From a virus, in the IMG/VR virus record IMGVR_UViG_3300025913_000004, positions 1 through 63,094 of that record: a DNA stretch of 63,094 nt; one strand, 5' to 3'. The notes below the pieces were generated by a model that had not been told where the DNA came from, ran no database searches, and was given only the letters and a program-made list of their open reading frames with translations. Shown one piece after another: positions 1 to 63,094 of this stretch. Position 1 is the first letter of the stretch, and each line of letters starts with the position of its first letter. Made by a program: the position numbers and the translations under genes.

Positions 1-127
1 CAGTACGGGCATCAGTAACTGCTCGCGCTGATAGGCAGCCTCCATACCCATCTCTACGATTTTGGGATGAAGGTGGCTGTGCAGCTGATACGTTCGGTCT
101 GTGTCCCCACAAGCATACTTGCCAACG
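1..127. repeat. Terminal direct repeat, copy 1 (circular overlap)
   Basis: These 127 bases are identical to 62968-63094. An exact 127-base end overlap is what a de Bruijn assembler leaves when it closes a circle at k=127. The repeat lies inside the DNA polymerase reading frame, which is continuous across the junction. I read it as one physical copy in a circular or circularly permuted genome, not as a biological terminal repeat. Confidence 0.9.
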
Positions 128-591
128 AGGTCACCGGGGGCGCGACAGATGTAAGCGCCCCAATCGCTGGCTTTGGCCTCGGGTACGTTCTGTAGTACCC
201 AATCTTTGACAGCGTCTTGTTCATCGGGCGGGAGACCCAGAATTCTATGCGCGGAGGGCTTGAGACCGAAGGAAGGCGCATATGGATCGGCAAGGAAGAT
301 ATCGTACTGTGAATCGTGGGTGCGTAGGGGGTCGGGCTGAGTATACCCGAAATGACGCTTGAGAACGGCGGACTCGAATGGTGAGTTATGGGCGAGCCAT
401 TCATCAGACTCCACGCACTGAAGGACAGCAGCTCTACCTTCTTCCCAGGAGCAGTTGTTCTCGGTGGGGTGCGCCCAAGCCAGATATCTAGATGGGGCTG
501 AGCCAATCTTAATTGACGCTCCCACAGGCTTTGGGGGATTGTAAATTGGGTTACCACAGATCCCCTCCGTTTCAAAGTCAATTGTGTTCAT
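1..591 (-). CDS. DNA polymerase I (family A), N-terminal part with 3'-5' exonuclease domain
   Basis: Start ATG at 591; the frame runs off the left edge and continues at 62967 on the circular map down to 61720, giving one protein of about 612 residues. This part is the proofreading domain. Exo I is IDFETEG (Asp5, Glu7) right at the N-terminus, Exo II is HNSPFE, and Exo III is YACGDTDRTY. The enzyme would copy the phage genome. The gene starts inside the end of a 46-codon gene (14 bp overlap), so translation is probably coupled. Because the contig was opened inside this gene, simple gene callers will miss or mis-frame this half. Confidence 0.93.
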   Translation of the reverse strand, partial: MNTIDFETEGICGNPIYNPPKPVGASIKIGSAPSRYLAWAHPTENNCSWEEGRAAVLQCVESDEWLAHNSPFESAVLKRHFGYTQPDPLRTHDSQYDIFLADPYAPSFGLKPSAHRILGLPPDEQDAVKDWVLQNVPEAKASDWGAYICRAPGDLVGKYACGDTDRTYQLHSHLHPKIVEMGMEAAYQREQLLMPVL

Positions 592-718
592 TGACTCTCT
601 TCTCCAATTCTGCCAACTTCTTCGCCAGAGTCTCGAGTACCTGCGTCATCAACATCTGCGCTTCAGAGATCTTCTCTAGTGATCGCAATACGCGGGTATT
701 GAATTCGTCTTGTTCCAT
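578..718 (-). CDS. Small coiled-coil protein (46 aa)
   Basis: ATG at 718, 46 codons. The sequence is charged and heptad-like (ETLAKKLAELEKRVNEHN at the end), predicting one amphipathic helix or coiled coil. It sits just upstream of, and overlaps, the polymerase start, so it is probably a co-expressed replication accessory peptide. No family recognised. Confidence 0.6.
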   Translation of the reverse strand: MEQDEFNTRVLRSLEKISEAQMLMTQVLETLAKKLAELEKRVNEHN

Positions 719-742
719 GATCTGTGTCCTGAAGAAAAAGAA

Positions 743-778
743 GCCCCGGGCGGCAACTGCGGCGTAACGACCCGGGGC
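743..778 (-). terminator. Rho-independent terminator or attenuator
   Basis: Inverted repeat GCCCCGGG (743-750) / CCCGGGGC (771-778). On the minus strand it is followed by a T-rich run (TTCTTTTTCTTC). It lies between the 260-aa gene and the 46-aa/polymerase genes, so it may reduce polymerase expression relative to the upstream genes. Confidence 0.65.
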
Positions 779-810
779 AAATCGCGCTTCACAGCGCGGG
801 GAGGAGACAA

Positions 811-1593
811 TCAGAACTTAGACTTGCCCTGCGGCTGCTCCTTGGGAGCGTCACTGGCCGTTTCTTCGTACCCCTGAAGACCCAGACGCTCAGCCTCTGG
901 AATGCGCTTCTCAATCGCGTCGAGAATCTCAATGCTGGGCACCACGCTCAACGGAGTGAAGTTGACCTTGAACTGCGTCTTCGCGTCGGGGGTCACCTTG
1001 ATGTGCGTAACAGCAGCGAACGGCGGTACGTTGGCAGCAGCGGCCAGCGCATTGACGAAGTTGCTGTAGTTCTTACCACTGGTCACAGGCAAATCCATGA
1101 TAGCCAGCTCAGCCACTGCGACAGCCTTAGCCGGATCAGCCTCCTTGAGCACGGTAGCAGGAATCAGCACTAAGCGACGAGATTCCTTGCATGCCTTGCC
1201 CTTGCCCGTAGCAGGGTCAGACTTCCACTCCGACTTAGGACAGCCCTTGCAAGTAGCGTGAGGAGGATTCTCCACCACACGATCGGGCGTCATGTCTTCT
1301 CCCGTCAACGACATGCTGAAGCAGTTCGGATTCACGATGTTGTTGGCATCATACCTGCCTGCGTACCACGTGCTGCGATACGTGGCAGCCAGTACGATCA
1401 CTTCCACCTCATTATTCGGCATGGGATTGCCGCCGTAGCTCAATACCCCGCTTTTGAGGCCGAACTTGCTAATGCTCGGCCGCTCAGCAGCTGCAACATT
1501 CTGCGCCTTAGCCGCAAGGCGGGCCAGCACATCGCTGGGCAGGGCGAGCCCGTTCGACGGGGCGGCGACAACATCATTTTGCTTGGTAGCCAT
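811..1593 (-). CDS. Conserved phage protein, possible ssDNA-binding protein (260 aa)
   Basis: ATG at 1593. The middle holds a metal-site-like cysteine pattern (CKGCPKSEW ... GKACKE, about residues 115-137). The C-terminal tail is polar and ends in Phe, as in several phage ssDNA-binding proteins. It lies in the replication operon just upstream of the polymerase. The single-stranded-DNA-binding role is inferred from position, size and the tail; I cannot assign a family from sequence alone. A purely structural zinc protein is also possible. Confidence 0.85.
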   Translation of the reverse strand: MATKQNDVVAAPSNGLALPSDVLARLAAKAQNVAAAERPSISKFGLKSGVLSYGGNPMPNNEVEVIVLAATYRSTWYAGRYDANNIVNPNCFSMSLTGEDMTPDRVVENPPHATCKGCPKSEWKSDPATGKGKACKESRRLVLIPATVLKEADPAKAVAVAELAIMDLPVTSGKNYSNFVNALAAAANVPPFAAVTHIKVTPDAKTQFKVNFTPLSVVPSIEILDAIEKRIPEAERLGLQGYEETASDAPKEQPQGKSKF

Positions 1594-1601
1594 TTAACAC
1601 C

Positions 1602-1976
1602 TTACAGCTTGCTCTTACTTAGTTTGTACACCGGATAGGTTCCCACCCCCGGTACTTGGACGCCGTTCAGCCAGCGCTCTTTAATCGCAGCAGTACTCAA
1701 CCGCCGCTGCATCAAGCTCATATCATTCTGCTGAATGATATGAGAGTAGAACTCTTCCCAGTTAGTTACGACTGGTTCGTCATGAATCTGTAGCGTCAGC
1801 GACGCTAGCTGGCCGCCAATCGTCGTTAGACTCTGCTCCTGCATCTCAGCGATTAACTTGGCGAAAAGAGAAGACTCTTCGGCCTTGAGCCTAGCAGCTT
1901 CCTTGTCTGCCGCGAGTCTTAACTCTCGTGTCGTCCAGTACTTATCGCCTAGCTCACCTAGCTGTTTAGGAGACAT
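1602..1976 (-). CDS. Hypothetical protein (124 aa)
   Basis: I chose ATG 1976. A longer in-frame start at 2108 would overlap the upstream gene completely and adds a stretch of atypical residues. The N-terminal half is helical and charged (DKEAARLKAEESSLFAKL); the C-terminus is basic (YKLSKSKL). The start overlaps the end of the 59-aa gene by 11 bp, suggesting coupled translation. Function unknown. Confidence 0.7.
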   Translation of the reverse strand: MSPKQLGELGDKYWTTRELRLAADKEAARLKAEESSLFAKLIAEMQEQSLTTIGGQLASLTLQIHDEPVVTNWEEFYSHIIQQNDMSLMQRRLSTAAIKERWLNGVQVPGVGTYPVYKLSKSKL

Positions 1977-2145
1977 CTCTACCCCAGAGAAACGCCATTT
2001 CCAGAGCATCCAACACCCAGGCATGCGGCTGCCACACGTCAGATTCGTCTGCTGTTTGTGGAAGATAGCCGTGCTCTTCTTTATGATTGAATGCTGTAGT
2101 CTGCGCAATAGACAGCAGAACTTCTTTCAGTTGTTCTTCAGTCAA
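1966..2145 (-). CDS. Hypothetical protein with TTG start (59 aa)
   Basis: TTG at 2145 is preceded by a perfect GGAGG seven bases upstream. The product is acidic and Trp-rich towards the end (DVWQPHAWVLDALEMAFLWGR). It overlaps the neighbours on both sides (4 bp and 11 bp), which supports a coupled cistron. It is short and has a non-ATG start, so it is easily missed. Function unknown. Confidence 0.65.
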   Translation of the reverse strand: MTEEQLKEVLLSIAQTTAFNHKEEHGYLPQTADESDVWQPHAWVLDALEMAFLWGRDVS

Positions 2146-2381
2146 CTCAATTCCTCCGCAATAAGCGCGAGACTAGGAGTAACAGCGAAATTGCCACGCT
2201 CATCAAGACCAAGGCTACTGTACTGTTCCATAAGGAACCCGACGAGATTAGGTCCAACAGAACGATAATCTCCATCCACAACGCGGATATCATCGTAGTT
2301 AACCACCCCAAAAGGATCCTTTGTGTATTTGACGCGGAAATCCGTCCCGGATTTAGGGTCTGTATAGATAGTCTCTAGCAC
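2142..2381 (-). CDS. Hypothetical protein (79 aa)
   Basis: GTG at 2381, overlapping the stop of the preceding gene (GTGCTAG). The product is acidic and probably beta-rich (DDIRVVDGDYRSVGPNL). Part of the tightly overlapping early operon. No family recognised. Confidence 0.75.
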   Translation of the reverse strand: MLETIYTDPKSGTDFRVKYTKDPFGVVNYDDIRVVDGDYRSVGPNLVGFLMEQYSSLGLDERGNFAVTPSLALIAEELS

Positions 2382-2557
2382 TGCTTTTTAGACTGCAGCA
2401 CGTGTCGCTGTCCGTTGGGATCCAGACGCACGAGAGTCTTTTGGCTAGCCGGGCTGCGCTCGTAGGCAGCAGCCGCGTCGTTGTGGGAAGGGGTGAACTC
2501 AATCACTACGATGCCGTAGCATTTCACCTCGAAGATCGGATATGCCTTACGAGACAC
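2375..2557 (-). CDS. Hypothetical protein (60 aa)
   Basis: GTG at 2557 has TAGGAG five bases upstream and fits better than an ATG at 2593, which would lie almost on the -10 at 2582-2587. The product is basic, with KCYGIVVIEF near the N-terminus. Function unknown. Confidence 0.65.
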   Translation of the reverse strand: MSRKAYPIFEVKCYGIVVIEFTPSHNDAAAAYERSPASQKTLVRLDPNGQRHVLQSKKQC

Positions 2558-2581
2558 GCAAACTCCTAACAATGTGCAGCC

Positions 2582-2610
2582 AGTATAACGCAACGATGTT
2601 GCGCGTACCA
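2582..2610 (-). promoter_or_regulatory. Candidate internal promoter (TATACT -10)
   Basis: The minus strand reads TATACT at 2587-2582, 25 bases before the GTG of the 60-aa gene. The -35 region is weak (TGGTAC near 2605-2610). It would boost the distal early genes including the polymerase. Called from the -10 and position only. Confidence 0.4.
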
Positions 2611-2621
2611 GTGCTGTTACC

Positions 2622-2870
2622 TTAGTCGCCGTAGACCTGCTTGCGAGTCCACCACCAGGGAGTGAATGCGATCTGTGCGATCGTGGGTCCGTTGTCCACA
2701 GACTCGTAGGCGGCTTGCCAGTCAGGCGGCTCGGAAGAGCTTGGATCCCAGGCCAGGATTATCTCTTCCGCGCGACGCATGCAGCGATAAAGCTGCTTCT
2801 TCTGAATCTCTGCTGAAACGATGAATCTCAGACCGGCAAGAAGCCACAGTATCTCTATGAATTCTAGCAT
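2622..2870 (-). CDS. Hypothetical protein with hydrophobic N-terminus (82 aa)
   Basis: ATG at 2870 overlaps the stop of the upstream gene (ATGCTAG). Residues 1-18 are hydrophobic (FIEILWLLAGLRFIVSA) and could be a signal anchor. The remainder is soluble with a Trp cluster (FTPWWWTRK). Function unknown. Confidence 0.75.
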   Translation of the reverse strand: MLEFIEILWLLAGLRFIVSAEIQKKQLYRCMRRAEEIILAWDPSSSEPPDWQAAYESVDNGPTIAQIAFTPWWWTRKQVYGD

Positions 2871-3169
2871 TTCTCCAGTTCCTTTTCAGTTACGGTAGTT
2901 TCTTCGTCTGATGGAGGAGGCAGCGGTGTCAGACTACGATCTCTGGCGTAGCCCTGCTGACCTGGAGGTGCCGTGTGGCTCTCCGAGATCCTCTGGCCAG
3001 AATGCAGTGCTACCTTGTGAATGCGAACAGGTCCCAGGGCCTCCACATGCCACCACTTCTCCAGAGACATGATTGGATCATTTGGAGCATCCCCCAGAAT
3101 GAGAACGATCTGCCCCTCGTTGGGGCCGTTGTTCATCTTGCAGATGTCGCCAATCTTACACCGTGGCAT
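2864..3169 (-). CDS. Small SH3/KOW-like phage protein, paralogue 3 of a tandem trio (101 aa)
   Basis: ATG at 3169. The N-terminal half follows the pattern KxGDxxxxxxGxNxGxIxxIL (CKIGDICKMNNGPNEGQIVLI), then an aromatic pair (KWWHVEALG), as in its two upstream neighbours; it looks like a small beta-barrel. The C-terminal third is Pro/Glu-rich and disordered-looking. It overlaps both neighbours by 7-14 bp. The role is unknown; small KOW/SH3 folds often bind nucleic acid or protein. Confidence 0.8.
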   Translation of the reverse strand: MPRCKIGDICKMNNGPNEGQIVLILGDAPNDPIMSLEKWWHVEALGPVRIHKVALHSGQRISESHTAPPGQQGYARDRSLTPLPPPSDEETTVTEKELEKC

Positions 3170-3485
3170 GATCTTTCTCCTTCTCCGGCAGGGTCAGGCC
3201 GGGCACGTCGTTGCCGTTAGCCCGAGCGATGGCGAGCTGTTCGTCCAGTCCTTCTTGATCCCGCAGTGGGCGCAAATCACGATCGTCAGCGGAGGCAATG
3301 CGACCGGGAGGAACTCGACGTTCGATGAATCCTCCGACGTAGAGAACCGCGCTGTTCAGGTTCTCACAGAACCACCAGGTACCGAATTCTTCTTCGTCTC
3401 GTTTACCGACACGGAATATCGTACCGATGTTGTGCTCATCTCCGCTGACCATGACAGCGAGATCACCTTCTTTCACATTAGACAC
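3156..3485 (-). CDS. Small SH3/KOW-like phage protein, paralogue 2 (109 aa)
   Basis: GTG at 3485 overlaps the upstream stop (GTGTCTAA). It has the trio pattern KEGDLAVMVSGDEHNIGTIF, then WWFCENL and a DDRDLRPLRD motif. The tail is acidic. It is probably a product of local duplication with the adjacent genes. Function unknown. Confidence 0.8.
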   Translation of the reverse strand: MSNVKEGDLAVMVSGDEHNIGTIFRVGKRDEEEFGTWWFCENLNSAVLYVGGFIERRVPPGRIASADDRDLRPLRDQEGLDEQLAIARANGNDVPGLTLPEKEKDHATV

Positions 3486-3726
3486 TTTCCATCTCCTTCA
3501 CATTTTCTTCCTCCAGATCTTCCTTGGGCGCGGGAGGAATGAGCCGCAACGTAGATTCCTGGAATGATATTTCCTCCCTGTAGTACCGGGAGAACTGCGG
3601 AGGATCTGCAATCCAGGAGTCTGGATAGACAGGGCACCTATCTGCCAGAGAAAAGATTCTTCCATGCACATCTTCTATCGTGCCACCAACGCACATGACC
3701 AGATCGCCCTTTTTAAAGCTAGACAT
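3478..3726 (-). CDS. Small SH3/KOW-like phage protein, paralogue 1, first gene of the early operon (82 aa)
   Basis: ATG at 3726, about 25 bases after the predicted transcription start. The pattern FKKGDLVMCVGGTIEDVHGRIF matches the two genes that follow. The C-terminus is very acidic. As the first cistron behind a near-consensus promoter it should be made early and strongly. Function unknown. Confidence 0.8.
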   Translation of the reverse strand: MSSFKKGDLVMCVGGTIEDVHGRIFSLADRCPVYPDSWIADPPQFSRYYREEISFQESTLRLIPPAPKEDLEEENVKEMESV

Positions 3727-3758
3727 TTGGGAATGCCCCTAGGGTTATGCAAGGCACC

Positions 3759-3787
3759 ATTGTAGGGCCGGACGCAATCAGCCCCAA
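3759..3787 (-). promoter_or_regulatory. Strong sigma70-type promoter of the early minus operon
   Basis: The minus strand reads TTGGGG (3787-3782), a 17-base spacer, then TACAAT (3764-3759). It is divergent from the primase promoter and drives 3726 leftwards. Confidence 0.75.
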
Positions 3788-3809
3788 CAAATGAACTGTA
3801 ACAAGCACC

Positions 3810-3839
3810 TTGTGGACAGCAGTCCGGCACGCGTACACT
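3810..3839 (+). promoter_or_regulatory. Promoter of the primase/helicase gene
   Basis: TTGTGG (3810-3815), an 18-base spacer, TACACT (3834-3839). The same layout (TTGnnn-N18-TACACT) recurs at 22811-22840 and 43446-43475. Confidence 0.65.
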
Positions 3840-3865
3840 GGCAGGCCCAACGTAAAGCACCCAAC

Positions 3866-5989
3866 ATGCTCACCTTTCCAGAACTGACTCTGGAAGTTCC
3901 AAGTCATAACAAAGACTTGCTCTTCCCGGGACTAGACAAGGTGTGGCGATATCTAGAGAAGCGGGGCATCAGCGAATACACAGCCGAGCAGTGCGGGCTC
4001 CTTGTCGTTAAGGCGTCTGAACTGATTGCTGCAAGCCGTTCTGTTGGCCGGAGTGAAAACTCCGACACCCGGGCCGCCATTGTATTCCCCCACTACGGAT
4101 ACGCCACAGATTCCCCTATCGATTGGTGGTCGGCTCGACTGGTGGATACCAGCGATCCTAAGCCCACACTGGTGAAGTCCTTTGCAGACCTTACCACTAA
4201 GAAGCCTCTGGGCAAGATGTTCTGCCCACCTAGCGAACCTCCGCACGCGTACATCCCTCCCATTCTTGATTGGCGAGACATACCTCGTAAATCTAAGATC
4301 TTTATCCACGAGTCCTGCATTAAGAGCATTAACGGTGCCTTGCTGCATGAGTACTCGCTAGGACTAAATGGCGTGTGGGGCTGGCTGAGCAAGAAGCACA
4401 GCATCGCTCTTGTCGACGAGATTAAAAGCCTGCCGTGGAAGGCGCTAGATCTACAGCCAGTTATTCTATTCGACAGCAATATCCACGACAATTGGGACGT
4501 CCAGCACGCGGCCAGTGCGCTGGGCGCACGTATCTATACCATCACGGGGCAGCGCGCTCAGTTACTCCGTCTTCCTAAGACAGCTGATGGTGAAGATCAG
4601 GGCTTTGATGACTTTGTCCAGTCTGTCGGTATGGAGGAAGCCAAGAAGTTCCTCAACTCAGACACAGAGGAAGTGGGCATCTCAGATGTTGATATCTTCA
4701 AGGCACAGCTGAATAATGAGGTGTGCATCGTAAGGAGCATGGGTAAGATCGTAGAGCAGAAAACTGGTACGATCATGAGCCTTTCTACCTTTTCTGACGT
4801 CAACTACGCGCACTACACCGCCGTAGTGACTGATGAAAATGGAAAGATGCGAAAGATGAATGTACCCAAGATGTGGATGACAGATAAAGACCGTGTAGAA
4901 GTGGCCCGGCTTGAGTACAATCCAGGAGAAGCACTACTGAACAACGACAGTCTCAATCTCTGGCGTGGCATGGGGTTGGATCCAGAGCCCGGTTCCGTAT
5001 CACCCTGGATGGAACTGTTGACCCACAATGTGGAGGACGACTTCCTCAAGGAGTGGGTGCTCCGCTGGCTGGCCTACCCGCTGCAGAACCCGGGGTCCAA
5101 GCTCAACAGCTTGATCCTGCTGGTGGGGCCGAGCGGTACGGGTAAGGATCTATTCCTGCGGCCATTCCATCGCATCTACGGACAGAATGCGATCAAGATT
5201 GGTAATAATGAGATTCGCAGCCAATTCACGTCTTTGTGGGCGAACAAGCAATTTCTTCATCTAGATGAGTTGACTCGTAGTCGTGCGGATGCAGATCTGA
5301 TCAACAATAAGCTGAAGGGACTATGCACCGATGAGAACGTGACCGTCAATCAGAAAGGTCAGCCTGAGTTCAAGATCCGTAATCGTATCAATATTGCAAT
5401 CACATCTAACTATCTTGATTGCGTGAAGTTGGACATGGATGATCGTCGCAGCGGCGTGCTGCTATGGAAGCCCGTGGCGCCACAGTTTGATCATCGTGGA
5501 GATGAACCCTACTGGCAACGCTATGTGCAGTGGTGCGACAACGGCGGAGCCGAAGCACTATATGACTTCTTGCTCACGTACGACGTGGGTAACTTCAACC
5601 CCATGGCCTGGGCACCGGGCAGCGAGGCGAAAGAATTGGTTAAGGAATCTGGCATGAGCCCCCTGGAAGCCTGGGTGCGCGATCTGTACAACACCCCCGA
5701 TGAGGTGCTGCCAATCGTATCCGAGGGCAAGTCTCTGTGGACTAGCAAGGAGCTGGCCACGCTGTTCTACGGCTGTCCTGAAGATCAACTACGGAAGTCA
5801 CAGATCGATGCTGTGGGGGTAGAAATGCGATCTATCGGCTTCCAGCGCGCCAACGACGGTAAGGTAATCCGCACCCGGGACGGCCGCATTGACCGGTATT
5901 GGGTGGTGCGGGATCGTAACACCATTTGGGACGCGCCAACCGCCAGCGCCAGCCTAAACACGAGGCTACCCGGCATGTCGAAGGGCTAA
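3866..5989 (+). CDS. Replicative primase/helicase (DUF3854-DUF5906 type)
   Basis: I start it at ATG 3866 (707 aa), about 20 bases after the predicted transcription start; an upstream ATG at 3791 would precede the promoter -10. Residues 1-260 resemble the DUF3854/Toprim-like primase half (IFIHESCIKSINGALL, then VILFDSN). Residues 380-600 are an SF3/DUF5906-like helicase with Walker A GPSGTGKD at about 421-428 and Walker B FLHLDEL near 468. The C-terminus looks like a winged-helix tail. It would prime and unwind DNA for the phage polymerase. There is no clear Shine-Dalgarno, so the message may be nearly leaderless. It is the only plus-strand gene in the left 19 kb. Confidence 0.9.
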   Translation: MLTFPELTLEVPSHNKDLLFPGLDKVWRYLEKRGISEYTAEQCGLLVVKASELIAASRSVGRSENSDTRAAIVFPHYGYATDSPIDWWSARLVDTSDPKPTLVKSFADLTTKKPLGKMFCPPSEPPHAYIPPILDWRDIPRKSKIFIHESCIKSINGALLHEYSLGLNGVWGWLSKKHSIALVDEIKSLPWKALDLQPVILFDSNIHDNWDVQHAASALGARIYTITGQRAQLLRLPKTADGEDQGFDDFVQSVGMEEAKKFLNSDTEEVGISDVDIFKAQLNNEVCIVRSMGKIVEQKTGTIMSLSTFSDVNYAHYTAVVTDENGKMRKMNVPKMWMTDKDRVEVARLEYNPGEALLNNDSLNLWRGMGLDPEPGSVSPWMELLTHNVEDDFLKEWVLRWLAYPLQNPGSKLNSLILLVGPSGTGKDLFLRPFHRIYGQNAIKIGNNEIRSQFTSLWANKQFLHLDELTRSRADADLINNKLKGLCTDENVTVNQKGQPEFKIRNRINIAITSNYLDCVKLDMDDRRSGVLLWKPVAPQFDHRGDEPYWQRYVQWCDNGGAEALYDFLLTYDVGNFNPMAWAPGSEAKELVKESGMSPLEAWVRDLYNTPDEVLPIVSEGKSLWTSKELATLFYGCPEDQLRKSQIDAVGVEMRSIGFQRANDGKVIRTRDGRIDRYWVVRDRNTIWDAPTASASLNTRLPGMSKG

Positions 5990-6006
5990 TAGGAGCAAAA
6001 AGAATA

Positions 6007-6034
6007 GGGGGCTGGTACCAAGGTACCAGCCCCC
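6007..6034. terminator. Bidirectional terminator between convergent genes
   Basis: A 13-bp perfect stem GGGGGCTGGTACC (6007-6019) / GGTACCAGCCCCC (6022-6034) with a two-base loop. It is flanked by AATTTT on the plus side and by AAAAAGAATA (T-rich on the minus strand) on the other. It ends both the primase transcript and the accessory-arm transcript. Confidence 0.9.
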
Positions 6035-6058
6035 TAATTTTGACTGCTCGTAACCGGG

Positions 6059-6415
6059 TTACTTGCTGCCGAAGTACGTGTCCATGCGCTTGCTGATCTG
6101 CACCAGCAGCTTGTTGATCGCGTGCAGTTCGTCTAGGATCTGCACGTTGCCGCCCGCGTTCTTGACCTCGGCGCGCTTGGTGGCACGATTCAGCGCAGTT
6201 TCCTGAGACTTGAGCTTGTAATTGCTCGGCAGAGACAGGGCTTCTCTCGCGGTGGCCACGTTGCTCTTTTCCACAGGGAAGCCCAACGCCTCCGTGGCCT
6301 TCTTAGCGAAGTCCACGTCGTCCAGCCCGCTGGTGATGTAGTTGCTGCGCATGTAGTCGGTCAGACGCAGCATCAGGTCCAGAGTGAGACGATTGAGTTG
6401 TCGTTTCTCACTCAC
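6059..6415 (-). CDS. Hypothetical protein (118 aa)
   Basis: GTG at 6415 overlaps the upstream stop (GTGA). It is mostly helical; the N-terminal 60 residues look like a helix-turn-helix-sized domain (LTDYMRSNYITSGLDDVDFAKKATEALGF), and the last 35 form an amphipathic helix (ILDELHAINKLLVQISKRM). A DNA-binding or oligomerising role is possible but unproven. It is the last gene before the terminator. Confidence 0.8.
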   Translation of the reverse strand: MSEKRQLNRLTLDLMLRLTDYMRSNYITSGLDDVDFAKKATEALGFPVEKSNVATAREALSLPSNYKLKSQETALNRATKRAEVKNAGGNVQILDELHAINKLLVQISKRMDTYFGSK

Positions 6416-7218
6416 AGCGGCACCTCACTCAGCACACGCGTGGGCACGTAGCCATTGTCCATGGCCGCGTCCTTCCTCAGGAATGCCACGAAGTCCTTGT
6501 CCGTCGGATCGACGTGGTCGTGTCCGTTGGACCAGTTGCCCCTGCCGTCGGTGTACTTGTAGGCTGTGCACGGCGCTTCTCCGTACTCGGTGTAGTACAG
6601 GCCGGGCTTGGTCACTTCGGTCGCCTTGCAGGGGAACTTGAGAGACTTCTTGCGCGTGTGCTGCGTCACGCTGTTCACCAGATCCTGCACGGTGAAGGAT
6701 CCAGACCGAATCTGCTCCGGCGTGATTGAGCACGCTCCCAGCACGAGAATGCTACTCTGAGAACTGCGGTTCAGGCCACGCTCGGGGTCACACAGATCCC
6801 TTGTCTTGCGGGCCGGGACATTCACCGTCCGGCCATTGCGCCAGTTGCTGCCGTCAAACCAGCGCAGGTAGCGCTCATCAGAGCTGTGTTCTACCAGATA
6901 CACGCCCTCCTGGGTGATCTTGTCCGCAGAGCACAGGAAGTCCGGATCACCCAGATGCTCTTCGGGCTGCGGGTCGGTGGTGCCGTCCTCTTCCGGTTCG
7001 GGAACGCGATGTTCGATCTCGTCCATATCCGGCACGTAGGCCAGCATGCCGTTGTCCTGAACGTGCAGACCCGGCGTGCGGAACAGCTGGACTCCAGCCG
7101 AATCCTTGCCGCAGCAGTCGGGGTCACGATGCCCAGCGGGCACGGCAGACTCACGGATCGGGGGACCGAATCCGCTCACCAGCGGATCCAGACTGTCCAT
7201 GTTGCCATTTCGGTTCAT
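6412..7218 (-). CDS. Hypothetical protein with a duplicated GxY...dGxxW domain (268 aa)
   Basis: ATG at 7218 with AAAGGAG upstream. Two segments look duplicated: about 100-132 (QEGVYLVEHS ... FDGSNWRNGRTV) and about 203-236 (KPGLYYTEYG ... TDGRGNWSNGHD). Each has an early G-Y and a late G-x-W-x-N-G, as in small beta domains. Residues 68-95 are acidic and Pro-rich. I see no signal peptide. Function unknown. Confidence 0.8.
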   Translation of the reverse strand: MNRNGNMDSLDPLVSGFGPPIRESAVPAGHRDPDCCGKDSAGVQLFRTPGLHVQDNGMLAYVPDMDEIEHRVPEPEEDGTTDPQPEEHLGDPDFLCSADKITQEGVYLVEHSSDERYLRWFDGSNWRNGRTVNVPARKTRDLCDPERGLNRSSQSSILVLGACSITPEQIRSGSFTVQDLVNSVTQHTRKKSLKFPCKATEVTKPGLYYTEYGEAPCTAYKYTDGRGNWSNGHDHVDPTDKDFVAFLRKDAAMDNGYVPTRVLSEVPL

Positions 7219-7238
7219 TTCTATCTCCTTTAATCAAA

Positions 7239-7280
7239 GGGGCTAAACGGCGCGCCCGCCCGGGCACGCTGGTTAGCCCC
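7239..7280 (-). promoter_or_regulatory. 5' leader hairpin ahead of the 268-aa gene
   Basis: GGGGCTAA (7239-7246) pairs with TTAGCCCC (7273-7280) around a GC-rich loop with further pairing. On the minus strand it precedes the ribosome site. It could stabilise the mRNA or terminate upstream transcription. Confidence 0.5.
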
Positions 7281-7318
7281 CAACCACACGTCAAAAACGC
7301 GTCGAAGGGGGCATTCGA

Positions 7319-7393
7319 TTAGTCGCTGCCCATGCCTTTGGGCGGCAGGGCGCTTTCCATGCCCATGGGCACGTCGTCGGGGTACTCGTTCAT
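7319..7393 (-). CDS. Possible micropeptide (24 aa)
   Basis: ATG at 7393 with GGAG eight bases upstream. The peptide is Met/Pro/Gly-rich (DDVPMGMESALPPKGMG). It fills an otherwise empty gap in the operon. Too short to be certain. Confidence 0.35.
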   Translation of the reverse strand: MNEYPDDVPMGMESALPPKGMGSD

Positions 7394-7413
7394 GATCTGT
7401 CTCCAGTTAAAGA

Positions 7414-7674
7414 TCAGGCCTCCTCAGCGAGGAGGATCTCGATGTACGGCGTCAAGCCCATGCCGTGCACGGCGCCGCCAAAGCCTTCAACCGCCCAAGA
7501 GACGAACTCTTGGTGGATGTGGCCGCTGCTCTTCATGATCACCACACCCACGGCCATCACGCACAGACCCGCCACCATGCGGTGCGACTGCTTGTGGTGA
7601 TGTCCCAACGTCGCACGGCAGATGTAACCCGGCAGGTTAATCACCCGAGTGATGCGAACGATGTGATGCTTCAT
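7414..7674 (-). CDS. Hypothetical membrane-associated protein (86 aa)
   Basis: ATG at 7674 after AAGGAGCTGACAATC. His-rich and basic at the N-terminus (LGHHHKQSH), then a hydrophobic segment (MVAGLCVMAVGVVIMKS, about 33-49) that could span the membrane. Function unknown. Confidence 0.75.
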   Translation of the reverse strand: MKHHIVRITRVINLPGYICRATLGHHHKQSHRMVAGLCVMAVGVVIMKSSGHIHQEFVSWAVEGFGGAVHGMGLTPYIEILLAEEA

Positions 7675-7698
7675 GATTGTCAGCTCCTTGTTATTGAT

Positions 7699-7733
7699 CT
7701 GGCACCCGCCCGGGTGCCAGTAGGGCCATTGTA
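7699..7733 (-). promoter_or_regulatory. Promoter (TACAAT) plus leader hairpin
   Basis: Minus-strand -10 TACAAT at 7733-7728 without an obvious -35. It is followed by a perfect 10-bp hairpin CTGGCACCCG (7699-7708) / CGGGTGCCAG (7711-7720), then the ribosome site of the 86-aa gene. The hairpin could also terminate transcription from the 220-aa gene, but no T-run follows. Confidence 0.5.
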
Positions 7734-7769
7734 GGCGGGGAGTTAATCCGCGCCTAGCGCTGATTTGTA

Positions 7770-8432
7770 TCAGTGCAGCTTGCTGCGATCCGGCGGCTGA
7801 TGGATGATGCCCATCTTCTCCAGCGCCTCCTTCATCTCCTTGAACTCCGGATGCGCTTCGGCCTTGGCGTTGGTGGACTCCATGCGAGAGAGGAACTCGT
7901 GCATGTCTCGCGGCGGATCCGTGTAGATGTTGTTCTCTTCATCCTTGATGCCCATCTCCTTCAGCTCCTGCATCAGATCCTGACGACGATCCAGCAGCGC
8001 GTCGATGTAGCGCCAAGGTTCGGGGTTGATGCCGTCACGCAGCAGATCCTTCTGCTCCTTGCCCGTGATCTGCGTGAAGCCACCCTGGTCCCTGGCGTCG
8101 CGCAGAAGCTCGGACATCTGACTGGCGCCTTCGTAGTCCCAGCGGTTGACGCCATCCAGATCGTTGCTGACGTGAGCGAGGTTGCCACCGCCGCCGAGCT
8201 TGATGGGGCCTTCGGTGTGGAGATACATCTTGGGGCCGAGCCTGACCAGCCAGCAGTACACGTTGCGAGCCTTGCCCGCGTTGCTGGGATCGTCCTTGTC
8301 CCAGGCGTTCTCGGGATCACGCTCACTAGCGATCTCCGAGTCGAGGAATGCCATCTCCTTCGCGATGCCCGCCAGCCGCAGGAAGTTGGCCAGCCGGGTA
8401 ATGTCCTTGAGCATGTCGTTGAGATTGTCCAT
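7770..8432 (-). CDS. Hypothetical helical protein (220 aa)
   Basis: ATG at 8432 with GGAG seven bases upstream; a longer in-frame start at 8474 lies inside the upstream terminator. The protein is hydrophilic, largely helical and rich in Asp/Glu/Met. It has no recognisable catalytic motif, signal or membrane segment. One aromatic stretch (NVYCWLVRLGPKMYLHTEG) may form a beta core. Function unknown. Confidence 0.85.
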   Translation of the reverse strand: MDNLNDMLKDITRLANFLRLAGIAKEMAFLDSEIASERDPENAWDKDDPSNAGKARNVYCWLVRLGPKMYLHTEGPIKLGGGGNLAHVSNDLDGVNRWDYEGASQMSELLRDARDQGGFTQITGKEQKDLLRDGINPEPWRYIDALLDRRQDLMQELKEMGIKDEENNIYTDPPRDMHEFLSRMESTNAKAEAHPEFKEMKEALEKMGIIHQPPDRSKLH

Positions 8433-8458
8433 GATTTGCTCCGTTAAGTAAGAAGAAA

Positions 8459-8486
8459 GGCCCGCGACCTTCACAGGTGGCGGGCC
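8459..8486 (-). terminator. Intrinsic terminator
   Basis: GGCCCGC (8459-8465) pairs with GCGGGCC (8480-8486). On the minus strand TTTCTTCTTACTT follows. It sits just after the 162-aa gene. Confidence 0.75.
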
Positions 8487-8520
8487 TCAGGGGTGCGCGC
8501 TCTCTGCCAGAGCGGCTGGA

Positions 8521-9009
8521 TCAGGCGGGGCTGCCGAAGAGCTGGTCGAGCATCGCCTCGAACTGCGCGTCGTCGTCGCCCTGGCCGGACGGGTCGCCGT
8601 CCTGGAAGCGGTCGTCGGTGTCCAGGCTGTCGCGTTCCTGCACCAGCGCGTCGGCGTAGGTCATGGCGCGCAGGCCGGCGGCGGAGGGGTCGTCGACGCC
8701 GAAGTTCTTCATGTCGTCCTGCACGGCGTTCAGCACGTCCTGGATCACGGAGCTGTCCCAGCGGGACGCTTCTTCCAGCGTGAAGGCGGGCTCGTACTTC
8801 TGCCCGCCGGAGTCCTGCACCTCGTCGTCCGTGGAGACGCGGATGTAGAACCCGCCGGCGTCGGCCCAGATCACGCTGTCGGCAGCGGCGTCGGGCGTCA
8901 GGTTGTTGATCTGCTTCTGGCGGGTGCCCGCCGTGGTGCCGAGCGCGAGGGCGATCGCCGGGCCGAGCGTCAGCGCGTCGATGGTCTTGTGCTTGTGGGT
9001 CTTGGCCAA
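8521..9009 (-). CDS. Hypothetical acidic protein (162 aa), TTG start
   Basis: TTG at 9009 with GGAG seven bases upstream. A basic N-terminus (KTHKHKT) is followed by a small hydrophobic segment and a very acidic, Gln/Asp-rich C-terminus (DGDPSGQGDDDAQFEAML). Base composition is more GC-rich than the flanking genes. It is enclosed by its own promoter/hairpin and terminator, so it may be a separately controlled single-gene unit. Function unknown. Confidence 0.8.
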   Translation of the reverse strand: MAKTHKHKTIDALTLGPAIALALGTTAGTRQKQINNLTPDAAADSVIWADAGGFYIRVSTDDEVQDSGGQKYEPAFTLEEASRWDSSVIQDVLNAVQDDMKNFGVDDPSAAGLRAMTYADALVQERDSLDTDDRFQDGDPSGQGDDDAQFEAMLDQLFGSPA

Positions 9010-9041
9010 GATTTGGCTCCTTCAGGTTGGGTTGATGGCTA

Positions 9042-9076
9042 CCTAGCCACACCAGCTAGGCAGTGGTGTTACTGTA
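9042..9076 (-). promoter_or_regulatory. Promoter (TACAGT) plus leader hairpin
   Basis: Minus-strand -10 TACAGT at 9076-9071. Downstream is hairpin CCTAGC (9042-9047) / GCTAGG (9055-9060), then GGAG and the TTG start at 9009. Same promoter-hairpin-SD layout as elsewhere in this arm; the -35 is weak. Confidence 0.45.
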
Positions 9077-9129
9077 AGGCGCAGATAGTTGGAGTGGGGT
9101 GGAAATTGTTAGTGGATGCTACTCGCCGC

Positions 9130-9630
9130 TCATTTCTTCTGATCCTTCGGCCAGCCAGCTTTCACCAGCTCGTTCACCACGTTAGCCACTACAGGTAGTG
9201 TGCGCACGGCGGTGGGCTGGTCTGCGGGCAGGTACTTGGCGAACTCGGGCATGGCCTCCTTCAACATCTTCACAGTCGTGACGCTATACGCTACCGAGCG
9301 CAGCTTTTCAGTGAGCGCTCGCCGAGAATCTCTCTGCGCATCCCTCTTGTTCACCAGCTCCTTTAACTCGGGCACTTCACGGACCTTATTGTGATAGACA
9401 TCTTTATCCGTCCAACCACGCGGGCTGGGGATAGTAGAGCCGTAGATCGTAGTGGTCTCCACGAATCCGTTGGATTCCTTGTCCTCCCACGCTTTCTTTA
9501 CGACAGGTGGAACAAGCGATAAGGCAGCCTTTACGGCCGCCTTACGAATCTGCTCGTCGTAGTCCATTTGTGGAACATCATCCATCACCTGACGCACGAA
9601 GGCGTCTCTCATCGTGTTCGTTAACTTCAC
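9130..9630 (-). CDS. Nmad5-like protein, possible nucleotide-modification factor (166 aa)
   Basis: GTG at 9630. The N-terminus MKLTNTMRDAFVRQVMDDVP resembles the start of phage Nmad5 (nucleotide modification associated domain 5) proteins as I remember them: an LTN, an M/IR and a basic helix. A long helical middle and a basic Lys-rich C-terminus follow. If the family call is right it belongs with the base-modification genes at 55799-58501. I cannot run the profile search, so the family is tentative; the coding call itself is solid. Confidence 0.75.
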   Translation of the reverse strand: MKLTNTMRDAFVRQVMDDVPQMDYDEQIRKAAVKAALSLVPPVVKKAWEDKESNGFVETTTIYGSTIPSPRGWTDKDVYHNKVREVPELKELVNKRDAQRDSRRALTEKLRSVAYSVTTVKMLKEAMPEFAKYLPADQPTAVRTLPVVANVVNELVKAGWPKDQKK

Positions 9631-9646
9631 TTAGTTCCTTTCAGTC

Positions 9647-9841
9647 TTACTTGAACGCCCACCACGCAGCGAGTGCCAGCAGCCCAACGATCAACGCTGC
9701 GCCCGCGCCGGCCAGCACGTAGCCCCGGGGTTCCACTTCGTACGAGTCGACGAAGTCGTCCCAGTCTTCTTCCGGAGTGAAGATCTCCGTGTTCTTCGGA
9801 AGATTCAAGATCTCCTCGGAAGTCATGCCTTCAGTATTCAC
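9647..9841 (-). CDS. C-terminally anchored membrane protein (64 aa)
   Basis: GTG at 9841 overlaps the upstream stop (GTGA) and has GGAG six bases upstream; ATG 9826 is the alternative. Residues 1-38 are acidic and soluble. Residues about 41-62 form one transmembrane helix (YVLAGAGAALIVGLLALAAW). Probably an inner-membrane tail-anchored peptide of unknown role. Confidence 0.7.
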   Translation of the reverse strand: MNTEGMTSEEILNLPKNTEIFTPEEDWDDFVDSYEVEPRGYVLAGAGAALIVGLLALAAWWAFK

Positions 9842-10200
9842 TCTAAGCTCCTTCTGGGCCGACGGCCCGTTTTCAACTCATCTGCGGCGGCAGGATCCCA
9901 ATCCTGCCACCATTCGTTGGGAAGATGATCTGCCCAATGCGGCAGGTATTCCCTTGGAAAAATCAATCCGCGAAATCTAATCTCGCGGACTACCTGCAAG
10001 AATCTTTGCTCTATCCAACCGAGCTTGTTATAGAAAAAGAACAGATTTCCTCTGGGGGTGATGGTGTACTGCTGCGGCAGCGCAGTCGTGTAGCCACGAT
10101 CGTAGTACGTGGCTGCGAGCCGTACGATCTTAATGCACGAGTCGTACTCGTCAATCAACTGTCTGGCAGTCAGCAGGCAGACCGGCTTCAAGTTGATCAT
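9838..10200 (-). CDS. Hypothetical protein (120 aa)
   Basis: ATG at 10200. Rich in aromatic residues (NLFFFYNKLGWIEQRFL; HWADHLPNEWWQDW) with a basic C-terminus. Its start lies inside the end of the next upstream gene (50 bp overlap in another frame). No family recognised. Confidence 0.75.
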   Translation of the reverse strand: MINLKPVCLLTARQLIDEYDSCIKIVRLAATYYDRGYTTALPQQYTITPRGNLFFFYNKLGWIEQRFLQVVREIRFRGLIFPREYLPHWADHLPNEWWQDWDPAAADELKTGRRPRRSLE

Positions 10201-10471
10201 GATCTTCCTCCCCCAAATCGGGCAACGGGAGCAGCAGATTGTCGTTCTGATACGGAATATCCATCTCCTTGTACCCGTACAGCGGGTGATTCATTATGAT
10301 GTGGAAATTGGTATCCGTGCGCCAGACAGGTTCGGTCAGTATCAGGTTAGCGAAACCCACCACCTCGCGCAATTCTTCAGTCGTGGCCAGCTCCAGCACG
10401 GTACAGACCCTGCCCTCGTTGCCTGACACTGACCGCACGCAGATGGCGCGGTCGCCTTTCTTGCAGTTCAT
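10151..10471 (-). CDS. SH3/KOW-like phage protein, distant relative of the 2864-3726 trio (106 aa)
   Basis: ATG at 10471 overlaps the preceding stop (ATGA). The start MNCKKGDRAICVRSVSGNEG followed by RVCTVLEL matches the pattern KKGDxxxxxxxxxNxGxxxxIL of the tandem trio. The tail is acidic. Probably a dispersed member of the same family. Function unknown. Confidence 0.8.
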   Translation of the reverse strand: MNCKKGDRAICVRSVSGNEGRVCTVLELATTEELREVVGFANLILTEPVWRTDTNFHIIMNHPLYGYKEMDIPYQNDNLLLPLPDLGEEDHDQLEAGLPADCQTVD

Positions 10472-10755
10472 ACTCCCCACTCCTCTGCAATGTCTGCGGC
10501 GAACAGCAACCACGCGTATCGCGCAGCCTGCCGCACAGGACCCGCTGGGAATTCATTGAACTGACTGGTAGACCAGGTCAGGACCCCCAACTCTTCAAGA
10601 AAGACACCCCAGTTCTTGTTGAAGTCCTTTGACCAGTAGACTGCGTCGCAGGAGTACATATATCTGCCATCGTTGCCGTAGGCGTACTCACCTTCGCCGT
10701 CCCACAGGTAGTATTCCGCCGCCTGTCTCAGCGTCTCTGCGATAGTCAGTGACAT
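10468..10755 (-). CDS. Hypothetical protein (95 aa)
   Basis: ATG at 10755 overlaps the end of the lipoprotein gene. Acidic and aromatic (YYLWDGEGEYAYGNDGRYMY), with a Trp/Phe-rich second half. Probably a small globular protein. Function unknown. Confidence 0.75.
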   Translation of the reverse strand: MSLTIAETLRQAAEYYLWDGEGEYAYGNDGRYMYSCDAVYWSKDFNKNWGVFLEELGVLTWSTSQFNEFPAGPVRQAARYAWLLFAADIAEEWGV

Positions 10756-10949
10756 ACCGCGCTCGCTTGGCAGTGCACGGGCTGGGTAGTAGCGGTGCGG
10801 CCGGGGTCGGCGCCGAACGCCACGGCCACTTCCTGCGTGGTCTGCGGGTTGGGATCGACGGAATCCCCTTCGGGGCTTCCTCCTCCACAGCCGGTGAGCA
10901 GCGCGGCGCAGCACGCTGCGAAAATCACGATGGTGACATACGTCTTCAT
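10746..10949 (-). CDS. Small lipoprotein (67 aa)
   Basis: ATG at 10949 with AAGGAG upstream. A signal peptide (KTYVTIVIFAACCAALLTGC) ends in lipobox LLTGC, lipid Cys about residue 20, followed by a short Gly/Pro/Thr-rich domain with two further Cys. Likely anchored in the envelope. A superinfection-exclusion or spanin-like role is possible, but nothing specific shows it. Confidence 0.8.
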   Translation of the reverse strand: MKTYVTIVIFAACCAALLTGCGGGSPEGDSVDPNPQTTQEVAVAFGADPGRTATTQPVHCQASAVCH

Positions 10950-10959
10950 GACAAACTCC

Positions 10960-11130
10960 TTACACAGGGGGGTTTTGAAAAGCTTCGAGGATGGAGATCA
11001 CGGCCAGCACGTCCACGCCGAGCACAGCGCCCATGCACATGGTCATGATAGATCGTGGGTTCTTGCAGTATTCACGGTGGAATACCCACGCTACCCAGCA
11101 CGTGATCCAGACGGAGAGGATCAGAAACAC
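10960..11130 (-). CDS. Small membrane protein, GTG start (56 aa)
   Basis: GTG at 11130 follows GGGAGG. Two hydrophobic segments (VFLILSVWITCWVAWVF; MGAVLGVDVLAVISIL) predict two membrane spans with a short basic loop between. Overlaps the preceding membrane-protein gene by 10 bp. Function unknown. Confidence 0.65.
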   Translation of the reverse strand: MFLILSVWITCWVAWVFHREYCKNPRSIMTMCMGAVLGVDVLAVISILEAFQNPPV

Positions 11131-11294
11131 GGCCACCTCCCGTCGATCAGGCAGACCGCCACGTTCGCGACGATGAGCGCCAGACACGCAACACCGACGA
11201 TGAAGCCGAACCAGTTCTTCTCTTCGAAGTTCCTGACCGTGGCCCAGCCGATGAAGCACGTGACGATGAGAGCAAGCAGGTCGTATGCGAGCAT
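11121..11294 (-). CDS. Small membrane protein (57 aa)
   Basis: ATG at 11294 with AGGAG nine bases upstream. Two hydrophobic segments (LLALIVTCFIGWATV; FGFIVGVACLALIVANVAV) predict two membrane spans. First of three consecutive membrane/lipoprotein genes. Function unknown. Confidence 0.65.
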   Translation of the reverse strand: MLAYDLLALIVTCFIGWATVRNFEEKNWFGFIVGVACLALIVANVAVCLIDGRWPCF

Positions 11295-11308
11295 TGTGGC
11301 GCTCCTGT

Positions 11309-11330
11309 TGTTGCAAGCAACTACAGTGTA
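11309..11330 (-). promoter_or_regulatory. Candidate promoter (TACACT) with short leader hairpin
   Basis: Minus-strand TACACT at 11330-11325 lies at the very end of the 68-aa gene. It is followed by GTTGC/GCAAC arms and the ribosome site of the 57-aa gene. Would drive the membrane-protein group. Confidence 0.4.
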
Positions 11331-11527
11331 GCCCTCGGCTGCAGTCCGATGGTTAGGGGTTTTACCAGTGTGTAATCACCGTCAAGGGTGATTACACGCG
11401 TGCCGTCGTCATCTACGATGACACCCTCGACTTGAAGAAACCGCTTGTTCTCGTCATACCCCTCCACGCGGGTGAGGTTCAGTCGTTCGTTGTGGCTGCG
11501 AATGCGCCAGTGGGTGAGTGTTTTCAT
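11321..11527 (-). CDS. Hypothetical small beta protein (68 aa)
   Basis: ATG at 11527 with AAGGAG nine bases upstream, overlapping the previous stop (ATGA). Alternating hydrophobic strands (RFLQVEGVIVDDDGTRVITLDGDYTLV cut as short strands) suggest a small beta fold. Function unknown. Confidence 0.75.
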   Translation of the reverse strand: MKTLTHWRIRSHNERLNLTRVEGYDENKRFLQVEGVIVDDDGTRVITLDGDYTLVKPLTIGLQPRATL

Positions 11528-11952
11528 TTGTAGAACTCCTTCACTTCTTCGTTGCTCATGGGGCGCCACAGGTCACCCGGCAAGGCGGGTATGGGCTGGT
11601 AGGGCGCGTCCAGGGCGCGCCAACCCCCCTGCGACCACGCTGCGGGCTTTTGCACCGGGCTGTAGCACCTACGGTACCAGCAGTGCTTTTTGATGCTCGT
11701 ATGGGGCGCGGGCTGGGTGTCAACCGACACCCAGCGTCCGTGATCGTACGGATACGCAGTCCTCAGGATCTGAAGAATCACCAGGTCAGCGTTTGCGCCG
11801 CTCTGGTCCGCGATACACCGAGCGGCGCTCAGGGTTAGATTGTACAAGAGTCTCGGGGGAATCAGGGTCACGTCTAGCGGCTTGTTCCCGTGCAGTGCGC
11901 AGTTCATCTCGCGCAGCAGGTCTTGCACGCGCGTGAGCAAGGATGTATTCAC
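11524..11952 (-). CDS. Hypothetical protein (142 aa)
   Basis: GTG at 11952 in a GTGA overlap with the 53-aa gene. The N-terminal half is helical with an ARCIADQSGA segment; the second half is Trp/Pro-rich (KKHCWYRRCYSP). An alternative GTG frame from 11986 covers the same bases, but this frame fits the overlap chain better. Function unknown. Confidence 0.7.
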   Translation of the reverse strand: MNTSLLTRVQDLLREMNCALHGNKPLDVTLIPPRLLYNLTLSAARCIADQSGANADLVILQILRTAYPYDHGRWVSVDTQPAPHTSIKKHCWYRRCYSPVQKPAAWSQGGWRALDAPYQPIPALPGDLWRPMSNEEVKEFYK

Positions 11953-12110
11953 GGGTTGGCACTTTCGGATCTTTTGGATACTTCACTTCTGAGATCCCTA
12001 GAAGAGTCTTGTTGAGCCCTCCACTCGCGTTCGCACTTCATGATTCCGTAGAGCCCCATAACCACGGTTATGAAACACAGCAGCCAAATGAATGCGACAC
12101 ACCAGTGCAT
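11949..12110 (-). CDS. Small single-span membrane protein (53 aa)
   Basis: ATG at 12110 with GGAGG six bases upstream. Residues 3-23 are a transmembrane helix (WCVAFIWLLCFITVVMGLYG), followed by a charged tail. It ends in GTGA with the next gene. Function unknown. Confidence 0.65.
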   Translation of the reverse strand: MHWCVAFIWLLCFITVVMGLYGIMKCEREWRAQQDSSRDLRSEVSKRSESANP

Positions 12111-12142
12111 TGAGTCCTCCGCTCCTCTAAGGTGTCAGTCTC

Positions 12143-12268
12143 TTACTTCTGGTTCTCGCGCTCTTCCAGCCGCATGCCGGACCATTGCACCAGCGCGAAC
12201 GCCAGCCACGGCAGCGTGAACACCGCCAGCCAGATGAGGTCGACAGTGCTGATGAGTTCATCGTTCAT
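12143..12268 (-). CDS. Small single-span membrane protein (41 aa)
   Basis: ATG at 12268 with AAGGAG seven bases upstream. Residues about 9-30 are hydrophobic (VDLIWLAVFTLPWLAFALV), then a basic/acidic tail (MRLEERENQK). The leader carries a small GCCC/CGGGC-type hairpin. Function unknown. Confidence 0.6.
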   Translation of the reverse strand: MNDELISTVDLIWLAVFTLPWLAFALVQWSGMRLEERENQK

Positions 12269-12336
12269 AACGTTCTCCTTAGCGCCCGGGGGTGGGCAGT
12301 TACAGGCTACCACGGGATTGGGTCAGGTGGTATCAG

Positions 12337-12543
12337 TTACACCTTGCGGATGATGTCCAGCTGGGTGCAGCTGACGATGCCGTCGTGGTCGTTGCGGGTG
12401 CGATCTGGGATCACAATGCGCGCGTCGTACAGCGGCTGCGAGCCTTGATAGGCAGCGATGATCTCAGCCCGCTGTTCGGGCAGACCACAGAGAGGGTCTG
12501 CCCGCAGCAGTACTAGATCACCTACGGCGTAGGGTGGGGTCAC
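12337..12543 (-). CDS. SH3/KOW-like small protein (68 aa)
   Basis: GTG at 12543 overlaps the preceding stop (GTGA). The start PPYAVGDLVLLRADP resembles the GDLV-type first strand of the SH3/KOW family in this genome. It is short, with no acidic tail. Function unknown. Confidence 0.7.
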   Translation of the reverse strand: MTPPYAVGDLVLLRADPLCGLPEQRAEIIAAYQGSQPLYDARIVIPDRTRNDHDGIVSCTQLDIIRKV

Positions 12544-12788
12544 AGCTGGTCGAGCCCTTCGTACGCCTCGTCGTCCATGGGAACCCGACCACCCGCGTCG
12601 CGACGGGCTTGACGCGCGGCGGCGGCTGCCAGCTCATGCCTGCGCTTGGCGGCGGCGCGGGCCTGCTCGCTGGTGTACTGGTGCGCGTTGCCCGACCGAT
12701 GCGCCGCCTTGCCGCCCATGCTGGCGATCTCCTTGCGACGTTCGATGGAGAGCGTGGCAAAGCCACGGGGTTTGTTCTGCTCAGCCAT
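12540..12788 (-). CDS. KGG/GsiB-like stress-motif protein (82 aa)
   Basis: ATG at 12788 overlaps the previous stop. The core (KPRGFATLSIERRKEIASMG then GKAAHRSGNAH) resembles the KGG / GsiB-CON-10 repeat pattern of bacterial stress proteins (G-F-A, R-x-I-A-x-x-G-G-x-A-x-H). The remainder is a basic Ala/Arg helix. Such motifs are intrinsically disordered, DNA- or membrane-associated and common in phages. The function here is unknown. Confidence 0.8.
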   Translation of the reverse strand: MAEQNKPRGFATLSIERRKEIASMGGKAAHRSGNAHQYTSEQARAAAKRRHELAAAAARQARRDAGGRVPMDDEAYEGLDQL

Positions 12789-13398
12789 GGCACAGCTCCA
12801 CCAGCTTCTGCGCGCGGGCTTCCACTTCCGGAGTGAACGTGAGCACTTCCACGCGCGGGAGCGCCGCGTCCAGGAAGCGCAGACCGGCTTCGAACACCTC
12901 GGCGTACTCGGCGTACTCGGCGTACTTGGCGGACTCGGCGGCGTACTCGGCGGACTTGGCGGCGGACTCGGCGGCGGACTCGGCGGCGTACTCGGCGGCG
13001 TACTCGGCGGACTTGGCGGCGTACTTGGCGGCGGCGTACTTGGCGACGTACTTGGCGGACGCGGCGGACGCGGCGGCGTACTTGGCGGTGATACGAGAGC
13101 ATTCTTCTGCGAAATCTGCCGCCAAGTACGCACGCCTGATCATCTCAGTGCGGTCTTCCGTCGTGCTGCCCATGGCGCGTTCGATGAACGGGATCAGCCG
13201 CTGACGCTGTTCGTCATTGGCCATGTCGTTCAGCCTGATCGCGATGGGCCGCACCGTGACGCACACGCAGGGAGATCTGTCCGTGATCTGGGGCTCACCG
13301 TTGAGGTAGGCGATCACATTCATGAAGCAGCCCTGACCGGTCTTGTCGGTGTCGTCATGACTGCTACTGAGCAGTTTGATGGGTTGGATGTTGAGCAC
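12781..13398 (-). CDS. Protein with an Ala-Glu/Lys-Tyr-Ala low-complexity helix (205 aa)
   Basis: GTG at 13398 with AGGAG eight bases upstream. The N-terminal 100 residues are an ordinary globular-looking region (TVRPIAIRLNDMANDEQRQ). Residues about 103-167 are a repeat tract of AKYAA, AEYAA and AESAA units, expected to form one long charged helix. About 35 normal residues end the protein. The tract is encoded by near-perfect short DNA repeats, which also open long but unlikely frames on other strands. Repeat number may vary between relatives. Function unknown. Confidence 0.8.
   Translation of the reverse strand: MLNIQPIKLLSSSHDDTDKTGQGCFMNVIAYLNGEPQITDRSPCVCVTVRPIAIRLNDMANDEQRQRLIPFIERAMGSTTEDRTEMIRRAYLAADFAEECSRITAKYAAASAASAKYVAKYAAAKYAAKSAEYAAEYAAESAAESAAKSAEYAAESAKYAEYAEYAEVFEAGLRFLDAALPRVEVLTFTPEVEARAQKLVELCHG
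12895..13090. repeat. Tandem low-complexity repeat tract
   Basis: About 200 bases built from units such as gcggcgtactcg, gcggacttggcg and gcggactcggcg. It encodes the Ala/Tyr/Glu/Lys helix of the 205-aa protein. Likely prone to slippage. Confidence 0.8.
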
Positions 13399-13425
13399 TT
13401 AAATACTCCTAGTGAATTAATGAAC

Positions 13426-13447
13426 ACAGCCCTGCGCGCAGGGCTGT
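13426..13447 (-). promoter_or_regulatory. Leader hairpin of the 205-aa gene
   Basis: Perfect inverted repeat of 11-bp arms (ACAGCCCTGCG / CGCAGGGCTGT) between the promoter -10 at 13451 and the ribosome site. Confidence 0.6.
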
Positions 13448-13450
13448 TGT

Positions 13451-13478
13451 ATTGTAGGGCACCGACTAGTCGGTGCCC
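13451..13478 (-). promoter_or_regulatory. Promoter with an overlapping palindromic operator
   Basis: Minus-strand -10 TACAAT (13456-13451). Directly upstream, over the expected spacer and -35, is a perfect palindrome with 11-bp arms (GGGCACCGACT / AGTCGGTGCCC, 13457-13478). No consensus -35 exists, so the palindrome may bind an activator or repressor dimer. Confidence 0.55.
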
Positions 13479-13491
13479 TAGCAAGGAATTG

Positions 13492-13734
13492 TTACAGCCG
13501 ACGTGCGGTGTAGCCGCTGGGCACGTCATCTTCAGACTGTAGCAGGGCAAATTCAGCCGATGCTCGCTCCCGATCTTCAAAGCAGAATCGCCTCTTCCAG
13601 CTGAACTCATCACATCCGAGGAAGATGCCTCGGGTGAACAGCAGCTCGCCCAGACAGGCCACGGTGCCGTCGGGCAGCAGGCGCACGGCCATGTACTCGC
13701 CGCGCAGCGTGGAGATGATCTCTTCTGTGGTCAT
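13492..13734 (-). CDS. Hypothetical protein (80 aa)
   Basis: ATG at 13734 overlaps the upstream stop (ATGA). A beta-rich pattern (EYMAVRLLPDGTVACLGELLF) with a later acidic helix. Part of the GTGA/ATGA overlap chain. Function unknown. Confidence 0.75.
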   Translation of the reverse strand: MTTEEIISTLRGEYMAVRLLPDGTVACLGELLFTRGIFLGCDEFSWKRRFCFEDRERASAEFALLQSEDDVPSGYTARRL

Positions 13735-13928
13735 GGATGAGTCAGCAGCGGGTCGTACGCCTGTCCCTGCTTGAAGAGATAGTTGAGGTATGCTGCGAGC
13801 GGTGTGGGGCCGTACCCAAAGCTCGTGCGGTACATCGGGCTCATGCACGCCCAGCCACGACCCGACTCGCTGAGCTTGCCGGGCTGGCTAAAGATGACGG
13901 GAGAGATGATGAGCTTGGGTTGGATCAC
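13731..13928 (-). CDS. Hypothetical protein, GTG start (65 aa)
   Basis: GTG at 13928 overlaps the upstream stop and has GAGGAG upstream. Contains IQPKLIISPVIFSQ and a Pro/Gly-Tyr-rich middle (YRTSFGYGPTPLAAYLNYLF). Function unknown. Confidence 0.65.
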   Translation of the reverse strand: MIQPKLIISPVIFSQPGKLSESGRGWACMSPMYRTSFGYGPTPLAAYLNYLFKQGQAYDPLLTHP

Positions 13929-14197
13929 AGCGGCAGCTCCTCGACGGTAGATCTTACCGGTGTACACCGGTAAGCAGCACGCGTGGACCCGTCCAGGTTG
14001 TGGACGTAGAAGTCCACGGCGTCCAGGGGCGGAGATTCCGGGTCCAGACCTGAGAGCACGACGTGCTCGGTCCAGTCGCTGGTGTGCAGGACCTGAGTCA
14101 GAACTGACTCAGGCTCGGCCAGATGCGCGCCGCTGCCAGTTCTCAAGAGGCAGTCGGCGTACTTGAGCAGCGCGGCGGAGAGGGTGGGGTCGATCAT
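13925..14197 (-). CDS. Hypothetical protein (90 aa)
   Basis: ATG at 14197 overlaps the upstream stop (ATGA). Helical N-terminus (PTLSAALLKYADCLLRTG) then a probably beta C-terminal part (AVDFYVHNLDGSTRAAYRC). Function unknown. Confidence 0.75.
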   Translation of the reverse strand: MIDPTLSAALLKYADCLLRTGSGAHLAEPESVLTQVLHTSDWTEHVVLSGLDPESPPLDAVDFYVHNLDGSTRAAYRCTPVRSTVEELPL

Positions 14198-14388
14198 TCC
14201 AGATCCTCCATCTTCATTTCCTTGACAGGGAAGGACTTCTCCACCACGGGGTAGCAGACGTCCTCCTGCGTGTCGATCACGATGTACAGGTTGGGATGCG
14301 TCAGCGCGCGGCGCATCACGTCGGGGTCGTTGGTGCCGCGCGGGATGATGTGACTGGCGATGTGGCAGATGTAGTAGCGGTACTTCAC
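14194..14388 (-). CDS. Tandem paralogue 3 of a VIDT-type small protein (64 aa)
   Basis: GTG at 14388 in a GTGA overlap. Shares the layout of its two upstream neighbours: an N-terminal basic-aromatic strand (KYRYYICHIAS), a GTN turn, a short helix and then YIVIDT. Three adjacent copies point to local duplication. Function unknown. Confidence 0.75.
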   Translation of the reverse strand: MKYRYYICHIASHIIPRGTNDPDVMRRALTHPNLYIVIDTQEDVCYPVVEKSFPVKEMKMEDLE

Positions 14389-14558
14389 GTCAGCTCCTTG
14401 ATGTCTTGGAACGCATCGTCGGGGCCGATTACCTGCGTGATGTCATTGTCGATCACCAGGTAGTCGTCCTCGTTGGCGAACTGGTACGCGGTGGCCGTCT
14501 GGTTGGTGGCGGCCACCTCGCCCGTGGGGAGGGAGATGATGTAGAAGCGCGGGGTCAC
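14385..14558 (-). CDS. Tandem paralogue 2 (57 aa), GTG start
   Basis: GTG at 14558 overlaps the upstream stop, with GGAG six bases upstream. RFYIISLPTGEVAATNQTA then YLVIDND matches the genes on both sides. Below common size cut-offs, so likely to be omitted by gene callers; it closes an otherwise odd 170-bp gap. Function unknown. Confidence 0.65.
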   Translation of the reverse strand: MTPRFYIISLPTGEVAATNQTATAYQFANEDDYLVIDNDITQVIGPDDAFQDIKELT

Positions 14559-14743
14559 GCCATCTCCAGATCGTGCGGGGCGACGGAGCCGTTGTGCCCA
14601 GCGTGGTGGAACGTACCCAGCTCGGTGTCGATCACGACGTGGACTTCGTCGTTGCAGAACGCCTGCGCGATCAGCTCCTGGTCGGTGCCGGTCAGGGTGC
14701 CGTTCTCGGAGTGAAGGATGATGTAACGGAATTTCACTTGCAT
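14555..14743 (-). CDS. Tandem paralogue 1 (62 aa)
   Basis: ATG at 14743 with AAGGAG upstream. KFRYIILHSENGTLTGTDQE then VHVVIDTELG is the clearest form of the family pattern: strand, G-T-[ND] turn, helix, [YV]-x-V-I-D-[TN]. Function unknown. Confidence 0.75.
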   Translation of the reverse strand: MQVKFRYIILHSENGTLTGTDQELIAQAFCNDEVHVVIDTELGTFHHAGHNGSVAPHDLEMA

Positions 14744-14898
14744 GCTCCTTGAGTGTGAGCGGGTGGAGGGGCGTACTTCATCAGAAGTACGACGGGGACT
14801 GACATGAGACAGACCACGATGGAGAGCGCGGTGCCGAAGCTGACGACGGCCACGAATCCCTGCCAGCAGAAGCGGTAGAAGTCACGCATCTGGGTCAT
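14734..14898 (-). CDS. Small membrane protein (54 aa)
   Basis: ATG at 14898 overlaps the previous stop (ATGA). One long hydrophobic stretch (FVAVVSFGTALSIVVCLMSV then PVVLLM), with Pro-rich C-terminus. Probably one or two membrane spans. Function unknown. Confidence 0.65.
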   Translation of the reverse strand: MTQMRDFYRFCWQGFVAVVSFGTALSIVVCLMSVPVVLLMKYAPPPAHTQGACK

Positions 14899-15122
14899 TT
14901 GTCCAGTTCCTTACTCAGCCGGTCGATCTCGTTCTGGATGAGCCACAGCCCGAAGTGCCGCATCAGCTCCACGCCGAAGAGAGAGCCGGAGTTCTCATCC
15001 ACGGTGAGGAACGCCTTCTCCAGGAAGTCCTCCAGGGGCGGGTCGTAGCCCTTGCTGCGGGCCTTGTCCATCATGCCCATCGTCTTCTCGACGAGGGTCT
15101 TGTAGTCTTCGGTCTGGGTCAT
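14895..15122 (-). CDS. Hypothetical helical protein (75 aa)
   Basis: ATG at 15122 overlaps the upstream stop. Charged helices (EDYKTLVEKTMGMMDKARSK; NEIDRLSKELDK at the end). Function unknown. Confidence 0.75.
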   Translation of the reverse strand: MTQTEDYKTLVEKTMGMMDKARSKGYDPPLEDFLEKAFLTVDENSGSLFGVELMRHFGLWLIQNEIDRLSKELDK

Positions 15123-15340
15123 GAGGTGGCTCCGTCGTTGAAAATCTCGTCAAAGCAGGGCTCGCAAATGCCGGAGATCTGCGTTTCTGCCCAGCCCAGC
15201 GGGGTGTGCGCGGCCGTGGGAGAATCCAGCGGCTGGTGGCACTGCGCGCAGTGCGCGTGGCGGTGCAGCTTCTGCGAGAATAGCAGCTTGGCGTCCTGCT
15301 CGGATTCGGGCAGCAGGTGGCCCCGGATGCTGGTTCTCAT
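15119..15340 (-). CDS. Small zinc-ribbon-like protein (about 73 aa)
   Basis: Two Cys pairs, CAQC and CEPC, about 28 residues apart with HRHAH before the first, fit a zinc ribbon. I favour ATG 15340, just after a small GCCCG/CGGGC hairpin. A GTG at 15439 would add a Pro/Ala-rich leader of doubtful quality. The start is uncertain; the Cys-rich domain is clear. Possible DNA- or RNA-binding accessory protein. Confidence 0.6.
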   Translation of the reverse strand: MRTSIRGHLLPESEQDAKLLFSQKLHRHAHCAQCHQPLDSPTAAHTPLGWAETQISGICEPCFDEIFNDGATS

Positions 15341-15460
15341 GAGAAATTGGCCCGTTTTGCGGGCGGGTAGTGGGTGGGCCTGGGCATGGGGCAAAAGCTC
15401 CGGTTTGGGGCCATTCGAGGCCGTTGCGGGGGTACGCACTAGTGTGGCATTGGAAGTTAG

Positions 15461-15838
15461 TTACCAGGGTTGGGGTTTACCACTACGCAGACGTCGCCTT
15501 ACGGGCTTGTCATTTCCATACTTGCCATGAGGATCTGACTCTGGCGCGCCAACGCGTTCATCATAGAACCGAAGATACATCACTTCTGGCGCTCGGTCAC
15601 AACGCACGTACAGCACCCCGCTGCGTTCGCAGTGTCTATGCGTCTCCAGGAACTCTCGTATAGTGGGAGGAACGACGTACTTATTGAATCTGGTAGATAG
15701 CACGGGCTTCCAGTGATCTTCTAGTAGATCTAAAAACTCGTGGTCCACTCTCCAGCCGGAGTAGGGCAGGCCTCGTTCCATGTTGTGTCGTTGACGATAG
15801 CAAAAGCTTGCTACATGCTTACAGTGATTCTTACTCAT
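15461..15838 (-). CDS. Hypothetical basic protein (125 aa)
   Basis: ATG at 15838. Rich in His, Arg and aromatic residues (FCYRQRHNMERGLPYSGWR; VLYVRCDRAPEVMYLRFY), with a basic tail. First gene after the 15861-16423 non-coding region, so it is probably the head of a transcription unit. Function unknown. Confidence 0.7.
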   Translation of the reverse strand: MSKNHCKHVASFCYRQRHNMERGLPYSGWRVDHEFLDLLEDHWKPVLSTRFNKYVVPPTIREFLETHRHCERSGVLYVRCDRAPEVMYLRFYDERVGAPESDPHGKYGNDKPVRRRLRSGKPQPW

Positions 15839-15854
15839 TCAATTTCTAATAAAG

Positions 15855-15880
15855 ATTGTAGCTAGTGTACTTTGTATCAA
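15855..15880 (-). promoter_or_regulatory. Candidate promoter of the 125-aa gene
   Basis: Minus-strand TACAAT (15860-15855). A TTGATA lies upstream at 15880-15875, but the 14-base spacer is short, so the -35 assignment is doubtful. Confidence 0.4.
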
Positions 15881-16423
15881 GCTAAATTAAGTGTTATGTA
15901 TAGACGTGTGCGTGGGTGTGAAAATTACATGAATGTGAGCCTACGGCACACCCACGTATGGCAGCTAACATTTGGACTGTTGTTACCCCCAAGGTTGTAC
16001 ACCGGACGGACGTTGTTTTACAAGGAGAAATGACCACTGAAGTGTAACAGCACCTCGTTACACATCTGCTATAAAATTAGGTACGGATCTCCGTTTGGTA
16101 AGCGAGTTACGGAGGTGGGTAGGTTAGTGGGAACTAACGCGTGGTTTCCAAGGATGAGCGTGTAACAAGTTGTAACATAACTTGATCGTATTTTTGGGCT
16201 AAAAAGCACAAAATTTAGAGCGTAGGACTCGGTGCTAGTCACCACGATCGCACTCCGAACTCCTTAGAACCGAGAATTTAGACATCCGCGATCGTGCGCG
16301 TCGCAATTTGCAGGCGGTTTTCTGGCTCATAGCCGACCCACCGAGTCCGAGAAACGGAGTCCGCGATCTGCGCAAGTGAAAGGAAAGGACTCCGAATGGA
16401 GTCCGTAACCCGAGTTACGTAGA
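15861..16423. other. Non-coding control region with GTAAC repeats and paired segments
   Basis: About 560 bases without a convincing gene, more AT-rich than its surroundings. GTAAC/GTTAC occurs eight times (15982, 16044, 16057, 16106, 16162, 16172, 16405, 16414). Some copies are arranged as hairpins (GTGTAAC 16042-16048 with GTTACAC 16057-16063) and some as a 10-bp-spaced direct repeat (16161-16180). A five-codon ATG frame with AAGGAG sits at about 16023-16048. Candidate roles are regulator-binding region, origin or non-coding RNA. Confidence 0.5.
16225..16404 (+). ncRNA. Candidate structured RNA
   Basis: Nested long-range pairing: GGACTCGGTG (16225-16234) with CACCGAGTCC (16339-16348), enclosing CACGATCGC (16243-16251) with GCGATCGTG (16288-16296). 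Then comes a terminal hairpin GGACTCC-GAAT-GGAGTCC (16387-16404). A further GGAGTCC near 16356 could pair with GGACTCC instead, giving alternative structures. No protein frame spans it. Expression and strand are not shown by the sequence. Confidence 0.35.
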
Positions 16424-16510
16424 TCACACCGCGCAGGCGATGTCCCACGCCACGCAGGGCTTGAAGCCGACGCGACGGAGGGCGAAGTAGACAGAGATGA
16501 TTTCGTTCAT
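16424..16510 (-). CDS. Possible micropeptide (28 aa)
   Basis: ATG at 16510 with GAGGT upstream. The peptide (NEIISVYFALRRVGFKPC then VAWDIACAV) is short, hydrophobic and ordered-looking. It lies between the 50-aa gene and the non-coding region. Function unknown. Confidence 0.4.
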   Translation of the reverse strand: MNEIISVYFALRRVGFKPCVAWDIACAV

Positions 16511-16517
16511 AGATACC

Positions 16518-16670
16518 TCAGAAGAAGATGGGGCAGAATTGGCGACCTTCGCTCCGGGCCTCGCGCATCGCATCCAGGATGGAGCCGAAGGCGCTGGTCC
16601 ACTTGAACCGACGTCCGAAGAAGAATTGGTCGGTCTCGCGCATCAGGGGACGGAGAGGATCGTAGGTCAT
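16518..16670 (-). CDS. Small basic protein (50 aa)
   Basis: ATG at 16670 with AGGAG six bases upstream; a longer in-frame start at 16742 lies within the leader hairpins. Basic and aromatic (RETDQFFFGRRFKWTSAFG). Function unknown. Confidence 0.6.
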   Translation of the reverse strand: MTYDPLRPLMRETDQFFFGRRFKWTSAFGSILDAMREARSEGRQFCPIFF

Positions 16671-16694
16671 GGTCGCTCCTAGTCGGTGCACCTC

Positions 16695-16740
16695 GCACCC
16701 CCAAACCTCGGGGCTTGGGGGTGCGGCCCCTGCGGGCCGC
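16695..16740 (-). terminator. Double GC-rich hairpin, terminator or leader element
   Basis: GCACCCCCAA (16695-16704) pairs with TTGGGGGTGC (16715-16724), and GCGGCCC (16723-16729) with GGGCCGC (16734-16740); the two helices share bases 16723-16724. It sits between the 157-aa gene and the 50-aa gene. There is no T-run, so a leader or stability role is as likely as termination. Confidence 0.5.
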
Positions 16741-16749
16741 ACCGGGCGC

Positions 16750-17223
16750 TTACTCGGCCTTGGTCTGCACCAGCCAGCCGCGTTTCACGTAGGCGGCAAT
16801 GCTGTGCCCGCCCACGCCAGCCGCCAGCAGGTCGGCGGGGGTGGCCTGCCCGCCCTTGGCGGCAATGCAGGCCAGCGCGGCGGCAGCCCACGCGGCGTTG
16901 TGCGCGCTGCGCGCCACGAACGGCTTGCCCGGCCGCAGTACCACCGTGCCGGTGGCCAGCTTGGCGGGCAGGTTGCCGCCGCACAGCGTGGCGCCCTTGG
17001 CGATGAGGCTGGCGGGCAGCCGGTAGTTGGCGAACGCCTGCTGGCTGGCTTGCACGTTGGCGCCGGGCTTGGTGGCGCTGGCAGCGAACGTGCTAGGCAG
17101 TGGCGTTGCCGGCTCGGCGGCCGGGGCTTGCTGTTCCGTCACCAGGGGAACGGCGGCTTGCACCACGGTTTGGTCGGCGGCGCGGCGGCCGGCGGGGTTC
17201 GTACGGGGCTTGCGAGTGGCCAT
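16750..17223 (-). CDS. Hypothetical Ala-rich protein (157 aa)
   Basis: ATG at 17223 with AGGAG upstream. Residues 1-60 are Ala/Pro/Thr-rich and probably disordered. The C-terminal 55 residues look like a small winged helix (HNAAWAAAALACIAAKGG; LLAAGVGGHSIAAYVKRGW). It is more GC-rich than its neighbours, a sign of separate origin. It lies directly downstream of the repeat region at 17277-17656, so it could be the protein that binds there (inference). Confidence 0.75.
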   Translation of the reverse strand: MATRKPRTNPAGRRAADQTVVQAAVPLVTEQQAPAAEPATPLPSTFAASATKPGANVQASQQAFANYRLPASLIAKGATLCGGNLPAKLATGTVVLRPGKPFVARSAHNAAWAAAALACIAAKGGQATPADLLAAGVGGHSIAAYVKRGWLVQTKAE

Positions 17224-17270
17224 GGTAGGCTCCTAGGGGTTTTGGCATGGGCAACAGCGCCCACACCATT

Positions 17271-17276
17271 AATGTA
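17271..17276 (-). promoter_or_regulatory. Candidate -10 (TACATT) of the 157-aa gene
   Basis: Minus-strand TACATT at 17276-17271, followed by a GGGC/GCCC leader hairpin and AGGAG. No good -35. Confidence 0.35.
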
Positions 17277-17656
17277 GTGCCCGACCGGACTTTTTGTACC
17301 CCGGGGAAACCCGGGGGGTGGACGGCACGCGACTTGCTTGCGCCACAGCTAGCTTTAAGCACGCGCCCGCGCGCACGTAGCAAGGACCGTGCCAGCTACA
17401 CCGACTACGTAGCTATGAGCATGGACTACCCGATAGTGTAGGAGGACTACGAACCACTGACTACGACGAGCTACGAGCCTATCGTAGTGACTGATACGAT
17501 ATCCGTGATGCCTATGACTACGATCGTAGTGATTAGACCCGAGCATATGATAGTGATCGCTACGATGGTCGTACGAAATCGGGTCCCATACGGGCTCTGG
17601 TCTGCGAACGGAAAGGCGATTGTAGAATTCGGGGAGGCGAAGCTAATTCAATCAAA
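17277..17656. other. Non-coding region with phased GACTACGA repeats (candidate origin or operator array)
   Basis: About 380 bases without a supported gene. GACTAC occurs at 17403, 17424 and 17445 (exactly 21-bp steps) and again at 17459 and 17516. GCTACGA is at 17470 and TCGTAGTGA (the inverted form) at 17482 and 17524. ACTACGATCGTAGT (17518-17531) is a perfect palindrome. A GNRA-loop hairpin CCCCGGG-GAAA-CCCGGGG lies near 17299-17316, and a -10-like TACAAT on the minus strand at 17624-17619. Helically phased repeats beside an AT-rich palindrome (17677-17694) suggest an initiator or regulator array. Confidence 0.55.
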
Positions 17657-17737
17657 CTAATCACCGCGCGGCGTCGAAATTTTTCGAAAAATTTTTCGAG
17701 ATCTCCGATCGGCCAGCCTTGTTGCTTGGTTGCTCAC
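17657..17737 (-). CDS. Possible micropeptide (26 aa), GTG start
   Basis: GTG at 17737 in a GTGA overlap. Very basic (RLADRRSRKIFRKIS). Its middle is encoded by the AT-rich palindrome at 17677-17694. Real only if that sequence is not simply a DNA element. Confidence 0.35.
   Translation of the reverse strand: MSNQATRLADRRSRKIFRKISTPRGD
17677..17694. repeat. AT-rich 18-bp perfect palindrome
   Basis: AAATTTTTCGAAAAATTT, flanked by a further TTTTCGA, is the most AT-rich spot in this arm. It lies next to the phased GACTACGA repeats, as expected of a DNA-unwinding element, though it also falls inside a possible 26-codon frame. Confidence 0.6.
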
Positions 17738-17826
17738 GTTGATTCCTTCAGGAGCCGGATCAACCACAGGACCAGGTCGATGACGCCACACGCAGCGGCG
17801 AGTTGAAGAAGGCGCCTGTCGCTCAC
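17734..17826 (-). CDS. Possible micropeptide (30 aa), GTG start
   Basis: GTG at 17826 overlaps the stop of the 165-aa gene (GTGA) and itself ends in GTGA with the next frame. One amphipathic or hydrophobic helix (LLQLAAACGVIDLVLWLIRLL). Supported mainly by the overlap chain. Confidence 0.4.
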   Translation of the reverse strand: MSDRRLLQLAAACGVIDLVLWLIRLLKEST

Positions 17827-18320
17827 TTCCCCACCCCCTCGTCCGTCGAAGCCCGGGCGGTGTCGATGGCGGCGCGGGCTCGGGATTCTTGATCGCGGAG
17901 TGCGTTGAGACGGGCCGGGCGCCAGTGCTCGCCGTAGGTAGCGATGTAGTTGTTGATGACATCAACCGTGTCTTCGACGCATTCCTCAAGCGATGCGGTC
18001 AGCTTCTCGATCAGCTTGTTTCGCCTGTCCCGATCCTCCCGCAAGGCTTCGACTTCCCTGCGCAGCTCGTCCCGTTCGGCGGCCAGCGTGCCGGAGTGTT
18101 CGATCCACTGCCCGTCGTCCGACAGCGCCTGAAGGGCTTGCTCTTGGAGCTTCTCCTTCAATGCGGCGTTCTCGGCTCGCAGCTCGTCCAGCGCTGATTG
18201 AGCTGGTGCGTGGGGAGTCATTGCCTCGCCTTCACCGAAGCCCGAGATTCGACTGTTGAACAGATACGACTCGGTCTGGCCTCGGGGCTTGTACGCCACG
18301 ATTGGAAGTTGCTCAGCCAC
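17823..18320 (-). CDS. Coiled-coil phage protein (165 aa)
   Basis: GTG at 18320 after GGGAGAAGGCC. Residues about 42-112 are a long coiled coil (ELRAENAALKEKLQEQALQ; AAERDELRREVEALREDRDR). A mixed C-terminal region includes YIATYGEHWRPARLNALRDQ. It resembles Ea22-like coiled-coil phage proteins in style only. Function unknown. Confidence 0.8.
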   Translation of the reverse strand: MAEQLPIVAYKPRGQTESYLFNSRISGFGEGEAMTPHAPAQSALDELRAENAALKEKLQEQALQALSDDGQWIEHSGTLAAERDELRREVEALREDRDRRNKLIEKLTASLEECVEDTVDVINNYIATYGEHWRPARLNALRDQESRARAAIDTARASTDEGVGK

Positions 18321-18338
18321 GGCCTTCTCCCAGCTTCG

Positions 18339-18581
18339 TCACTTCGATTTCGATGCGGCACGATGCTCGATGGCTGAGACGATGTCGTCGCAGAGGATGT
18401 CGAGTTCGCTGGAGCCAGTCGAGGTGTCTGTCGCGCCTTTCTGGCATAGGTGATCCGTGAGGAACAGGCGCTCGTCATCGTCGCCGCACCAGTAGGTGAG
18501 CGTGAAGTTCCCCAGTACCTCGCGCACCGTCTGCCAGAGCGATTCGTCCGCCACCGCCCCGCTGGCATTGTCTTCAGTCAT
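18339..18581 (-). CDS. Hypothetical protein (80 aa)
   Basis: ATG at 18581 preceded by GGAGGTGGAG. Acidic (TYWCGDDDERLFLTDHLCQK), with one Cys in the DDD motif and another near LCDD. Overlaps the end of the 25-codon membrane peptide. Function unknown. Confidence 0.75.
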   Translation of the reverse strand: MTEDNASGAVADESLWQTVREVLGNFTLTYWCGDDDERLFLTDHLCQKGATDTSTGSSELDILCDDIVSAIEHRAASKSK

Positions 18582-18651
18582 CTCCACCTCCGAACACCCA
18601 AGTAAGGATGATAAGACCCACTAAGAATCCAATCGCACAACCAATGAGCAT
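18574..18651 (-). CDS. Transmembrane micropeptide (25 aa)
   Basis: ATG at 18651 with a perfect TAAGGAG six bases upstream. The whole peptide is one membrane helix (MLIGCAIGFLVGLIILTWVF) with an acidic Asp-Asp end. It is co-linear with and overlaps the 80-aa gene. Function unknown. Confidence 0.55.
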   Translation of the reverse strand: MLIGCAIGFLVGLIILTWVFGGGDD

Positions 18652-18670
18652 GTGTACTCCTTAAATTGAA

Positions 18671-18690
18671 GTGGCCCCCTAAAGGGCCAC
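18671..18690 (-). promoter_or_regulatory. Hairpin between tRNA-like gene and micropeptide
   Basis: GTGGCCC (18671-18677) / GGGCCAC (18684-18690) with a 6-base loop. On the minus strand it lies between the tRNA-like 3' end and the TAAGGAG. It could protect or terminate the tRNA transcript or act as a leader hairpin. Confidence 0.55.
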
Positions 18691-18715
18691 CTACTCTACC
18701 TCTACCCCTAGAGTC

Positions 18716-18793
18716 TGGTACTCTCCACGGGAGTCGAACCCGTCTGCGCGCGATTTGAAGTTCGGCTGCCTGATACCGCCCGGCCCGGAGAGT
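18716..18793 (-). tRNA. tRNA-like gene with encoded CCA and an 8-base anticodon loop
   Basis: 78 bases on the minus strand. The acceptor stem ACTCTCC/GGAGAGT is perfect, with discriminator A and encoded CCA. The T arm is perfect (ACGGG-TTCGACT-CCCGT). The D loop has GGTATCA with a 3-bp GCC/GGC stem. The anticodon arm is odd: GCCGA / TCG(C)GC pairs only with one bulged C around an 8-base loop ACTTCAAA. Read with T33 at the third base the anticodon is TCA (UGA); with the fourth it is CAA (Leu). Either an unusual or suppressor-type tRNA, or a decaying one. Confidence 0.6.
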
Positions 18794-18817
18794 GATTCCT
18801 CACTACTTTTGGCGCCG

Positions 18818-19213
18818 CTACGCGGTCACCACGCGCTTCACTAGCTTGACTTCCGGCGGCTGCATCCAGCTCGGTGCTGCGGTACCTGCGGCGCCGTATC
18901 TCACCCACATCTTCAGCATCTGCCTGCGGTCGTCCACCGTCAGCGGGGTGCGGACGAATCCGCTCTCCATCTTCTCGTAGGGCAGGCCGCGCAGCGCGCC
19001 GTAAACCAGATGGGTCAGGCGGGCTTCGTGGCGGACGGTGCCCACACGATGATCTCGCAGGGCTGCGTACTTCCACGGGTCGCCGCGCTTGGCGCCCTTA
19101 CGAGTGAATCGGGCACGGTGTTCCTCCACGCGGATCACGGACGATTCCAGCGCCAGGGACTTCAGCTTGACACGGAGCTGTTCGCGCCTGTCGATCGGTT
19201 CGGTGTAACTCAT
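18818..19213 (-). CDS. Conserved basic phage protein (131 aa)
   Basis: ATG at 19213 with TAGGAG seven bases upstream. The N-terminus (RREQLRVKLKSLALESSVIR then VEEHR) and the middle (VYGALRGLPYEKMES) resemble small conserved phage proteins that I cannot name. Basic throughout, so nucleic acid binding is plausible. The leader has CCTGAG/CTCAGG arms near 19231-19256 downstream of the gene head. Confidence 0.8.
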   Translation of the reverse strand: MSYTEPIDRREQLRVKLKSLALESSVIRVEEHRARFTRKGAKRGDPWKYAALRDHRVGTVRHEARLTHLVYGALRGLPYEKMESGFVRTPLTVDDRRQMLKMWVRYGAAGTAAPSWMQPPEVKLVKRVVTA

Positions 19214-19280
19214 TTCTAACTCCTAAATGTTGATTGAGAATCCTGAGGTGAGAATCAAGCTCTCAGGAGGCCCCCTGCAT

Positions 19281-19529
19281 TCAGTAGTCAGGCGCGGGAG
19301 ACGACGGTACGCGGTTGAGGAGCATCCACGCCATCTTGGATGGACGGTCGTTCCGCTCGGAAGAATGACCGTAGCGCACCTCGCCGCTGGCGGGCTGCTG
19401 CATCTTCATGCGATGCGCGGCTTCTTTGTGCAGGCGCTTGTTCCGCTCGCTCCGCATCTTCTGCCCCGCGTTGCTGGCGGCGCGGCTGTGTCGGCCGTAC
19501 TTCCTCTGCTTCTTGCCTTCTTTCGCCAC
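19281..19529 (-). CDS. Conserved very basic small phage protein (82 aa)
   Basis: GTG at 19529 with AGGAG seven bases upstream. The N-terminal MAKEGKKQRKYGRHSRAASN is a pattern I know from many phage genomes, with no known function. Highly basic and probably disordered. First gene of the accessory arm, just behind the divergent promoter region. Confidence 0.8.
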   Translation of the reverse strand: MAKEGKKQRKYGRHSRAASNAGQKMRSERNKRLHKEAAHRMKMQQPASGEVRYGHSSERNDRPSKMAWMLLNRVPSSPAPDY

Positions 19530-19569
19530 TCTATCTCCTGGTAGGTTAGCGCCCCTGGGGCACGCCCAC

Positions 19570-19575
19570 AGTGTA
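19570..19575 (-). promoter_or_regulatory. -10 (TACACT) of the accessory arm
   Basis: Minus-strand TACACT at 19575-19570, divergent from and about 30 bp from the late promoter; the -35 (TGGTGC, 19598-19593) is weak. A GGGC/GCCC hairpin lies in the leader. Confidence 0.45.
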
Positions 19576-19582
19576 AGGCTTC

Positions 19583-19611
19583 TTGTGTTCGCGCACCAGC
19601 AGTGTTACTAT
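19583..19611 (+). promoter_or_regulatory. Promoter of the late (virion) operon
   Basis: TTGTGT (19583-19588), a 17-base spacer, TACTAT (19606-19611). The leader holds palindrome AGACGGCCGTCT (19631-19642) before the ribosome site of the gene at 19693. It is the only good plus-strand promoter ahead of the terminase. Confidence 0.65.
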
Positions 19612-19692
19612 AGTCCGGGCGTGGACGGGGATAGACGGCCGTCTAGCCATCTCAAGTCTAGAGACGCGCCCGCCTCAATTCTAGGAGCGTTC

Positions 19693-19908
19693 ATGCGATA
19701 TCTTAAAGGTTCCCCCCACCACGAGTGCTGCCCCAAGGAATGGCGCAACACGCCAGACCTCACTGGAAGCTTTGAGCTCGACGCGGTGATTTCTAGGAAC
19801 ACGAACAAGGACATCCCCCACCGGCTGGCCTACTACCTGGAGCAGGAAACCGCCTATGGCGCCCGCACCGGCTACGACGGCTATCACAACTACGGTGGTG
19901 ATTCCTAA
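19693..19908 (+). CDS. Hypothetical protein (71 aa)
   Basis: ATG at 19693 with AGGAG six bases upstream. Has HHECCPKEW near the N-terminus, a Cys-Cys pair that may bind metal, and a Tyr/Gly-rich end (YGARTGYDGYHNYGGDS). First gene of the late operon. Function unknown. Confidence 0.7.
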   Translation: MRYLKGSPHHECCPKEWRNTPDLTGSFELDAVISRNTNKDIPHRLAYYLEQETAYGARTGYDGYHNYGGDS

Positions 19909-20056
19909 GCCCCGACTCCGCACCGCGTGGGGAATCTGGATCTGCATGGGCGCGGGTCTGGGCTGCATTGGCAACACTCCTCGAGCTGCGTATCAGCGGT
20001 GGCGGCTCGAATTCATTGAACGGTACAGGTATCATGATGACGGACAACGATCTTGA
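19898..20056 (+). CDS. Small membrane protein (52 aa), GTG start
   Basis: GTG at 19898 (or 19895) overlaps the end of the 71-aa gene. A single hydrophobic segment (AWGIWICMGAGLGCIG) flanked by basic residues. Function unknown. Confidence 0.5.
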   Translation: MIPKPRLRTAWGIWICMGAGLGCIGNTPRAAYQRWRLEFIERYRYHDDGQRS

Positions 20057-20222
20057 AACTCTCTATAAATCCGCTCTCCCAGAGAGCCACTTCGCAGGAC
20101 TTCGCGCGGTGTTTGACGCAGGCTATGCTGATGGCGCCGGTCTGTCCACGCAGTCAACGGACGCTAGCCTCACCGCCCCCGTGCCACCCGCTGCTGACGA
20201 CCCCACGATCACGACTGCCTAA
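20034..20222 (+). CDS. Hypothetical protein (62 aa)
   Basis: Two adjacent ATG codons (20034, 20037); no strong ribosome site. LETLYKSALPESHFAGLRAV then FDAGYADGAGL is a pattern seen in small head-proximal phage proteins. A Cys-rich segment lies in the +1 frame straight after its end (see findings). Function unknown. Confidence 0.65.
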   Translation: MMTDNDLETLYKSALPESHFAGLRAVFDAGYADGAGLSTQSTDASLTAPVPPAADDPTITTA

Positions 20223-20266
20223 TTTCTGTTCCGGCTGCGGTCGGGTCTTTGCTAACTGCGCTTGCG

Positions 20267-20980
20267 ATGACTGCACCCCTGCTCCCGGATAAAGAAGGCG
20301 ACTGGCTCTACATCCAAGCTCAGTACGAGCTTGGTGAGAAGTCACCACAGCAGATCGGTCGGGAGACCGGTGTGCCTGTGAGTAAGATCTACGCCGTAGC
20401 GGCGCGGAATGAGTGGGTGCACCCCACCGAGAATGCCGCGCAGGCACAGAATCGGGCTGAGTTGAAGCTAGCCCGCGAAGAGAAGGTACGGCAGCTTGTC
20501 GAGACTGAGAAGGCTGAGATCGTCAAGGTCAACGCCGAGATGCAGTACCGCATGCTGTCCGAGCACCGCGACGACCTGCGCAAGGCCCGCACGATGACTA
20601 ATCGTTTGATGAACGAGATGTCTGAGATGCTGACCTTCTCACCCGAGCTTAAAGAGCTGGGTGAGATCATGCGCAGCCCTGACGACCGGGGACATGATAA
20701 GAAGAACGATGCATACAACCGCGTGCTAGAGTTCCCCAATCAGGTCAAGGCATTCAAGACCCTAACGGATGCGATGAAGAACGTTATCCTGCTCGAACGA
20801 CAGGCTTACGGCATCGCCACGATGATTGAGGATCCTGAGAACCCGGTAGATAACAAGCCCGCAGACACCGTGATGGACGCGCTGCTGTCCAGGTTTGAAT
20901 TGGTGTTGCAAGAGAAGAATCCTTCATCTAAGATGAAGGATCTCGGTGACGCGGAAGTGATTGAGAATGGAACTTCCTGA
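20267..20980 (+). CDS. Terminase small subunit (putative)
   Basis: ATG at 20267 (237 aa); an in-frame TTG at 20249 is an alternative. Residues about 15-45 look like a helix-turn-helix (ELGEKSPQQIGRETGVPVSK), followed by long charged helices that could oligomerise. The gene overlaps the large subunit by 14 bp, the usual order. It would recognise phage DNA for packaging. Confidence 0.8.
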   Translation: MTAPLLPDKEGDWLYIQAQYELGEKSPQQIGRETGVPVSKIYAVAARNEWVHPTENAAQAQNRAELKLAREEKVRQLVETEKAEIVKVNAEMQYRMLSEHRDDLRKARTMTNRLMNEMSEMLTFSPELKELGEIMRSPDDRGHDKKNDAYNRVLEFPNQVKAFKTLTDAMKNVILLERQAYGIATMIEDPENPVDNKPADTVMDALLSRFELVLQEKNPSSKMKDLGDAEVIENGTS

Positions 20981-22580
20981 CAAAATCAGGGAGCAACTCC
21001 ACGATGCTCCCTTCGACAAGATTGCTAGCCTGTGGGCAGTGCTGGAAGAGACGATCACTCCGAAGTCTGAGGTGCAGCGCTGGCTGGCCCGGAACGACAG
21101 ATACTATCTACTTGTCCGCGTGCTGCACCGGATCGATGCCATCCATCCCTGGCTGTACGAGCGCTGCCGTGAGGTAGAAGCTGAGCCCGACGGGTGCCTG
21201 GACCTGTGGGCACGGGAGCATTACAAGTCCACCATCATCACGTTTGCTGGGATTATTCAGGAAATCCTGCGTAATCCAGAGATTACCATCGGTCTGTTCA
21301 GCCACACCAAGCCGATCGCTAAGGCGTTCTTGGTGCAGATTAAGAACGAATTCCAGCTGAATGAGGATCTGCTGACTCTGTTTCCGGACATCTTCTATGC
21401 GAATCCGGAGCGGGACAGCCCGAGCTGGAGCGTGGACGGCGGCATCACTGTCAAGCGCAAGGGCAATCCCAAGGAACAGACCTTGGAAGCTTGGGGGCTG
21501 GTGGACGGTCAGCCAATCTCAAAGCACTATCAGCTCCTCGTCTACGATGACGTGGTGACCAGCGACAGCGTCAACACCCCCGAGCAAATCCAGAAGACCA
21601 CCACGGCCTGGGAACTGTCAGACAACCTGGGCTCCTCGTCCACCGGCACTCGCAAGTGGCATATCGGCACGCGGTACAGCTACGCCGACACGTACCAGAC
21701 CATGATGGATCGTAAGGCGGTCAAAGTCCGCCTGTATCCTGCTACCGACACGGGAGAACCGGACGGTAAGCCCGTGCTATTCACTGAGGCTGTCTGGAAA
21801 GAGAAGCTCAAGGCGCAGGGTCCAAGCACCATCGCCTGCCAGATGCTGCAGAATCCGCTTGCGGGTACTGAGCGCATGTTCAATTCTCAGGACCTGCAAC
21901 GTTATGAGGTTCGCCCGGAGACGCTGAATGTCTATATCATGGTTGACCCGGCGCGCTCTAAGAAACGAGATAGCGCCAAAACAGCGATTGCAGTTGTGGG
22001 GATTGACTATGCATTTAACAAATATCTTCTTGACGGGTTCAATCATCGCATGGACCTTAGAGAGCGCTGGGAACGCACGGCTCAAATGTACCATCGTTGG
22101 AAGCGCGCGCCCGGGGTACAGAATGTCAAAGTCGGCTATGAGAGCTTTGGCGCGCAGGCGGACCTGGACTATTTCGAAGAACAAATGCAGGACCCGCGTA
22201 AGGGCGGTCACTTCCCGATCGAGGAACTCAAGTGGCCCCGAGATGGTGAGGGGAGTAAGGTTGACCGAGTACAGCGTCTCGGTCCGGACCTGCGGTCACA
22301 CAAGATTTTCGTACCCTACGATACCGACGAGAATCGACTGACCTCCACCCAACTGCGGCTGAAGTCAACCGGCTACGCTTACCGAATCAGCAAGCCGATC
22401 AAGCGTATTGACGAGCGGAAGGAAGTGTACGACCTCTCCAAGGATCTGGAGATGCAGGTACACTACTTCCCATTCGGCAGTCGTAAGGACTTGATCGACG
22501 CGTTCTCCCGTCTGTACGACATGGAGCCGCATCCCCCGAGTTTCCGTGAACCGAGTTATCTTGAACCAGATTATCTTTAA
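20967..22580 (+). CDS. Terminase large subunit
   Basis: ATG at 20967 (537 aa). The N-terminal ATPase has a deviant Walker A (WAREHYKST, Lys87-Ser-Thr) and Walker B (LLVYDDVV, about 190). The C-terminal RNase H-like nuclease begins with MVDPARS (about 320) and has further acidic residues in DLIDAFSR. It powers genome translocation and cuts concatemers. With the P22-like virion genes, headful packaging is the likely mode (inference). Confidence 0.93.
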   Translation: MELPDKIREQLHDAPFDKIASLWAVLEETITPKSEVQRWLARNDRYYLLVRVLHRIDAIHPWLYERCREVEAEPDGCLDLWAREHYKSTIITFAGIIQEILRNPEITIGLFSHTKPIAKAFLVQIKNEFQLNEDLLTLFPDIFYANPERDSPSWSVDGGITVKRKGNPKEQTLEAWGLVDGQPISKHYQLLVYDDVVTSDSVNTPEQIQKTTTAWELSDNLGSSSTGTRKWHIGTRYSYADTYQTMMDRKAVKVRLYPATDTGEPDGKPVLFTEAVWKEKLKAQGPSTIACQMLQNPLAGTERMFNSQDLQRYEVRPETLNVYIMVDPARSKKRDSAKTAIAVVGIDYAFNKYLLDGFNHRMDLRERWERTAQMYHRWKRAPGVQNVKVGYESFGAQADLDYFEEQMQDPRKGGHFPIEELKWPRDGEGSKVDRVQRLGPDLRSHKIFVPYDTDENRLTSTQLRLKSTGYAYRISKPIKRIDERKEVYDLSKDLEMQVHYFPFGSRKDLIDAFSRLYDMEPHPPSFREPSYLEPDYL

Positions 22581-22589
22581 GGAGTTATC

Positions 22590-22829
22590 ATGCTATCTCA
22601 GAAACGCGTTCTTGCTCTTGCTGTAATCATCTTCAGTTGCTGGGCAGCTTACGGCTGTGCCTCAACAGAGGCACAGCCCGCAGAGTCTCCCAATCCCGAG
22701 ACGCACTTGAAGATCTTAGATTACAAGTGCCATAATGGCGCTGTCAGTGCCATGGCGATTAAGGTTGACGGACCTGGTTCCGCTGTTATCGGCTGGGATA
22801 ACGAAAAGGCTTGCGGCACCCCCGCGTAG
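22590..22829 (+). CDS. Small lipoprotein (79 aa)
   Basis: ATG at 22590 with AAGGAG six bases upstream. A signal peptide ends in lipobox AAYGC (lipid Cys about residue 23), then a Cys-containing periplasmic domain (DYKCHNGAVSAMAIK ... KACGTP). Its position in the late operon next to terminase is odd for lysis; superinfection exclusion is an alternative. Confidence 0.8.
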   Translation: MLSQKRVLALAVIIFSCWAAYGCASTEAQPAESPNPETHLKILDYKCHNGAVSAMAIKVDGPGSAVIGWDNEKACGTPA

Positions 22830-22840
22830 TCAGGTACACT
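22811..22840 (+). promoter_or_regulatory. Candidate internal late promoter
   Basis: TTGCGG (22811-22816), an 18-base spacer, TACACT (22835-22840), overlapping the lipoprotein end. Same layout as the primase promoter. Confidence 0.5.
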
Positions 22841-22849
22841 GGCCGGGCT

Positions 22850-23137
22850 ATGACCAGCCCATACGTTCCGGCCCAGCTCAATCCCAATAATCTCGGGTCG
22901 GCTCCAACCACCCGAGATTTTAATTGGCTCGAACTGGTCACTCAGTCGTGGCAAGATCAATACTACGCACCGGATCACGATATCTATCGCTGGTCTAATG
23001 GTCGTGGGTTTGACAGCACTGACAAGGGCTTCACGGGTCTGTACGGCGTGATTGTCTGGACGGACATCATGACTGAAGACGACGCGCCGTTCTCCATCGT
23101 AACTGAAGATGGGCTGCACATCGCCCTGGAGCCCTAA
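22850..23137 (+). CDS. Hypothetical protein, likely tail-associated (95 aa)
   Basis: ATG at 22850, ten bases after a TACACT. Acidic and aromatic (WLELVTQSWQDQYYAPDHDI). It lies directly upstream of the first spike gene, so a role in spike assembly is possible. Function unknown. Confidence 0.75.
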   Translation: MTSPYVPAQLNPNNLGSAPTTRDFNWLELVTQSWQDQYYAPDHDIYRWSNGRGFDSTDKGFTGLYGVIVWTDIMTEDDAPFSIVTEDGLHIALEP

Positions 23138-23140
23138 GCC

Positions 23141-25381
23141 ATGCCGCAGTATTTCGACGGGTCAAATCTTCAGAATGATCTTCCAATCTCGAAGATGACC
23201 CCTGGGGTCACTGCGACAGGTACTGAGATCGTTCCGCTGCTTCAGGGGGGCAAGAATCGCACTCTGACGGTGGCACAGATCACCGCCACAGTGACTGCTT
23301 CTGCTGCTGCGGCCCAAGCCACGGCGAATGCGGCGGTCTCCGCTGCTGCTGCGGCGCAAGCCACGGCGAATTCTGCGCAGCTCACCGCCAACGCGGCTGT
23401 CCCCCTAGAGAGTCTGGCAAATCCAGCCAATGGCCTGGGTGCTGATCTGGTAGGCGGCGTCGGTCGGGTCGTGAATACCATCACCGCGCTGAAGGCTCTG
23501 CTGAAGACTGGGGTGGGCAAGGCATTCGTCCTGGGCTACTACACCATGGGTGATGGCGGTGGCGGTCAGTACTGGTACGACTCTACCGACGTGTCCAGCA
23601 CGGATAATGGTGGTACGATCATTGTCGCGACGGACGGTGGTCGGTGGAAGTTGATCTATAGGGACTACGTCACTCCAGATCAATTTGGCGTGATCGGAGA
23701 TGGATCATCGCACGTAGCCAATGCTCAATGCTTCCAGAACTGCATTGACTGGTCTAGTCCGCTGGGCGTAAAGATCATCTTGAGCGGAAAGACCTACGTG
23801 GTTACTCCGTTCCAGGCGCAGTCTGGCGCGGCGTCGTACAACACCGCGATGGTGATGAAGTCTGGCATGCACATCGTTGCCAACCACGGCGGCATGATCA
23901 AGATTTCTGACAACTACTCTACGAATGGCGCTCCTCTAGAGATGGCCATGTTCAGCACGGTCAGTCACATCAGTAACGTCACGTTTGAGGGCGTTACGAT
24001 GGACATGAACGGGGCGAACAATCTCATGTCGCCGTCTCGTCCGACGACGTATAATCAGTTCAACCACGCGGCTATCTTTGTCAATGGCCCCACGGGCATT
24101 GCGGACTACGTCACGATCGATTCGTGCACGTTCCAGAACACTGCTGGTGTCTGCTTCGTTGTCTGCCAGCTCGTTGCGGCGGGTACCACCCCCACGCTGG
24201 GCCACACTTGGAAAATCACTAACAGTCTTTTCATTAACGGTGGCAGTGACACCAACGACCACACCTCAGTCTTTGCTTGGGGCGAGGATATCCTGTGCTC
24301 GGGCTGCACCTTCTGGGAAGACAATCCTCCTCACACGACGGGTAAGACGGGTGGAGCGACGTGCTACGAGATCCACGGAGCACGAGCTAGATTCGTCAAC
24401 AACTACTGCTACAACTACACGCTCGGCTTGTACGTATCGCCGAACTTTACCAACATCACGCAAGACGTGATCGTTGCTGGCAACCACTTCAACACGTCGG
24501 ACTACGGTGTCCTGATCTGGCGTTGGGTGACTGGTGGGGTCAATTATCTGGAAATTGACGACGTTCTCATCGACGGGAACACGTTCTACTTCAGCAGCTA
24601 CACCTACACCGGTCAGCCGTCGTACCGCGCTGCGATTGCCTACCAAGGACAGATTGCATCCACGCAGGCCACGGTCAACAACATCAAGATTACCAACAAC
24701 GTCGCCATGAACACTGGCACGCTGTTGTCTCAGTTCGTGCATTGGGACACCAGCACGACGGCGAGTCAGGTGTCGGCCAACGTCAGTATCACTGACAACA
24801 TTGTTCTGAACTTCAACGATGGCATCTACGTCATTACGAACTCTGTTGGCCCGATGGGCTTCCTGAACATCGCTCGCAATCAGATCATTGGCCTAAGCCC
24901 TGACGCCACGGCCAACCCGGCGCACGGCATCTACCTGAATGGCGACCCGGCTGGTCCGTTCAAGACTACGATCATTGAAGGCAACGCATTCATTGATGAA
25001 CGCGGAAGTCCTTTGATGGGCTACGGCATCTACCTGCACTCTGGCTCGGTGTTCACTGACCTTTCCATCGGCAGCAACACCTACAAGGGGATGGCGAATG
25101 CCAACTGCTTCAACGCTGGCGCAACCATAACCCGCATGATTGGCTCGGTGTTCACTGACGTAGCACAGGCTTCTGTGGCTGATGGTGGTACGATCACGTT
25201 CAATGGTGACTACGCCGGGTTCACTCCCAAGGCCATTCTGGCTACGGGCAGCAACGCAGGTGACATCATCTCGGTTACCACGTTCAGCACCAGCACGGCG
25301 ACGGTCGCCATTAAGAAATGGACCGGCGGTGCGCTCACTGCTGGTAGCACCCAGACCATCTACCTACACGTAAAGTTCTAA
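23141..25381 (+). CDS. Tail spike with right-handed beta-helix (746 aa)
   Basis: ATG at 23141. Residues 1-90 form a virion-attachment region, including an Ala/Gln-rich helical linker (AAAAQATANAAVSAAAAAQA). At about 180 begins a pectate-lyase-like start (VTPDQFGVIGDGSSHVANAQ), followed by many Asn/Val/Gly-rich rungs (FVNNYCYNYTLGLYVSPNF; ITNNVAMNTGTLL). The C-terminus is a beta sandwich-like trimerisation part. Probable receptor-binding or polysaccharide-cleaving protein. An unusual place, between terminase and portal. Confidence 0.85.
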   Translation: MPQYFDGSNLQNDLPISKMTPGVTATGTEIVPLLQGGKNRTLTVAQITATVTASAAAAQATANAAVSAAAAAQATANSAQLTANAAVPLESLANPANGLGADLVGGVGRVVNTITALKALLKTGVGKAFVLGYYTMGDGGGGQYWYDSTDVSSTDNGGTIIVATDGGRWKLIYRDYVTPDQFGVIGDGSSHVANAQCFQNCIDWSSPLGVKIILSGKTYVVTPFQAQSGAASYNTAMVMKSGMHIVANHGGMIKISDNYSTNGAPLEMAMFSTVSHISNVTFEGVTMDMNGANNLMSPSRPTTYNQFNHAAIFVNGPTGIADYVTIDSCTFQNTAGVCFVVCQLVAAGTTPTLGHTWKITNSLFINGGSDTNDHTSVFAWGEDILCSGCTFWEDNPPHTTGKTGGATCYEIHGARARFVNNYCYNYTLGLYVSPNFTNITQDVIVAGNHFNTSDYGVLIWRWVTGGVNYLEIDDVLIDGNTFYFSSYTYTGQPSYRAAIAYQGQIASTQATVNNIKITNNVAMNTGTLLSQFVHWDTSTTASQVSANVSITDNIVLNFNDGIYVITNSVGPMGFLNIARNQIIGLSPDATANPAHGIYLNGDPAGPFKTTIIEGNAFIDERGSPLMGYGIYLHSGSVFTDLSIGSNTYKGMANANCFNAGATITRMIGSVFTDVAQASVADGGTITFNGDYAGFTPKAILATGSNAGDIISVTTFSTSTATVAIKKWTGGALTAGSTQTIYLHVKF

Positions 25382-25382
25382 G

Positions 25383-25724
25383 ATGCGAATTGATGAAGAT
25401 GCGGTTACTGTAGAAGTAACCAGTGTGGACAGTGAATCCAGTCAGATGGAGTTGATCGCCAAGCTGGCGGCCACTCGTTTGATGGAGCACTATCCCAATC
25501 ACCTGTGGGCAGTGGGCTGGGCTCCTGGGATGACTCTGGTCATCAAGAACATGGCCATTGATGATGGTCGCTACGGATTCACGGTTGACGCGGCGCGCGC
25601 CGCCACCGTGAGTGAGCTGGAACATCACATCGTCATGGGCGGTGGTGAACTGCTTGAGCGCTGCGGGGTGCCACGGGGTGCCTGGGACGGTCAGATGTTG
25701 AATCTTCAGAACAAGGAGTACTGA
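25383..25724 (+). CDS. Hypothetical protein (113 aa)
   Basis: ATG at 25383, directly after the spike. Alpha/beta pattern with LIAKLAATRLMEHYPNHLWA and GMTLVIKNMAID. Probably a small head- or tail-associated protein. No family recognised. Confidence 0.75.
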   Translation: MRIDEDAVTVEVTSVDSESSQMELIAKLAATRLMEHYPNHLWAVGWAPGMTLVIKNMAIDDGRYGFTVDAARAATVSELEHHIVMGGGELLERCGVPRGAWDGQMLNLQNKEY

Positions 25725-25725
25725 A

Positions 25726-25926
25726 ATGTTTTCAAAGATGAAAGACCACATGGAAGCCTGGGCTAAGGCCATGGCTCTCGGAACTGAGCACGAGTGGCAC
25801 AAGGCTGTGGTACACTTCATGAGCTTTGCTGAGGGACGTCAGGCGGAGCAGGATGCCGTCAATCTCCTCGTCAGCAAGGGGTACGTCGTCCTTAAGGATC
25901 AAGTTGAGGTCAAGGCGACGACGTAA
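25726..25926 (+). CDS. Hypothetical helical protein (66 aa)
   Basis: ATG at 25726; overlaps the portal start (TAATG). Amphipathic helices (MKDHMEAWAKAMALGTEHEW). Function unknown. Confidence 0.7.
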   Translation: MFSKMKDHMEAWAKAMALGTEHEWHKAVVHFMSFAEGRQAEQDAVNLLVSKGYVVLKDQVEVKATT

Positions 25927-27923
25927 TGTACCAGATCGACCCACGTAATCAGCCCTCCACTCCACAGGATGGAGAACCCGGGGCGAATAAGAGCCACTCA
26001 CCGGAAGAACTCGGTGAGTGGCTGATTCGTGCTAGGAACGCTTATCGGGCCAGCACGAACTACGTGGACGCGAACTATCGCAAGGTCTGGGACGACGGCA
26101 TCCGCGCGTTCAACAATCAGCACTCCAGCGATAGTAAGTACAATGCTCCGGCGTTTGATAAGCGTAGTCGTCTGTTCCGACCCAAGACTCGTTCCATCAT
26201 TCGGAAGAACGAGGCTGCGGCGGCAGCCGCGTTCTTCTCAAATATGGACGTGGTAAGCATTGGGGCCAGTGATCAGTCCAACCCCGCACAGCAGGCCAGC
26301 AGTGAGGTGATGAAGGCTCTACTTCAATATCGCCTCACGCGTACCATCCCCTGGTTCCAGACCGTGCTGGGCGCTCTTCAGGATGCGCAGACGGTGGGAG
26401 CTGCCTGCGGCTACGTCCACTGGAAGTACGACGACTCGGTAACCCCCAAGATTGATCAGCCCTGCATTGATCTCATTCCTATTGAGAACATGCGGTTTGA
26501 CCCGAACGCAAGCTGGATTGACCCCATCAACACCAGCCCGTATGTCATCCAACTGATCCCCATGTGGCGCATGGACATCCAGTCCCGCATGGACTCGGGC
26601 GACTGGCACACTGTCTCCCTGGTGACTGGCGCCACTTCCATTCCGTACGACACCACGCGGTTGGCTCGTAACAAGGGGAACGAAGACACTGCGGAAGCTC
26701 CTCGTCAGGTCGGTGACTACGATGTATTCTGGGTGCAGCGACACATCCATCGCCGTGATGGTGAGGACTGGACGTTTTACACTCTGGGTGAGAACGACCT
26801 GCTGTCTGATCCCATCCCGCTGACCAAGATCGTATTCCACGGCAAGCGGCCGTATGTGATCGGTAGCTGCATCCTGGAAACGCACAAGACCATGCCTGCT
26901 GGTGTGCCCCAGCTGAGCAAGGGTCTGCAGGATGAGGCGAATGAAATCGCCAACCAGCGTATTGACAACGTCAAGTTCGCGCTGAACAAGAAGTGGTTCG
27001 CCAAGCGCGGCGTGGAAGTGGACCTCGCCGGTCTGGTCCGCAACGTGCCGGGCGGTGTGGTCATGATGAATGACCCCACTAACGACGTGCGAGAGATTAC
27101 GTGGCCTGACGTGACCGCTTCTGCCTACGAAGAGCAGAATCGTATCAACGTGGACATGGACGAACTGCTGGGTAACTTCAACCCTGCAGGTCTTCTCAGC
27201 CAGGGGGGCATGAACGCCCCCGCGCGCAACATGGCTCTGCTCAATCAGAGCAACGGCACGCTGGTTGAGTACCTCATTCGCACGTTCGTTGAGACCTGGG
27301 TGCAGCCTGTGCTGCGTCTGCTGGTTCTCACTGAGCAGCAGTATGAGACTGACCAGGTCATTCTCAACATTGCTGCCAAGCAATCCAAGCTGCTGCAACG
27401 AGCTGGCGTAGACCAGGTCACTGACCAGATCTTGACGCAGGAAATTACCCTGTCCGTCAATGTCGGTATGGGGGCTACCGATCCTGCGCAGAAGCTACAG
27501 AAGTTCCTGGCTGCAATGCAGGCGTATACGCAGATGGCAGCCAACCCCATTCCGGGGTTCAATCTGCAGGAAGTGGGCAAGGAAATCTTCGGCCATCTGG
27601 GGTACCAGGATGGCAGTCGATTCTTCACAGTTGATAATCCGCAGATTGCCATGCTGCAGATGGAAGTGAAGAAGATGATGATGGAAAACGCTCAACTTCA
27701 GAAGCAGCTGAAGGACAAGCAGGACGGTCACGTTGCTGGTATCATTAAGACTCGCGAGACCAACCAATCTCGCGAGAAGATCCAGGCCATGAAGGAGACG
27801 GGCAACAACACCCGTCACCTTGCCACAATGATCAATACGCTGATGACAGCGGATAGGGAAGCAGAAGCAGCAAAGCATGAACAACGAGCAAATGGATCCG
27901 GAAAGCGAACAGCAAAGAAATGA
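25926..27923 (+). CDS. Portal protein
   Basis: ATG at 25926 (665 aa). Large, Asn/Gln-rich and placed between terminase and scaffold, with a typical podovirus portal body: an N-terminal helical wing, a central KRPYVIGSCILETHKTMPAG segment, helices ANEIANQRIDNVKFALNK and a C-terminal coiled coil (LQMEVKKMMMENAQLQKQL). Twelve copies would form the DNA gate at the capsid vertex. Confidence 0.88.
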   Translation: MYQIDPRNQPSTPQDGEPGANKSHSPEELGEWLIRARNAYRASTNYVDANYRKVWDDGIRAFNNQHSSDSKYNAPAFDKRSRLFRPKTRSIIRKNEAAAAAAFFSNMDVVSIGASDQSNPAQQASSEVMKALLQYRLTRTIPWFQTVLGALQDAQTVGAACGYVHWKYDDSVTPKIDQPCIDLIPIENMRFDPNASWIDPINTSPYVIQLIPMWRMDIQSRMDSGDWHTVSLVTGATSIPYDTTRLARNKGNEDTAEAPRQVGDYDVFWVQRHIHRRDGEDWTFYTLGENDLLSDPIPLTKIVFHGKRPYVIGSCILETHKTMPAGVPQLSKGLQDEANEIANQRIDNVKFALNKKWFAKRGVEVDLAGLVRNVPGGVVMMNDPTNDVREITWPDVTASAYEEQNRINVDMDELLGNFNPAGLLSQGGMNAPARNMALLNQSNGTLVEYLIRTFVETWVQPVLRLLVLTEQQYETDQVILNIAAKQSKLLQRAGVDQVTDQILTQEITLSVNVGMGATDPAQKLQKFLAAMQAYTQMAANPIPGFNLQEVGKEIFGHLGYQDGSRFFTVDNPQIAMLQMEVKKMMMENAQLQKQLKDKQDGHVAGIIKTRETNQSREKIQAMKETGNNTRHLATMINTLMTADREAEAAKHEQRANGSGKRTAKK

Positions 27924-28185
27924 GGCGCTGGCCCGCGCCGCATTTGGACGAGAAGTCGAAGAATTTTGGGACTCTCGGATTGGAAAGTACTTGCGTGCTC
28001 ACGCACAAGCACAGTACACTAGCGCCATCGAAGACTTCAAACAGGTAGATCCTTCAGATGCGAAGGAAGTTTTGAAGATCCAAGGCAGGATGCTGCTGGC
28101 AGAGAGCTTTCAAGATTGGCTCTCTCTAGCGATTCAAGAGGGTATTCGGAGTCTTAATCTCCTAGAGGGTAACGAAGATGAGTAA
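27877..28185 (+). CDS. Hypothetical head-assembly protein (102 aa)
   Basis: ATG at 27877, overlapping the portal end by 47 bp and the scaffold start by 8 bp. Acidic and helical (REVEEFWDSRIGKYLRAHAQ). Its position suggests a portal- or scaffold-associated factor. Function unknown. Confidence 0.75.
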   Translation: MNNEQMDPESEQQRNEALARAAFGREVEEFWDSRIGKYLRAHAQAQYTSAIEDFKQVDPSDAKEVLKIQGRMLLAESFQDWLSLAIQEGIRSLNLLEGNEDE

Positions 28186-29146
28186 GTTCTGGCTTCGGCA
28201 AGTCTATCGCAACGAAGAAGGTGGCGATGACGGTAGCGCGGGATCTGGTGCCGTTGGCACAGGTAACGATGCTCGCGTGGCTCTGCTGAATCAGATTGGT
28301 GATGGCGTCGACGTTGAGCGTGAAGATCAGCTCGCTAACGTCAATAATGATGACACCACCGAGCCCTTTCAGGCCGAAAAACCCCCCACCCCAGAACCTG
28401 AAGTTGTTGATCCGCAGGATCCGCCTGCTGGGGAAAAGGACCCCAGTCCGACTACCGTAAAGCTGAAGGTCAACGGCGAAGAGCTGGAACTTTCTCTTGA
28501 AGAAGTCATTGCCAGGGCACAGAAGGTTGAATCTGCTGACCGCTATCTGGCGGAAGCAGCGAGCAAGTTGCGTGAAGCTGAGCAGCCTCCGCAGCGACAG
28601 GAACAGGTCGTAGAAGACCCGAAACCTGAAGAGATCGATTATGGCGCGCTGGCCCGCGCCCTACAAATTGGGTCAGAAGAAGAGGCTGTAGCAGCGCTGA
28701 AGCGGCTACACAAGCCGGAGCGTCCATCCCGCCAGGACGACGTCTCCCGAGTTATTGATGAACGCCTCATGTTCCGCGATGCTTATGGTGCATTTCGCAA
28801 AGAGTTTGAAGACGTCGTGAGTGATCCCAAGCTGAACGCTATGGCACTCCAGATGGACCAAGAACAAATTGCGAAGGGGGACACCCGTCCCTATGCTGAA
28901 CGCTATACCGAAATCGGCAACGAGATCCGTAATTGGGTGAGTGGCTTTAAGACTCCCGAACCGTCGGCAACGGCGACTCGTGAGCAACGTAAGGCTGAAC
29001 TCCCGAAGACGCCCGAAGCCGCTTCCGGTAAGGCCAAGCCCGCACAGCAAGAGCAAGAAGAGGATGACAGTCCTAGTGCTGTAGTCGCCAAGATGGCGGC
29101 TGCGCGTGGCGGTCCTCAGTGGATGCGTGATCTTCCTAAGCAGTAA
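28178..29146 (+). CDS. Scaffolding protein (putative)
   Basis: ATG at 28178 (322 aa). Very acidic, Pro/Glu-rich N-terminal half, a short ordered segment (VKLKVNGEELELSLEEVIARA), then charged helices and a basic C-terminus (MAAARGGPQWMRDLPKQ), the usual capsid-binding end of scaffolds. It precedes the major capsid gene. Would template procapsid assembly. Confidence 0.82.
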   Translation: MSKFWLRQVYRNEEGGDDGSAGSGAVGTGNDARVALLNQIGDGVDVEREDQLANVNNDDTTEPFQAEKPPTPEPEVVDPQDPPAGEKDPSPTTVKLKVNGEELELSLEEVIARAQKVESADRYLAEAASKLREAEQPPQRQEQVVEDPKPEEIDYGALARALQIGSEEEAVAALKRLHKPERPSRQDDVSRVIDERLMFRDAYGAFRKEFEDVVSDPKLNAMALQMDQEQIAKGDTRPYAERYTEIGNEIRNWVSGFKTPEPSATATREQRKAELPKTPEAASGKAKPAQQEQEEDDSPSAVVAKMAAARGGPQWMRDLPKQ

Positions 29147-29161
29147 TTCTGGAGAAATGAA

Positions 29162-30133
29162 ATGGCCGGTCAAATCTGGGCTGTAAACTCGCTGGGTGGC
29201 TATATGTATAGCCGCCAGCTGAGCAACGTGCTGCGCATGGCAGTGCAACCTCTCGTCAAGTTCCGTCAGTTCGCCGACGTCCGTGACGCCTCTCAACAGG
29301 GCAAGAAGAAGGGTGACATCTTCACCTGGGACGTCTTCTCTGACGTGGCGACCGCTGGCGGTATCCTGACGGAAACCAACACGATGCCGGAAACCAACTT
29401 CACCATCACTCAGGGCACTCTGACGATGACTGAAGCAGGCAACTCGGTTCCGTACTCGGGTAAGCTGGACAATCTGTCCAAGTTCCCGGTCATGGAACTG
29501 ATCCAAAAGGTTCTGAAGAACGACGCTGTCAAGACGTTTGACCGTCTTGCCTGGACGCAGTTCAACCAGACCCTGCTGCGTGCCATCCCGGTGGGCGGCA
29601 CGGATACGGCGGCCATCACCCTGTACACGAACGGTACCGTCACCGGCACCAACACCATCGCGTACAACAACGGTCATGCGAAGTCCATCGTCGACACGAT
29701 GAAGGAACGTAACATCCCGGCGTACCTGGGTGACGACTACTACGCTCTGGCATGGCCGACGACTCTGCGCACGTTCAAGAACAACCTGGAAACGATTCAC
29801 CAGTACAGTGATACGGGCTTCAAGCTCATCATGAATGGTGAAATCGGCCGGTACGAGAATGTTCGCTACGTCGAGCAGACCAACATCGCCAAGGGTACGG
29901 GTACCGACGGTATCACGCAGACCACGTGGAGCCAAGGCAAGAGTGACTGGATCTTCTTCTTCGGTAACGATACCGTCGCGGAAGCCATCGCTGTGCCGGA
30001 AGAAATGCGTGGTAAGATCCCGAGCGACTACGGTCGTAGCAAGGGCGTCGCTTGGTACTACCTGGGCGGCTTTGGTATCGTTCACACTCTCGCTGCGAAT
30101 ACTCGCATCGTGAAGTGGGACTCTGCGGCGTAA
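29162..30133 (+). CDS. Major capsid protein (N4-gp56/P22-like)
   Basis: ATG at 29162 (323 aa) with GGAG upstream. The N-terminus (GYMYSRQLSNVLRMAVQPLV then KFRQFADVRDA) and GNSVPYSGKLDNLSKFPVME are typical of N4-gp56-type coat proteins. Expected to form the capsid shell (HK97 fold). It follows the scaffold and precedes a small decoration-like protein. Confidence 0.88.
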   Translation: MAGQIWAVNSLGGYMYSRQLSNVLRMAVQPLVKFRQFADVRDASQQGKKKGDIFTWDVFSDVATAGGILTETNTMPETNFTITQGTLTMTEAGNSVPYSGKLDNLSKFPVMELIQKVLKNDAVKTFDRLAWTQFNQTLLRAIPVGGTDTAAITLYTNGTVTGTNTIAYNNGHAKSIVDTMKERNIPAYLGDDYYALAWPTTLRTFKNNLETIHQYSDTGFKLIMNGEIGRYENVRYVEQTNIAKGTGTDGITQTTWSQGKSDWIFFFGNDTVAEAIAVPEEMRGKIPSDYGRSKGVAWYYLGGFGIVHTLAANTRIVKWDSAA

Positions 30134-30145
30134 GGAGCATATAGC

Positions 30146-30556
30146 ATGACTGCAAAGAGCATGGGGTATGATGCCCCCGCCTACCTGGCTGTGATCCCGC
30201 AGCCGACCGGCAGCATCACCGGCGCCAGTGGCACGAGCACGAAGTACGCCGCCTTCACCACGATGATCATCAAGTCCGTCACTCTGGCGGCCACCACGCT
30301 GAACACCAGCGCGGAGACGATCAACATTCTGAAGGTTGCTACCGGCAGCGGCACGAATACGTCCACCACCACGACTGCCTATGGCACGATGGGTAGTGCG
30401 TCGTACTTCGGTAACTTCACCCCGGCGGTGGCGACCAATCAGGTCACCGTCAACCAGGGTGACACCTTCTGGGTCCAGAAGGGTGCCGATGCCACGGGTG
30501 TGTACGTTGGTCAAATCGAGCTGGTCGTTGCTCCGCTGAGCAACGTCACGGCGTAA
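30146..30556 (+). CDS. Putative capsid decoration or head protein (136 aa)
   Basis: ATG at 30146 with AAGGAG upstream. Thr/Ala/Gly-rich and all-beta in appearance (ITGASGTSTKYAAFTTMIIK). It comes straight after the major capsid gene, the usual place for a decoration protein. Family not identified. Confidence 0.75.
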   Translation: MTAKSMGYDAPAYLAVIPQPTGSITGASGTSTKYAAFTTMIIKSVTLAATTLNTSAETINILKVATGSGTNTSTTTTAYGTMGSASYFGNFTPAVATNQVTVNQGDTFWVQKGADATGVYVGQIELVVAPLSNVTA

Positions 30557-30567
30557 GGAGAATTGAA

Positions 30568-30846
30568 ATGGCTATGAATCCGAAGCCGGGCGAAAACACC
30601 GACATCATTGGTATGTCGGGTCTTCACAGCGACATTGGCGAGAAGTCTGGCTTCCAGACGTCTGGCTACATCGTCAAGAAGGGCACTCCTCAGGGTGATG
30701 GGGCGAAGTTTAACTTCCTGCCCCCAGGCATGGACATCACCAATCAGGACATCACCGATATGCGTGACATGCCGCTGAAGAAGCTGACCAATGAAAGCTA
30801 TCCCGGGGACGGCTGGTCGCCTGCTCCACGGGACTTGCCGGAGTAA
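30568..30846 (+). CDS. Head-region protein with PPGMDITNQ motif, paralogue A (92 aa)
   Basis: ATG at 30568 with AAGGAG upstream. Mostly disordered-looking (Gly/Pro/Asp/Lys-rich), but contains NFLPPGMDITNQDITDMRDM at about 50-70, nearly repeated in the next gene but separated by a terminator hairpin. Could be a peptide that docks on capsid or portal. Function unknown. Confidence 0.8.
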   Translation: MAMNPKPGENTDIIGMSGLHSDIGEKSGFQTSGYIVKKGTPQGDGAKFNFLPPGMDITNQDITDMRDMPLKKLTNESYPGDGWSPAPRDLPE

Positions 30847-30867
30847 GAAGGCAGCTTAGTAAAACGA

Positions 30868-30891
30868 GTTCGGGGCTGCAAAGCCCCGAAC
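30868..30891 (+). terminator. Terminator/attenuator after the capsid gene block
   Basis: Perfect 10-bp stem GTTCGGGGCT (30868-30877) / AGCCCCGAAC (30882-30891) with GCAA loop. No long T-run (only TT), so partial read-through into the tail genes is likely. It would give capsid genes more transcript than downstream genes. Confidence 0.7.
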
Positions 30892-30907
30892 TTCCATGGA
30901 GAGCGCA

Positions 30908-31264
30908 ATGCATCCGTTGCAAGAGAAATTTCAGATCACTGTTCCTGCGAAAGAGGAACAGGGAGAGCCCTGGGCTGACTTCAATGCCAACCGTGACCTT
31001 CGTGGCATGGAACACCCCACCGTCTTCATGCCTCCTGGCATGGACATCACGAACCAGTGCCTGACGCAGCAAGAGAACATGCCGCTGAGCATGGCTGGTG
31101 AATCTGATGTGAGCAAGGACACCAACCCCGAATCTTTTGAATGCGGGTTCAAGAAGCGGGAAATGAAGGGCACTGACGACCAGTACACGGGCGAGCACGT
31201 AGATCATTTCTACGGCGATGCGGGTGGCTTTGTCGAACGAAACAACTATCTGGATAGGGAATGA
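30908..31264 (+). CDS. Head-region protein with PPGMDITNQ motif, paralogue B (118 aa)
   Basis: ATG at 30908 with GGAG six bases upstream; an earlier ATG at 30896 is possible. TVFMPPGMDITNQCLTQQEN (about 37-56) matches the motif in the preceding gene. The rest is acidic and disordered-looking (KDTNPESFECGFKKREMKGT). Function unknown. Confidence 0.78.
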   Translation: MHPLQEKFQITVPAKEEQGEPWADFNANRDLRGMEHPTVFMPPGMDITNQCLTQQENMPLSMAGESDVSKDTNPESFECGFKKREMKGTDDQYTGEHVDHFYGDAGGFVERNNYLDRE

Positions 31265-31602
31265 AGTTCGATCCGAACAAGCCCCACGCCGTGATCTACG
31301 GCAGTGAGCACTATCGTTATCTTCAGGATGACGTGTACTACGCAGCCAGTGGTGATCCTGTAAAGGCCATCGTTAGCCGCGAGGGCTTGGACGAATCGGA
31401 CGAAAGTCTCAATGATTTAGTCAGTTCTGCAGCGATTTTCTTGAAGACTATTTTGGCAGAACCTCGCTCTAAGTCTGTCGTTTACGCAGAGGCAGAGAGA
31501 AACAATCAAGTCTGGGAGGACGTTACTCAGGCTGCCAAAGATCTTAAAGTTCAGAAGTTCAAGGCAAAGAACACTGAAATGTGGCGTCTGCCGCAGGAGT
31601 AA
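31261..31602 (+). CDS. Hypothetical protein (113 aa)
   Basis: ATG at 31261 overlaps the preceding stop (ATGA). Alpha/beta appearance (HAVIYGSEHYRYLQDDVYYA) with a charged helical C-terminal half. Possibly a head-completion protein by position. Function unknown. Confidence 0.78.
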   Translation: MKFDPNKPHAVIYGSEHYRYLQDDVYYAASGDPVKAIVSREGLDESDESLNDLVSSAAIFLKTILAEPRSKSVVYAEAERNNQVWEDVTQAAKDLKVQKFKAKNTEMWRLPQE

Positions 31603-31607
31603 TCACT

Positions 31608-33758
31608 GTGACTATCCCGTTCAATCCGAATGCTACGTACCAGACCCTTCTGGATCACAGCTATTCTCTATATCTCTTCCAGAATGGCGTCTGGTACGAT
31701 CAGTACGGAAACACGTACCCCACTGTTCCGTACAGCAAGGAGGGATTTTTCCCACCGTCCCTACCTGCTGGGGGCAGCGGAAATGCAGCCACGGATAACA
31801 TCTGGCAAGCTGCTGGTGATCTGATTGTTGGCACTGGCTTTCACACTGCCACACGTCTGCCTCTGGGGGCTCCTCTTCAGGTGGTGCAGGTTAACGCGGG
31901 TGGGACTGGATTGCAGTACGCGACGCTGTCTGGTGGCGGCAATGCGCTGACTTCAAATCCACTGAGCCAGTTCTCCCTGACGACGTCTGCTCAGCTGGCT
32001 GGAGTTATCTCTGATGAAACCGGTACGGGTCCTCTTGTATTTGGCAACTCCCCTACTCTGACTTCTCCTGCTCTGGGAACTCCGTCTTCTGGTAATCTGA
32101 GCAGTTGCACGGGGCTTCCTATTGGCGGGATTACCGGTCTTGGTGCCGGAGTTTCTGCATGGATGGCCTCTCCATCCAGCGCGAATCTGCTATCTGCAGT
32201 CACCGGCACCACGGGGTCTGGTAGTCTAGTATTCGCTAATTCACCTGCATTCGTTACGCCTGCGCTTGGCGTTCCATCGTCAGGTGTTCTTACAAATTGT
32301 ACGGGTCTGCCAGTTGCAGGCATCTCTGGTCTTGCCACTGGATTGGCTGCTTGGCTGGGCACTCCCACGAGTGCCAATCTCGCGGCTGCTGTAACGGACG
32401 AGACTGGTTCTGGTTCTCTTGTCTTTGGAACTGGCCCGACTCTGTCTGCTCCGACTCTGTCTGGCATCGTTTCAACTGATGGCGCCAACATCACTACGGC
32501 CAGCCCAATGGCGGCGCTCGCCATTGATGTGTCTAAGGGTCTGAACACGAAGTCAATTTCTGTAGACTCCACGTTTACGTTCAGCGGCACTCCGAGCACT
32601 AATCAGTGGTTCGGTATGCATGTCACCAATACGGACACCAACCCGCACATCGTAACGATCCCCAGCTCGTTCTCTGTTACGACTCAGACCGCGCGCACGA
32701 CCTTCCCGCTGTCTGCTAGTGGTCAGGCGTGGCTGGTGTGGCGATACGACGGAGCCGCCTATCACGTCTTTGGGGATAGTCCGTATCTCAGTAACTTCAC
32801 TGCGTCTGTGAATCCTGTAGTCACGGATGACGTCACTAAGGGATACGGCCCGGGTTCTCTGTGGGGGAACACAAGCGCAAACACTCTGTATTGGTGTGAA
32901 GCTAATGCGGTCGGCAGCGCGGTATGGAATCTGGTTGGCGGCACGGGAGCGGGTGACATGCTCCTTGCCGGGGTTCAGACGATTTCCGGAGCTAAGACGT
33001 TCAATGATGCAACGCTGCTTCTGGCTGGATCTACTAGCGGCGCATTGACCCTGCACGCTCCAGCCGTGGCGGCTACAAGCTCTATGACGTTCCCTGCGGG
33101 AACGGATACGGTCGCTACGTTGGCTGCCGTGCAAGCACTGACCAATAAGACTTACGAAGGGAATACCTGGACGGGTGGTACGTCTACGCTGACTGGGTCT
33201 GCGGGTAAGACTCTTGCGTGGCAAAATACGATCACGCTAGCCGCCAGCGCGGATGGCGCAACGTTCACGTTCCCAGGCACGTCTGATACTGTCGTGGGTC
33301 GTACGGCCACCCAGACTCTCACGAATAAGACTCTCACGACGCCAGCGATCAATAGCCCGGCACTCACGCACGCCAAGCCGGGCGCTAATTTGACGGTCAT
33401 TGGCACGATGATCAATGGGTACAACGCAGGAGCAACGATTTCCCAGTTTCAGGCGGTCTACATGGGGTCTGGCGGCACGTGGCTGCTGGCAGACGCGGAC
33501 GGATCTGGTACTCGCCAGTGTCGTGGTCTAGCTGCGGCGGCTGGAACTAACGGCAATCCGATGAATGTGCTGGAGAATGGCATCGCTCGTAATGATGCGT
33601 GGACTTGGACTCCAGGGGGCGACATCTACCTGACTACCACTGCGGGCACTATCAGCCAGACGGCTCCTGCGTCCGCCGCCGACGTGCGGAGAGTTGGGTA
33701 CGCGTTGTCTGCCACTGAAATTCGCGTCATGATCGATAGCTTCTTTGTGACGGTGTAA
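31608..33758 (+). CDS. Tail fibre with repeated SPTLTSPALGTP modules (716 aa)
   Basis: GTG at 31608 with AGGAG eight bases upstream; an in-frame GTG at 31581 overlaps the previous gene. Residues about 135-300 repeat a unit built from TGxGxLVFxxSPxLxxPxLG then PSSGxLxxCTGLP and a GITGLG link, at least three times, a common phage fibre shaft. Later repeats read TFPAGTDTVATLAAVQALTN and TFPGTSDTVVGRTATQTLTN. The C-terminus is a Gly/Ala-rich beta domain. Likely a trimeric fibre. Confidence 0.85.
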   Translation: MTIPFNPNATYQTLLDHSYSLYLFQNGVWYDQYGNTYPTVPYSKEGFFPPSLPAGGSGNAATDNIWQAAGDLIVGTGFHTATRLPLGAPLQVVQVNAGGTGLQYATLSGGGNALTSNPLSQFSLTTSAQLAGVISDETGTGPLVFGNSPTLTSPALGTPSSGNLSSCTGLPIGGITGLGAGVSAWMASPSSANLLSAVTGTTGSGSLVFANSPAFVTPALGVPSSGVLTNCTGLPVAGISGLATGLAAWLGTPTSANLAAAVTDETGSGSLVFGTGPTLSAPTLSGIVSTDGANITTASPMAALAIDVSKGLNTKSISVDSTFTFSGTPSTNQWFGMHVTNTDTNPHIVTIPSSFSVTTQTARTTFPLSASGQAWLVWRYDGAAYHVFGDSPYLSNFTASVNPVVTDDVTKGYGPGSLWGNTSANTLYWCEANAVGSAVWNLVGGTGAGDMLLAGVQTISGAKTFNDATLLLAGSTSGALTLHAPAVAATSSMTFPAGTDTVATLAAVQALTNKTYEGNTWTGGTSTLTGSAGKTLAWQNTITLAASADGATFTFPGTSDTVVGRTATQTLTNKTLTTPAINSPALTHAKPGANLTVIGTMINGYNAGATISQFQAVYMGSGGTWLLADADGSGTRQCRGLAAAAGTNGNPMNVLENGIARNDAWTWTPGGDIYLTTTAGTISQTAPASAADVRRVGYALSATEIRVMIDSFFVTV

Positions 33759-33761
33759 GCC

Positions 33762-35729
33762 ATGGCAGTCAAGAACGTAGTCGCGAAGTCTTGGGCACTG
33801 ACGGCGAGCTTTGACGGATTGCTGTACAGTAACTGGCCTGCTGGCGATAAGCCGACAGGCTATCAGACTACGCCTACTCTTCTTGCTCTTGACACCGACT
33901 CTGGTTCGCTGACCGGTGGCGAGAACAACAAGGGATTCTATATAGAAGCATACGGTTACAACCTCGGTCGCAAGGATAAGCTGGGTACTAGTGCTGGCTG
34001 CCGTGCATTTTTTCGGGATCCTCTCGGAGATAACGCATGGCATGAAGTGGATAATTATCGGGCAATCACGCTTCTGAATAATTTTTCTACTCATCAAATG
34101 ATGAGTGTGATCTTTCAGATTGGATCTCTCGGGGGTTCTCAGACCAACGGCCGCACGCTCGACGTTAAATTGACGGTCAACAGCGTAGATACGAATGTTC
34201 TAGTCGGATACTTCACGATCCAGCCGGGCCGCACGTGGTTCGTCGATAATGTGGCGGGCAGTGATGCTACCATGAAGCCGGATGACATTACGAAGCCCGG
34301 TCGCTACCTGCAGAACTACAGCGGCGGATCTACGGCTGTTACCGGCTCGTTGTGGGCCGCAACGACCGCGCAGGGAGATACCGGCGTGCAGCCTGGGGAC
34401 TGTATTGTCATCAGAGCTAACAGCGGTACGCCATGGAGCGACCAGAATGGATTCGACGGTCGCTGGTGTCGATTCCGTGAGGCTCGCCATCTCGGCACTG
34501 CTCCGAATGGATCTGTTGGTCATGGCCGCATTCGCTTTACTCGCTACCCCGGCCCGATCAACGGAAACGCGCCAGAAGTGCCATTCTTTCAAGATCCTAG
34601 CAGCGGTCTGGGGGGCATCCATGGACCTAACAGCGCGTATGCCAACGCGGCCCTGGGCACGGCGACGGGGCAGTACGTTGCGATCAGCGGCCTGAAGGTC
34701 TTCAGCGCCGTGTCGTCTGGGAGTAGTGATGGCGCCCCTATCAATCTGCAGCAAGGCGCGGATTTCTGGTGGGTATCCAACTGCGAACTCTCGTGGCCGA
34801 CAACGACTACCGCGCTCGCGGGCGCTCTGCCGGGACAGGGATACAATTGTGTTCTGCAGTGCAATTACATCCACGATGTGAACTGTGACCAGTCGTCGAT
34901 GACTAATCACGGGATCTATATCGGCTCGGGTGCCCAAAGCTTCACTGCGAGTGCAGTGGCAACCGCTGAATATCTCGCGGCAGCCAAGAGCGGACCCTGT
35001 TCCCACAATTGGACCGTTCGGTGGAATCGTATTGAGGACATCCAGGGTGGTTCTGGCATCCAGTGGAACGACACGCAGGGCCTGGGCGATCACTTCATTG
35101 GTCACAAGGTCTACGGTAACTTCGTGTTGCGTGCTGCCAAGAACGGCATCACGGGCGCCTCGTCGCTGCAGTCAGCTGACATCTACAACAACGTCATTGT
35201 GGATTGCTGTGGCGGCCCACAGAACGGTGGCTCGTTTAAGATCAGCGATAATGTTGCTAGTCGTGCAGTCAACTTCACTCACAACACTCTGATCCAGACT
35301 GCCACCACTGGGGCGTACAATCAGATGATTGTTAATGATGGTGCGAACCAGACGAGTGGTACGCTCAATATCAAGGGCAACATTATCGTAATGCGTTCGG
35401 GCCACAACGCATCGCTCGGGTTCACGACCTACGGAGCTTCGGATACCGGCGTCGTCATGGCGAACAATCTCTACTACGATTTCGGCGGCGTCGTCACCAC
35501 TGCCCCCACGAAGGATACCGCCGCTACCTACGGCAATCCCCTCTTCACTGATCTGACGAATCTTAATCTGACTCTGGCCACTAGCAGCCCAGGACTAGGA
35601 GCTATGACGGTGGCTGAACCTGTGGCGATCGCAACTGACTTCTATGGCATCGCGCGACCGCAGACCGGCACTGGCTCTCCGAGTGGGTCTAAGAATGACT
35701 ACGGTGCAACGCAGGGGATTGGCACATGA
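33762..35729 (+). CDS. Beta-helix tail spike or fibre protein (655 aa)
   Basis: ATG at 33762. The first 150 residues are a beta-rich N-terminal domain. From about 160 the protein reads as a parallel beta-helix (WFVDNVAGSDATMKPDDITK, then rungs with YNCVLQCNYIHDVNC, HKVYGNFVLRAAKNGITG and YNNVIVDCCGG). It ends with a pattern common in secreted beta-helix enzymes (DFYGIARPQTGTGSPSGSKN then DYGATQG). Probably binds or degrades a surface polysaccharide. Confidence 0.82.
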   Translation: MAVKNVVAKSWALTASFDGLLYSNWPAGDKPTGYQTTPTLLALDTDSGSLTGGENNKGFYIEAYGYNLGRKDKLGTSAGCRAFFRDPLGDNAWHEVDNYRAITLLNNFSTHQMMSVIFQIGSLGGSQTNGRTLDVKLTVNSVDTNVLVGYFTIQPGRTWFVDNVAGSDATMKPDDITKPGRYLQNYSGGSTAVTGSLWAATTAQGDTGVQPGDCIVIRANSGTPWSDQNGFDGRWCRFREARHLGTAPNGSVGHGRIRFTRYPGPINGNAPEVPFFQDPSSGLGGIHGPNSAYANAALGTATGQYVAISGLKVFSAVSSGSSDGAPINLQQGADFWWVSNCELSWPTTTTALAGALPGQGYNCVLQCNYIHDVNCDQSSMTNHGIYIGSGAQSFTASAVATAEYLAAAKSGPCSHNWTVRWNRIEDIQGGSGIQWNDTQGLGDHFIGHKVYGNFVLRAAKNGITGASSLQSADIYNNVIVDCCGGPQNGGSFKISDNVASRAVNFTHNTLIQTATTGAYNQMIVNDGANQTSGTLNIKGNIIVMRSGHNASLGFTTYGASDTGVVMANNLYYDFGGVVTTAPTKDTAATYGNPLFTDLTNLNLTLATSSPGLGAMTVAEPVAIATDFYGIARPQTGTGSPSGSKNDYGATQGIGT

Positions 35730-37030
35730 GCTATAGCATCGTTGGTACGATTACGCCAGCTTGGGACTCTAGCGGCTCGGGTAGCACTGTCCAGAGTGCC
35801 ACCACGGGTCTGCCCGCCTTGCTGACTGGGGACTATGTCATCGTCGCAGTGCCGTACACTGCGGGCAGTGACGCCACGCAAACTGTCACGGATAGTCTTA
35901 GCAATACATACACCGAGGACACGACGGGCCACTTCTGGCTGTCCACCTCGAACAACAAAGGCGCTCGATTCTTCTATTCGAAGGTGACCAACGCAGGGAC
36001 TCCGACATTCATTAAGACCACGGCTGGTGTTTCCTGCACGTTCCTGGGGTGTTTTCCAACTGTCATTCGCGGTCTAACTTCCTCTGCGCTTCAGGTTGTC
36101 GGAGCTTACAAACGCACGGCTGGCGCGCCCGCCACCACTGACGCACTGACTTCTAACGCAGTAACCGTCAGCACGCCGCCCGCAGCGGTGATGTGCTTTG
36201 CGTTCAATTTGGTCGGCAGCAACGGCGCCACGCTGACTGTAGGCACGGGCGAGACGCTGCTACAGACCGGTCAGAAGTCTAATGGTCTTGCTGATTTCGT
36301 TAAGGTAGCTCATAAGAGAGTAACCGCTACTGGCAGCGTCAGCGCGACGTTCACTCCTGCACAGGGGGGTGATGACTGGGTGGCCAATGTCATGGTGTTC
36401 ACTGAACTGAACACTAGTCCATTGATCACGAGTACTAGCACGGCGACTCCGAATTATCAGGGATCGATGACTGTCACGGGCTCCATCTTTGGTAGCACGC
36501 AGGGCATCGGTAACGTGACGCTAGGCAATGTGACTCAGACCAATGGTACCTGGTCTGACACATCGATTCCATTGACGTCGATCTCTCGCGGTACGAATAA
36601 GTACGGCGTTGAGCTTGATCTGATCGTTAACACGAACAGCAATGGAGCGAGCAACACTTACACTGGAGTCACTGCTCTGCTGCCGCAGACGGGATGGTCT
36701 TATGTTGATCTTGGCACTCCCAACACTACTTCTGCCAATCGGATCACTGCTGTAGCGGATTTGGCGTCTGGTGATCAGCTAGCTTATGACAACAAAGGGG
36801 GTCTGGTCACAATCAGCGCAGACGCCACGTTTGTTGCAGATCCAAGTGTTACGTCGTTCAACGTGGAAGCTTGGTTCACTGGCAATGGATGGGGCACAAC
36901 TGCCACTCAGACTCTAGCCTCTGGGGGTATCGTACAGAGCGTTGGCACCATCGCTAAGGCCTCTCTTGTGAGCGTGGGGGGTATTGCCGTGGCATCACTG
37001 GTCGGCGTGGGTGGCGCAAGCTACAATTGA
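35726..37030 (+). CDS. Beta-rich tail appendage protein (434 aa)
   Basis: ATG at 35726 overlaps the previous stop. Thr/Ser/Gly-rich; residues 1-230 resemble a concanavalin-like adhesive domain (YVIVAVPYTAGSDATQTVTD; FTPAQGGDDWVANVMVFTEL). The remainder holds Ig-like segments. The C-terminus is a short hydrophobic repeat (GTIAKASLVSVGGIAVASLV). Binding function inferred from neighbours. Confidence 0.78.
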   Translation: MSYSIVGTITPAWDSSGSGSTVQSATTGLPALLTGDYVIVAVPYTAGSDATQTVTDSLSNTYTEDTTGHFWLSTSNNKGARFFYSKVTNAGTPTFIKTTAGVSCTFLGCFPTVIRGLTSSALQVVGAYKRTAGAPATTDALTSNAVTVSTPPAAVMCFAFNLVGSNGATLTVGTGETLLQTGQKSNGLADFVKVAHKRVTATGSVSATFTPAQGGDDWVANVMVFTELNTSPLITSTSTATPNYQGSMTVTGSIFGSTQGIGNVTLGNVTQTNGTWSDTSIPLTSISRGTNKYGVELDLIVNTNSNGASNTYTGVTALLPQTGWSYVDLGTPNTTSANRITAVADLASGDQLAYDNKGGLVTISADATFVADPSVTSFNVEAWFTGNGWGTTATQTLASGGIVQSVGTIAKASLVSVGGIAVASLVGVGGASYN

Positions 37031-37037
37031 CGGCACC

Positions 37038-39107
37038 ATGACGCCGTTCTTCTCGTTCGTATTCAGTCGTCTTGTCAGACCACAAGCGGTCGCGCTCTCC
37101 TTGCAGCCGGTAATTTTGTCTACGCCAGTAATCGGGCAGCCTCTAAATTACACAATTCCTGGATATGCAGGACCGATTACATCTCAGCAATGGTACTGGA
37201 ATACGGGGTCTGGACCAGTACTGATCCCTGGCGCCACCGGGTCTACGTATACTCCGAGCCTGACAAGTGCACGTGGCGGTGCCACAGACGTCGGTGGCTT
37301 TGCGAGCGTGTCCGTGACGACTCCTTACGGAACATTTCGTAGCCAGGAGTTCAGTGCTACCGGAACAGTCATATCTCAAACTGGCGTTCTGACCGTCTCG
37401 TCTCCCACGTCAGGAAATAACTTTATCGCCACAGAAGCGACTACGATCACTATTCTGACTGTCTGCGTCGTTCGCTTGGTCTGTCCTCTAGGACCGAATC
37501 CAACATTCTACATTGAGACGACTGTTGCGCCCGGCACTTACGCAGGAGGCACCAGCTTCTTTGGTGATCCGAGTCTATTGGGCGGAACCCAGTTCAGTTC
37601 CAATGTCTACTCCCATCTTTCTCTTGCTCCCGCAGCGTGTATAGACCAGGTAGCTGCGAAGCCTGCCACAGCCACTCGTCCAGGCACCAGCACGGGGGCT
37701 GGGTTCTTTACGAAGAATGGGGGCATTTATGACGCCAACGGTAATCTGTTCGTTGGTCGTGGATTGAACCGTCTTCACTGGGACTGTAATCGTCCTGGCA
37801 ACGACACGGGTCTGTTCAACGCAAAAGCCAACACGCATAGACTATTTATCGATACATCTCAGAACTGGCTCTCAGTCAATAAGCCGTTGATTGACGCTAT
37901 GATTTCTAATAGCGTCGTGCCTCACATTGTCATTCCCTATGTTCGTGCGAACTTTGAGGCCACGTTCTCGGGCACGACCATGACGGTGACTACTATGAAC
38001 TCAGGAGTCATTGCGTGCGCTAATTCGTTCAGCGCTGGAGCTGGAGGTGGATTTGTATCTACCGGAGTATCTGGCGCTACAGTAATCAAGGCTCAACTGA
38101 CAAACACGAACGGCAGTGGCATTCCTGGCAAGGAAGGAACGTACACCACGAGCACTTCCAATAGTATCGCCACGCCACAGAATGTTGTCTACAGTAATGG
38201 CACCACAGGACAGACCGCCCCAGACTTTGCCATCGCAGCAGCTCAAGTTTGGGTGGATAACTTCAGTAATTTCGGTGGCTACGAACGCTGGATGATCCTT
38301 AATATCATCAATGAATGGGGAGCTTCCGCCAATACCTACACGGCATCGTTCAGCGGCACTACGATGACTGTTCCCTCTTCGTCTGCTACGGTGTACATCG
38401 GTCAGGTGCTCAACGGGCCAGGGCTCACCGCCTGTACGGTGACCGCGTTTGGCACGGGCACAGGGCATGCTGGCACGTACACGGTGAGCGTGAGCCAGCC
38501 CACGTTGACGTCCATTACGGTGACTGACTGTACCTGGAGAGAGACCAACATTACCATGGTTCAGATGCTGCGCACGGCGGGCTATCGTGGTCTTATCGTC
38601 ATTGACGCCCCCGGTAGTGGACAGGACGCCCCCACTACAGGACGTGCGTGGACCATTATCAATCATGCAGCGGCGATCAAATCGGCTGATCCCCAGCAGA
38701 ACATTGCCATTGAACTCCATGCCTACGGTTCGTATGGAGCGGGTCAGCTGGCCACTACAGCACAGGCTTTGGCGAGCGCTGCGGTCTCCCTGGGCATTCC
38801 TTACGGAATTGGAGAATTTGGTCCAGCTAACGAGAATGCTGCCTCTGGTTCTATCACCACTGCTCAGACACTAGAGATAATTTCTGTGGCGTTCGCTTGC
38901 GGTCTGAGTTGGAAGTATTGGGCGTGGGATGATCCAGTGACGGCGTCTAATCCATTCACTACCTACTACGCTGCCTGTCTTCAAGCGAATAGCAACTACT
39001 ATTCCACTCTAGATCGGACTCAGCTGACCCTCGCTGGGCAGCAGCTTCTTCTGGATAGTACATACGGATTGAACACGACTGCGGTAGCCGCGACTGTGTT
39101 CCCATAG
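37038..39107 (+). CDS. Tail-spike enzyme with a GH5-like catalytic barrel (689 aa)
   Basis: ATG at 37038. Residues 1-215 are beta-rich virion-side domains. From about 228 the sequence follows a GH5-type barrel: YDANGNLFVGRGLNRLHWD, then a strand VPHIVIPYVRA, acid/base Glu426 in LNIINEWG, a strand GLIVIDAPG, His561 in ELHAYGSYG, nucleophile Glu593 in IGEFG, and a final strand with WKYWAWDDP. Two segments (about 307-386 and 433-497), each starting with FSGTTMTV, interrupt the barrel. Likely cleaves a beta-glycan on the host surface; the substrate is unknown. Confidence 0.85.
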   Translation: MTPFFSFVFSRLVRPQAVALSLQPVILSTPVIGQPLNYTIPGYAGPITSQQWYWNTGSGPVLIPGATGSTYTPSLTSARGGATDVGGFASVSVTTPYGTFRSQEFSATGTVISQTGVLTVSSPTSGNNFIATEATTITILTVCVVRLVCPLGPNPTFYIETTVAPGTYAGGTSFFGDPSLLGGTQFSSNVYSHLSLAPAACIDQVAAKPATATRPGTSTGAGFFTKNGGIYDANGNLFVGRGLNRLHWDCNRPGNDTGLFNAKANTHRLFIDTSQNWLSVNKPLIDAMISNSVVPHIVIPYVRANFEATFSGTTMTVTTMNSGVIACANSFSAGAGGGFVSTGVSGATVIKAQLTNTNGSGIPGKEGTYTTSTSNSIATPQNVVYSNGTTGQTAPDFAIAAAQVWVDNFSNFGGYERWMILNIINEWGASANTYTASFSGTTMTVPSSSATVYIGQVLNGPGLTACTVTAFGTGTGHAGTYTVSVSQPTLTSITVTDCTWRETNITMVQMLRTAGYRGLIVIDAPGSGQDAPTTGRAWTIINHAAAIKSADPQQNIAIELHAYGSYGAGQLATTAQALASAAVSLGIPYGIGEFGPANENAASGSITTAQTLEIISVAFACGLSWKYWAWDDPVTASNPFTTYYAACLQANSNYYSTLDRTQLTLAGQQLLLDSTYGLNTTAVAATVFP

Positions 39108-39113
39108 TACAAT
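39108..39113 (+). promoter_or_regulatory. -10-like TACAAT after the GH5 spike gene
   Basis: TACAAT sits just after the stop codon and 30 bases before the GTG of the methyltransferase-glycosyltransferase gene. No -35 is visible. Confidence 0.3.
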
Positions 39114-39142
39114 GCTTGGAGTTTTCTTCATAAGGAGCCCAG

Positions 39143-40696
39143 GTGGTTTGGTCTGTTCATAACTCTCAGTGCAACGAATCTAAGAAGATTGTTTGGGAAG
39201 TGGCCCCGTACCTTGCAGGTCGGGGCCTTGACCTAGGCGCAGGTGATTTTCGCATCCTGCCGCATGCAATCACCGTAGATAACATGCACCACGCGATGTT
39301 TGGCTTCAATCAAAAGCCAGACGTGATGTGTGATGTAGAAGATCTGAGCCTCTTTGGCTCACAGTCCATGGATTTCGTGTACAGCAGCCACACGCTGGAG
39401 CATATTCTGGACTACAAATCTGCTCTGAAGGAGTGGTGGCGCATCGTTAAGGTCAAGGGCTATCTGATCCTGTACCTGCCGCACAAGGACCTCTATCCCA
39501 ACATGGGGGAGAATGGATCCAATCCAGATCATAAACACGACTTTGTGAACCAGGACATCATTGACGCAATGATGGAAGTTAGCGGGTGGGACCTCATCGA
39601 GAACCAAGTTCGCGATGAGGATGAAGAATATTCTATGCTGTTGATCTTTCAGAAGAGAGGAGATAAACGGCATACTTGTCCGTATGAGGATGAAAAGCCA
39701 GCCAAGACCGCCTGCGTGGTGCGCTACGGCGCGTTTGGCGACCTGATGCAGGCCAGTAGTGTGTTCGCCGGGTTGAAGGATCAGGGCTATCACGTCACTC
39801 TCTTCGGCAGCAACCCCCAGGCAGAGGTTGTCAAGCACGACCCCAACATCGACAAGATTGTTCTATTTGATCGTGATCAAGTACCCAACGCGGACTTGGT
39901 GAGCTTCTGGCAGTGGCAGAAAAAGAAGTACGACAAGTTCGTCAACCTTAGCGAGAGTGTGGAGGGCACACTGCTGGCCATGCCGGGTCGGACGCTGACG
40001 TACTTTCCTCCCGCAGCGCGCCACACGCTGATGAACTTCAACTACCTGGAGCTTCAACATGCCTTGGCTGGGCTTCCTCATAATCCCCAAATCCGTTTTT
40101 ATGCTACCCAGGAAGAACTCCGATGGGCAGAAAAGGCGCGAGAGAAGTGCGGCCCCGGGCCAGTCGTTGTCTGGGCGCTGGCTGGCAGTAGCGTCCACAA
40201 GACGTGGCCGTATATTGACAGTGTCATCGCGTCTATCATGCTCAAGTATCCCACGGCGCGTGTCGTTCTTACAGGGAACGAAGCGTGTCAAATCCTTGAG
40301 CAAGGCTGGGAAAACGAACCACGTGTCATCCGCACGAGCGGCAAATGGACGATCCGTCAAACCCTGGCATTCCAGAACTACGCGGATTTGATCGTTGGTC
40401 CTGAGACTGGTACGCTCAACGCGGCGGCATGCTCTCCTGTTCCCAAAGTGGTTCTGCTATCCCACTCCACACACGACAACCTCACTCGTGACTGGAAAAA
40501 TACAACCGTGCTGCATGCCAAGGACACGAAGTGCAAGGGCCGGGGAGAAAACGAGGCCCCCGCATGCCACATGATGCACTACAATTGGGACAACTGCACT
40601 CGTACCGAAGACGGTGTGGCTCAGTGCCAAGCTGACATCTCTGCTCAGACTGCGTGGATCCAGATCGAGAAGATTCTAGATAAGGCCCTTAAATGA
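39143..40696 (+). CDS. Fusion of SAM methyltransferase and GT9 heptosyltransferase
   Basis: GTG at 39143 with AAGGAG upstream (517 aa). Residues 1-165 are a class I methyltransferase: motif I LDLGAGDF (about 29-36), an acidic VDNM strand, DFVYSSHTLEHI and a WWRIVKVKGYLILYLP strand. Residues about 188-517 are a GT9 domain: RYGAFGDLMQASSVFAGLKD, then WALAGSSVHKTWPYI and the family signature GPETGTLNAAA (about 419-429), ending in a Cys/His-rich tail. Known GT9 enzymes use ADP-heptose. It overlaps the neck gene (ATGA), so it is expressed with virion proteins. It likely transfers, and methylates, a heptose; the acceptor is unknown. Confidence 0.87.
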   Translation: MVWSVHNSQCNESKKIVWEVAPYLAGRGLDLGAGDFRILPHAITVDNMHHAMFGFNQKPDVMCDVEDLSLFGSQSMDFVYSSHTLEHILDYKSALKEWWRIVKVKGYLILYLPHKDLYPNMGENGSNPDHKHDFVNQDIIDAMMEVSGWDLIENQVRDEDEEYSMLLIFQKRGDKRHTCPYEDEKPAKTACVVRYGAFGDLMQASSVFAGLKDQGYHVTLFGSNPQAEVVKHDPNIDKIVLFDRDQVPNADLVSFWQWQKKKYDKFVNLSESVEGTLLAMPGRTLTYFPPAARHTLMNFNYLELQHALAGLPHNPQIRFYATQEELRWAEKAREKCGPGPVVVWALAGSSVHKTWPYIDSVIASIMLKYPTARVVLTGNEACQILEQGWENEPRVIRTSGKWTIRQTLAFQNYADLIVGPETGTLNAAACSPVPKVVLLSHSTHDNLTRDWKNTTVLHAKDTKCKGRGENEAPACHMMHYNWDNCTRTEDGVAQCQADISAQTAWIQIEKILDKALK

Positions 40697-41643
40697 CCAC
40701 CTCAGGCGTGTACGCTGAGACCACGAGTACTCAGCAAATCATCCGGCAGGCGATGCTCAACATCGGCTGTCTGGATGCAGATGAAGCTCCCGGCCCACGC
40801 GAGTATGACGACTGCCGTCGCATGTTGAACATGATGGTGTCTCAGTGGATGGGCAAGTCGGATTTCGCGCCCGGGCTGAAGGTGTGGACTCGTAAGCGAG
40901 GGTACGTCTTCCTCAGTCCCAAGACCTATCAGTATCAGCTCAGCTCGTTCAACACTCAAGGCTGGACCAACAGTTTCACCAAGATGCAGCTCATGGGCTC
41001 CGTGGGCGTGGGAACCAACATCATCACACTCACTGGCACGGTGGCCGTGGGCCAGTACATCGGTCTGGTGTGCAGTGATGGCACGCTATTCTGGACGAAG
41101 ATTGCTACGATCACGCCTACGATTACAACGGTTGATAATCTAACCGTCAGTGCCAACGGTGGCGCGAATGCTTACGTCTACACCACGCCCGCGCAGTATC
41201 CTGTGAACATTGAGGCGGCCGTGCTGCGAGATGACCAGGACGGTGACAGCCCTCTGCGTATCATGCTGCAGTCCACCTACGACGCGCTGTCCAACAAGAC
41301 TGATCCGACTAACTTCGGTGATCCGACGTCAATTTACTACGAAGAGAACCTCGGGTTCACTACGGTGTATACCGACGTGGGCGCTGCCCAGGACGTGACC
41401 AAGTACATCGTGCTGACGTACATGGAACCCGTTCAGAAGTTCATCAACCCCACGGATGAGCCCGAGTATCCAGAAGAGTGGTATCAGGCAATCCACTTTT
41501 CTCTTTCCAAGCTGATCGCGCCCATGTTCAAGAAGAAGTGGACTGATCTTCTGGAATCCAATCGTATGGAATCCATGATGATTGCGCGCAATAAGTCTGG
41601 AGAAAAGAGCTCGCTGTACTTCCAGCCAGGGGTTGACGAATGA
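40693..41643 (+). CDS. Head-to-tail adaptor, P22 gp4-like (316 aa)
   Basis: ATG at 40693 in an ATGA overlap. The N-terminus (QQIIRQAMLNIGCLDADEAP; YDDCRRMLNMMVSQWMGK) is the gp4/tail-accessory helical signature. An inserted beta domain follows (GSVGVGTNIITLTGTVAVGQ), then EPEYPEEWYQAIHFSLSKLI. It would bind the portal and begin the tail. Confidence 0.85.
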   Translation: MTTSGVYAETTSTQQIIRQAMLNIGCLDADEAPGPREYDDCRRMLNMMVSQWMGKSDFAPGLKVWTRKRGYVFLSPKTYQYQLSSFNTQGWTNSFTKMQLMGSVGVGTNIITLTGTVAVGQYIGLVCSDGTLFWTKIATITPTITTVDNLTVSANGGANAYVYTTPAQYPVNIEAAVLRDDQDGDSPLRIMLQSTYDALSNKTDPTNFGDPTSIYYEENLGFTTVYTDVGAAQDVTKYIVLTYMEPVQKFINPTDEPEYPEEWYQAIHFSLSKLIAPMFKKKWTDLLESNRMESMMIARNKSGEKSSLYFQPGVDE

Positions 41644-43052
41644 AGCCCGTATCGCTGTTCGGTCAGGGTATCCGATCTATTTCGGACATCATTACGCGCC
41701 AGCGTCGGCTGAACTGCTTCTATTCTGTTCGCCCGGATGGAGATCGTTCGGGCGTGGTAATCATCGGTAGCCCAGGTAGCTTCATCTGGGTGACGCTGCC
41801 TGACTTCCCAGTCAACGCCTACCGGGTGGTGAACAACCTGCTGTACGTGCAGGCTGGTCTGTCTTTCTTCTCTGTGACCGCCTCGGGCACCATTACTCTG
41901 CTGGGTTCTCTTACCGAGCAGTCTGTGATTACTACGATTACAGACAACGGATTTGACATTACGATTGTCAATAGCTTCAATGGCTACGTGTACAACATCG
42001 CCTCCACGGTGTTCTCAAAGATCACGGACGTCAATTTCCCGTCTGGTTGCGGAACTATTTGCTATCTGGGAGAGAGATACATCTCTCCCGTCCCCAACAG
42101 CCGCCAGTACAGAATCAGCACGCAGTTTGATGGAACCACCTGGACGCCGCAGATCTTTGCCACGAAAGAAGATTACAGCGACAACATCATTGCTGTGGAC
42201 AGCTTTCTGGGCGTCTTGATTTTGTGGGGGCCGTTCTCCATTGAGTTCTGGCAGAATGCGGGCACCTCTCCCAATCCGTTCCAGAAGATTGTAGGCGCGA
42301 CCCAGACCTGGGGGCTGGCTGCCATCCGCAGCCGTAGTGTGCTGGGGCAGACCATCGCATTTCTAGGACAGAATCCAGATGGCGGCATTCAGGTCATGCG
42401 TCTGGCCGGACTCTCTGTCACGCGTATCTCTACCGAGGACATTGAGAACGAAATTCATTCATTCAGCGTCTACTCGGATGCTGTGGGGATGACGTACACG
42501 GTCAACGGGCATTCGTTCTATCAGATCACGTTCCCCACGGCTAACCGCACGTTCGTGTTTGATAGCATGACCAGTGTGTGGCACGAAGGACAGACCGGGC
42601 TGTCGGTGCAGGCCAGCCACTACGGCAGAATTGGAGCTATCTTCAATTCAAACAACTACTTCTCTGACTCGTCTACCGGCAATATCTATCAATTTGACAT
42701 CAATTCCTATACTGACAACGGTACACAGATCAAGCGAGAGATTGCCACCAAGCATGTTCGCAATGCAGGCAATGAAATTGACATCAGTGAGCTGTTCTTG
42801 GATATGGAAGTGGGCGTGGGCAACGCTGGCGAGTCCAACCCCATGGTTGGGCTACAGGTTTCTCGCGACGGCGGCAAGACGTTCGGCCCACAAAAGATCG
42901 TGCCGCTGGGTAAGATTGGTGAGTGGTACACGCGTGTCATCTTCCGCAGGCTGGGCACTGGCCGTGACTTTGTGTTCCTGATCACTATGTCTGACCCAGT
43001 GAAGTTCGTAATCGCCAGCGGTAGCGCGGTCGTGGAGTCTGAGGATGCTTAG
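41640..43052 (+). CDS. Packaged-DNA stabilisation protein, P22 gp10-like (470 aa)
   Basis: ATG at 41640 in an ATGA overlap. Beta-propeller-like repeats (FNGYVYNIASTVFSKITDVN; SFLGVLILWGPFSIEFWQN). The C-terminal signature LQVSRDGGKTFGPQK ... RLGTGRDFVFLITMSDPVKF is typical of gp10 and tail-tube B-type proteins. Closes the portal-adaptor channel after packaging. Confidence 0.88.
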   Translation: MKPVSLFGQGIRSISDIITRQRRLNCFYSVRPDGDRSGVVIIGSPGSFIWVTLPDFPVNAYRVVNNLLYVQAGLSFFSVTASGTITLLGSLTEQSVITTITDNGFDITIVNSFNGYVYNIASTVFSKITDVNFPSGCGTICYLGERYISPVPNSRQYRISTQFDGTTWTPQIFATKEDYSDNIIAVDSFLGVLILWGPFSIEFWQNAGTSPNPFQKIVGATQTWGLAAIRSRSVLGQTIAFLGQNPDGGIQVMRLAGLSVTRISTEDIENEIHSFSVYSDAVGMTYTVNGHSFYQITFPTANRTFVFDSMTSVWHEGQTGLSVQASHYGRIGAIFNSNNYFSDSSTGNIYQFDINSYTDNGTQIKREIATKHVRNAGNEIDISELFLDMEVGVGNAGESNPMVGLQVSRDGGKTFGPQKIVPLGKIGEWYTRVIFRRLGTGRDFVFLITMSDPVKFVIASGSAVVESEDA

Positions 43053-43464
43053 TCTCCCCCCCTACCAGCATTCTCTCACCGAGAAGGAGACTGAAAAGCT
43101 CGGGAAGATGACTCAGCCGTGGCATATGTGGCTGACCAACATCTTCCCTTTCTGGCAGCGGGCACAGAATGTGGGGTCGTATGACTATGAGGTGCCCACC
43201 AACGGATTCTCTTATCAAGCTCCAGACTACGTTGAGGAGCTTGTTCTAGACCCTGCTGGCGGGCTAACTACCGGAACAGTAGCCCTGCCGCTCAACCCCA
43301 CGGATGGGCTGGTATTCACGATTCTGTCGTCTAAGACTATTACGACGTTCTCTGTAACGTCTACAACCACGATTGTTGGTACCGCAGTAACCTCGTTAAT
43401 CGCTAGCACGGCCATTAGCTATCGCTATCGGGCGTCAAACACCACTTGGTATCGTCGTCAATAA
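43045..43464 (+). CDS. Tail-associated beta protein (139 aa)
   Basis: ATG at 43045 overlaps the gp10-like gene. A soluble N-terminus (KMTQPWHMWLTNIFPFWQR) and a Thr/Val-rich beta C-terminus (VFTILSSKTITTFSVTSTTT). Could be a tail tip or needle component. No family certain. Confidence 0.75.
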   Translation: MLSLPPYQHSLTEKETEKLGKMTQPWHMWLTNIFPFWQRAQNVGSYDYEVPTNGFSYQAPDYVEELVLDPAGGLTTGTVALPLNPTDGLVFTILSSKTITTFSVTSTTTIVGTAVTSLIASTAISYRYRASNTTWYRRQ

Positions 43465-43475
43465 CAGGGTACACT
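43446..43475 (+). promoter_or_regulatory. Candidate internal late promoter
   Basis: TTGGTA (43446-43451), an 18-base spacer, TACACT (43470-43475), eight bases before the next ATG. Same TTGnnn-N18-TACACT layout as the primase promoter; the message would be nearly leaderless. Confidence 0.5.
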
Positions 43476-43482
43476 ACGCGAC

Positions 43483-43677
43483 ATGACCGAACACGAGCAA
43501 ATTATGCGCAGAACGGCCTGGGACATGTATTTCTCGTCTGTTGTGACGATGAGTCTGCATCCTGGCACTAGTCGGGAAAGCGCCGTTAAGCGATCGGTTG
43601 CGGAATGTGCTGTCATTGCCGATGAAATGCTCGCTGAACGAGATAAGAGATTTGTCGATGAGCATCAAACTTCTTGA
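43483..43677 (+). CDS. Hypothetical helical protein (64 aa)
   Basis: ATG at 43483 directly after a predicted promoter. Helical ([20 protein letters not shown]), with charged ends. Overlaps the oxygenase gene by 20 bp. Function unknown. Confidence 0.7.
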
Positions 43678-44191
43678 TCGTAGCTGGCCAGTCAGCGAAA
43701 TCTATTGGAATCTCCAGCAGCATCCGGAGTTCTGGGATGAACACACTTCCCGTACCTCGCACCCCAGCAGCCCGCACTACGGTCTCAGTGACATCTGGGC
43801 GCGATTTGGTCCCCCTTCCGCCGCTGAAACGGGTGTACCCCACGAGTCGGTGTGGTATCCTAGCGCTGAAGTGCTTGGCATCAAGCCTCTGGTGGGCCTT
43901 CTTATGAACTGCGTCGATGGGAAGGAACTTGGCGGTGTGTTGATCACCAAGATCCCACCGGGCAAGGAAGTTCGTCCCCATACGGATCCTGGCTGGCACG
44001 CGCGCTACTACGAGAAGTACGCTGTTCAGATCACCAGCGCTCCCGGTCAGAAATTCTGTTTTGAAGATGCAGAGCTTGAATCTCGTCCTGGCGACGTGTA
44101 CTGGTTTGATAACCAGTATCTGCATTGGGTGGTGAATCCTACTCCGTACGAGAGGATTACCATGATTGTCTGTATTCGTGGAGGTAATTGA
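43658..44191 (+). CDS. 2OG-Fe(II)-type oxygenase / Asp-Asn hydroxylase-like (177 aa)
   Basis: ATG at 43658. Metal triad visible: His108-x-Asp110 in [14 protein letters not shown] and His156 in YLHWVVN, with the 2-oxoglutarate-binding Arg166 in [22 protein letters not shown] precedes the second His as in aspartyl/asparaginyl or prolyl hydroxylases. It lies between tail and ejection genes, so it may hydroxylate a virion protein or a modified nucleotide or sugar. Substrate not inferable. Confidence 0.82.
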
Positions 44192-44193
44192 TT

Positions 44194-45120
44194 ATGCCGT
44201 GGGGTGCTGCAATCGTCGCTGCCGGTGCAATCGGTGGCTCTCTAATCAGTTCTAACGCTTCTAAGTCCGCTGCAAACACGCAGGCGAACGCAGCGAACGC
44301 AGCCGCTCAGCTACAGGCACAGCAGAAGCAACCCTGGGTAGACGCGGGTAAGACTGGTCTGGCAACGCTGACTGCTGGTCTACAGCCCGGCGGTCAGTTC
44401 ATGAAGAACTTTTCTATGTCGGATGCTACGAATAGCCCGGCAGAGAAGTTCGCACTTGAACAGGGCACGCAAGCCATCAACAACAGCAATGCCGCACGCA
44501 GCGGCACGTTGAACACGAACGCCACGCAGGATCTTGTGAAGTTTGCAGAGGGCAACGCCGCGCAGTACGAAAATCAAGCGTTCAATCAGTTCATGTCTCA
44601 GCAGGGCATGCAGCTCGGTGCTGTAGAGTCCTTGGCACAGACCGGCCAGACTGCGGTGACGAGCAGCGCGGATACGACCGCCAGCCTCATGACCCAGGCA
44701 GCGAACGCCAGCGCGGCGGGGCAGATCGGTAGCGCCAACGCGATCGGTGGCGGTATCTCTAACATCGCCAACTCCCTGCAACAGCAACAGATGCTATCCA
44801 AGCTCCTGGGCACGAATACGAACACTACGGGTGTCGGTGGTATCAATTCTCCTGCTCCCATGGGCGGCTACAGCGGAGATCCGTATGCTAGCGCAGGGGA
44901 GCTGGATGCGTCGTTCTCTCTGTCTGATGAACGACTGAAGGAAGACCAGGAACTGGTAGGTCATACCAAGGACGGTCTCCCCATCTACACGTACCGCATG
45001 CGGGGCAGCCAACGGAAGCAGATGGGCGTGATGGCTCAGGATGTGGAGCGGTACAATCCATCTGCCGTGCGCCACCACGCCAGCGGGTTCAAGATGGTGG
45101 ACTACAGCAAGGTGCACTAA
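44194..45120 (+). CDS. Ejection protein with S74-like C-terminal chaperone motif (308 aa)
   Basis: ATG at 44194 (an in-frame TTG at 44188 is possible). Residues 1-35 form a hydrophobic Ala/Gly/Ser-rich segment (WGAAIVAAGAIGGSLISSNA) of the kind found in podovirus ejection proteins, then long Gln/Ala helices. Residues about 240-308 read SDERLKEDQELVGHTKDGLP, then MGVMAQDVE and MVDYSKVH, the S74/intramolecular-chaperone signature usually at the end of tail spikes. Overlaps the next gene (TAATG). Confidence 0.82.
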   Translation: MPWGAAIVAAGAIGGSLISSNASKSAANTQANAANAAAQLQAQQKQPWVDAGKTGLATLTAGLQPGGQFMKNFSMSDATNSPAEKFALEQGTQAINNSNAARSGTLNTNATQDLVKFAEGNAAQYENQAFNQFMSQQGMQLGAVESLAQTGQTAVTSSADTTASLMTQAANASAAGQIGSANAIGGGISNIANSLQQQQMLSKLLGTNTNTTGVGGINSPAPMGGYSGDPYASAGELDASFSLSDERLKEDQELVGHTKDGLPIYTYRMRGSQRKQMGVMAQDVERYNPSAVRHHASGFKMVDYSKVH

Positions 45121-46868
45121 TGACTATTGATGCAAGCATTCCGCTTCAGGCGGGTAAGGGGGTCGCACCAATCGACCCGATGCAGAATGCTGTAAAGGCA
45201 TACAGTCTTGCGGGCACGATGGTGGACACGCAGGAGAAGATTCGCGAACGCGATGACGGCCTGCACGATCGGGATGCTCTGCAGAACTATCTGATCTCTG
45301 GGGGTGACATCACTACTCCGGAAGGAAGTAAGAAGGCTGTTCAGGAATTGCAGGGTAAGATCAGCCCCCAATTCACTGAAAAGCTGATGGCTCACAGCGA
45401 TCAAGTCACCAACAACTTCCTGAAACAGAAGGAGATGATGGCGAAGCTTCCAGAGATGTATCTGGAGCAGATGAAGGCTCAGGAAGAGCAGGTTGCCCCC
45501 ATGCTGGAGCAACTGGACAAGCAGTACAAGAACACACTCTCTACGCAAGGACAAGCTGCTGCGGATGCAGAATTTGAGAAGAATCGTCAGGGCGTCATGG
45601 GTTGGATGAGCCAACAGCAGCTTGGCGGACAGCCGAGGTTTAGCCCCGACGTGGCGAAGAGCATGTCTCAGCTCACGCCAGATTCTCTTCCCTATTTCCT
45701 GGCGCATACGAAATACCACACGACGCTGATTGACGACCGCCTGAAGGAAGCCAAGATCAACGCCACGGAGGGTGGCAAGCGCACGTTCTACTCGGATGGT
45801 AAGGACGAGTACATGCAGAACGACCGGGGCATCACGATGAAGAACGTGAATGGCACCTGGGAGAACGTAGACATCTTGCCCGCTAACGCGCGCAAGATCG
45901 GTACTCAGAAGGCGTCCGAGGATACGAGCAGCGCCGTCCAGCTTGAGCCGGGGGCGAAGACCACCCTGGCGATGAACTACATCCTGCACGGTACCCAGGC
46001 ACTGGCCCGCTTCAATCCTTCTGATCGCAAGGATACCATGAACGAAGCAGATCGCGTCCGCAAGGCGCTGGGTCTGTCGTCTGGTGAGCTCGCGACTCTT
46101 GAGTTCAGCGCCAAGGCTAAGGGCAAGGCGCTAGGCAACCTGGAGAACCTGGGCGGTCAGGTGGAGGCGTTCGAGAAGTCTCTGAACAACTACACCAATC
46201 GTGCGCTGGAAAATCTTAATGCGATCAAGACTTCTGATATCCCATGGCTAAACAAGATTGTTCAAAATCTTGAGGGGCACGTTGAAGGTCTGCCACCAGA
46301 CTTGGCCAAACTCCAGGTCAACCTGCGCGCAGTGGCGAGTGAATACAATAAGCTCTCCTCTGGCGCCATGGGCAACACGCAGCCGGGTGAAAAGTCACTG
46401 CTGGAAATTCAGGAGATGTTCAAGAAATCTGACAACCCTGACACGCTGCGCGCCACGCTGAGCGAAGTGTTGAAGGATGGTCAGTTCCGTGCCAAGGGTA
46501 TTCGGGAGACTAAAGATGCGATGCAAGAAAGTATCACGGGTCTCTTGGAGAATAAGAATACACGCAATACTCCTTCCGCTTCTGGCGACGCGAAAGTATC
46601 TCTTGCCGATCAGTCTTCTCGTGATAGTGATCGCAATTCTATCCTAAGGGATGAAAAGGCGAAGTCTGTCGCTCAGCTTAACGCCTTGGATCCCAAGGCA
46701 CCTGACTACGCGGAAAAGAAAGCTCGCATTCAGGGCGACATTCGTGCGCTCAACAAGGAGATGGGCGCCAAGGATGATACTCCCACGGATAAGCCTGCTG
46801 ACAAGCCCACTGGCAAGACTCGTGAACTGACTATCAACGGTAAGAAGATTACCGTACAGGTAGAATAA
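45120..46868 (+). CDS. Internal virion / DNA ejection protein (582 aa)
   Basis: ATG at 45120. Almost entirely helical and charged (EKLMAHSDQVTNNFLKQKEM; AQEEQVAPMLEQLDKQYKN), with no membrane segment. The C-terminus ends in a small Lys/Thr domain (TRELTINGKKITVQVE). By order it corresponds to the second ejection protein of P22-like phages. It probably leaves the head with DNA and helps cross the envelope. Confidence 0.78.
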   Translation: MTIDASIPLQAGKGVAPIDPMQNAVKAYSLAGTMVDTQEKIRERDDGLHDRDALQNYLISGGDITTPEGSKKAVQELQGKISPQFTEKLMAHSDQVTNNFLKQKEMMAKLPEMYLEQMKAQEEQVAPMLEQLDKQYKNTLSTQGQAAADAEFEKNRQGVMGWMSQQQLGGQPRFSPDVAKSMSQLTPDSLPYFLAHTKYHTTLIDDRLKEAKINATEGGKRTFYSDGKDEYMQNDRGITMKNVNGTWENVDILPANARKIGTQKASEDTSSAVQLEPGAKTTLAMNYILHGTQALARFNPSDRKDTMNEADRVRKALGLSSGELATLEFSAKAKGKALGNLENLGGQVEAFEKSLNNYTNRALENLNAIKTSDIPWLNKIVQNLEGHVEGLPPDLAKLQVNLRAVASEYNKLSSGAMGNTQPGEKSLLEIQEMFKKSDNPDTLRATLSEVLKDGQFRAKGIRETKDAMQESITGLLENKNTRNTPSASGDAKVSLADQSSRDSDRNSILRDEKAKSVAQLNALDPKAPDYAEKKARIQGDIRALNKEMGAKDDTPTDKPADKPTGKTRELTINGKKITVQVE

Positions 46869-46869
46869 G

Positions 46870-48633
46870 ATGGCGACGTACAAGTTTGAACTTGATGGTA
46901 AGCAGCACTCGTTTACGACGGATCACGAGCTGTCGGATGAAGAACTGTCTTCTGCTATCGGTCAACTTTCTACGCCCGAAGCTACTAAAGCCAGTGCGGC
47001 GCCCGCCAAGTCCGCAGCTAAGGAAGATCCGTACGAAAAGAGTCGAGATAAGAACCCGACTCTAGATCGTATTCTTGGCGATCCAGAGGAAGGAACGGGG
47101 GACTTCCTAAAGAATCTTGGCAATTCCATCGGCGCCAACACTGCACGTCTTGCGGCGGGCGCGGGTCAGCTCTATGAAGAGGGAGTGAATTATCTCGGCT
47201 CCAAGCTGGGTGTGCCGGAAGATAAGCAGACCCACGTTGCCGCTCAGATTGGCGATCGTGCCACGGCTGTAGCCAACGATGTGGCACGGCGAGACCCACT
47301 CGCTGCTGTTGCAGGAGCTACCGTTCCCATGGCTGCGGGTGGGGCCGTTACCGCGCCCGCGCGTGCTGCGACCGCCCCAGGGCGCATTGCGCAGGCTGCT
47401 GGAGCTGGTGCCCTGGCTGGCGCGGCGGAGCCCGTACCCAGCGGTGAGAGCGTTGGGCAGGGCAAGATGCGCAACATGGCTGAGGGCGGCATCATCGGTG
47501 GTACCGTAGCCAGCCTGGGAGAGGCCGGTAGCGCGATTAAGAACAAAGCCAGCCAGATCATCTTCGGACATACTGGCGGGATGAACAGCCCGGTGCGCGC
47601 GCTGGCTGACAAGGCTGAGCAGATGGGCTTTAAACTCAGCCCGCAGCAGAAGCGAGAAGATAGCGGTCGTCTGCAAACTGCGGGTCTAGGATTTGCTGAT
47701 CGGGAGAATAACACCTTCGTAGCTAATCGGCAGGCCAGCCGCGCCACTGGTGAGCAGACTGATCGCATTACAAGTGAATACATCGGGGAACGATACAAGG
47801 ACCTGGGCGCGCAGTTTGATAAGATCTACGAACCCGGTAAGCAGTACAAGATCGACGCCTCGGTGCTGCCTGGACTGCAAGAGATGGTGCAGGGTGAGGC
47901 GAATGTGGGCCGCCCATTCGCAAGCTCTCCCGCGATACAGGCTGCAAACAAGATTCTCACCTCGTTTGGCGTAGTGCAGAATGCATCTGGTCTTGGTAAG
48001 GTCACGGGCATGAAGGTGGATGCCGAAGACATCCAACGCCTGCGCGATCAGGTCAGCAAGCTGGCGTACAAGACGCAAGACCCGTACAAGAAAGACGCGA
48101 TGATGGAGGTGGTGCACGCCATCGACAAGTCCGTCGAGAAGAACAATCCAGAGGTTGCCGAAGCGCTGAAGGAACTGCGCCCCAAGTATCGTGCGCTTTC
48201 CACGCTTGACACCTTGTCTAAGAGCGGCGGCATTGATCAGAACGGTAATCTCAGTCCTGCCAAGCTGGGCGAATATCTTCGTAAGAAGGATCCCAACTAC
48301 ACCAAAGACAAGTCTACTCATCCTCTGGCAGAGCTGGGTGAGCTGGGTGAAACATTCGGCATTCGTGGCATGGGAGAAGCTAACATCGTGGGCGGTGGCA
48401 CTACAGCCCGCGCCCGTCCTGAGGACATTGCCAGTCATACGGGTCGTATCCGCATGGCCATGGAGCACGCGCGTGACCTGCCTGGGGTCAAGCAGTCTCT
48501 GGAGCAGGGGTATCAGAACAAGATCTACAGCATGACTGGATACGGACTTAGTCAAGAAGATTTGAGGGCGATTAACGCTACGCAGATGGCCATGCAAGAC
48601 GAGGAGCGGAAGCGTGAAGCTACTAATCGTTGA
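46870..48633 (+). CDS. Internal virion / DNA ejection protein (587 aa)
   Basis: ATG at 46870. The N-terminal 35 residues resemble a small domain seen in phage internal proteins (YKFELDGKQHSFTTDHELSD). Residues about 130-220 are Ala/Gly/Pro-rich and hydrophobic (AVAGATVPMAAGGAVTAPAR; AGAGALAGAAEPV), fitting a membrane-interacting segment. The remainder is helical. Third of the ejection trio. Confidence 0.78.
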   Translation: MATYKFELDGKQHSFTTDHELSDEELSSAIGQLSTPEATKASAAPAKSAAKEDPYEKSRDKNPTLDRILGDPEEGTGDFLKNLGNSIGANTARLAAGAGQLYEEGVNYLGSKLGVPEDKQTHVAAQIGDRATAVANDVARRDPLAAVAGATVPMAAGGAVTAPARAATAPGRIAQAAGAGALAGAAEPVPSGESVGQGKMRNMAEGGIIGGTVASLGEAGSAIKNKASQIIFGHTGGMNSPVRALADKAEQMGFKLSPQQKREDSGRLQTAGLGFADRENNTFVANRQASRATGEQTDRITSEYIGERYKDLGAQFDKIYEPGKQYKIDASVLPGLQEMVQGEANVGRPFASSPAIQAANKILTSFGVVQNASGLGKVTGMKVDAEDIQRLRDQVSKLAYKTQDPYKKDAMMEVVHAIDKSVEKNNPEVAEALKELRPKYRALSTLDTLSKSGGIDQNGNLSPAKLGEYLRKKDPNYTKDKSTHPLAELGELGETFGIRGMGEANIVGGGTTARARPEDIASHTGRIRMAMEHARDLPGVKQSLEQGYQNKIYSMTGYGLSQEDLRAINATQMAMQDEERKREATNR

Positions 48634-49924
48634 TACTGACTGCTGTGGACTGAGCTTCGCACTGCGCGCGCAGGCCGCAGGTCACGAGGTGAAGTGGTTC
48701 ATCAAGAAGAAACCTTCCGTCCATGAAGAAGTGGGTCAGGGCTTTAAGGGAATCACTAAGGTAGACAACTGGCTCAGTCATGCGACGTGGGCAGACCTGA
48801 TCTTCTGCACGTCTAATGATGACTATCTTGAGAAGCTGGCACTGCTTAAGAAGAAGGGATTCCCTGTCTTTGCTCCTAGTCCTGAGTCGGCAAATCTAGA
48901 AATCACCCGACAAGATGGACTGAAGATGCTGGAGTCTGTGGGCATTGAATGCGCCCCATATAAGACGTTCCCCAACATGCGCGCAGCAGAAGCCCACGTG
49001 AGAAAGACTGGCGAGCGCTACGTGTTTAAGACTCTGGGCGATAATGAGGACAAGTCGCTCACCTATGTCAGCAAGTCTCCGGCCGATTTGATTGCTTGGA
49101 TGCAGCGCACGCCGCCACCCAAGGGTGAGGTGATGCTACAAACCTTCATCCAGGGAATTGAGATGGGGGTTAGCAGATTCATGGGCAGTAAGTCGTGGGT
49201 CGGTCAGTGGAACGAGAGCTTTGAGCACAAGAAGATGATGTCGGGCAACTACGGCCCCAACACGGGTGAGATGGGCACAGTGGCCTATTTCACTGAAACG
49301 AGCAAACTGGGATCAGAGACTCTGGGCAAGCTGGAGAAGCAGCTACTGTCGCTGGGGCATGTGGGCGACGTCGCGCTGGGGTTCATCATCGATGAGAAGG
49401 GCAAGCCCTGGCCCACGGAATGGACGTGCCGCTTTGGCTGGCCGATTGCAAACATGATGCTGGGGGCCACTAAGGGCGATCCTGTCCAGTGGATGCTTGA
49501 TGCGATCAACGGCAAAGATACTACTACTTTCAGTGAAGACATTGGTGTCTGTCTGGTTCTTGCTCATTCTGATTTTCCTCATGATAACGCTCCTCCTGAT
49601 GCTGTGGTTGGAGTCCCGGTCTACGGAGTGACGAAGGGGAATCAGAAGCATCTGCATCCACAGCAGATTATGATGAAGAAACTGCCCAACATGAAGGGCG
49701 ACAAGATGGTGGAGGAGAATATGTGGGCCACAGCAGGCAGCTACGCCACGGTCATCACTGGCTTTGGTGACAGCGTCAAGCAGGCGGCGACCCGAGCGTA
49801 CAAGACTGCCAAGGAACTACACATCGCCAACCCCATTCTTCGAGACGATATTGGAGAGGGATTGAAAACACAGTTGCCCGAGCTGCATAAGCTGGGGTAT
49901 GCTTTGCACTGCAACTACTCGTAA
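48614..49924 (+). CDS. ATP-grasp enzyme, PurD (GAR synthetase)-like (436 aa)
   Basis: GTG at 48614, overlapping the ejection gene by 20 bp. The ATP-grasp layout is visible: N-terminal KLLIVDTDCCGLSFALRAQA, ATP site YVFKTLGDNEDKSL, EVMLQTFIQGIEMGVSRFM, then GFIIDEKGKPWPTEWTCRFG. Against PurD the Glu of the metal site is kept but the Asn is Thr and the NxRFGDPE signature has become TCRFGWPI, so the substrate may differ from glycine/phosphoribosylamine. A ligase acting late in infection; substrate unknown. Confidence 0.8.
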   Translation: MKLLIVDTDCCGLSFALRAQAAGHEVKWFIKKKPSVHEEVGQGFKGITKVDNWLSHATWADLIFCTSNDDYLEKLALLKKKGFPVFAPSPESANLEITRQDGLKMLESVGIECAPYKTFPNMRAAEAHVRKTGERYVFKTLGDNEDKSLTYVSKSPADLIAWMQRTPPPKGEVMLQTFIQGIEMGVSRFMGSKSWVGQWNESFEHKKMMSGNYGPNTGEMGTVAYFTETSKLGSETLGKLEKQLLSLGHVGDVALGFIIDEKGKPWPTEWTCRFGWPIANMMLGATKGDPVQWMLDAINGKDTTTFSEDIGVCLVLAHSDFPHDNAPPDAVVGVPVYGVTKGNQKHLHPQQIMMKKLPNMKGDKMVEENMWATAGSYATVITGFGDSVKQAATRAYKTAKELHIANPILRDDIGEGLKTQLPELHKLGYALHCNYS

Positions 49925-49926
49925 CC

Positions 49927-50889
49927 ATGACCGCATCACTATCCTCACTGTACGGCGCTGGTGCTCAACTCTTCGATGATAAGGGCGTCGTGCTGAGTGG
50001 CGGTCTCATCTACACTTATCTGGCTGGGAGTACCACGCCAGCCATTACCTGGACGGATTCTGCGCAGACCGTTCCCAACGCCAACCCTATCCAGCTGAAT
50101 TCTGCAGGTAGGACGACTAGCGAGATCTATCTTCCCAACGGCACAGGCTATAAGTTCATTGTGACTGATAGTCTTGGCGCCTCCGTGGGACCGACGTGGG
50201 ATAATATCTTCAGTCTTGGGACTAACGCTGGGGGCACCAGCTCCGCTTCCGCGTGGGTGGAATCCGGTCTGGTCCCGACATTCTCTAGCAGCACCAGCTT
50301 CACCGTGCCAGGGAATCAGACTCTGGTGTTTCCTGTGGGAACTCGTATCAAGACCACAAACACCGCAGGTACGATCTATGCTACGGTCATTGCGGTAGCA
50401 TTCACTTCTTCTACGCTCGTAACGGTGAAGACAGATGCTGGCATTCTAGACGCGGGTCTGAATGACGTAGCGTACAGTCTGATCAGTGGACAAGCGTACT
50501 ACGCTCGTGGTCCGTTCACACCTGTTCTGAAGTTTGCTGGGGTTACGCAGACCACCTCCGTCACTCAGGGAGAATACATCCAACTGAGCAACGTCATTCT
50601 CTTCACTATCCGTTTGGGTAAGACCAATTCTGGATCTCCGTCTGGTGCGGTCACCATCGGTGGTCTTCCTTTTGCCTCCTCTGCTAGCTTCACGTACATC
50701 CAGAACGCTGCGCTGGTGACCCCCAACTGGCCCACGGGCATGACGGGTATGCATGGAGAAATTGCTGGCGGGGACATTCAGCTCTACTACAATACGACTT
50801 CAGGCATGTCCAATGTGCTGGACGCAGCCATCAATTCCAACACTGGTTCTACAAATATCTACGTTAGCGGAGTTTACTTCCTATCATGA
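49927..50889 (+). CDS. Tail appendage protein with fibre-type N-terminus (320 aa)
   Basis: ATG at 49927. LFDDKGVVLSGGLIYTYLAG, then TTPAITWTDSAQTVPNANPI and NGTGYKFIVTDSLGASVGPTW DNI form the standard virion-attachment domain of many phage fibres. A beta-rich C-terminal domain follows. Probably another receptor-binding or accessory fibre. Confidence 0.83.
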   Translation: MTASLSSLYGAGAQLFDDKGVVLSGGLIYTYLAGSTTPAITWTDSAQTVPNANPIQLNSAGRTTSEIYLPNGTGYKFIVTDSLGASVGPTWDNIFSLGTNAGGTSSASAWVESGLVPTFSSSTSFTVPGNQTLVFPVGTRIKTTNTAGTIYATVIAVAFTSSTLVTVKTDAGILDAGLNDVAYSLISGQAYYARGPFTPVLKFAGVTQTTSVTQGEYIQLSNVILFTIRLGKTNSGSPSGAVTIGGLPFASSASFTYIQNAALVTPNWPTGMTGMHGEIAGGDIQLYYNTTSGMSNVLDAAINSNTGSTNIYVSGVYFLS

Positions 50890-51095
50890 GCGATATTGAT
50901 CCCGTGGAGTACGGTAAACTCCTTGCAAAAGTTGATAATCTTGAGAAGTCAGTGTCCGCGCTGAATGATAAGATTGATGATCTAATGGCCATGGCCAATC
51001 AATCTAAAGGCGGACTGTGGGTTCTCATTTCAGTGGGCGGCGCAGTAGGCGCCGCTTTGACATGGGTAGCGGAACACTTCTTCGGGGGTAAATAA
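50886..51095 (+). CDS. Holin-like small membrane protein (69 aa)
   Basis: ATG at 50886 in an ATGA overlap. A coiled-coil N-terminus (LLAKVDNLEKSVSALNDKID) then one transmembrane helix (GLWVLISVGGAVGAALTWVA) and a short basic end. Lies immediately before a 3TM holin-like gene and lysozyme, so it is a holin or antiholin/pinholin partner (inference). Confidence 0.78.
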   Translation: MSDIDPVEYGKLLAKVDNLEKSVSALNDKIDDLMAMANQSKGGLWVLISVGGAVGAALTWVAEHFFGGK

Positions 51096-51559
51096 TGTTT
51101 ACTGCGATCATTGGCCTGCTGGGCGGCGCCACGGCGCGGCTGGTGCTGGGTCAGCTATTTGACTTCATCACCAAGTGGCAGGATAGCAAGAATCAGATTG
51201 CTCAGATGCGGGTGCAGGCAGAGATTGACGCTGCCAAGGCACAGCAGCAGATCAATCTACTGCAACTTCAGTCCAGTCTTGGCATCAAGGAGATTGAAGC
51301 CCAGGTGGACGCCCACGCGGCCACGACGGATGACGACAGCTTCCTGCAAGCGGTGAAGAATACCGCCGTCACGGTCGGCATCAAGTGGGTGGACGCATGG
51401 AATAGTGTGATCCGTCCCTTCCTCGCGACGATCTGCATCGGTCTTTGGATGATGGCGCTGTGGAAGCAGGGCTTCGTTCCTAACGACTGGGATCGTAATC
51501 TGATCAGCATTGCTCTGGGCATCTTCATCGGTGGTCGCATCCATGCCACTGGACGTTGA
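51095..51559 (+). CDS. 3TM holin-like protein (154 aa)
   Basis: ATG at 51095. Hydrophobic segments near 2-22 (FTAIIGLLGGATARLVLGQL), about 106-126 (FLATICIGLWMMALW) and about 134-148 (ISIALGIFIGGR), with a long amphipathic helix between. Similar in plan to GTA/phage 3TM holins. Would permeabilise the inner membrane for lysozyme; overlaps the lysozyme gene by 17 bp. Confidence 0.8.
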   Translation: MFTAIIGLLGGATARLVLGQLFDFITKWQDSKNQIAQMRVQAEIDAAKAQQQINLLQLQSSLGIKEIEAQVDAHAATTDDDSFLQAVKNTAVTVGIKWVDAWNSVIRPFLATICIGLWMMALWKQGFVPNDWDRNLISIALGIFIGGRIHATGR

Positions 51560-52013
51560 TGCGATCCTAGATGGGATTACCTCCATTGTTGCCACCCCTG
51601 GAGTTGAGGGGCTCGTGCTACATCCATACCTGGACTCAGTGGGGGTTCCAACCATCGGTCGTGGCACGACTATTTACCCCAATGGCGTACGAGTTACACT
51701 CCGTGATCCCTCCATCACGGTTGCGAAAGCTGACTTGTACGTGCGGGATCACCTTGTCCGGCGCACCCTACCTGCTGTGCTGCGGCTGTGCCCCACGCTG
51801 CAGACGGAGGCTCATTTTATCGCTATCGGCGACTGGACCTACAATCTCGGTGAAGGCAAGCTCAAGAACAGTACGCTTAGACAGAAAATCCTAGCCAGGG
51901 ACTGGAATGCCGTACCCACCGAGATCGCTAAGTGGATCTACGGCGGGGGCAAGGAGCTGGGCGGTCTAAAGCGCCGCCGCGCACTGGAAATACTGGCTTG
52001 GCAAGGGGCCTAG
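51543..52013 (+). CDS. Endolysin, GH24 lysozyme
   Basis: ATG at 51543 (156 aa); a longer in-frame start at 51510 would add 11 residues. Catalytic triad as in T4 lysozyme: Glu22 in GVEGL, Asp31 in HPYLDSVG, Thr37 in PTIGRGT, with T4 spacing (9 and 6). There is no signal peptide, so export depends on the holin. Cleaves peptidoglycan at the end of infection. Converges (4-bp overlap) with the minus operon. Confidence 0.93.
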   Translation: MPLDVDAILDGITSIVATPGVEGLVLHPYLDSVGVPTIGRGTTIYPNGVRVTLRDPSITVAKADLYVRDHLVRRTLPAVLRLCPTLQTEAHFIAIGDWTYNLGEGKLKNSTLRQKILARDWNAVPTEIAKWIYGGGKELGGLKRRRALEILAWQGA

Positions 52014-52198
52014 GACCAATCGAACAGGTCCTGCGCGCTCCGGTAGGCCCACAGCCCCCATAGGGGTACCAGCAGCAGGTCCAACGCGGTCGAAAACCGC
52101 CTATCGACGCTGTAGTCGTACCACGCGCACCAAGCCATGAATATCAGAGCTGCTATTTGAAAGATGAACGCAGCCCAGGTCAGTTGTCTGTTGGTCAC
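52010..52198 (-). CDS. Small membrane protein (62 aa)
   Basis: GTG at 52198 in a GTGA overlap with the gmhB-like gene. Two hydrophobic segments (WAAFIFQIAALIFMAWCAW; LDLLLVPLWGLWAY). Last gene of the minus operon; its end overlaps the lysozyme gene, leaving no room for a terminator. Function unknown. Confidence 0.7.
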   Translation of the reverse strand: MTNRQLTWAAFIFQIAALIFMAWCAWYDYSVDRRFSTALDLLLVPLWGLWAYRSAQDLFDWS

Positions 52199-52692
52199 TT
52201 AAACACTCCTTCCTTGACGAGATTCCACAGCCCGTCACTGTTGCGGTCGATCTTGAACCCGCGAATCTTGGCGTTGCGCCCCGCCTGCATGTCGTCCCAC
52301 TTGTCGCCCACCATGGCGCAGAGGCGATTCCGCTCCAGCTTCATGTCTCGGAACGCCTGTAGGATCATACCTGGGCGTGGCTTGCGGCACTGACACAAGT
52401 CCTCGGGACGGTGCGGGCAGAAATAGATTCTATCTATTTCTGCGCCGTAGTCATTCCAAAGCTTGTCCTTCATGACGCGGTTCTGCTCCTCGAACTCTCG
52501 TAGCAGCAACTCCCCCCGTCCCATGGCCGCCTGATTGGTACAGACTACGATCTCGTATCCCAGCACGCGCAGCTTGCCTAGCGCGTCACCCACGCCGGGC
52601 AGGATAGAGATCTCCTCGGGATGCTGCGGACGGCCAATGTCCTGAATGAGCGTGCCATCACGGTCTAGGAATATTGCTTTGGTTCGTTGCAT
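52195..52692 (-). CDS. gmhB: D-glycero-D-manno-heptose-1,7-bisphosphate 7-phosphatase
   Basis: ATG at 52692 (165 aa). HAD phosphatase: nucleophile motif FLDRDGTL (Asp10, Asp12), motif II VCTNQAAMGRG, and a late motif GDKWDDMQAG. A zinc-type insert CPHRPEDLCQCRKPRPGM (C-x-H ... C-x-C) is the hallmark of GmhB rather than histidinol phosphatase with other inserts. It would remove the 7-phosphate to give heptose 1-phosphate. Overlaps the nucleotidyltransferase gene by 35 bp. No catalytic residue is missing. Confidence 0.88.
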   Translation of the reverse strand: MQRTKAIFLDRDGTLIQDIGRPQHPEEISILPGVGDALGKLRVLGYEIVVCTNQAAMGRGELLLREFEEQNRVMKDKLWNDYGAEIDRIYFCPHRPEDLCQCRKPRPGMILQAFRDMKLERNRLCAMVGDKWDDMQAGRNAKIRGFKIDRNSDGLWNLVKEGVFK

Positions 52693-53131
52693 GAAGAATC
52701 TTATTGATCATGTCTGTGGTAGACACGCCCGGTAGCCGTGGGATGCTGAGCACGGCAAAGCCCTTCTTGATTGCCCATTGAGCCTCGGGGCCATCTAATC
52801 CAGATTCTGCGTCCTTGGCGTACACGACAGAATGAGAGACATTCTCAGTGATGTCTCTTTCAAACGCGATCACTGGACTGCTACAAGGCCTCACTGTGTA
52901 GGTGCAGTGCCCGCCCTTAAAGAGCAGATCAAAAAACTTGACAAGCTCTTTAGTCCGATCATTCTGGCTGATGATCGGACGCATGGAACCCTTCATGCGA
53001 CGTACAGATGCATCATCGTTTACGTACACCATGAGATGGTCTCCACCTTCCATGTGCCACGTCAGCTCTTGGAAGAAGTGACGATGACCTTCATGAAGAA
53101 GGTCAAAGCACCCATTAGTGACATAGATCAT
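52658..53131 (-). CDS. hldE2: Heptose-1-phosphate adenylyltransferase (HldE C-terminal half)
   Basis: ATG at 53131 (157 aa). Cytidylyltransferase-like fold: TNGCFDLLHEGHRHFF (Asn6, His13-x-x-His16) is the nucleotide-binding HxGH motif as in HldE, and VYVNDDASVRRMKG is the second strand and loop. Expected to join heptose 1-phosphate and ATP to give ADP-heptose and PPi. In E. coli this domain is fused to the kinase; here it is a separate gene. Confidence 0.87.
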   Translation of the reverse strand: MIYVTNGCFDLLHEGHRHFFQELTWHMEGGDHLMVYVNDDASVRRMKGSMRPIISQNDRTKELVKFFDLLFKGGHCTYTVRPCSSPVIAFERDITENVSHSVVYAKDAESGLDGPEAQWAIKKGFAVLSIPRLPGVSTTDMINKILHATNQSNIPRP

Positions 53132-53735
53132 CGATTACCTCGCAAATGCTGTGATACACGATCTGATGCAGCGTCTGCACCAGTGCGGTCTCGGTGGCGG
53201 GGACGTTCAGTGTAAGGTCAGAGTGAGCATGAAGCTTGCACTGCATGACCCCAGTCATCCCCACTACCGTGATGCCCATGTTCTGCGCGCACTGCGCGGC
53301 ATGTACCACGTTCGGACTGTTGCCGCTCGTACTGATGCAGATCAGTACGTCTCCTGACTGACCCAGCGCGGCCACCTGTCGTTCAAACACGTGGTTGAAT
53401 GAGAAGTCATTGGCGCAGGCCGTGAGAATCGCTTGGTCTGCAGTCAGTGCCATGGCGCTCAGAGGCTCACGATTCTTGGCGTACCGTACCACCAACTCGG
53501 CCGCGAAGTGCATGGCATCTGTGGCACTTCCACCATTGCCGCAGATCATCACCTTGCTGCCCTCCATCATGCGCTTGTGCATGAGCTGTGCCACGGTAGT
53601 GATCTCTTCGTGCAGTGTGTGGCCGAACATGAGAGCGTTGACCGCCCCGTAAGCCCTCCCCATGGCTTCCTTAACAATCTGTCGGCACTTATCCCTATCA
53701 GACTGGGACGGCAATCCGGTGCTTCCTGCACTCAT
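53115..53735 (-). CDS. gmhA: Sedoheptulose-7-phosphate isomerase
   Basis: ATG at 53735 (206 aa); a longer in-frame start at 53834 would lie deep inside the kinase gene. SIS domain: CGNGGSATDAMHFAAELVVR with the catalytic Glu80, ISTSGNSPNVV as the phosphate loop, and His190 in VQTLHQIVYH, matching Glu65 and His180 of E. coli GmhA. Converts sedoheptulose 7-phosphate to D-glycero-D-manno-heptose 7-phosphate. Overlaps both neighbours (38 and 17 bp). Confidence 0.9.
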   Translation of the reverse strand: MSAGSTGLPSQSDRDKCRQIVKEAMGRAYGAVNALMFGHTLHEEITTVAQLMHKRMMEGSKVMICGNGGSATDAMHFAAELVVRYAKNREPLSAMALTADQAILTACANDFSFNHVFERQVAALGQSGDVLICISTSGNSPNVVHAAQCAQNMGITVVGMTGVMQCKLHAHSDLTLNVPATETALVQTLHQIVYHSICEVIDDLCH

Positions 53736-54570
53736 CAAGAGTCTCCTGTAGTGTGATGGGACGGACACCTTCGTATTCGGTGCCCAGACCGGCGATGACG
53801 TTGGCAATGCGAGCTGCGTGCAGCAGCATCGCACCCTTCACAGCCCAGAATACGGCTAGTGCAGCAATCACCTGATCGCCCGCGCCCGTGGGATCAATGG
53901 TCTCCCTCTGCCAAGCGGGAATCTTCTCTCCATTCAAGACCATTCCTGCTGCGCCATGAGTTACCAACACGTTGTCAATGTTGCAGGGAATCATGAGAGT
54001 CATCATCTCCATGATGTTGGGCTTAATGACAGTGGCTCCCGCGTACTTAGTCCAGTCCCTGCCCTTGGGGTCTACGATCACCGGCACGTTCAGTGACCGT
54101 GCATGCTCAATCATCTTCTGCGGACGAGCTAGCACGCCCTTGCCGTAGTCGCTCAGCACCAGACACTCCACCAGACCTGTGTCCAGAACAGATATCACAT
54201 CTTTATCAAGCGAGTCCAGAACGTGATCAGACTCTGGGCCACGGTCAATGTCGTAGCGCATGAGCATCTTGCTACCCAGCATGACGCGGGTCTTGCACGT
54301 GGTCTCGCCATCGCTGGCATTCCACAGGACGTCGATGTCAGTACATTCACCCATCAACGTCTGGCTCGTGGGGTCTAGCCCACAGGTGGTCATCACCTGA
54401 ACTTCCTCCCCCAGCGCCATGATGCACCGGGCCACGTTCATGCAGCCACCGGGCATGAATCGCATGGACTGGTGCGTGACCACCGGGGTGCCGGGCGACT
54501 CGGGAGCATCTCTTGTGGACTCTACGTGATCGTAGATGTCCAGCATTGCATCTCCAACGACAAGAATCAC
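53698..54570 (-). CDS. hldE1: Heptose-7-phosphate kinase (HldE N-terminal half, PfkB family)
   Basis: ATG at 54570 (290 aa). PfkB/ribokinase fold: VVGDAMLDIYDHVESTRDAP at the start (as LIVGDVMLDRY of HldE), MPGGCMNVARCIMALG, and signature 2 DPTGAGDQVIAALAVF (about 228-243) with the catalytic Asp. Phosphorylates heptose 7-phosphate at C1 (beta), which leads to ADP-heptose, not to the GDP-alpha route. In the same operon as gmhA, hldE2 and gmhB. No epimerase (hldD) is seen nearby. Confidence 0.9.
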   Translation of the reverse strand: MILVVGDAMLDIYDHVESTRDAPESPGTPVVTHQSMRFMPGGCMNVARCIMALGEEVQVMTTCGLDPTSQTLMGECTDIDVLWNASDGETTCKTRVMLGSKMLMRYDIDRGPESDHVLDSLDKDVISVLDTGLVECLVLSDYGKGVLARPQKMIEHARSLNVPVIVDPKGRDWTKYAGATVIKPNIMEMMTLMIPCNIDNVLVTHGAAGMVLNGEKIPAWQRETIDPTGAGDQVIAALAVFWAVKGAMLLHAARIANVIAGLGTEYEGVRPITLQETLDECRKHRIAVPV

Positions 54571-54773
54571 TTCAGGGTCTCCAGCAGCGCGGCTGCCATG
54601 CGGATCTCGCGAGCGGTGACGCTGCCCACGGTACCAATGTCGATGATGAAGCTGTCTGGGATCTTGTCAGACAGACTAGATCTTAGCTTTGCTAGGGGTC
54701 TGAGATTCTTGATCAGCTGTCTGCGCTCGATCGATTGTCGCTCATTGCCGCCACACATGGGGCATTCGTTCAT
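54567..54773 (-). CDS. Small CxxC protein (68 aa)
   Basis: ATG at 54773, ATGA overlap on both sides. MNECPMCGGNERQ begins with a Cys-x-x-Cys metal-like motif; the rest is helical (TAREIRMAAALLETLK at the end). Joined to the heptose genes by overlap. Function unknown. Confidence 0.7.
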   Translation of the reverse strand: MNECPMCGGNERQSIERRQLIKNLRPLAKLRSSLSDKIPDSFIIDIGTVGSVTAREIRMAAALLETLK

Positions 54774-54886
54774 TTCTGCTTCGCCTTTTCAATGACGCGT
54801 TTCGCCTCACGACGCGCGTTTTGAGCGACACGTCGTGGAGGTATAGTCGGTCTCTTGGGATCTTCCTTACTCTCGGACGATTTCAT
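54770..54886 (-). CDS. Small basic protein (38 aa)
   Basis: ATG at 54886 overlapping the 68-aa helical gene and ending in ATGA with the CxxC gene. Very basic (RRVAQNARREAKRVIEKAKQ). Too short to assign; supported by the overlap chain. Confidence 0.5.
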   Translation of the reverse strand: MKSSESKEDPKRPTIPPRRVAQNARREAKRVIEKAKQK

Positions 54887-55073
54887 CCTGTTCTTCTTGA
54901 TTCATTAAGCGGATATCCTTGCGGAGCCGCTCAATGCGTCCTGCCAGCATGCTTTCCATGCTGGCGTAGTACTCCCTGTGCTTCGCCATGTTCAGTTTGT
55001 CGGCCTTCGCGGCTTCCATTTCGCGAACGGCGATTTGCAGGGCGGTTGGCTTCAACCAAGTGATGAACTTCAT
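54867..55073 (-). CDS. Helical protein (68 aa)
   Basis: ATG at 55073; amphipathic helices (REMEAAKADKLNMAKHREYY; RIERLRKDIRLMNQEEQDE). It lies in another frame within the 3' part of the 108-aa gene, and its codons look more natural there. Weak ribosome site, so probably coupled. Function unknown. Confidence 0.6.
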   Translation of the reverse strand: MKFITWLKPTALQIAVREMEAAKADKLNMAKHREYYASMESMLAGRIERLRKDIRLMNQEEQDEIVRE

Positions 55074-55257
55074 TGTTGTACTTCTCGACGATAGGGCAGA
55101 AGATACCCTGTTCCTTGGCGTCGTCCATCGCCAAGTCAGGGCTCAGCGCTGTTACCAGCGCCACGGTGCGCCATTGAACGTCGTACCACTGCAGATTCGT
55201 TGTACGATCTATCCATGGACCAAGCCACACGGGCTTGAGGATTGCGTAGGTTTGCAT
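54931..55257 (-). CDS. Hypothetical protein (108 aa)
   Basis: ATG at 55257. Residues 1-65 look real (LKPVWLGPWIDRTTNLQWYD; AKEQGIFCPIVEKYNNEV). The last 40 residues are low-complexity Arg/Gly/His and overlap the 68-aa frame, so the true C-terminus may differ. Function unknown. Confidence 0.5.
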   Translation of the reverse strand: MQTYAILKPVWLGPWIDRTTNLQWYDVQWRTVALVTALSPDLAMDDAKEQGIFCPIVEKYNNEVHHLVEANRPANRRSRNGSREGRQTEHGEAQGVLRQHGKHAGRTH

Positions 55258-55281
55258 AGCCTATTGTGTACCCGCGAGTTT

Positions 55282-55806
55282 TCAGGTGCAAGCCCGGAGT
55301 TGGCCCGGGTCCTGGTCTACATAGCCATGCCCAGCGTGCCCGGAGTCCGGCACGGACGCTTTCGATGGCGTGGCGGCGCATTGGTAATGGTGCTTTGTTA
55401 GCTCTCCCAAGAATTGGGGCTGTAGCCGATAAGTATGACGGCATTTCTTGCATTGATACAGATTCGTACCATCTCCGTAGTAACCTTCCACAGTGAATGA
55501 GTCCGGAAACACAGGAACTTCACCAATCTTAGCTCCAGACTCGGTATACACAAACTTGTTCCCGTAGATCTTCGGCTCTTCCTTCTCGGGCGGAGGATAC
55601 ATCTTGTCGTAGACTTCCAGATACTTCTCGATGAAGTGCTTGGCCTTCTCCAAGTCCTGCTTGCCGTGCTTCTTGCGACAGCGGGTCACGTACTTGGTGA
55701 TCTGCGCTTGGAAGTAGTCCAGATCATTTGCCACTACGTAGTCCCAATGTTGAATGCCGCTGGCGTAGTGATCACCGCCGATTTGAGTCTTGTTTGCGTT
55801 AGACAT
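55282..55806 (-). CDS. DUF3310 protein with C-terminal zinc motif (174 aa)
   Basis: ATG at 55806 with AGGAG upstream, overlapping the thymidylate-synthase-like gene. Residues 10-66 match DUF3310 (GDHYASGIQHWDYVVANDLD; FQAQITKYVTRCRKKHGKQD then LEKAKHFI), a family common in phages near nucleotide metabolism. Residues 119-143 add CKKC ... HHYQC, a metal-binding pattern not usual for the family. The last 30 residues are Gly/Asp/His-rich. Function unproven. Confidence 0.82.
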   Translation of the reverse strand: MSNANKTQIGGDHYASGIQHWDYVVANDLDYFQAQITKYVTRCRKKHGKQDLEKAKHFIEKYLEVYDKMYPPPEKEEPKIYGNKFVYTESGAKIGEVPVFPDSFTVEGYYGDGTNLYQCKKCRHTYRLQPQFLGELTKHHYQCAATPSKASVPDSGHAGHGYVDQDPGQLRACT

Positions 55807-56776
55807 TTTCTCTCCTTTTGATCCAATCGTGAAATCCGAGTTTCCAGTCGCACCACTCGATGCCTGCCAGCGTGTAGGGTCGTCCAGCCTTACGTTCAAG
55901 ATAGGCCCGTTTGAGGGGATCCGCAACATCGCGGATGAAGCGGGTGGCGTAGACGTTTCCTTCTGGCTTGAAGCGCCACGTGAGTTCCTGGCAATCTTCC
56001 AAGAAGTCAGTATAGATTTCATCGTCTGCAACCAGTGGAATGTGGAGATCCTTACCATTACGATAGTGATCTTCCGAGTAGGTGGGTGGGTTGGAAAGGA
56101 ACTCAGCCACCATGGGCACGTCGGTGTAGACGTGGAAGTTGTTGCTGAACTGTCGGTACACGCCCATGGGCAGCCTGATAGCCTGAGCAATGAACTCTTG
56201 CAGGATACTGAAGTGCACGACGTTGGCCCCGTAGGCACCCCACAGCATGTCGTTGCTGCGACAGCACACGGTCATATTCAGCTTCCCACCTCGGCAGTCC
56301 AAGTACAGATGGGTATTGCAGGGGCGATCATTCCACGGATGGGTCGTGAAGTCCAGTAATGGCGCCCACATGGAGATGACCACTTGTCGGGACTTGGGGT
56401 TGCTTTTCAGCTGAAGAATCGTTTCCTCAAGCTGATCCATGTTGAATGCTTCTCTCCAGCGCCATCCATAGGCACCATGCATGTCTAGCTCTTCAGTGTA
56501 GACCGCAATGCGAGGATTAAAGTCCACCAGAGGTGCGACGTTCTTGGCGCCAGTCAGCATCCATAGCGCTTCAAGGAGATGGAACACATGATTGCAATCC
56601 CGTCGAGGCTCAAAGAGAACACGCTCCCAGGGTCGCTCATATTCCGTAACAACTGGTCCAGGAGCCACCAGCACAGGTCCATTTCTAGATTCCTCTCTCA
56701 CACCAGCAGAGCGTAGCCACCACAGCCCGCTTAGGAACGCTTCGTTAACGTTCCGTTCCTTGATTACGTGGGTCAT
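55799..56776 (-). CDS. Thymidylate synthase homologue, probable dUMP hydroxymethylase
   Basis: ATG at 56776 (325 aa). TS-family core: catalytic Cys153 in RPCNTHLYL, the phosphate-site stretch CCRSNDMLWGAYGANVVHFS with Arg173, Ser174 and Asp176, and Asn185, which in TS reads uracil. The wGaYGANvVHFS form is that of phage hydroxymethylases and phage TS variants, not of housekeeping ThyA. A 5-hmdU kinase family gene is immediately upstream, so 5-hydroxymethyl-dUMP is the likeliest product; plain dTMP cannot be excluded. Confidence 0.87.
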   Translation of the reverse strand: MTHVIKERNVNEAFLSGLWWLRSAGVREESRNGPVLVAPGPVVTEYERPWERVLFEPRRDCNHVFHLLEALWMLTGAKNVAPLVDFNPRIAVYTEELDMHGAYGWRWREAFNMDQLEETILQLKSNPKSRQVVISMWAPLLDFTTHPWNDRPCNTHLYLDCRGGKLNMTVCCRSNDMLWGAYGANVVHFSILQEFIAQAIRLPMGVYRQFSNNFHVYTDVPMVAEFLSNPPTYSEDHYRNGKDLHIPLVADDEIYTDFLEDCQELTWRFKPEGNVYATRFIRDVADPLKRAYLERKAGRPYTLAGIEWCDWKLGFHDWIKRRENV

Positions 56777-57609
56777 TGGGTTCCTTGAAACTTGTTACGG
56801 CGATGTCCATTGGGGTCACTAGTCAGCTTGCACCACTTACTGAATTCGCACAGACAGTTCTGAAAGTCCTGCATGTGCAGATTATTACCAAGAGCGTTGA
56901 TGAACGGAGGCATGACCTCTTCGTAGCAGATCTGAACGTACTTGTGATAGTTGTGGACCTTGATGCTACCTTCCGGCGCACCGTGGAAGTACCAGTTCAG
57001 CCCGCGCAGGCTGCCCGGCCCGGGGGTGGACCACGTCATCCAGTCCGCCGCACCCCACAGAGGATGGTCGTAAGTGTTCTTCATGTCTGCAATGACCTGA
57101 CCCGCCAGGAAGCTGCCAAGACCGTCGATCTCGGTTAGAGACTTGAAGCACTTCTCCAGTGAGGCATAGTGGATGCCCCTGCCACGCTCCAATGCGCGCA
57201 CTGCCTCCACCACGTCAAACACGTAGTCAATCTTATCCATCTTCTTGCCGCAGGTGGACACGGTGTACGCGCTGGTGAACACCTTGCAGCCAATGTCGCG
57301 GTACGCCTTCATGACCCCACGCGCGGCGGTCAGATCACCAAGTCCTACGTCCTTCTTGATCCTTTCTAGGCTGTCCGGAAGATTGAACAGCCGCCCCAAC
57401 ACGAACTTCCACGCAGGGTCTAACTTGCCGTTCCACTCTGTACGGAACCACTTCGTCACTCGGTCATCCTCACGACGGACGTTGCAGAATCGGGTGGTTT
57501 GGAACACGGGGTCAATAGACCATGGTGCAGGGGATCCGGATTCCTTCAGAAGCCGGATGCGTTCCCGCTCACGGATCCAATACTGCATCTCATTAGTCAA
57601 GTTCGGCAT
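56773..57609 (-). CDS. 5-hmdU DNA kinase helical / aGPT-pyrophosphorylase family protein (278 aa)
   Basis: ATG at 57609. Family pattern strong: WIRERERIRLLKESGSPAPW, TTRFCNVRREDDRVTKWFR, a middle KVFTSAYTVSTCGKKMDKID, then GPGSLRGLNWYF and a late DFQNCLCEFSKWCKL. This family (HMUDK_hel / alpha-glutamyl-putrescinyl thymine pyrophosphorylase clades) acts on 5-hydroxymethyluracil in DNA in phages with hypermodified thymine. It lies in an operon with the TS homologue (4-bp overlap) and a glycosyltransferase (17-bp overlap). Confidence 0.85.
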   Translation of the reverse strand: MPNLTNEMQYWIRERERIRLLKESGSPAPWSIDPVFQTTRFCNVRREDDRVTKWFRTEWNGKLDPAWKFVLGRLFNLPDSLERIKKDVGLGDLTAARGVMKAYRDIGCKVFTSAYTVSTCGKKMDKIDYVFDVVEAVRALERGRGIHYASLEKCFKSLTEIDGLGSFLAGQVIADMKNTYDHPLWGAADWMTWSTPGPGSLRGLNWYFHGAPEGSIKVHNYHKYVQICYEEVMPPFINALGNNLHMQDFQNCLCEFSKWCKLTSDPNGHRRNKFQGTQ

Positions 57610-58501
57610 GTAACCTCACAACCTGCTTGCGCAGTTCTTCTTCAAAATCTTCTACCCAGAACTGCTGTTCCTGAGCGAATTGTTGCCGCGTTCCCAATAG
57701 ATTAAGACTTCTATCCTTGGTCAGCACGTAGCGGCTGCAGTCGTAGCCGTATTTCGCCAGGGTCTTCACGCTCCCAGGCGTGAAGCACATCGGCAACCCC
57801 GCGCTGAGCATCTCGTAGAACCGAGTGGCGGGGAAGTGGTCCGCGTCCTCGCTACGGTCGTCCTGTGCGTAGATACCAACCCCATGTTGACTGAGTTCCT
57901 GGGTCAGCAACGTGCGGACGGGAGGAACTAGATTGATGCCGGGGATGAGTAGGAACTTGTCGCTGGTGCTGCTGACGGTGACGCTGCCAGCCTCCCGCGC
58001 CATGTAGCGGAATTCCTGCTCCCTGCGCTCGCGGTACGCGCCATAGTAGAAGAAGTCACTGCCCTGGTGCTTGCTGCGGCGGGCGTTCTTGTCAAAGCCT
58101 AGAACATTCCAGTTTACGTGCGCGCTGTGTTGTGTCTTTTCGGAATTCTCACCGCACGTAGTCCAGTAATGAGGCACAAGTCCACGGAGGTTGAACGCAG
58201 CGCGGAAGGGAGATTGTGCCTGACTCTTGGCCTTGGGGGGCGGCAGCGTGTAGTCATTCTGAACCCAGACCACGTTTCGCGACGTTCTAACGAATTCAGC
58301 CAGCTCCGGGAGATACTTACAATACAGCGTGCTGCCATTGACGATGAGGAGATTGTCTACCTTGGATTCCCTGAGAGAAAGTTCTGCACTGTCGTACAGC
58401 GGGGCTCTCAGGGTTGCGGCCAGCCACGTAGCGAGACGTGTGCTGGCGATCGTGCTTGTATGCCGCACGGGGAGCATACTGCACACGACTGTTCTGGTCA
58501 T
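57593..58501 (-). CDS. Glycosyltransferase (GT-B, family 1/CgeB-like)
   Basis: ATG at 58501 (302 aa). The C-terminal half has the donor-site layout of GT-B enzymes: EDADHFPATRFYEMLSAGLP then MCFTPGSVKTLAKYGYDCSR, and a final helical tail. The N-terminal half is acceptor-side (NVVWVQNDYTLPPPKAKSQA). It sits directly before the hmdU-family gene, so a sugar transfer to hydroxymethyluracil DNA is one reading; protein or LPS transfer is another. Donor not visible. Confidence 0.8.
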   Translation of the reverse strand: MTRTVVCSMLPVRHTSTIASTRLATWLAATLRAPLYDSAELSLRESKVDNLLIVNGSTLYCKYLPELAEFVRTSRNVVWVQNDYTLPPPKAKSQAQSPFRAAFNLRGLVPHYWTTCGENSEKTQHSAHVNWNVLGFDKNARRSKHQGSDFFYYGAYRERREQEFRYMAREAGSVTVSSTSDKFLLIPGINLVPPVRTLLTQELSQHGVGIYAQDDRSEDADHFPATRFYEMLSAGLPMCFTPGSVKTLAKYGYDCSRYVLTKDRSLNLLGTRQQFAQEQQFWVEDFEEELRKQVVRLHAELD

Positions 58502-58524
58502 GCGAATTGTATCCTCGAGATGAT

Positions 58525-58547
58525 CTCTGGCTCCTTAGGAGCCAGAG
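58525..58547 (-). promoter_or_regulatory. Hairpin ahead of the glycosyltransferase gene
   Basis: CTCTGGCTCC (58525-58534) / GGAGCCAGAG (58538-58547) with a three-base loop. A TAAGGAG lies within it on the minus strand, and TACAAT follows six bases before the ATG. Possible translational or transcriptional control. Confidence 0.5.
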
Positions 58548-58568
58548 AAAGTTAGAGTGAATTTCAGG

Positions 58569-58949
58569 TTACTGAATCACTTCTTCAGCCACTACGGGGG
58601 CAGCGGCTTCAACAGTCGGCTCCTTCTTGGCGCGAGCCTTGCGCTCCTTCTTCGGAGCATCGGCAGAAAGCGTGACGCCTTCAATGCTCAGGTAGCCACT
58701 GCGCAGATCCCACAGCAGGTCACCACGGGAGCCACCGGCTGCGAGGTACGCGCCCACGGTGGGGGCACCGAAGTACGCGGCGAAGCGCGCATGCGTGGCC
58801 TTGCTGGCGCTACGCGGGTTGCTGGTGATGTGCCAGGTCACTTCACTCTCGGGAGTGAAGGTGCCAAGAACCGCCAGATTCTTGTTGTGCTTGAGCTTCG
58901 ATTCGGGGGATGCGACCGCTTCAACCGAAGCGTCCTTGTTCTTTGCCAT
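58569..58949 (-). CDS. Hypothetical protein with disordered ends (126 aa)
   Basis: ATG at 58949. A central ordered part (VTWHITSNPRSASKATHARF; VGAYLAAGGSRGDLLWDLRS) with Lys/Ala/Glu-rich flexible ends (KKERKARAKKEPTVEAAAPV). It has its own promoter and leader hairpin, so it may be abundant. Function unknown. Confidence 0.78.
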   Translation of the reverse strand: MAKNKDASVEAVASPESKLKHNKNLAVLGTFTPESEVTWHITSNPRSASKATHARFAAYFGAPTVGAYLAAGGSRGDLLWDLRSGYLSIEGVTLSADAPKKERKARAKKEPTVEAAAPVVAEEVIQ

Positions 58950-58989
58950 ACGATTCCTGTGAAAATTGATTAAAAGATGATCTTAGAGA

Positions 58990-59048
58990 ACTGGCGGGAG
59001 CCAGTGGACTTACCCCGCCTATCTCTTCAACCCAACGCCTGTAGTATA
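58990..59048 (-). promoter_or_regulatory. Promoter (TATACT) and leader hairpin
   Basis: Minus-strand TATACT at 59048-59043; TCGACA lies 19 bases upstream. Downstream hairpin ACTGGC (58990-58995) / GCCAGT (59000-59005) precedes the ribosome site of the 126-aa gene. It would drive the glycosyltransferase-modification-heptose genes. Confidence 0.5.
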
Positions 59049-59063
59049 ACAGAAGGATTAACC

Positions 59064-60500
59064 CTACTGTCGAAGATTTTGTAACAAAGACATAAAATCA
59101 TTCATATCCGCGCCCTTCTTCCCCAGCACCAGAGGCATCTTCTCGTCTAGCGTATCCTTAGCCAAGATTCTGTGGACAACGACTCGGAAGGACTTCTGAC
59201 CTTGTCGGTAAATTCTATCGATAGTCTGAAGATAATGCTCCAGATTCCAAGGCAGACCATACCAAGCGATATGATAGCAGTTCCCCTGGAGATTAAGCCC
59301 AAGCGAAATAGTCTCAGGATGACCAAGTAGGTTAGGGCAAAGACCGGAATTAAACTGATTGATAAGTACAGCATCCTTAGCTTCGCTTCCTTGACCAATG
59401 CACGGAATCTTCAATCGTTCCTGAATCATTTCACGATCAAATTGCCATACGTAGGGAATGAGAAGGGACTGACCTTGCATCTCATCAATCAGATTCTCTA
59501 GCTCATCTAACTTGGCTGTATGCAGCACAACGTGCTCACGCTGCGCGCCGTTCACGTACAGGGCTCCATTAGCGATCTGTCTGCACTTACCTGAAGCGAC
59601 TGCCGTGTTGGCCGCCACGATGGTCTTGTCAGAAACCATCGTAATCAACTCTTTCTCCATCAGTCGGTACTGATGTAACGCTTCTGGAGGAAGCGTTACA
59701 TACCTGTCATCAAAGATGAGTTCTGGCATCTGTAGCCAGTCTTCCCGTCGCATCCGTAGAACGAGGGGGGCAATTTTCTCGGCGACACGTTCTGCCGCAT
59801 TTTCTGCCGGGTGCCACACGCCCTTGATGCGTGGATCCGGCGTGAAGTATTTGTTCCTGAAATGTGTAATGTACTGTCCAAGCGAGCTACCTTCGTCCAG
59901 GATATAGATCTGTCCGAAGAGATCATGCAAACCGTTCGGACTGATCGTACCAGTAAGGATGTATCGTCGCTTGAAAACAGAGATGAACTTTCGTAGTACC
60001 GCGAAGCGGTTCGTAGTCGTATGCTTGAATTTCGTGGATTCATCCACCACGAGCATGTCGTAGTTAGCTTTAACGAACGCCAGCCGTTCCTCGGATACTT
60101 GGACCCCACCTTTCTTAGATGCGTTCTTGCCGCTCCAACGTGCCTCAAGCAGCCAGTTGAGACCTTCCGGGTTAATGACGTGTATGAGAGAATCATCATG
60201 CAGAAGCTCTTCTTTTTTCGGTCCATGTAGCACCGAAACCGTCAGATCCTTGAACTGTTCCCACTCATTTTTCTGTACCGGCCAGACGTTGTGCGCCACC
60301 TTCAGTGGAGCAACGACTAGTACGCGTTTGACGTAACCAAGATCTTTGAGAATCTTGATTACCGCGTACATTATCGTGGTCTTTCCAAGTCCGGGGTCCA
60401 AGAGTAGTCCGGCGCACGCTTGATGCAGGCACACTTCAATGCCCCGCTCTTGGTACTGTCGTGGCACCCATACGGGAGGTTGAATATTGAGCATAGCCAT
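59064..60500 (-). CDS. SNF2/superfamily 2 DNA helicase (478 aa)
   Basis: ATG at 60500. Q-like motif PRQYQERG, Walker A LDPGLGKTT (about 35-43), motif Ia VLVVAPLKVA, motif II MLVVDESTKFKH (DES in place of DEAH), motif III LTGTISPNG, and the C-terminal lobe with QTIDRIYRQGQKS (motif VI). Typical of phage SNF2-like remodellers in replication operons. It overlaps the VRR-NUC gene by 130 bp in a different frame. Confidence 0.92.
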   Translation of the reverse strand: MAMLNIQPPVWVPRQYQERGIEVCLHQACAGLLLDPGLGKTTIMYAVIKILKDLGYVKRVLVVAPLKVAHNVWPVQKNEWEQFKDLTVSVLHGPKKEELLHDDSLIHVINPEGLNWLLEARWSGKNASKKGGVQVSEERLAFVKANYDMLVVDESTKFKHTTTNRFAVLRKFISVFKRRYILTGTISPNGLHDLFGQIYILDEGSSLGQYITHFRNKYFTPDPRIKGVWHPAENAAERVAEKIAPLVLRMRREDWLQMPELIFDDRYVTLPPEALHQYRLMEKELITMVSDKTIVAANTAVASGKCRQIANGALYVNGAQREHVVLHTAKLDELENLIDEMQGQSLLIPYVWQFDREMIQERLKIPCIGQGSEAKDAVLINQFNSGLCPNLLGHPETISLGLNLQGNCYHIAWYGLPWNLEHYLQTIDRIYRQGQKSFRVVVHRILAKDTLDEKMPLVLGKKGADMNDFMSLLQNLRQ

Positions 60501-60751
60501 GTCTTTGCGAGTTCTACGTCGTCAGTCCAGTACGTGGGGATGCCCACGCGTTCTAAGGATTCTAGACGATGAAACTGCAACGGACGAGGCTTGCTGCCAG
60601 GAGCCTTGAACTCGATGCACGCAGTCATTCCATCGTAGAAGAAAATGCGATCAGGCCAGCCCGTAGAGCCCGCTGGAGTGAATTTCAAGCAGAGGATCCC
60701 GAGATTGGTCGCCCACTTGCACACGGGCATTTCTACTAGAGCTTCTTTCAT
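60371..60751 (-). CDS. VRR-NUC domain nuclease (126 aa)
   Basis: ATG at 60751. Core PD-(D/E)XK: GWPDRIFFY (Asp34), CIEFKAPG (Glu47, Lys49) and a later Gln59 in RPLQFHRL, exactly the VRR-NUC pattern. It is small and stand-alone. The last 40 residues read through the start of the helicase gene. Probably a Holliday-junction or flap-type nuclease in replication or recombination, working with the adjacent SNF2 helicase. Confidence 0.88.
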   Translation of the reverse strand: MKEALVEMPVCKWATNLGILCLKFTPAGSTGWPDRIFFYDGMTACIEFKAPGSKPRPLQFHRLESLERVGIPTYWTDDVELAKTWLCSIFNLPYGCHDSTKSGALKCACIKRAPDYSWTPDLERPR

Positions 60752-60980
60752 CTTCTTTCCACTTCATGTAGGCGCGGACGTACAACACGGTCAGCACGCC
60801 GTTCATTGGCAGCAAGCCCCAGCTAGCACTGGCCCACACCCATGCGAGCCATAGGACCTGCCCGCCGAGCTTGATCTGCCATGAGCGGATAGACTTATCC
60901 CCGGCCAGCCATGTCGCGTAGATGGTAATGGTGCTCAGCAGCCAGGGCAGATAGTTAGCGATTAAGATCCGAATTGGCAT
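60651..60980 (-). CDS. Membrane protein (109 aa)
   Basis: ATG at 60980. Hydrophobic segments near 7-25 (ANYLPWLLSTITIYATWL), 38-57 (LGGQVLWLAWVWASASWG) and 58-72. The C-terminal 35 residues are polar and overlap the VRR-NUC gene (101 bp), so the frame end may be only loosely constrained. It recalls small PnuC-like phage membrane proteins in layout but is too short to assign. Confidence 0.65.
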   Translation of the reverse strand: MPIRILIANYLPWLLSTITIYATWLAGDKSIRSWQIKLGGQVLWLAWVWASASWGLLPMNGVLTVLYVRAYMKWKEDERSSSRNARVQVGDQSRDPLLEIHSSGLYGLA

Positions 60981-61723
60981 GGGCCACCTCGCTTCTTTGC
61001 GTAGTCACACCAGTTGCATTCCAGGCTGGGCTTGGGAGCCAGTATTGTATCCTTCTGCATCATGATTACGCGTCCTTCCCACAGCTCCTTGAGAGTGTTG
61101 AATCCCGCCGCGCTCTTTACCGTAGTGCGCGCGGGCGGGGCAGTGCCTTCCAGATAGTAGGTCGTAACCTGCACCTCGTCTGCGTGCCAGTTCCTCATGC
61201 CGAACATGGCATACAGCTTGCGCTGGTCTGCGTGGGAGTCCTTGGGAGTGCCCGACTTCCACTCGCCCACGTGTAGCAACCCGTAGCTGGTGGCGTGCGG
61301 CTTGACGTACCTTGCAGCGTCCAGCACAGCTACGCACGCGGCAAAGGGGCTCTTAGGCCCGCACACCTGCCAGTCGCTATCAAACGCGAGCTTCTTTTCT
61401 GCGTAGACATCTCCATTGGGGTGATCTCGATACTCATCGAGCATGGGGATGTACTGAGAATCAATCTTCGCGGCTGGCTTATCGCCAAACTTCAGATTAG
61501 GATCTGGATCTAGAGAATTGATGCGTCTAGTGATGTACTGATCAACACGACTGTGCATCTCCGTTCCGCGCGCCGCAGCAGGCCCGCTGGGTGCCCGGGG
61601 CAGCTTCATGATAGACTGGAATTTCCACTTCTGGGGACACTTGCTGTACGTCTCCCACTGAGAGAAGCTCCACTTGAACGGGGGCGCAGGCTCCCCAAAT
61701 GAATTGAGTAGTGGTTCGGTCAC
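60962..61723 (-). CDS. RecB/Cas4-like PD-(D/E)XK nuclease with Cys cluster (253 aa)
   Basis: ATG at 61723, overlapping the polymerase stop (ATGA). Core residues: SQWETYSKCPQKW (first Cys, residue 29), His57 in GTEMHSRVD, Asp135 in VLDAARY, Glu154-x-Lys156 in VGEWKSG, and a C-terminal CNWCDYAKKRGGPC (Cys236, 239, 249), giving the four-Cys iron-sulphur layout of Cas4/AddB-type exonucleases. Likely a replication or recombination exonuclease. Confidence 0.88.
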   Translation of the reverse strand: MTEPLLNSFGEPAPPFKWSFSQWETYSKCPQKWKFQSIMKLPRAPSGPAAARGTEMHSRVDQYITRRINSLDPDPNLKFGDKPAAKIDSQYIPMLDEYRDHPNGDVYAEKKLAFDSDWQVCGPKSPFAACVAVLDAARYVKPHATSYGLLHVGEWKSGTPKDSHADQRKLYAMFGMRNWHADEVQVTTYYLEGTAPPARTTVKSAAGFNTLKELWEGRVIMMQKDTILAPKPSLECNWCDYAKKRGGPCQFGS

Positions 61724-63094
61724 GCGGGTTCGTACCTTTCAATATCAGACCAGTTCTGGCCTGCAAATCCTTCGCTACGGAAGGGAACATCAAAGCGATC
61801 TGCGTCCATGGCGGCGCGCAGGCGGATCATGGCCTGCGGCTGTTCCCCTGCAGGAACGGACAAGTTAATTTCATCGTGCACGGCAGCCTGCAATTCATCC
61901 TCTGGCTTGCGGATGTGATAGTGCCAATCCACCAGAGCCTGCTTAGTCTGATCGGCAGCAGATCCCTGAATAAGATAATTCAGTAGCTTGTAAGATAGAT
62001 CGCGCTCGTGATTAGGCTCACGATAGTATATACGACCGCCCCAAGTACGAATACAGCCGCCACTAGAACCACGCCTGCGAGTAGCTGTTCCCAGCTCCTT
62101 GACTTCTGGAAGAACTTCATAGTATGCCTGCCTGAATTGCCCACCCTGCTCTAGCGGCACACCCAGCGCCGCGCTGAGGTTAGGCACGCCGCGTCCGTAC
62201 ATGATACCGAACGCAATGATCTTAAGGAACTTACGGGGCAAGTCAATGCCCAGCATGTCCTTGAGCATGTCCTGCACCATCTTGTGCGGGTCCACGTCGG
62301 GATTGGCACGGTAAGCCTCGTACAGCTTACCCTCTGCGAAGTGGGCCAGAATCCGCATTTCCTGCGCACTAAAGTCGCGCTTCAGCCAGATGCGACCCTG
62401 CCCTGCAATGAGGTATGCGCGCATGTGCATGATGCGCGGCATGTGAGGATAGAATTCAGCAAAGAATGCTTCTATCTGTGCAGGAATTACGATGCTTTCG
62501 AAGTCATTCGGGACGTTTTGTAGGTTGGGATCACGGCACGACATACGACCAGTCCGTGTTCCGGATATGTCCCCGCCATCTCCTCGATCACCACGTATCT
62601 GATTCCATTGTGGATGCAGTCGTCCCCCTTCCGCAGCGGCCTGCCGCAGCCATGGGTAGACGAAAGTACCAAGACAGGTTGTGAGGATTCCATGGTACGC
62701 AAGGTGATTAAGTAGATCAGGATCTTTGATCCGGCCCTGTAGATTCTTACGGCTGGTCGACTTCTTGCCCGTGGCGGTCAGTACCCACTCGGTAACCAGA
62801 CCCGCGCGATCCAATGCCTCAGCCAGTTGTGCGTCCTTGGATAGTTCGAACTCTCCTAGCCGGGAATAGATATACTGCTCGCTGATCTTACGAGCGGCTT
62901 CGTACACCTGAACGTCATTTTCTAGACGTTCTGTATCTACCAGCATGCCTCGCTCGCTGGACTCCATCAGTACGGGCATCAGTAACTGCTCGCGCTGATA
63001 GGCAGCCTCCATACCCATCTCTACGATTTTGGGATGAAGGTGGCTGTGCAGCTGATACGTTCGGTCTGTGTCCCCACAAGCATACTTGCCAACG
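61720..63094 (-). CDS. DNA polymerase I (family A), C-terminal part
   Basis: Continues the frame begun at 591 across the contig junction and ends at 61720. Motif A is LKRDFSAQEMRILAHFAEG, motif B is RKFLKIIAFGIMYGRG (Lys and Tyr of the O helix), motif C is AAVHDEI. So palm and fingers are intact and the enzyme should be active. Full length about 612 residues, without a 5'-3' exonuclease domain, as in T7-type phage polymerases. Followed (4-bp overlap) by the Cas4-like nuclease. Confidence 0.95.
   Translation of the reverse strand, partial: VGKYACGDTDRTYQLHSHLHPKIVEMGMEAAYQREQLLMPVLMESSERGMLVDTERLENDVQVYEAARKISEQYIYSRLGEFELSKDAQLAEALDRAGLVTEWVLTATGKKSTSRKNLQGRIKDPDLLNHLAYHGILTTCLGTFVYPWLRQAAAEGGRLHPQWNQIRGDRGDGGDISGTRTGRMSCRDPNLQNVPNDFESIVIPAQIEAFFAEFYPHMPRIMHMRAYLIAGQGRIWLKRDFSAQEMRILAHFAEGKLYEAYRANPDVDPHKMVQDMLKDMLGIDLPRKFLKIIAFGIMYGRGVPNLSAALGVPLEQGGQFRQAYYEVLPEVKELGTATRRRGSSGGCIRTWGGRIYYREPNHERDLSYKLLNYLIQGSAADQTKQALVDWHYHIRKPEDELQAAVHDEINLSVPAGEQPQAMIRLRAAMDADRFDVPFRSEGFAGQNWSDIERYEPA
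62968..63094. repeat. Terminal direct repeat, copy 2 (circular overlap)
   Basis: Identical to bases 1-127. See the entry at the left end. Confidence 0.9.

Follow-up and report, generated by a model that had tools for sequence, protein, structure and literature searches.

A phage genome encoding a predicted complete ADP-heptose pathway beside a thymine-modification cassette, with a candidate heptosyltransferase elsewhere

Results and discussion

Heptose genes and their genomic setting

The window analyzed here is 63,094 bases long and constitutes an entire IMG/VR virus record. On its minus strand, at 52195-54570, the list of open reading frames contains four overlapping genes that we call the heptose block: a gene for an HldA-like kinase (53698-54570), gmhA for a 206-aa sedoheptulose-7-phosphate isomerase (53115-53735, with an ATG preceded by GGAG), a gene for a 157-aa HldC-like heptose-1-phosphate adenylyltransferase (52658-53131), and gmhB for a 165-aa heptose-1,7-bisphosphate 7-phosphatase (52195-52692). 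A sequence-only reading of the window had placed the four genes in exactly this position and called them phage-encoded, which fits both the nature of the record and its collinearity with a sister phage. The start of gmhA is most likely the ATG at 53735 and not 53834, because the sister phage has a conserved ATG there; with this start the successive heptose genes overlap by 38, 17, and 35 nt.

Two small genes on the same strand adjoin the block, each with a 4-nt overlap. Just upstream, overlapping the kinase gene, is a gene for a 68-aa protein with a CxxC motif (54567-54773) that is 82% identical to its counterpart in the sister phage, and at the other end, overlapping gmhB, is a gene for a 62-aa hydrophobic, probably membrane protein (52010-52198) that is 60% identical in the sister phage. 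Consensus promoters and terminators in the window did not exceed those in shuffled sequences, so the transcription units are deduced from strand and overlap. The GC content of the heptose block (0.559) is the same as that of the genome. The window has no tRNA genes, and host assignment failed.

On the same strand, the block immediately follows a thymine-hypermodification cassette. Upstream on that strand are genes for PolA, a PD-(D/E)XK nuclease, an SNF2 helicase, a protein at 57593-58501, a protein with HMUDK_hel, the helical domain of 5-hmdU DNA kinases (56773-57609; PF18723, E = 7e-34), and a thymidylate synthase (TS) homologue (55799-56776; PF00303, E = 5e-20), which also occurs in the cassettes of relatives and presumably makes 5-hydroxymethyl-dUMP. 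The window thus has the combination of a TS homologue and HMUDK_hel near PolA that marks a thymidine hypermodification cassette. This is the hypermodification partnership of M6-like phages and pelagiphages, some of which add a glycosyltransferase (PMC9599517). The window shares TS and HMUDK_hel near PolA with the M6-like phages and with the pelagiphage cassettes of TS and aG/PT-PPlase1, but differs in having a BGT-like glycosyltransferase of a new family, an appended heptose block, and no P-loop kinase: we found neither a Walker A motif nor a P-loop domain in the cassette, and so no 5-hmdU DNA kinase of the M6/ViI kind.

Sequence searches with the protein at 57593-58501 gave nothing in Pfam and NCBIfam, a chance hit only in PDB, and no relative in 50,697 phage records. 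An AlphaFold2 model built with 2 sequences reached a pLDDT of 41, and when the prediction was repeated with 51 aligned sequences the pLDDT was 93. The nearest structure to the latter model is T4 DNA beta-glucosyltransferase (BGT; Z 20.1 over 287 residues, 3.6 A), versus a Z of 17 for T4 alpha-glucosyltransferase (AGT) and 16.7 for the next unrelated glycosyltransferase, and Foldseek matched it to 1bgt with an E-value of 4e-6. Relatives of this protein are found in about 90 viral contigs, mostly beside HMUDK_hel and TS. A role as DNA glycosyltransferase is thus very probable, and from the genomic context the acceptor may be a hydroxymethyl pyrimidine.

In the late/tail region, on the plus strand, there is a gene for a 517-aa fusion of a methyltransferase and a GT9 glycosyltransferase (39143-40696). 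GT9 is the family of the heptosyltransferases that use ADP-heptose. The N-terminal methyltransferase matches PF08241 with an E-value of 4e-9, and the C-terminal GT9 domain matches PF01075 weakly (E = 8e-4, 19 of 22 bits). The GT9 half also matches TIGR02193 (E = 3e-5), each of its NCBIfam matches is a heptosyltransferase model, and the start of the domain aligns weakly to the GT9 structure 3tov (E = 0.009). The canonical GT9 motif is D-[ST]-G-x-x-H, from which the GPETGxLN of the fusion departs. We found 16 relatives of the fusion, with 36-81% identity. The cassette with its glycosyltransferase (55799-58501) and the GT9 fusion, which are the likely consumers of the heptose product, had gone unmentioned in the sequence-only reading.

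Identity of the four enzymes

For each of the four proteins, the NCBIfam profile of the heptose family scores above those of all other sugar families, and for the kinase, GmhA, and GmhB the nearest PDB entries by sequence are heptose enzymes. The four names given in the sequence-only reading, and the key residues on which it had relied, therefore hold: the best profiles are heptose families, the active-site motifs are intact, and neither the kinase nor the isomerase falls into another sugar family in the profile search that had been proposed as a check. All four proteins score below the curated equivalog cut-offs, and they are thus divergent members of their families.

The best NCBIfam match of the kinase is the heptose-7-P kinase model TIGR02198 (E = 9e-56), with 189 bits versus 36 for the next sugar-kinase family. 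Because 189 bits is below the curated cut-off of 345, we call this divergent protein HldA-like, and its predicted substrate is heptose-7-P. In the match to the HldA structure 4e84 (E = 4e-29) the GAGD catalytic motif and the DPKGxDWxKYxGA motif are aligned, and the motifs are kept across 9 diverged phage kinases. GmhA matches NF010546 (E = 1e-55) and TIGR00441 (E = 1e-53; 182 bits, cut-off 209), and its top PDB matches are the phosphoheptose isomerases 5i01 and 1tk9 (E ~1e-42). The H-x3-E ... Q-x7-H set, whose H, E, Q, and H we take to be the metal site, is kept in alignments to 5i01, 1tk9, 2x3y, and 2xbl.

Of the four substrate assignments, that of the HldC-like protein is the least secure. 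This protein matches TIGR02199 over residues 2-64 with an E-value of 6e-19, and the score of 68 bits, versus 31 for the generic family, is below the cut-off of 181.5. Its motifs HxGH (here HEGH), NGCFD, and a C-terminal ST are kept across phages, its profile gives a full-length match to nucleotidyltransferase structures, and its relatives in three other loci (L044, L055, and L064) match TIGR02199 over the full length with E-values of ~1e-31. Within the GmhB family (NF006506, TIGR00213), GmhB matches the beta-type model NF006506 (E = 8e-39, 133 bits, cut-off 178) better than the alpha-type model (E = 2.5e-22, 79 bits). It matches the structures 3l8e and 2gmw with E-values of ~5e-25, and DxDxT and the Cys/His metal-site residues are retained. 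A beta-type GmhB would be consistent with the ADP route and not with the GDP route.

With all four heptose profiles matched, we consider it highly likely that the predicted pathway is complete and leads all the way from sedoheptulose-7-P to ADP-D,D-heptose, as had been claimed. In many bacteria HldA and HldC are usually separate genes, so the separate kinase and adenylyltransferase genes of the window are this ordinary arrangement and not, as had been suggested, a bifunctional HldE that was split. Profile searches for HldD found no match in the window or in any of 11 related records, which bears out the earlier impression that the epimerase is missing; the host may supply it. Compared with the bacterial ADP-heptose pathway, the window shares the four reactions, the motifs, the beta-type GmhB, and the separate HldA and HldC genes; it differs in being phage-borne, in having the genes in one overlapping four-gene block, in protein scores below curated cut-offs, and in the lack of HldD.

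Selection and recurrence of the complete set

The sister phage (G012; 58,964 bases) is collinear with the window over nearly the whole genome. The four heptose genes are 78, 64, 45, and 78% identical between the two, and dN/dS is 0.14 for the kinase gene, 0.33 for gmhA, and 0.07 for gmhB, while in hldC the synonymous sites are saturated. The heptose block is under purifying selection.

A scan for HMUDK_hel gave 80 loci, and among these the order kinase-gmhA-hldC-gmhB after TS was found in G012, L044, L055/L056, L057, L061/L062/L063, and L064. L044, a phage fragment, has the same gene order as the window at 33-46% identity, and NCBIfam models confirmed the heptose identities in L044, L055, and L064. 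One truncated contig (L236) starts with the end of the TS gene, followed by the heptose set. Complete sets linked to the cassette were found in 8 distinct phages, including the window; among these the cassette proteins are ~50% identical and the heptose proteins ~32-52% identical, and strand and order are kept. Complete sets that are free of the cassette lie near terminase genes in L237, L242 (G032), and L243. Overall, the complete set is present in ~11 distinct uncultured phages, with many of the compared records being fragments. This recurrence and the dN/dS values of 0.07-0.33 for three of the genes substantiate the earlier proposal of selection rather than a chance pick-up.

In the 50,697 annotated phage records we found no complete set when matches to the kinase, gmhA, and gmhB, the three genes covered, were compared at an E-value limit of 1e-5, and by the same searches this collection contains partial sets only. 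Such partial sets are known in isolated phages (SynMITS9220M01, P-SSM2, and S-CAM1). The collection also includes unannotated fecal contigs with gmhA and gmhB. A scan of viral contigs with the single kinase protein gave no matches. In genome contigs, the matches to HMUDK_hel were scattered over MAG contigs that have no heptose genes close by. In the kinase tree, linkage to the cassette needs 2-3 changes, and both a single origin and several origins are compatible with it.

The GT9 fusion was found in every cassette-bearing record with a complete set that was long enough to judge. Of 50 cassette-bearing records that lack the fusion, 14 of them 59-87 kb in length, none has a credible heptose kinase; one match over 60 positions (E = 7e-5) was left out, and the complete-set records served as a positive control for the query. 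Two fusion-bearing genomes without HMUDK_hel (G031 and G032, 67 and 64 kb) have heptose genes in the late region, and in two further loci without HMUDK_hel the kinase gene is directly behind the fusion (L046) or shortly before it (L261). The fusion also occurs without a heptose set (G002, 54.9 kb) and with gmhA and hldC only (G013), and these two phages would have to rely on the host. The co-occurrence of fusion and set is confounded by common descent, the fusion-bearing phages being one broad lineage.

The glycosyltransferase of the cassette varies. In L055-L064 it is a TAGT (PF20691) and not BGT-like, as seen in L055 and L064. In L165 (95 kb), a heptose-type kinase ORF inside the cassette overlaps the start of the BGT-like glycosyltransferase gene by 4 nt.

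Possible uses of the ADP-heptose

Probably the virus synthesizes the sugar donor itself in order to decorate the particle, the surface of the host, or the phage DNA. The explanation we favor, tentatively, is the pathway with the GT9 fusion as the main user of ADP-heptose, because the heptose set tracks the fusion, and because a swap of the cassette glycosyltransferase between the unrelated BGT-like and TAGT types leaves both the fusion and the set in place. Under this explanation the four-gene block would make ADP-heptose for a phage-encoded glycosyltransferase and not for general host metabolism, and the fusion would transfer heptose, which might be methylated, to a virion protein or a host-surface glycan, with the D,D-heptose used as such or first epimerized by the HldD of the host. 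The enzyme activities, and the donor and acceptor of the GT9 domain, are what we infer. Against the GT9 fusion as the user, the block and the fusion are encoded on different strands of the window, the block forms a continuous run with the DNA-modification genes, and the assignment to GT9 is a weak one, with E-values of 1e-3 to 1e-5.

That continuity, with strand and order kept in the 8 distinct phages, speaks for a use in DNA, in which the TS homologue would make hydroxymethyl-dUMP, HMUDK_hel would help to bind or flip the base, and the BGT-like enzyme would heptosylate hydroxymethyl-uracil with ADP-heptose as donor, making the phage DNA resistant to host nucleases. The model of 57593-58501, with its resemblance to T4 BGT, and the overlapping kinase ORF of L165 agree with this, although L165 is without gmhA and hldC. 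We consider heptosylation of the DNA a fair possibility, though less likely than use by the fusion. Since none of the 50 further records has a credible heptose kinase, the cassette mostly occurs without heptose genes and needs none; complete sets exist without the cassette; and two unrelated types of glycosyltransferase accompany the set. The block also lies at the convergent end of the early transcript, where cargo may accumulate. T4 BGT and AGT use UDP-glucose as donor, and a preference for a donor cannot be read from the BGT-like model. At first sight, adjacency to the cassette argues strongly for heptosylated DNA; the 50 control records and the sets outside the cassette lower its weight. 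It is also conceivable that both glycosyltransferases could share the ADP-heptose.

The enzymes are the same as those of host LPS core synthesis, and the heptose genes of cyanophages have been reported as LPS-related (PMC7378029), so the block might instead top up or time the ADP-heptose of the host, such that the LPS inner core, a receptor layer, is kept or altered. This seems improbable to us, given that the set goes with phage glycosyltransferases and that a full de novo set would be surprising in a phage whose host has these enzymes itself. The canonical LPS heptose is the L,D form, and HldD is missing from all 12 records searched. Taken alone, the window with its host-like enzymes could also be read as a recent pick-up of host genes by chance with no selected use, but the low dN/dS, a gene order that is kept down to ~33% identity, and the identical GC content of block and genome make this hardly credible. 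Some other use has a small remaining likelihood.

Comparison with known systems

Cyanophage SynMITS9220M01 has been reported to have a kinase, an isomerase, and an epimerase (PMC7378029), and P-SSM2 and S-CAM1 are annotated with nucleotidyltransferase-kinase-gmhA clusters. Like the window, these three cyanophages and S-SSM7 each combine genes for a nucleotidyltransferase and a heptose kinase with gmhA, in most cases side by side. Unlike the window, they have an epimerase and no detected gmhB, and their clusters adjoin the tail-fibre genes of T4-like phages, with no hypermodification cassette next to them. In P-SSM2 and S-CAM1 two of the proteins are also short compared to those of the window, at ~240 aa for the kinase and ~110 aa for GmhA. 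In Caulobacter phage Cr30, a kinase gene and gmhA are close together as in the window, but no hldC or gmhB is annotated nearby, and the neighbors are a GT2 and a UDP-glucose epimerase.

For a sugar donor made by the phage for its DNA, a precedent for the heptosylation of DNA considered above is RB69, for which a UDP-arabinose module paired with a DNA glycosyltransferase has been proposed (PMC6024577). RB69 differs in using arabinose on cytosine and other enzymes, and the use of heptose in the window is a candidate role. Thanatos is a further one of the nearest conceptual precedents (PMC12838424).

The enzymes and the partial phage sets were thus known before, and what is new is a complete, recurrent set coupled to glycosyltransferase genes. 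Phage sugar metabolism, which had included partial heptose sets, thereby gains a complete predicted ADP-heptose route tied to two phage glycosyltransferases, and this raises the question of whether the phage heptosylates its particle, its host, or its DNA. Heptosylation of DNA, if true, would be far more surprising, as the phage would make the whole donor de novo and carry a heptose-decorated DNA base; we know of no description of such a base with a donor made de novo by a phage. The family of the 57593-58501 protein is itself a widespread, unnamed group of DNA-glycosyltransferase-like proteins in thymine-modifying phages.

Glycosyltransferases and hypermodification genes

The protein encoded at 57593-58501 belongs to a new family of glycosyltransferases with a predicted fold like that of T4 DNA beta-glucosyltransferase (BGT), widespread in uncultured phages and associated there with HMUDK_hel and the thymidylate-synthase homologue. 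Searches against Pfam, NCBIfam, PDB sequences and 50,697 phage records gave no match for it. The HMUDK_hel domain (56773-57609) is stand-alone inside this glycosylating cassette, and no P-loop kinase was detectable with it in the window's cassette. In the sister phage, inspection by eye shows an insertion of an HNH-endonuclease-like gene between the thymidylate-synthase homologue and HMUDK_hel (locus L028, 2168-2746).

In L165, a 95-kb phage that has neither gmhA nor hldC, a heptose-type kinase, a BGT-like glycosyltransferase and a protein like the PF20691 glycosyltransferase (TAGT) are overlapping genes in tandem (9105-12114), located inside a hypermodification cassette.

A fusion of a methyltransferase and a putative GT9 (ADP-heptose:heptosyltransferase family) domain at 39143-40696 is kept in 16 uncultured phages (36-81%), and annotated phage records give no match. 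In records G018-G023, both halves have matches at a distance, mostly inside a single 740-aa open frame.

Other genes among the late and tail genes

Adjoining the late genes is a PurD-like ATP-grasp protein (48614-49924; TIGR00877, E 3e-25, under the cut-off), whose copies in relatives are 60-89% identical; a role as a purine enzyme is implausible from context. Amid the tail genes, 43598-44191 encodes an aspartyl/asparaginyl hydroxylase-like protein, weakly LpxO-like, with an 84% identical copy in the sister phage. The protein with a GH5 cellulase domain in the tail region (36984-39107; PF00150, E 6e-11), without a match in the sister phage, is possibly a tail protein that degrades host glycan.

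Genome ends

No end repeats are recorded for the window or sister phage records. Because the window's ends (63018 and 54) are joined as contiguous sequence in the sister phage, and the sister phage's two ends are contiguous in the window, each record appears to be a nearly complete, circularly permuted genome.
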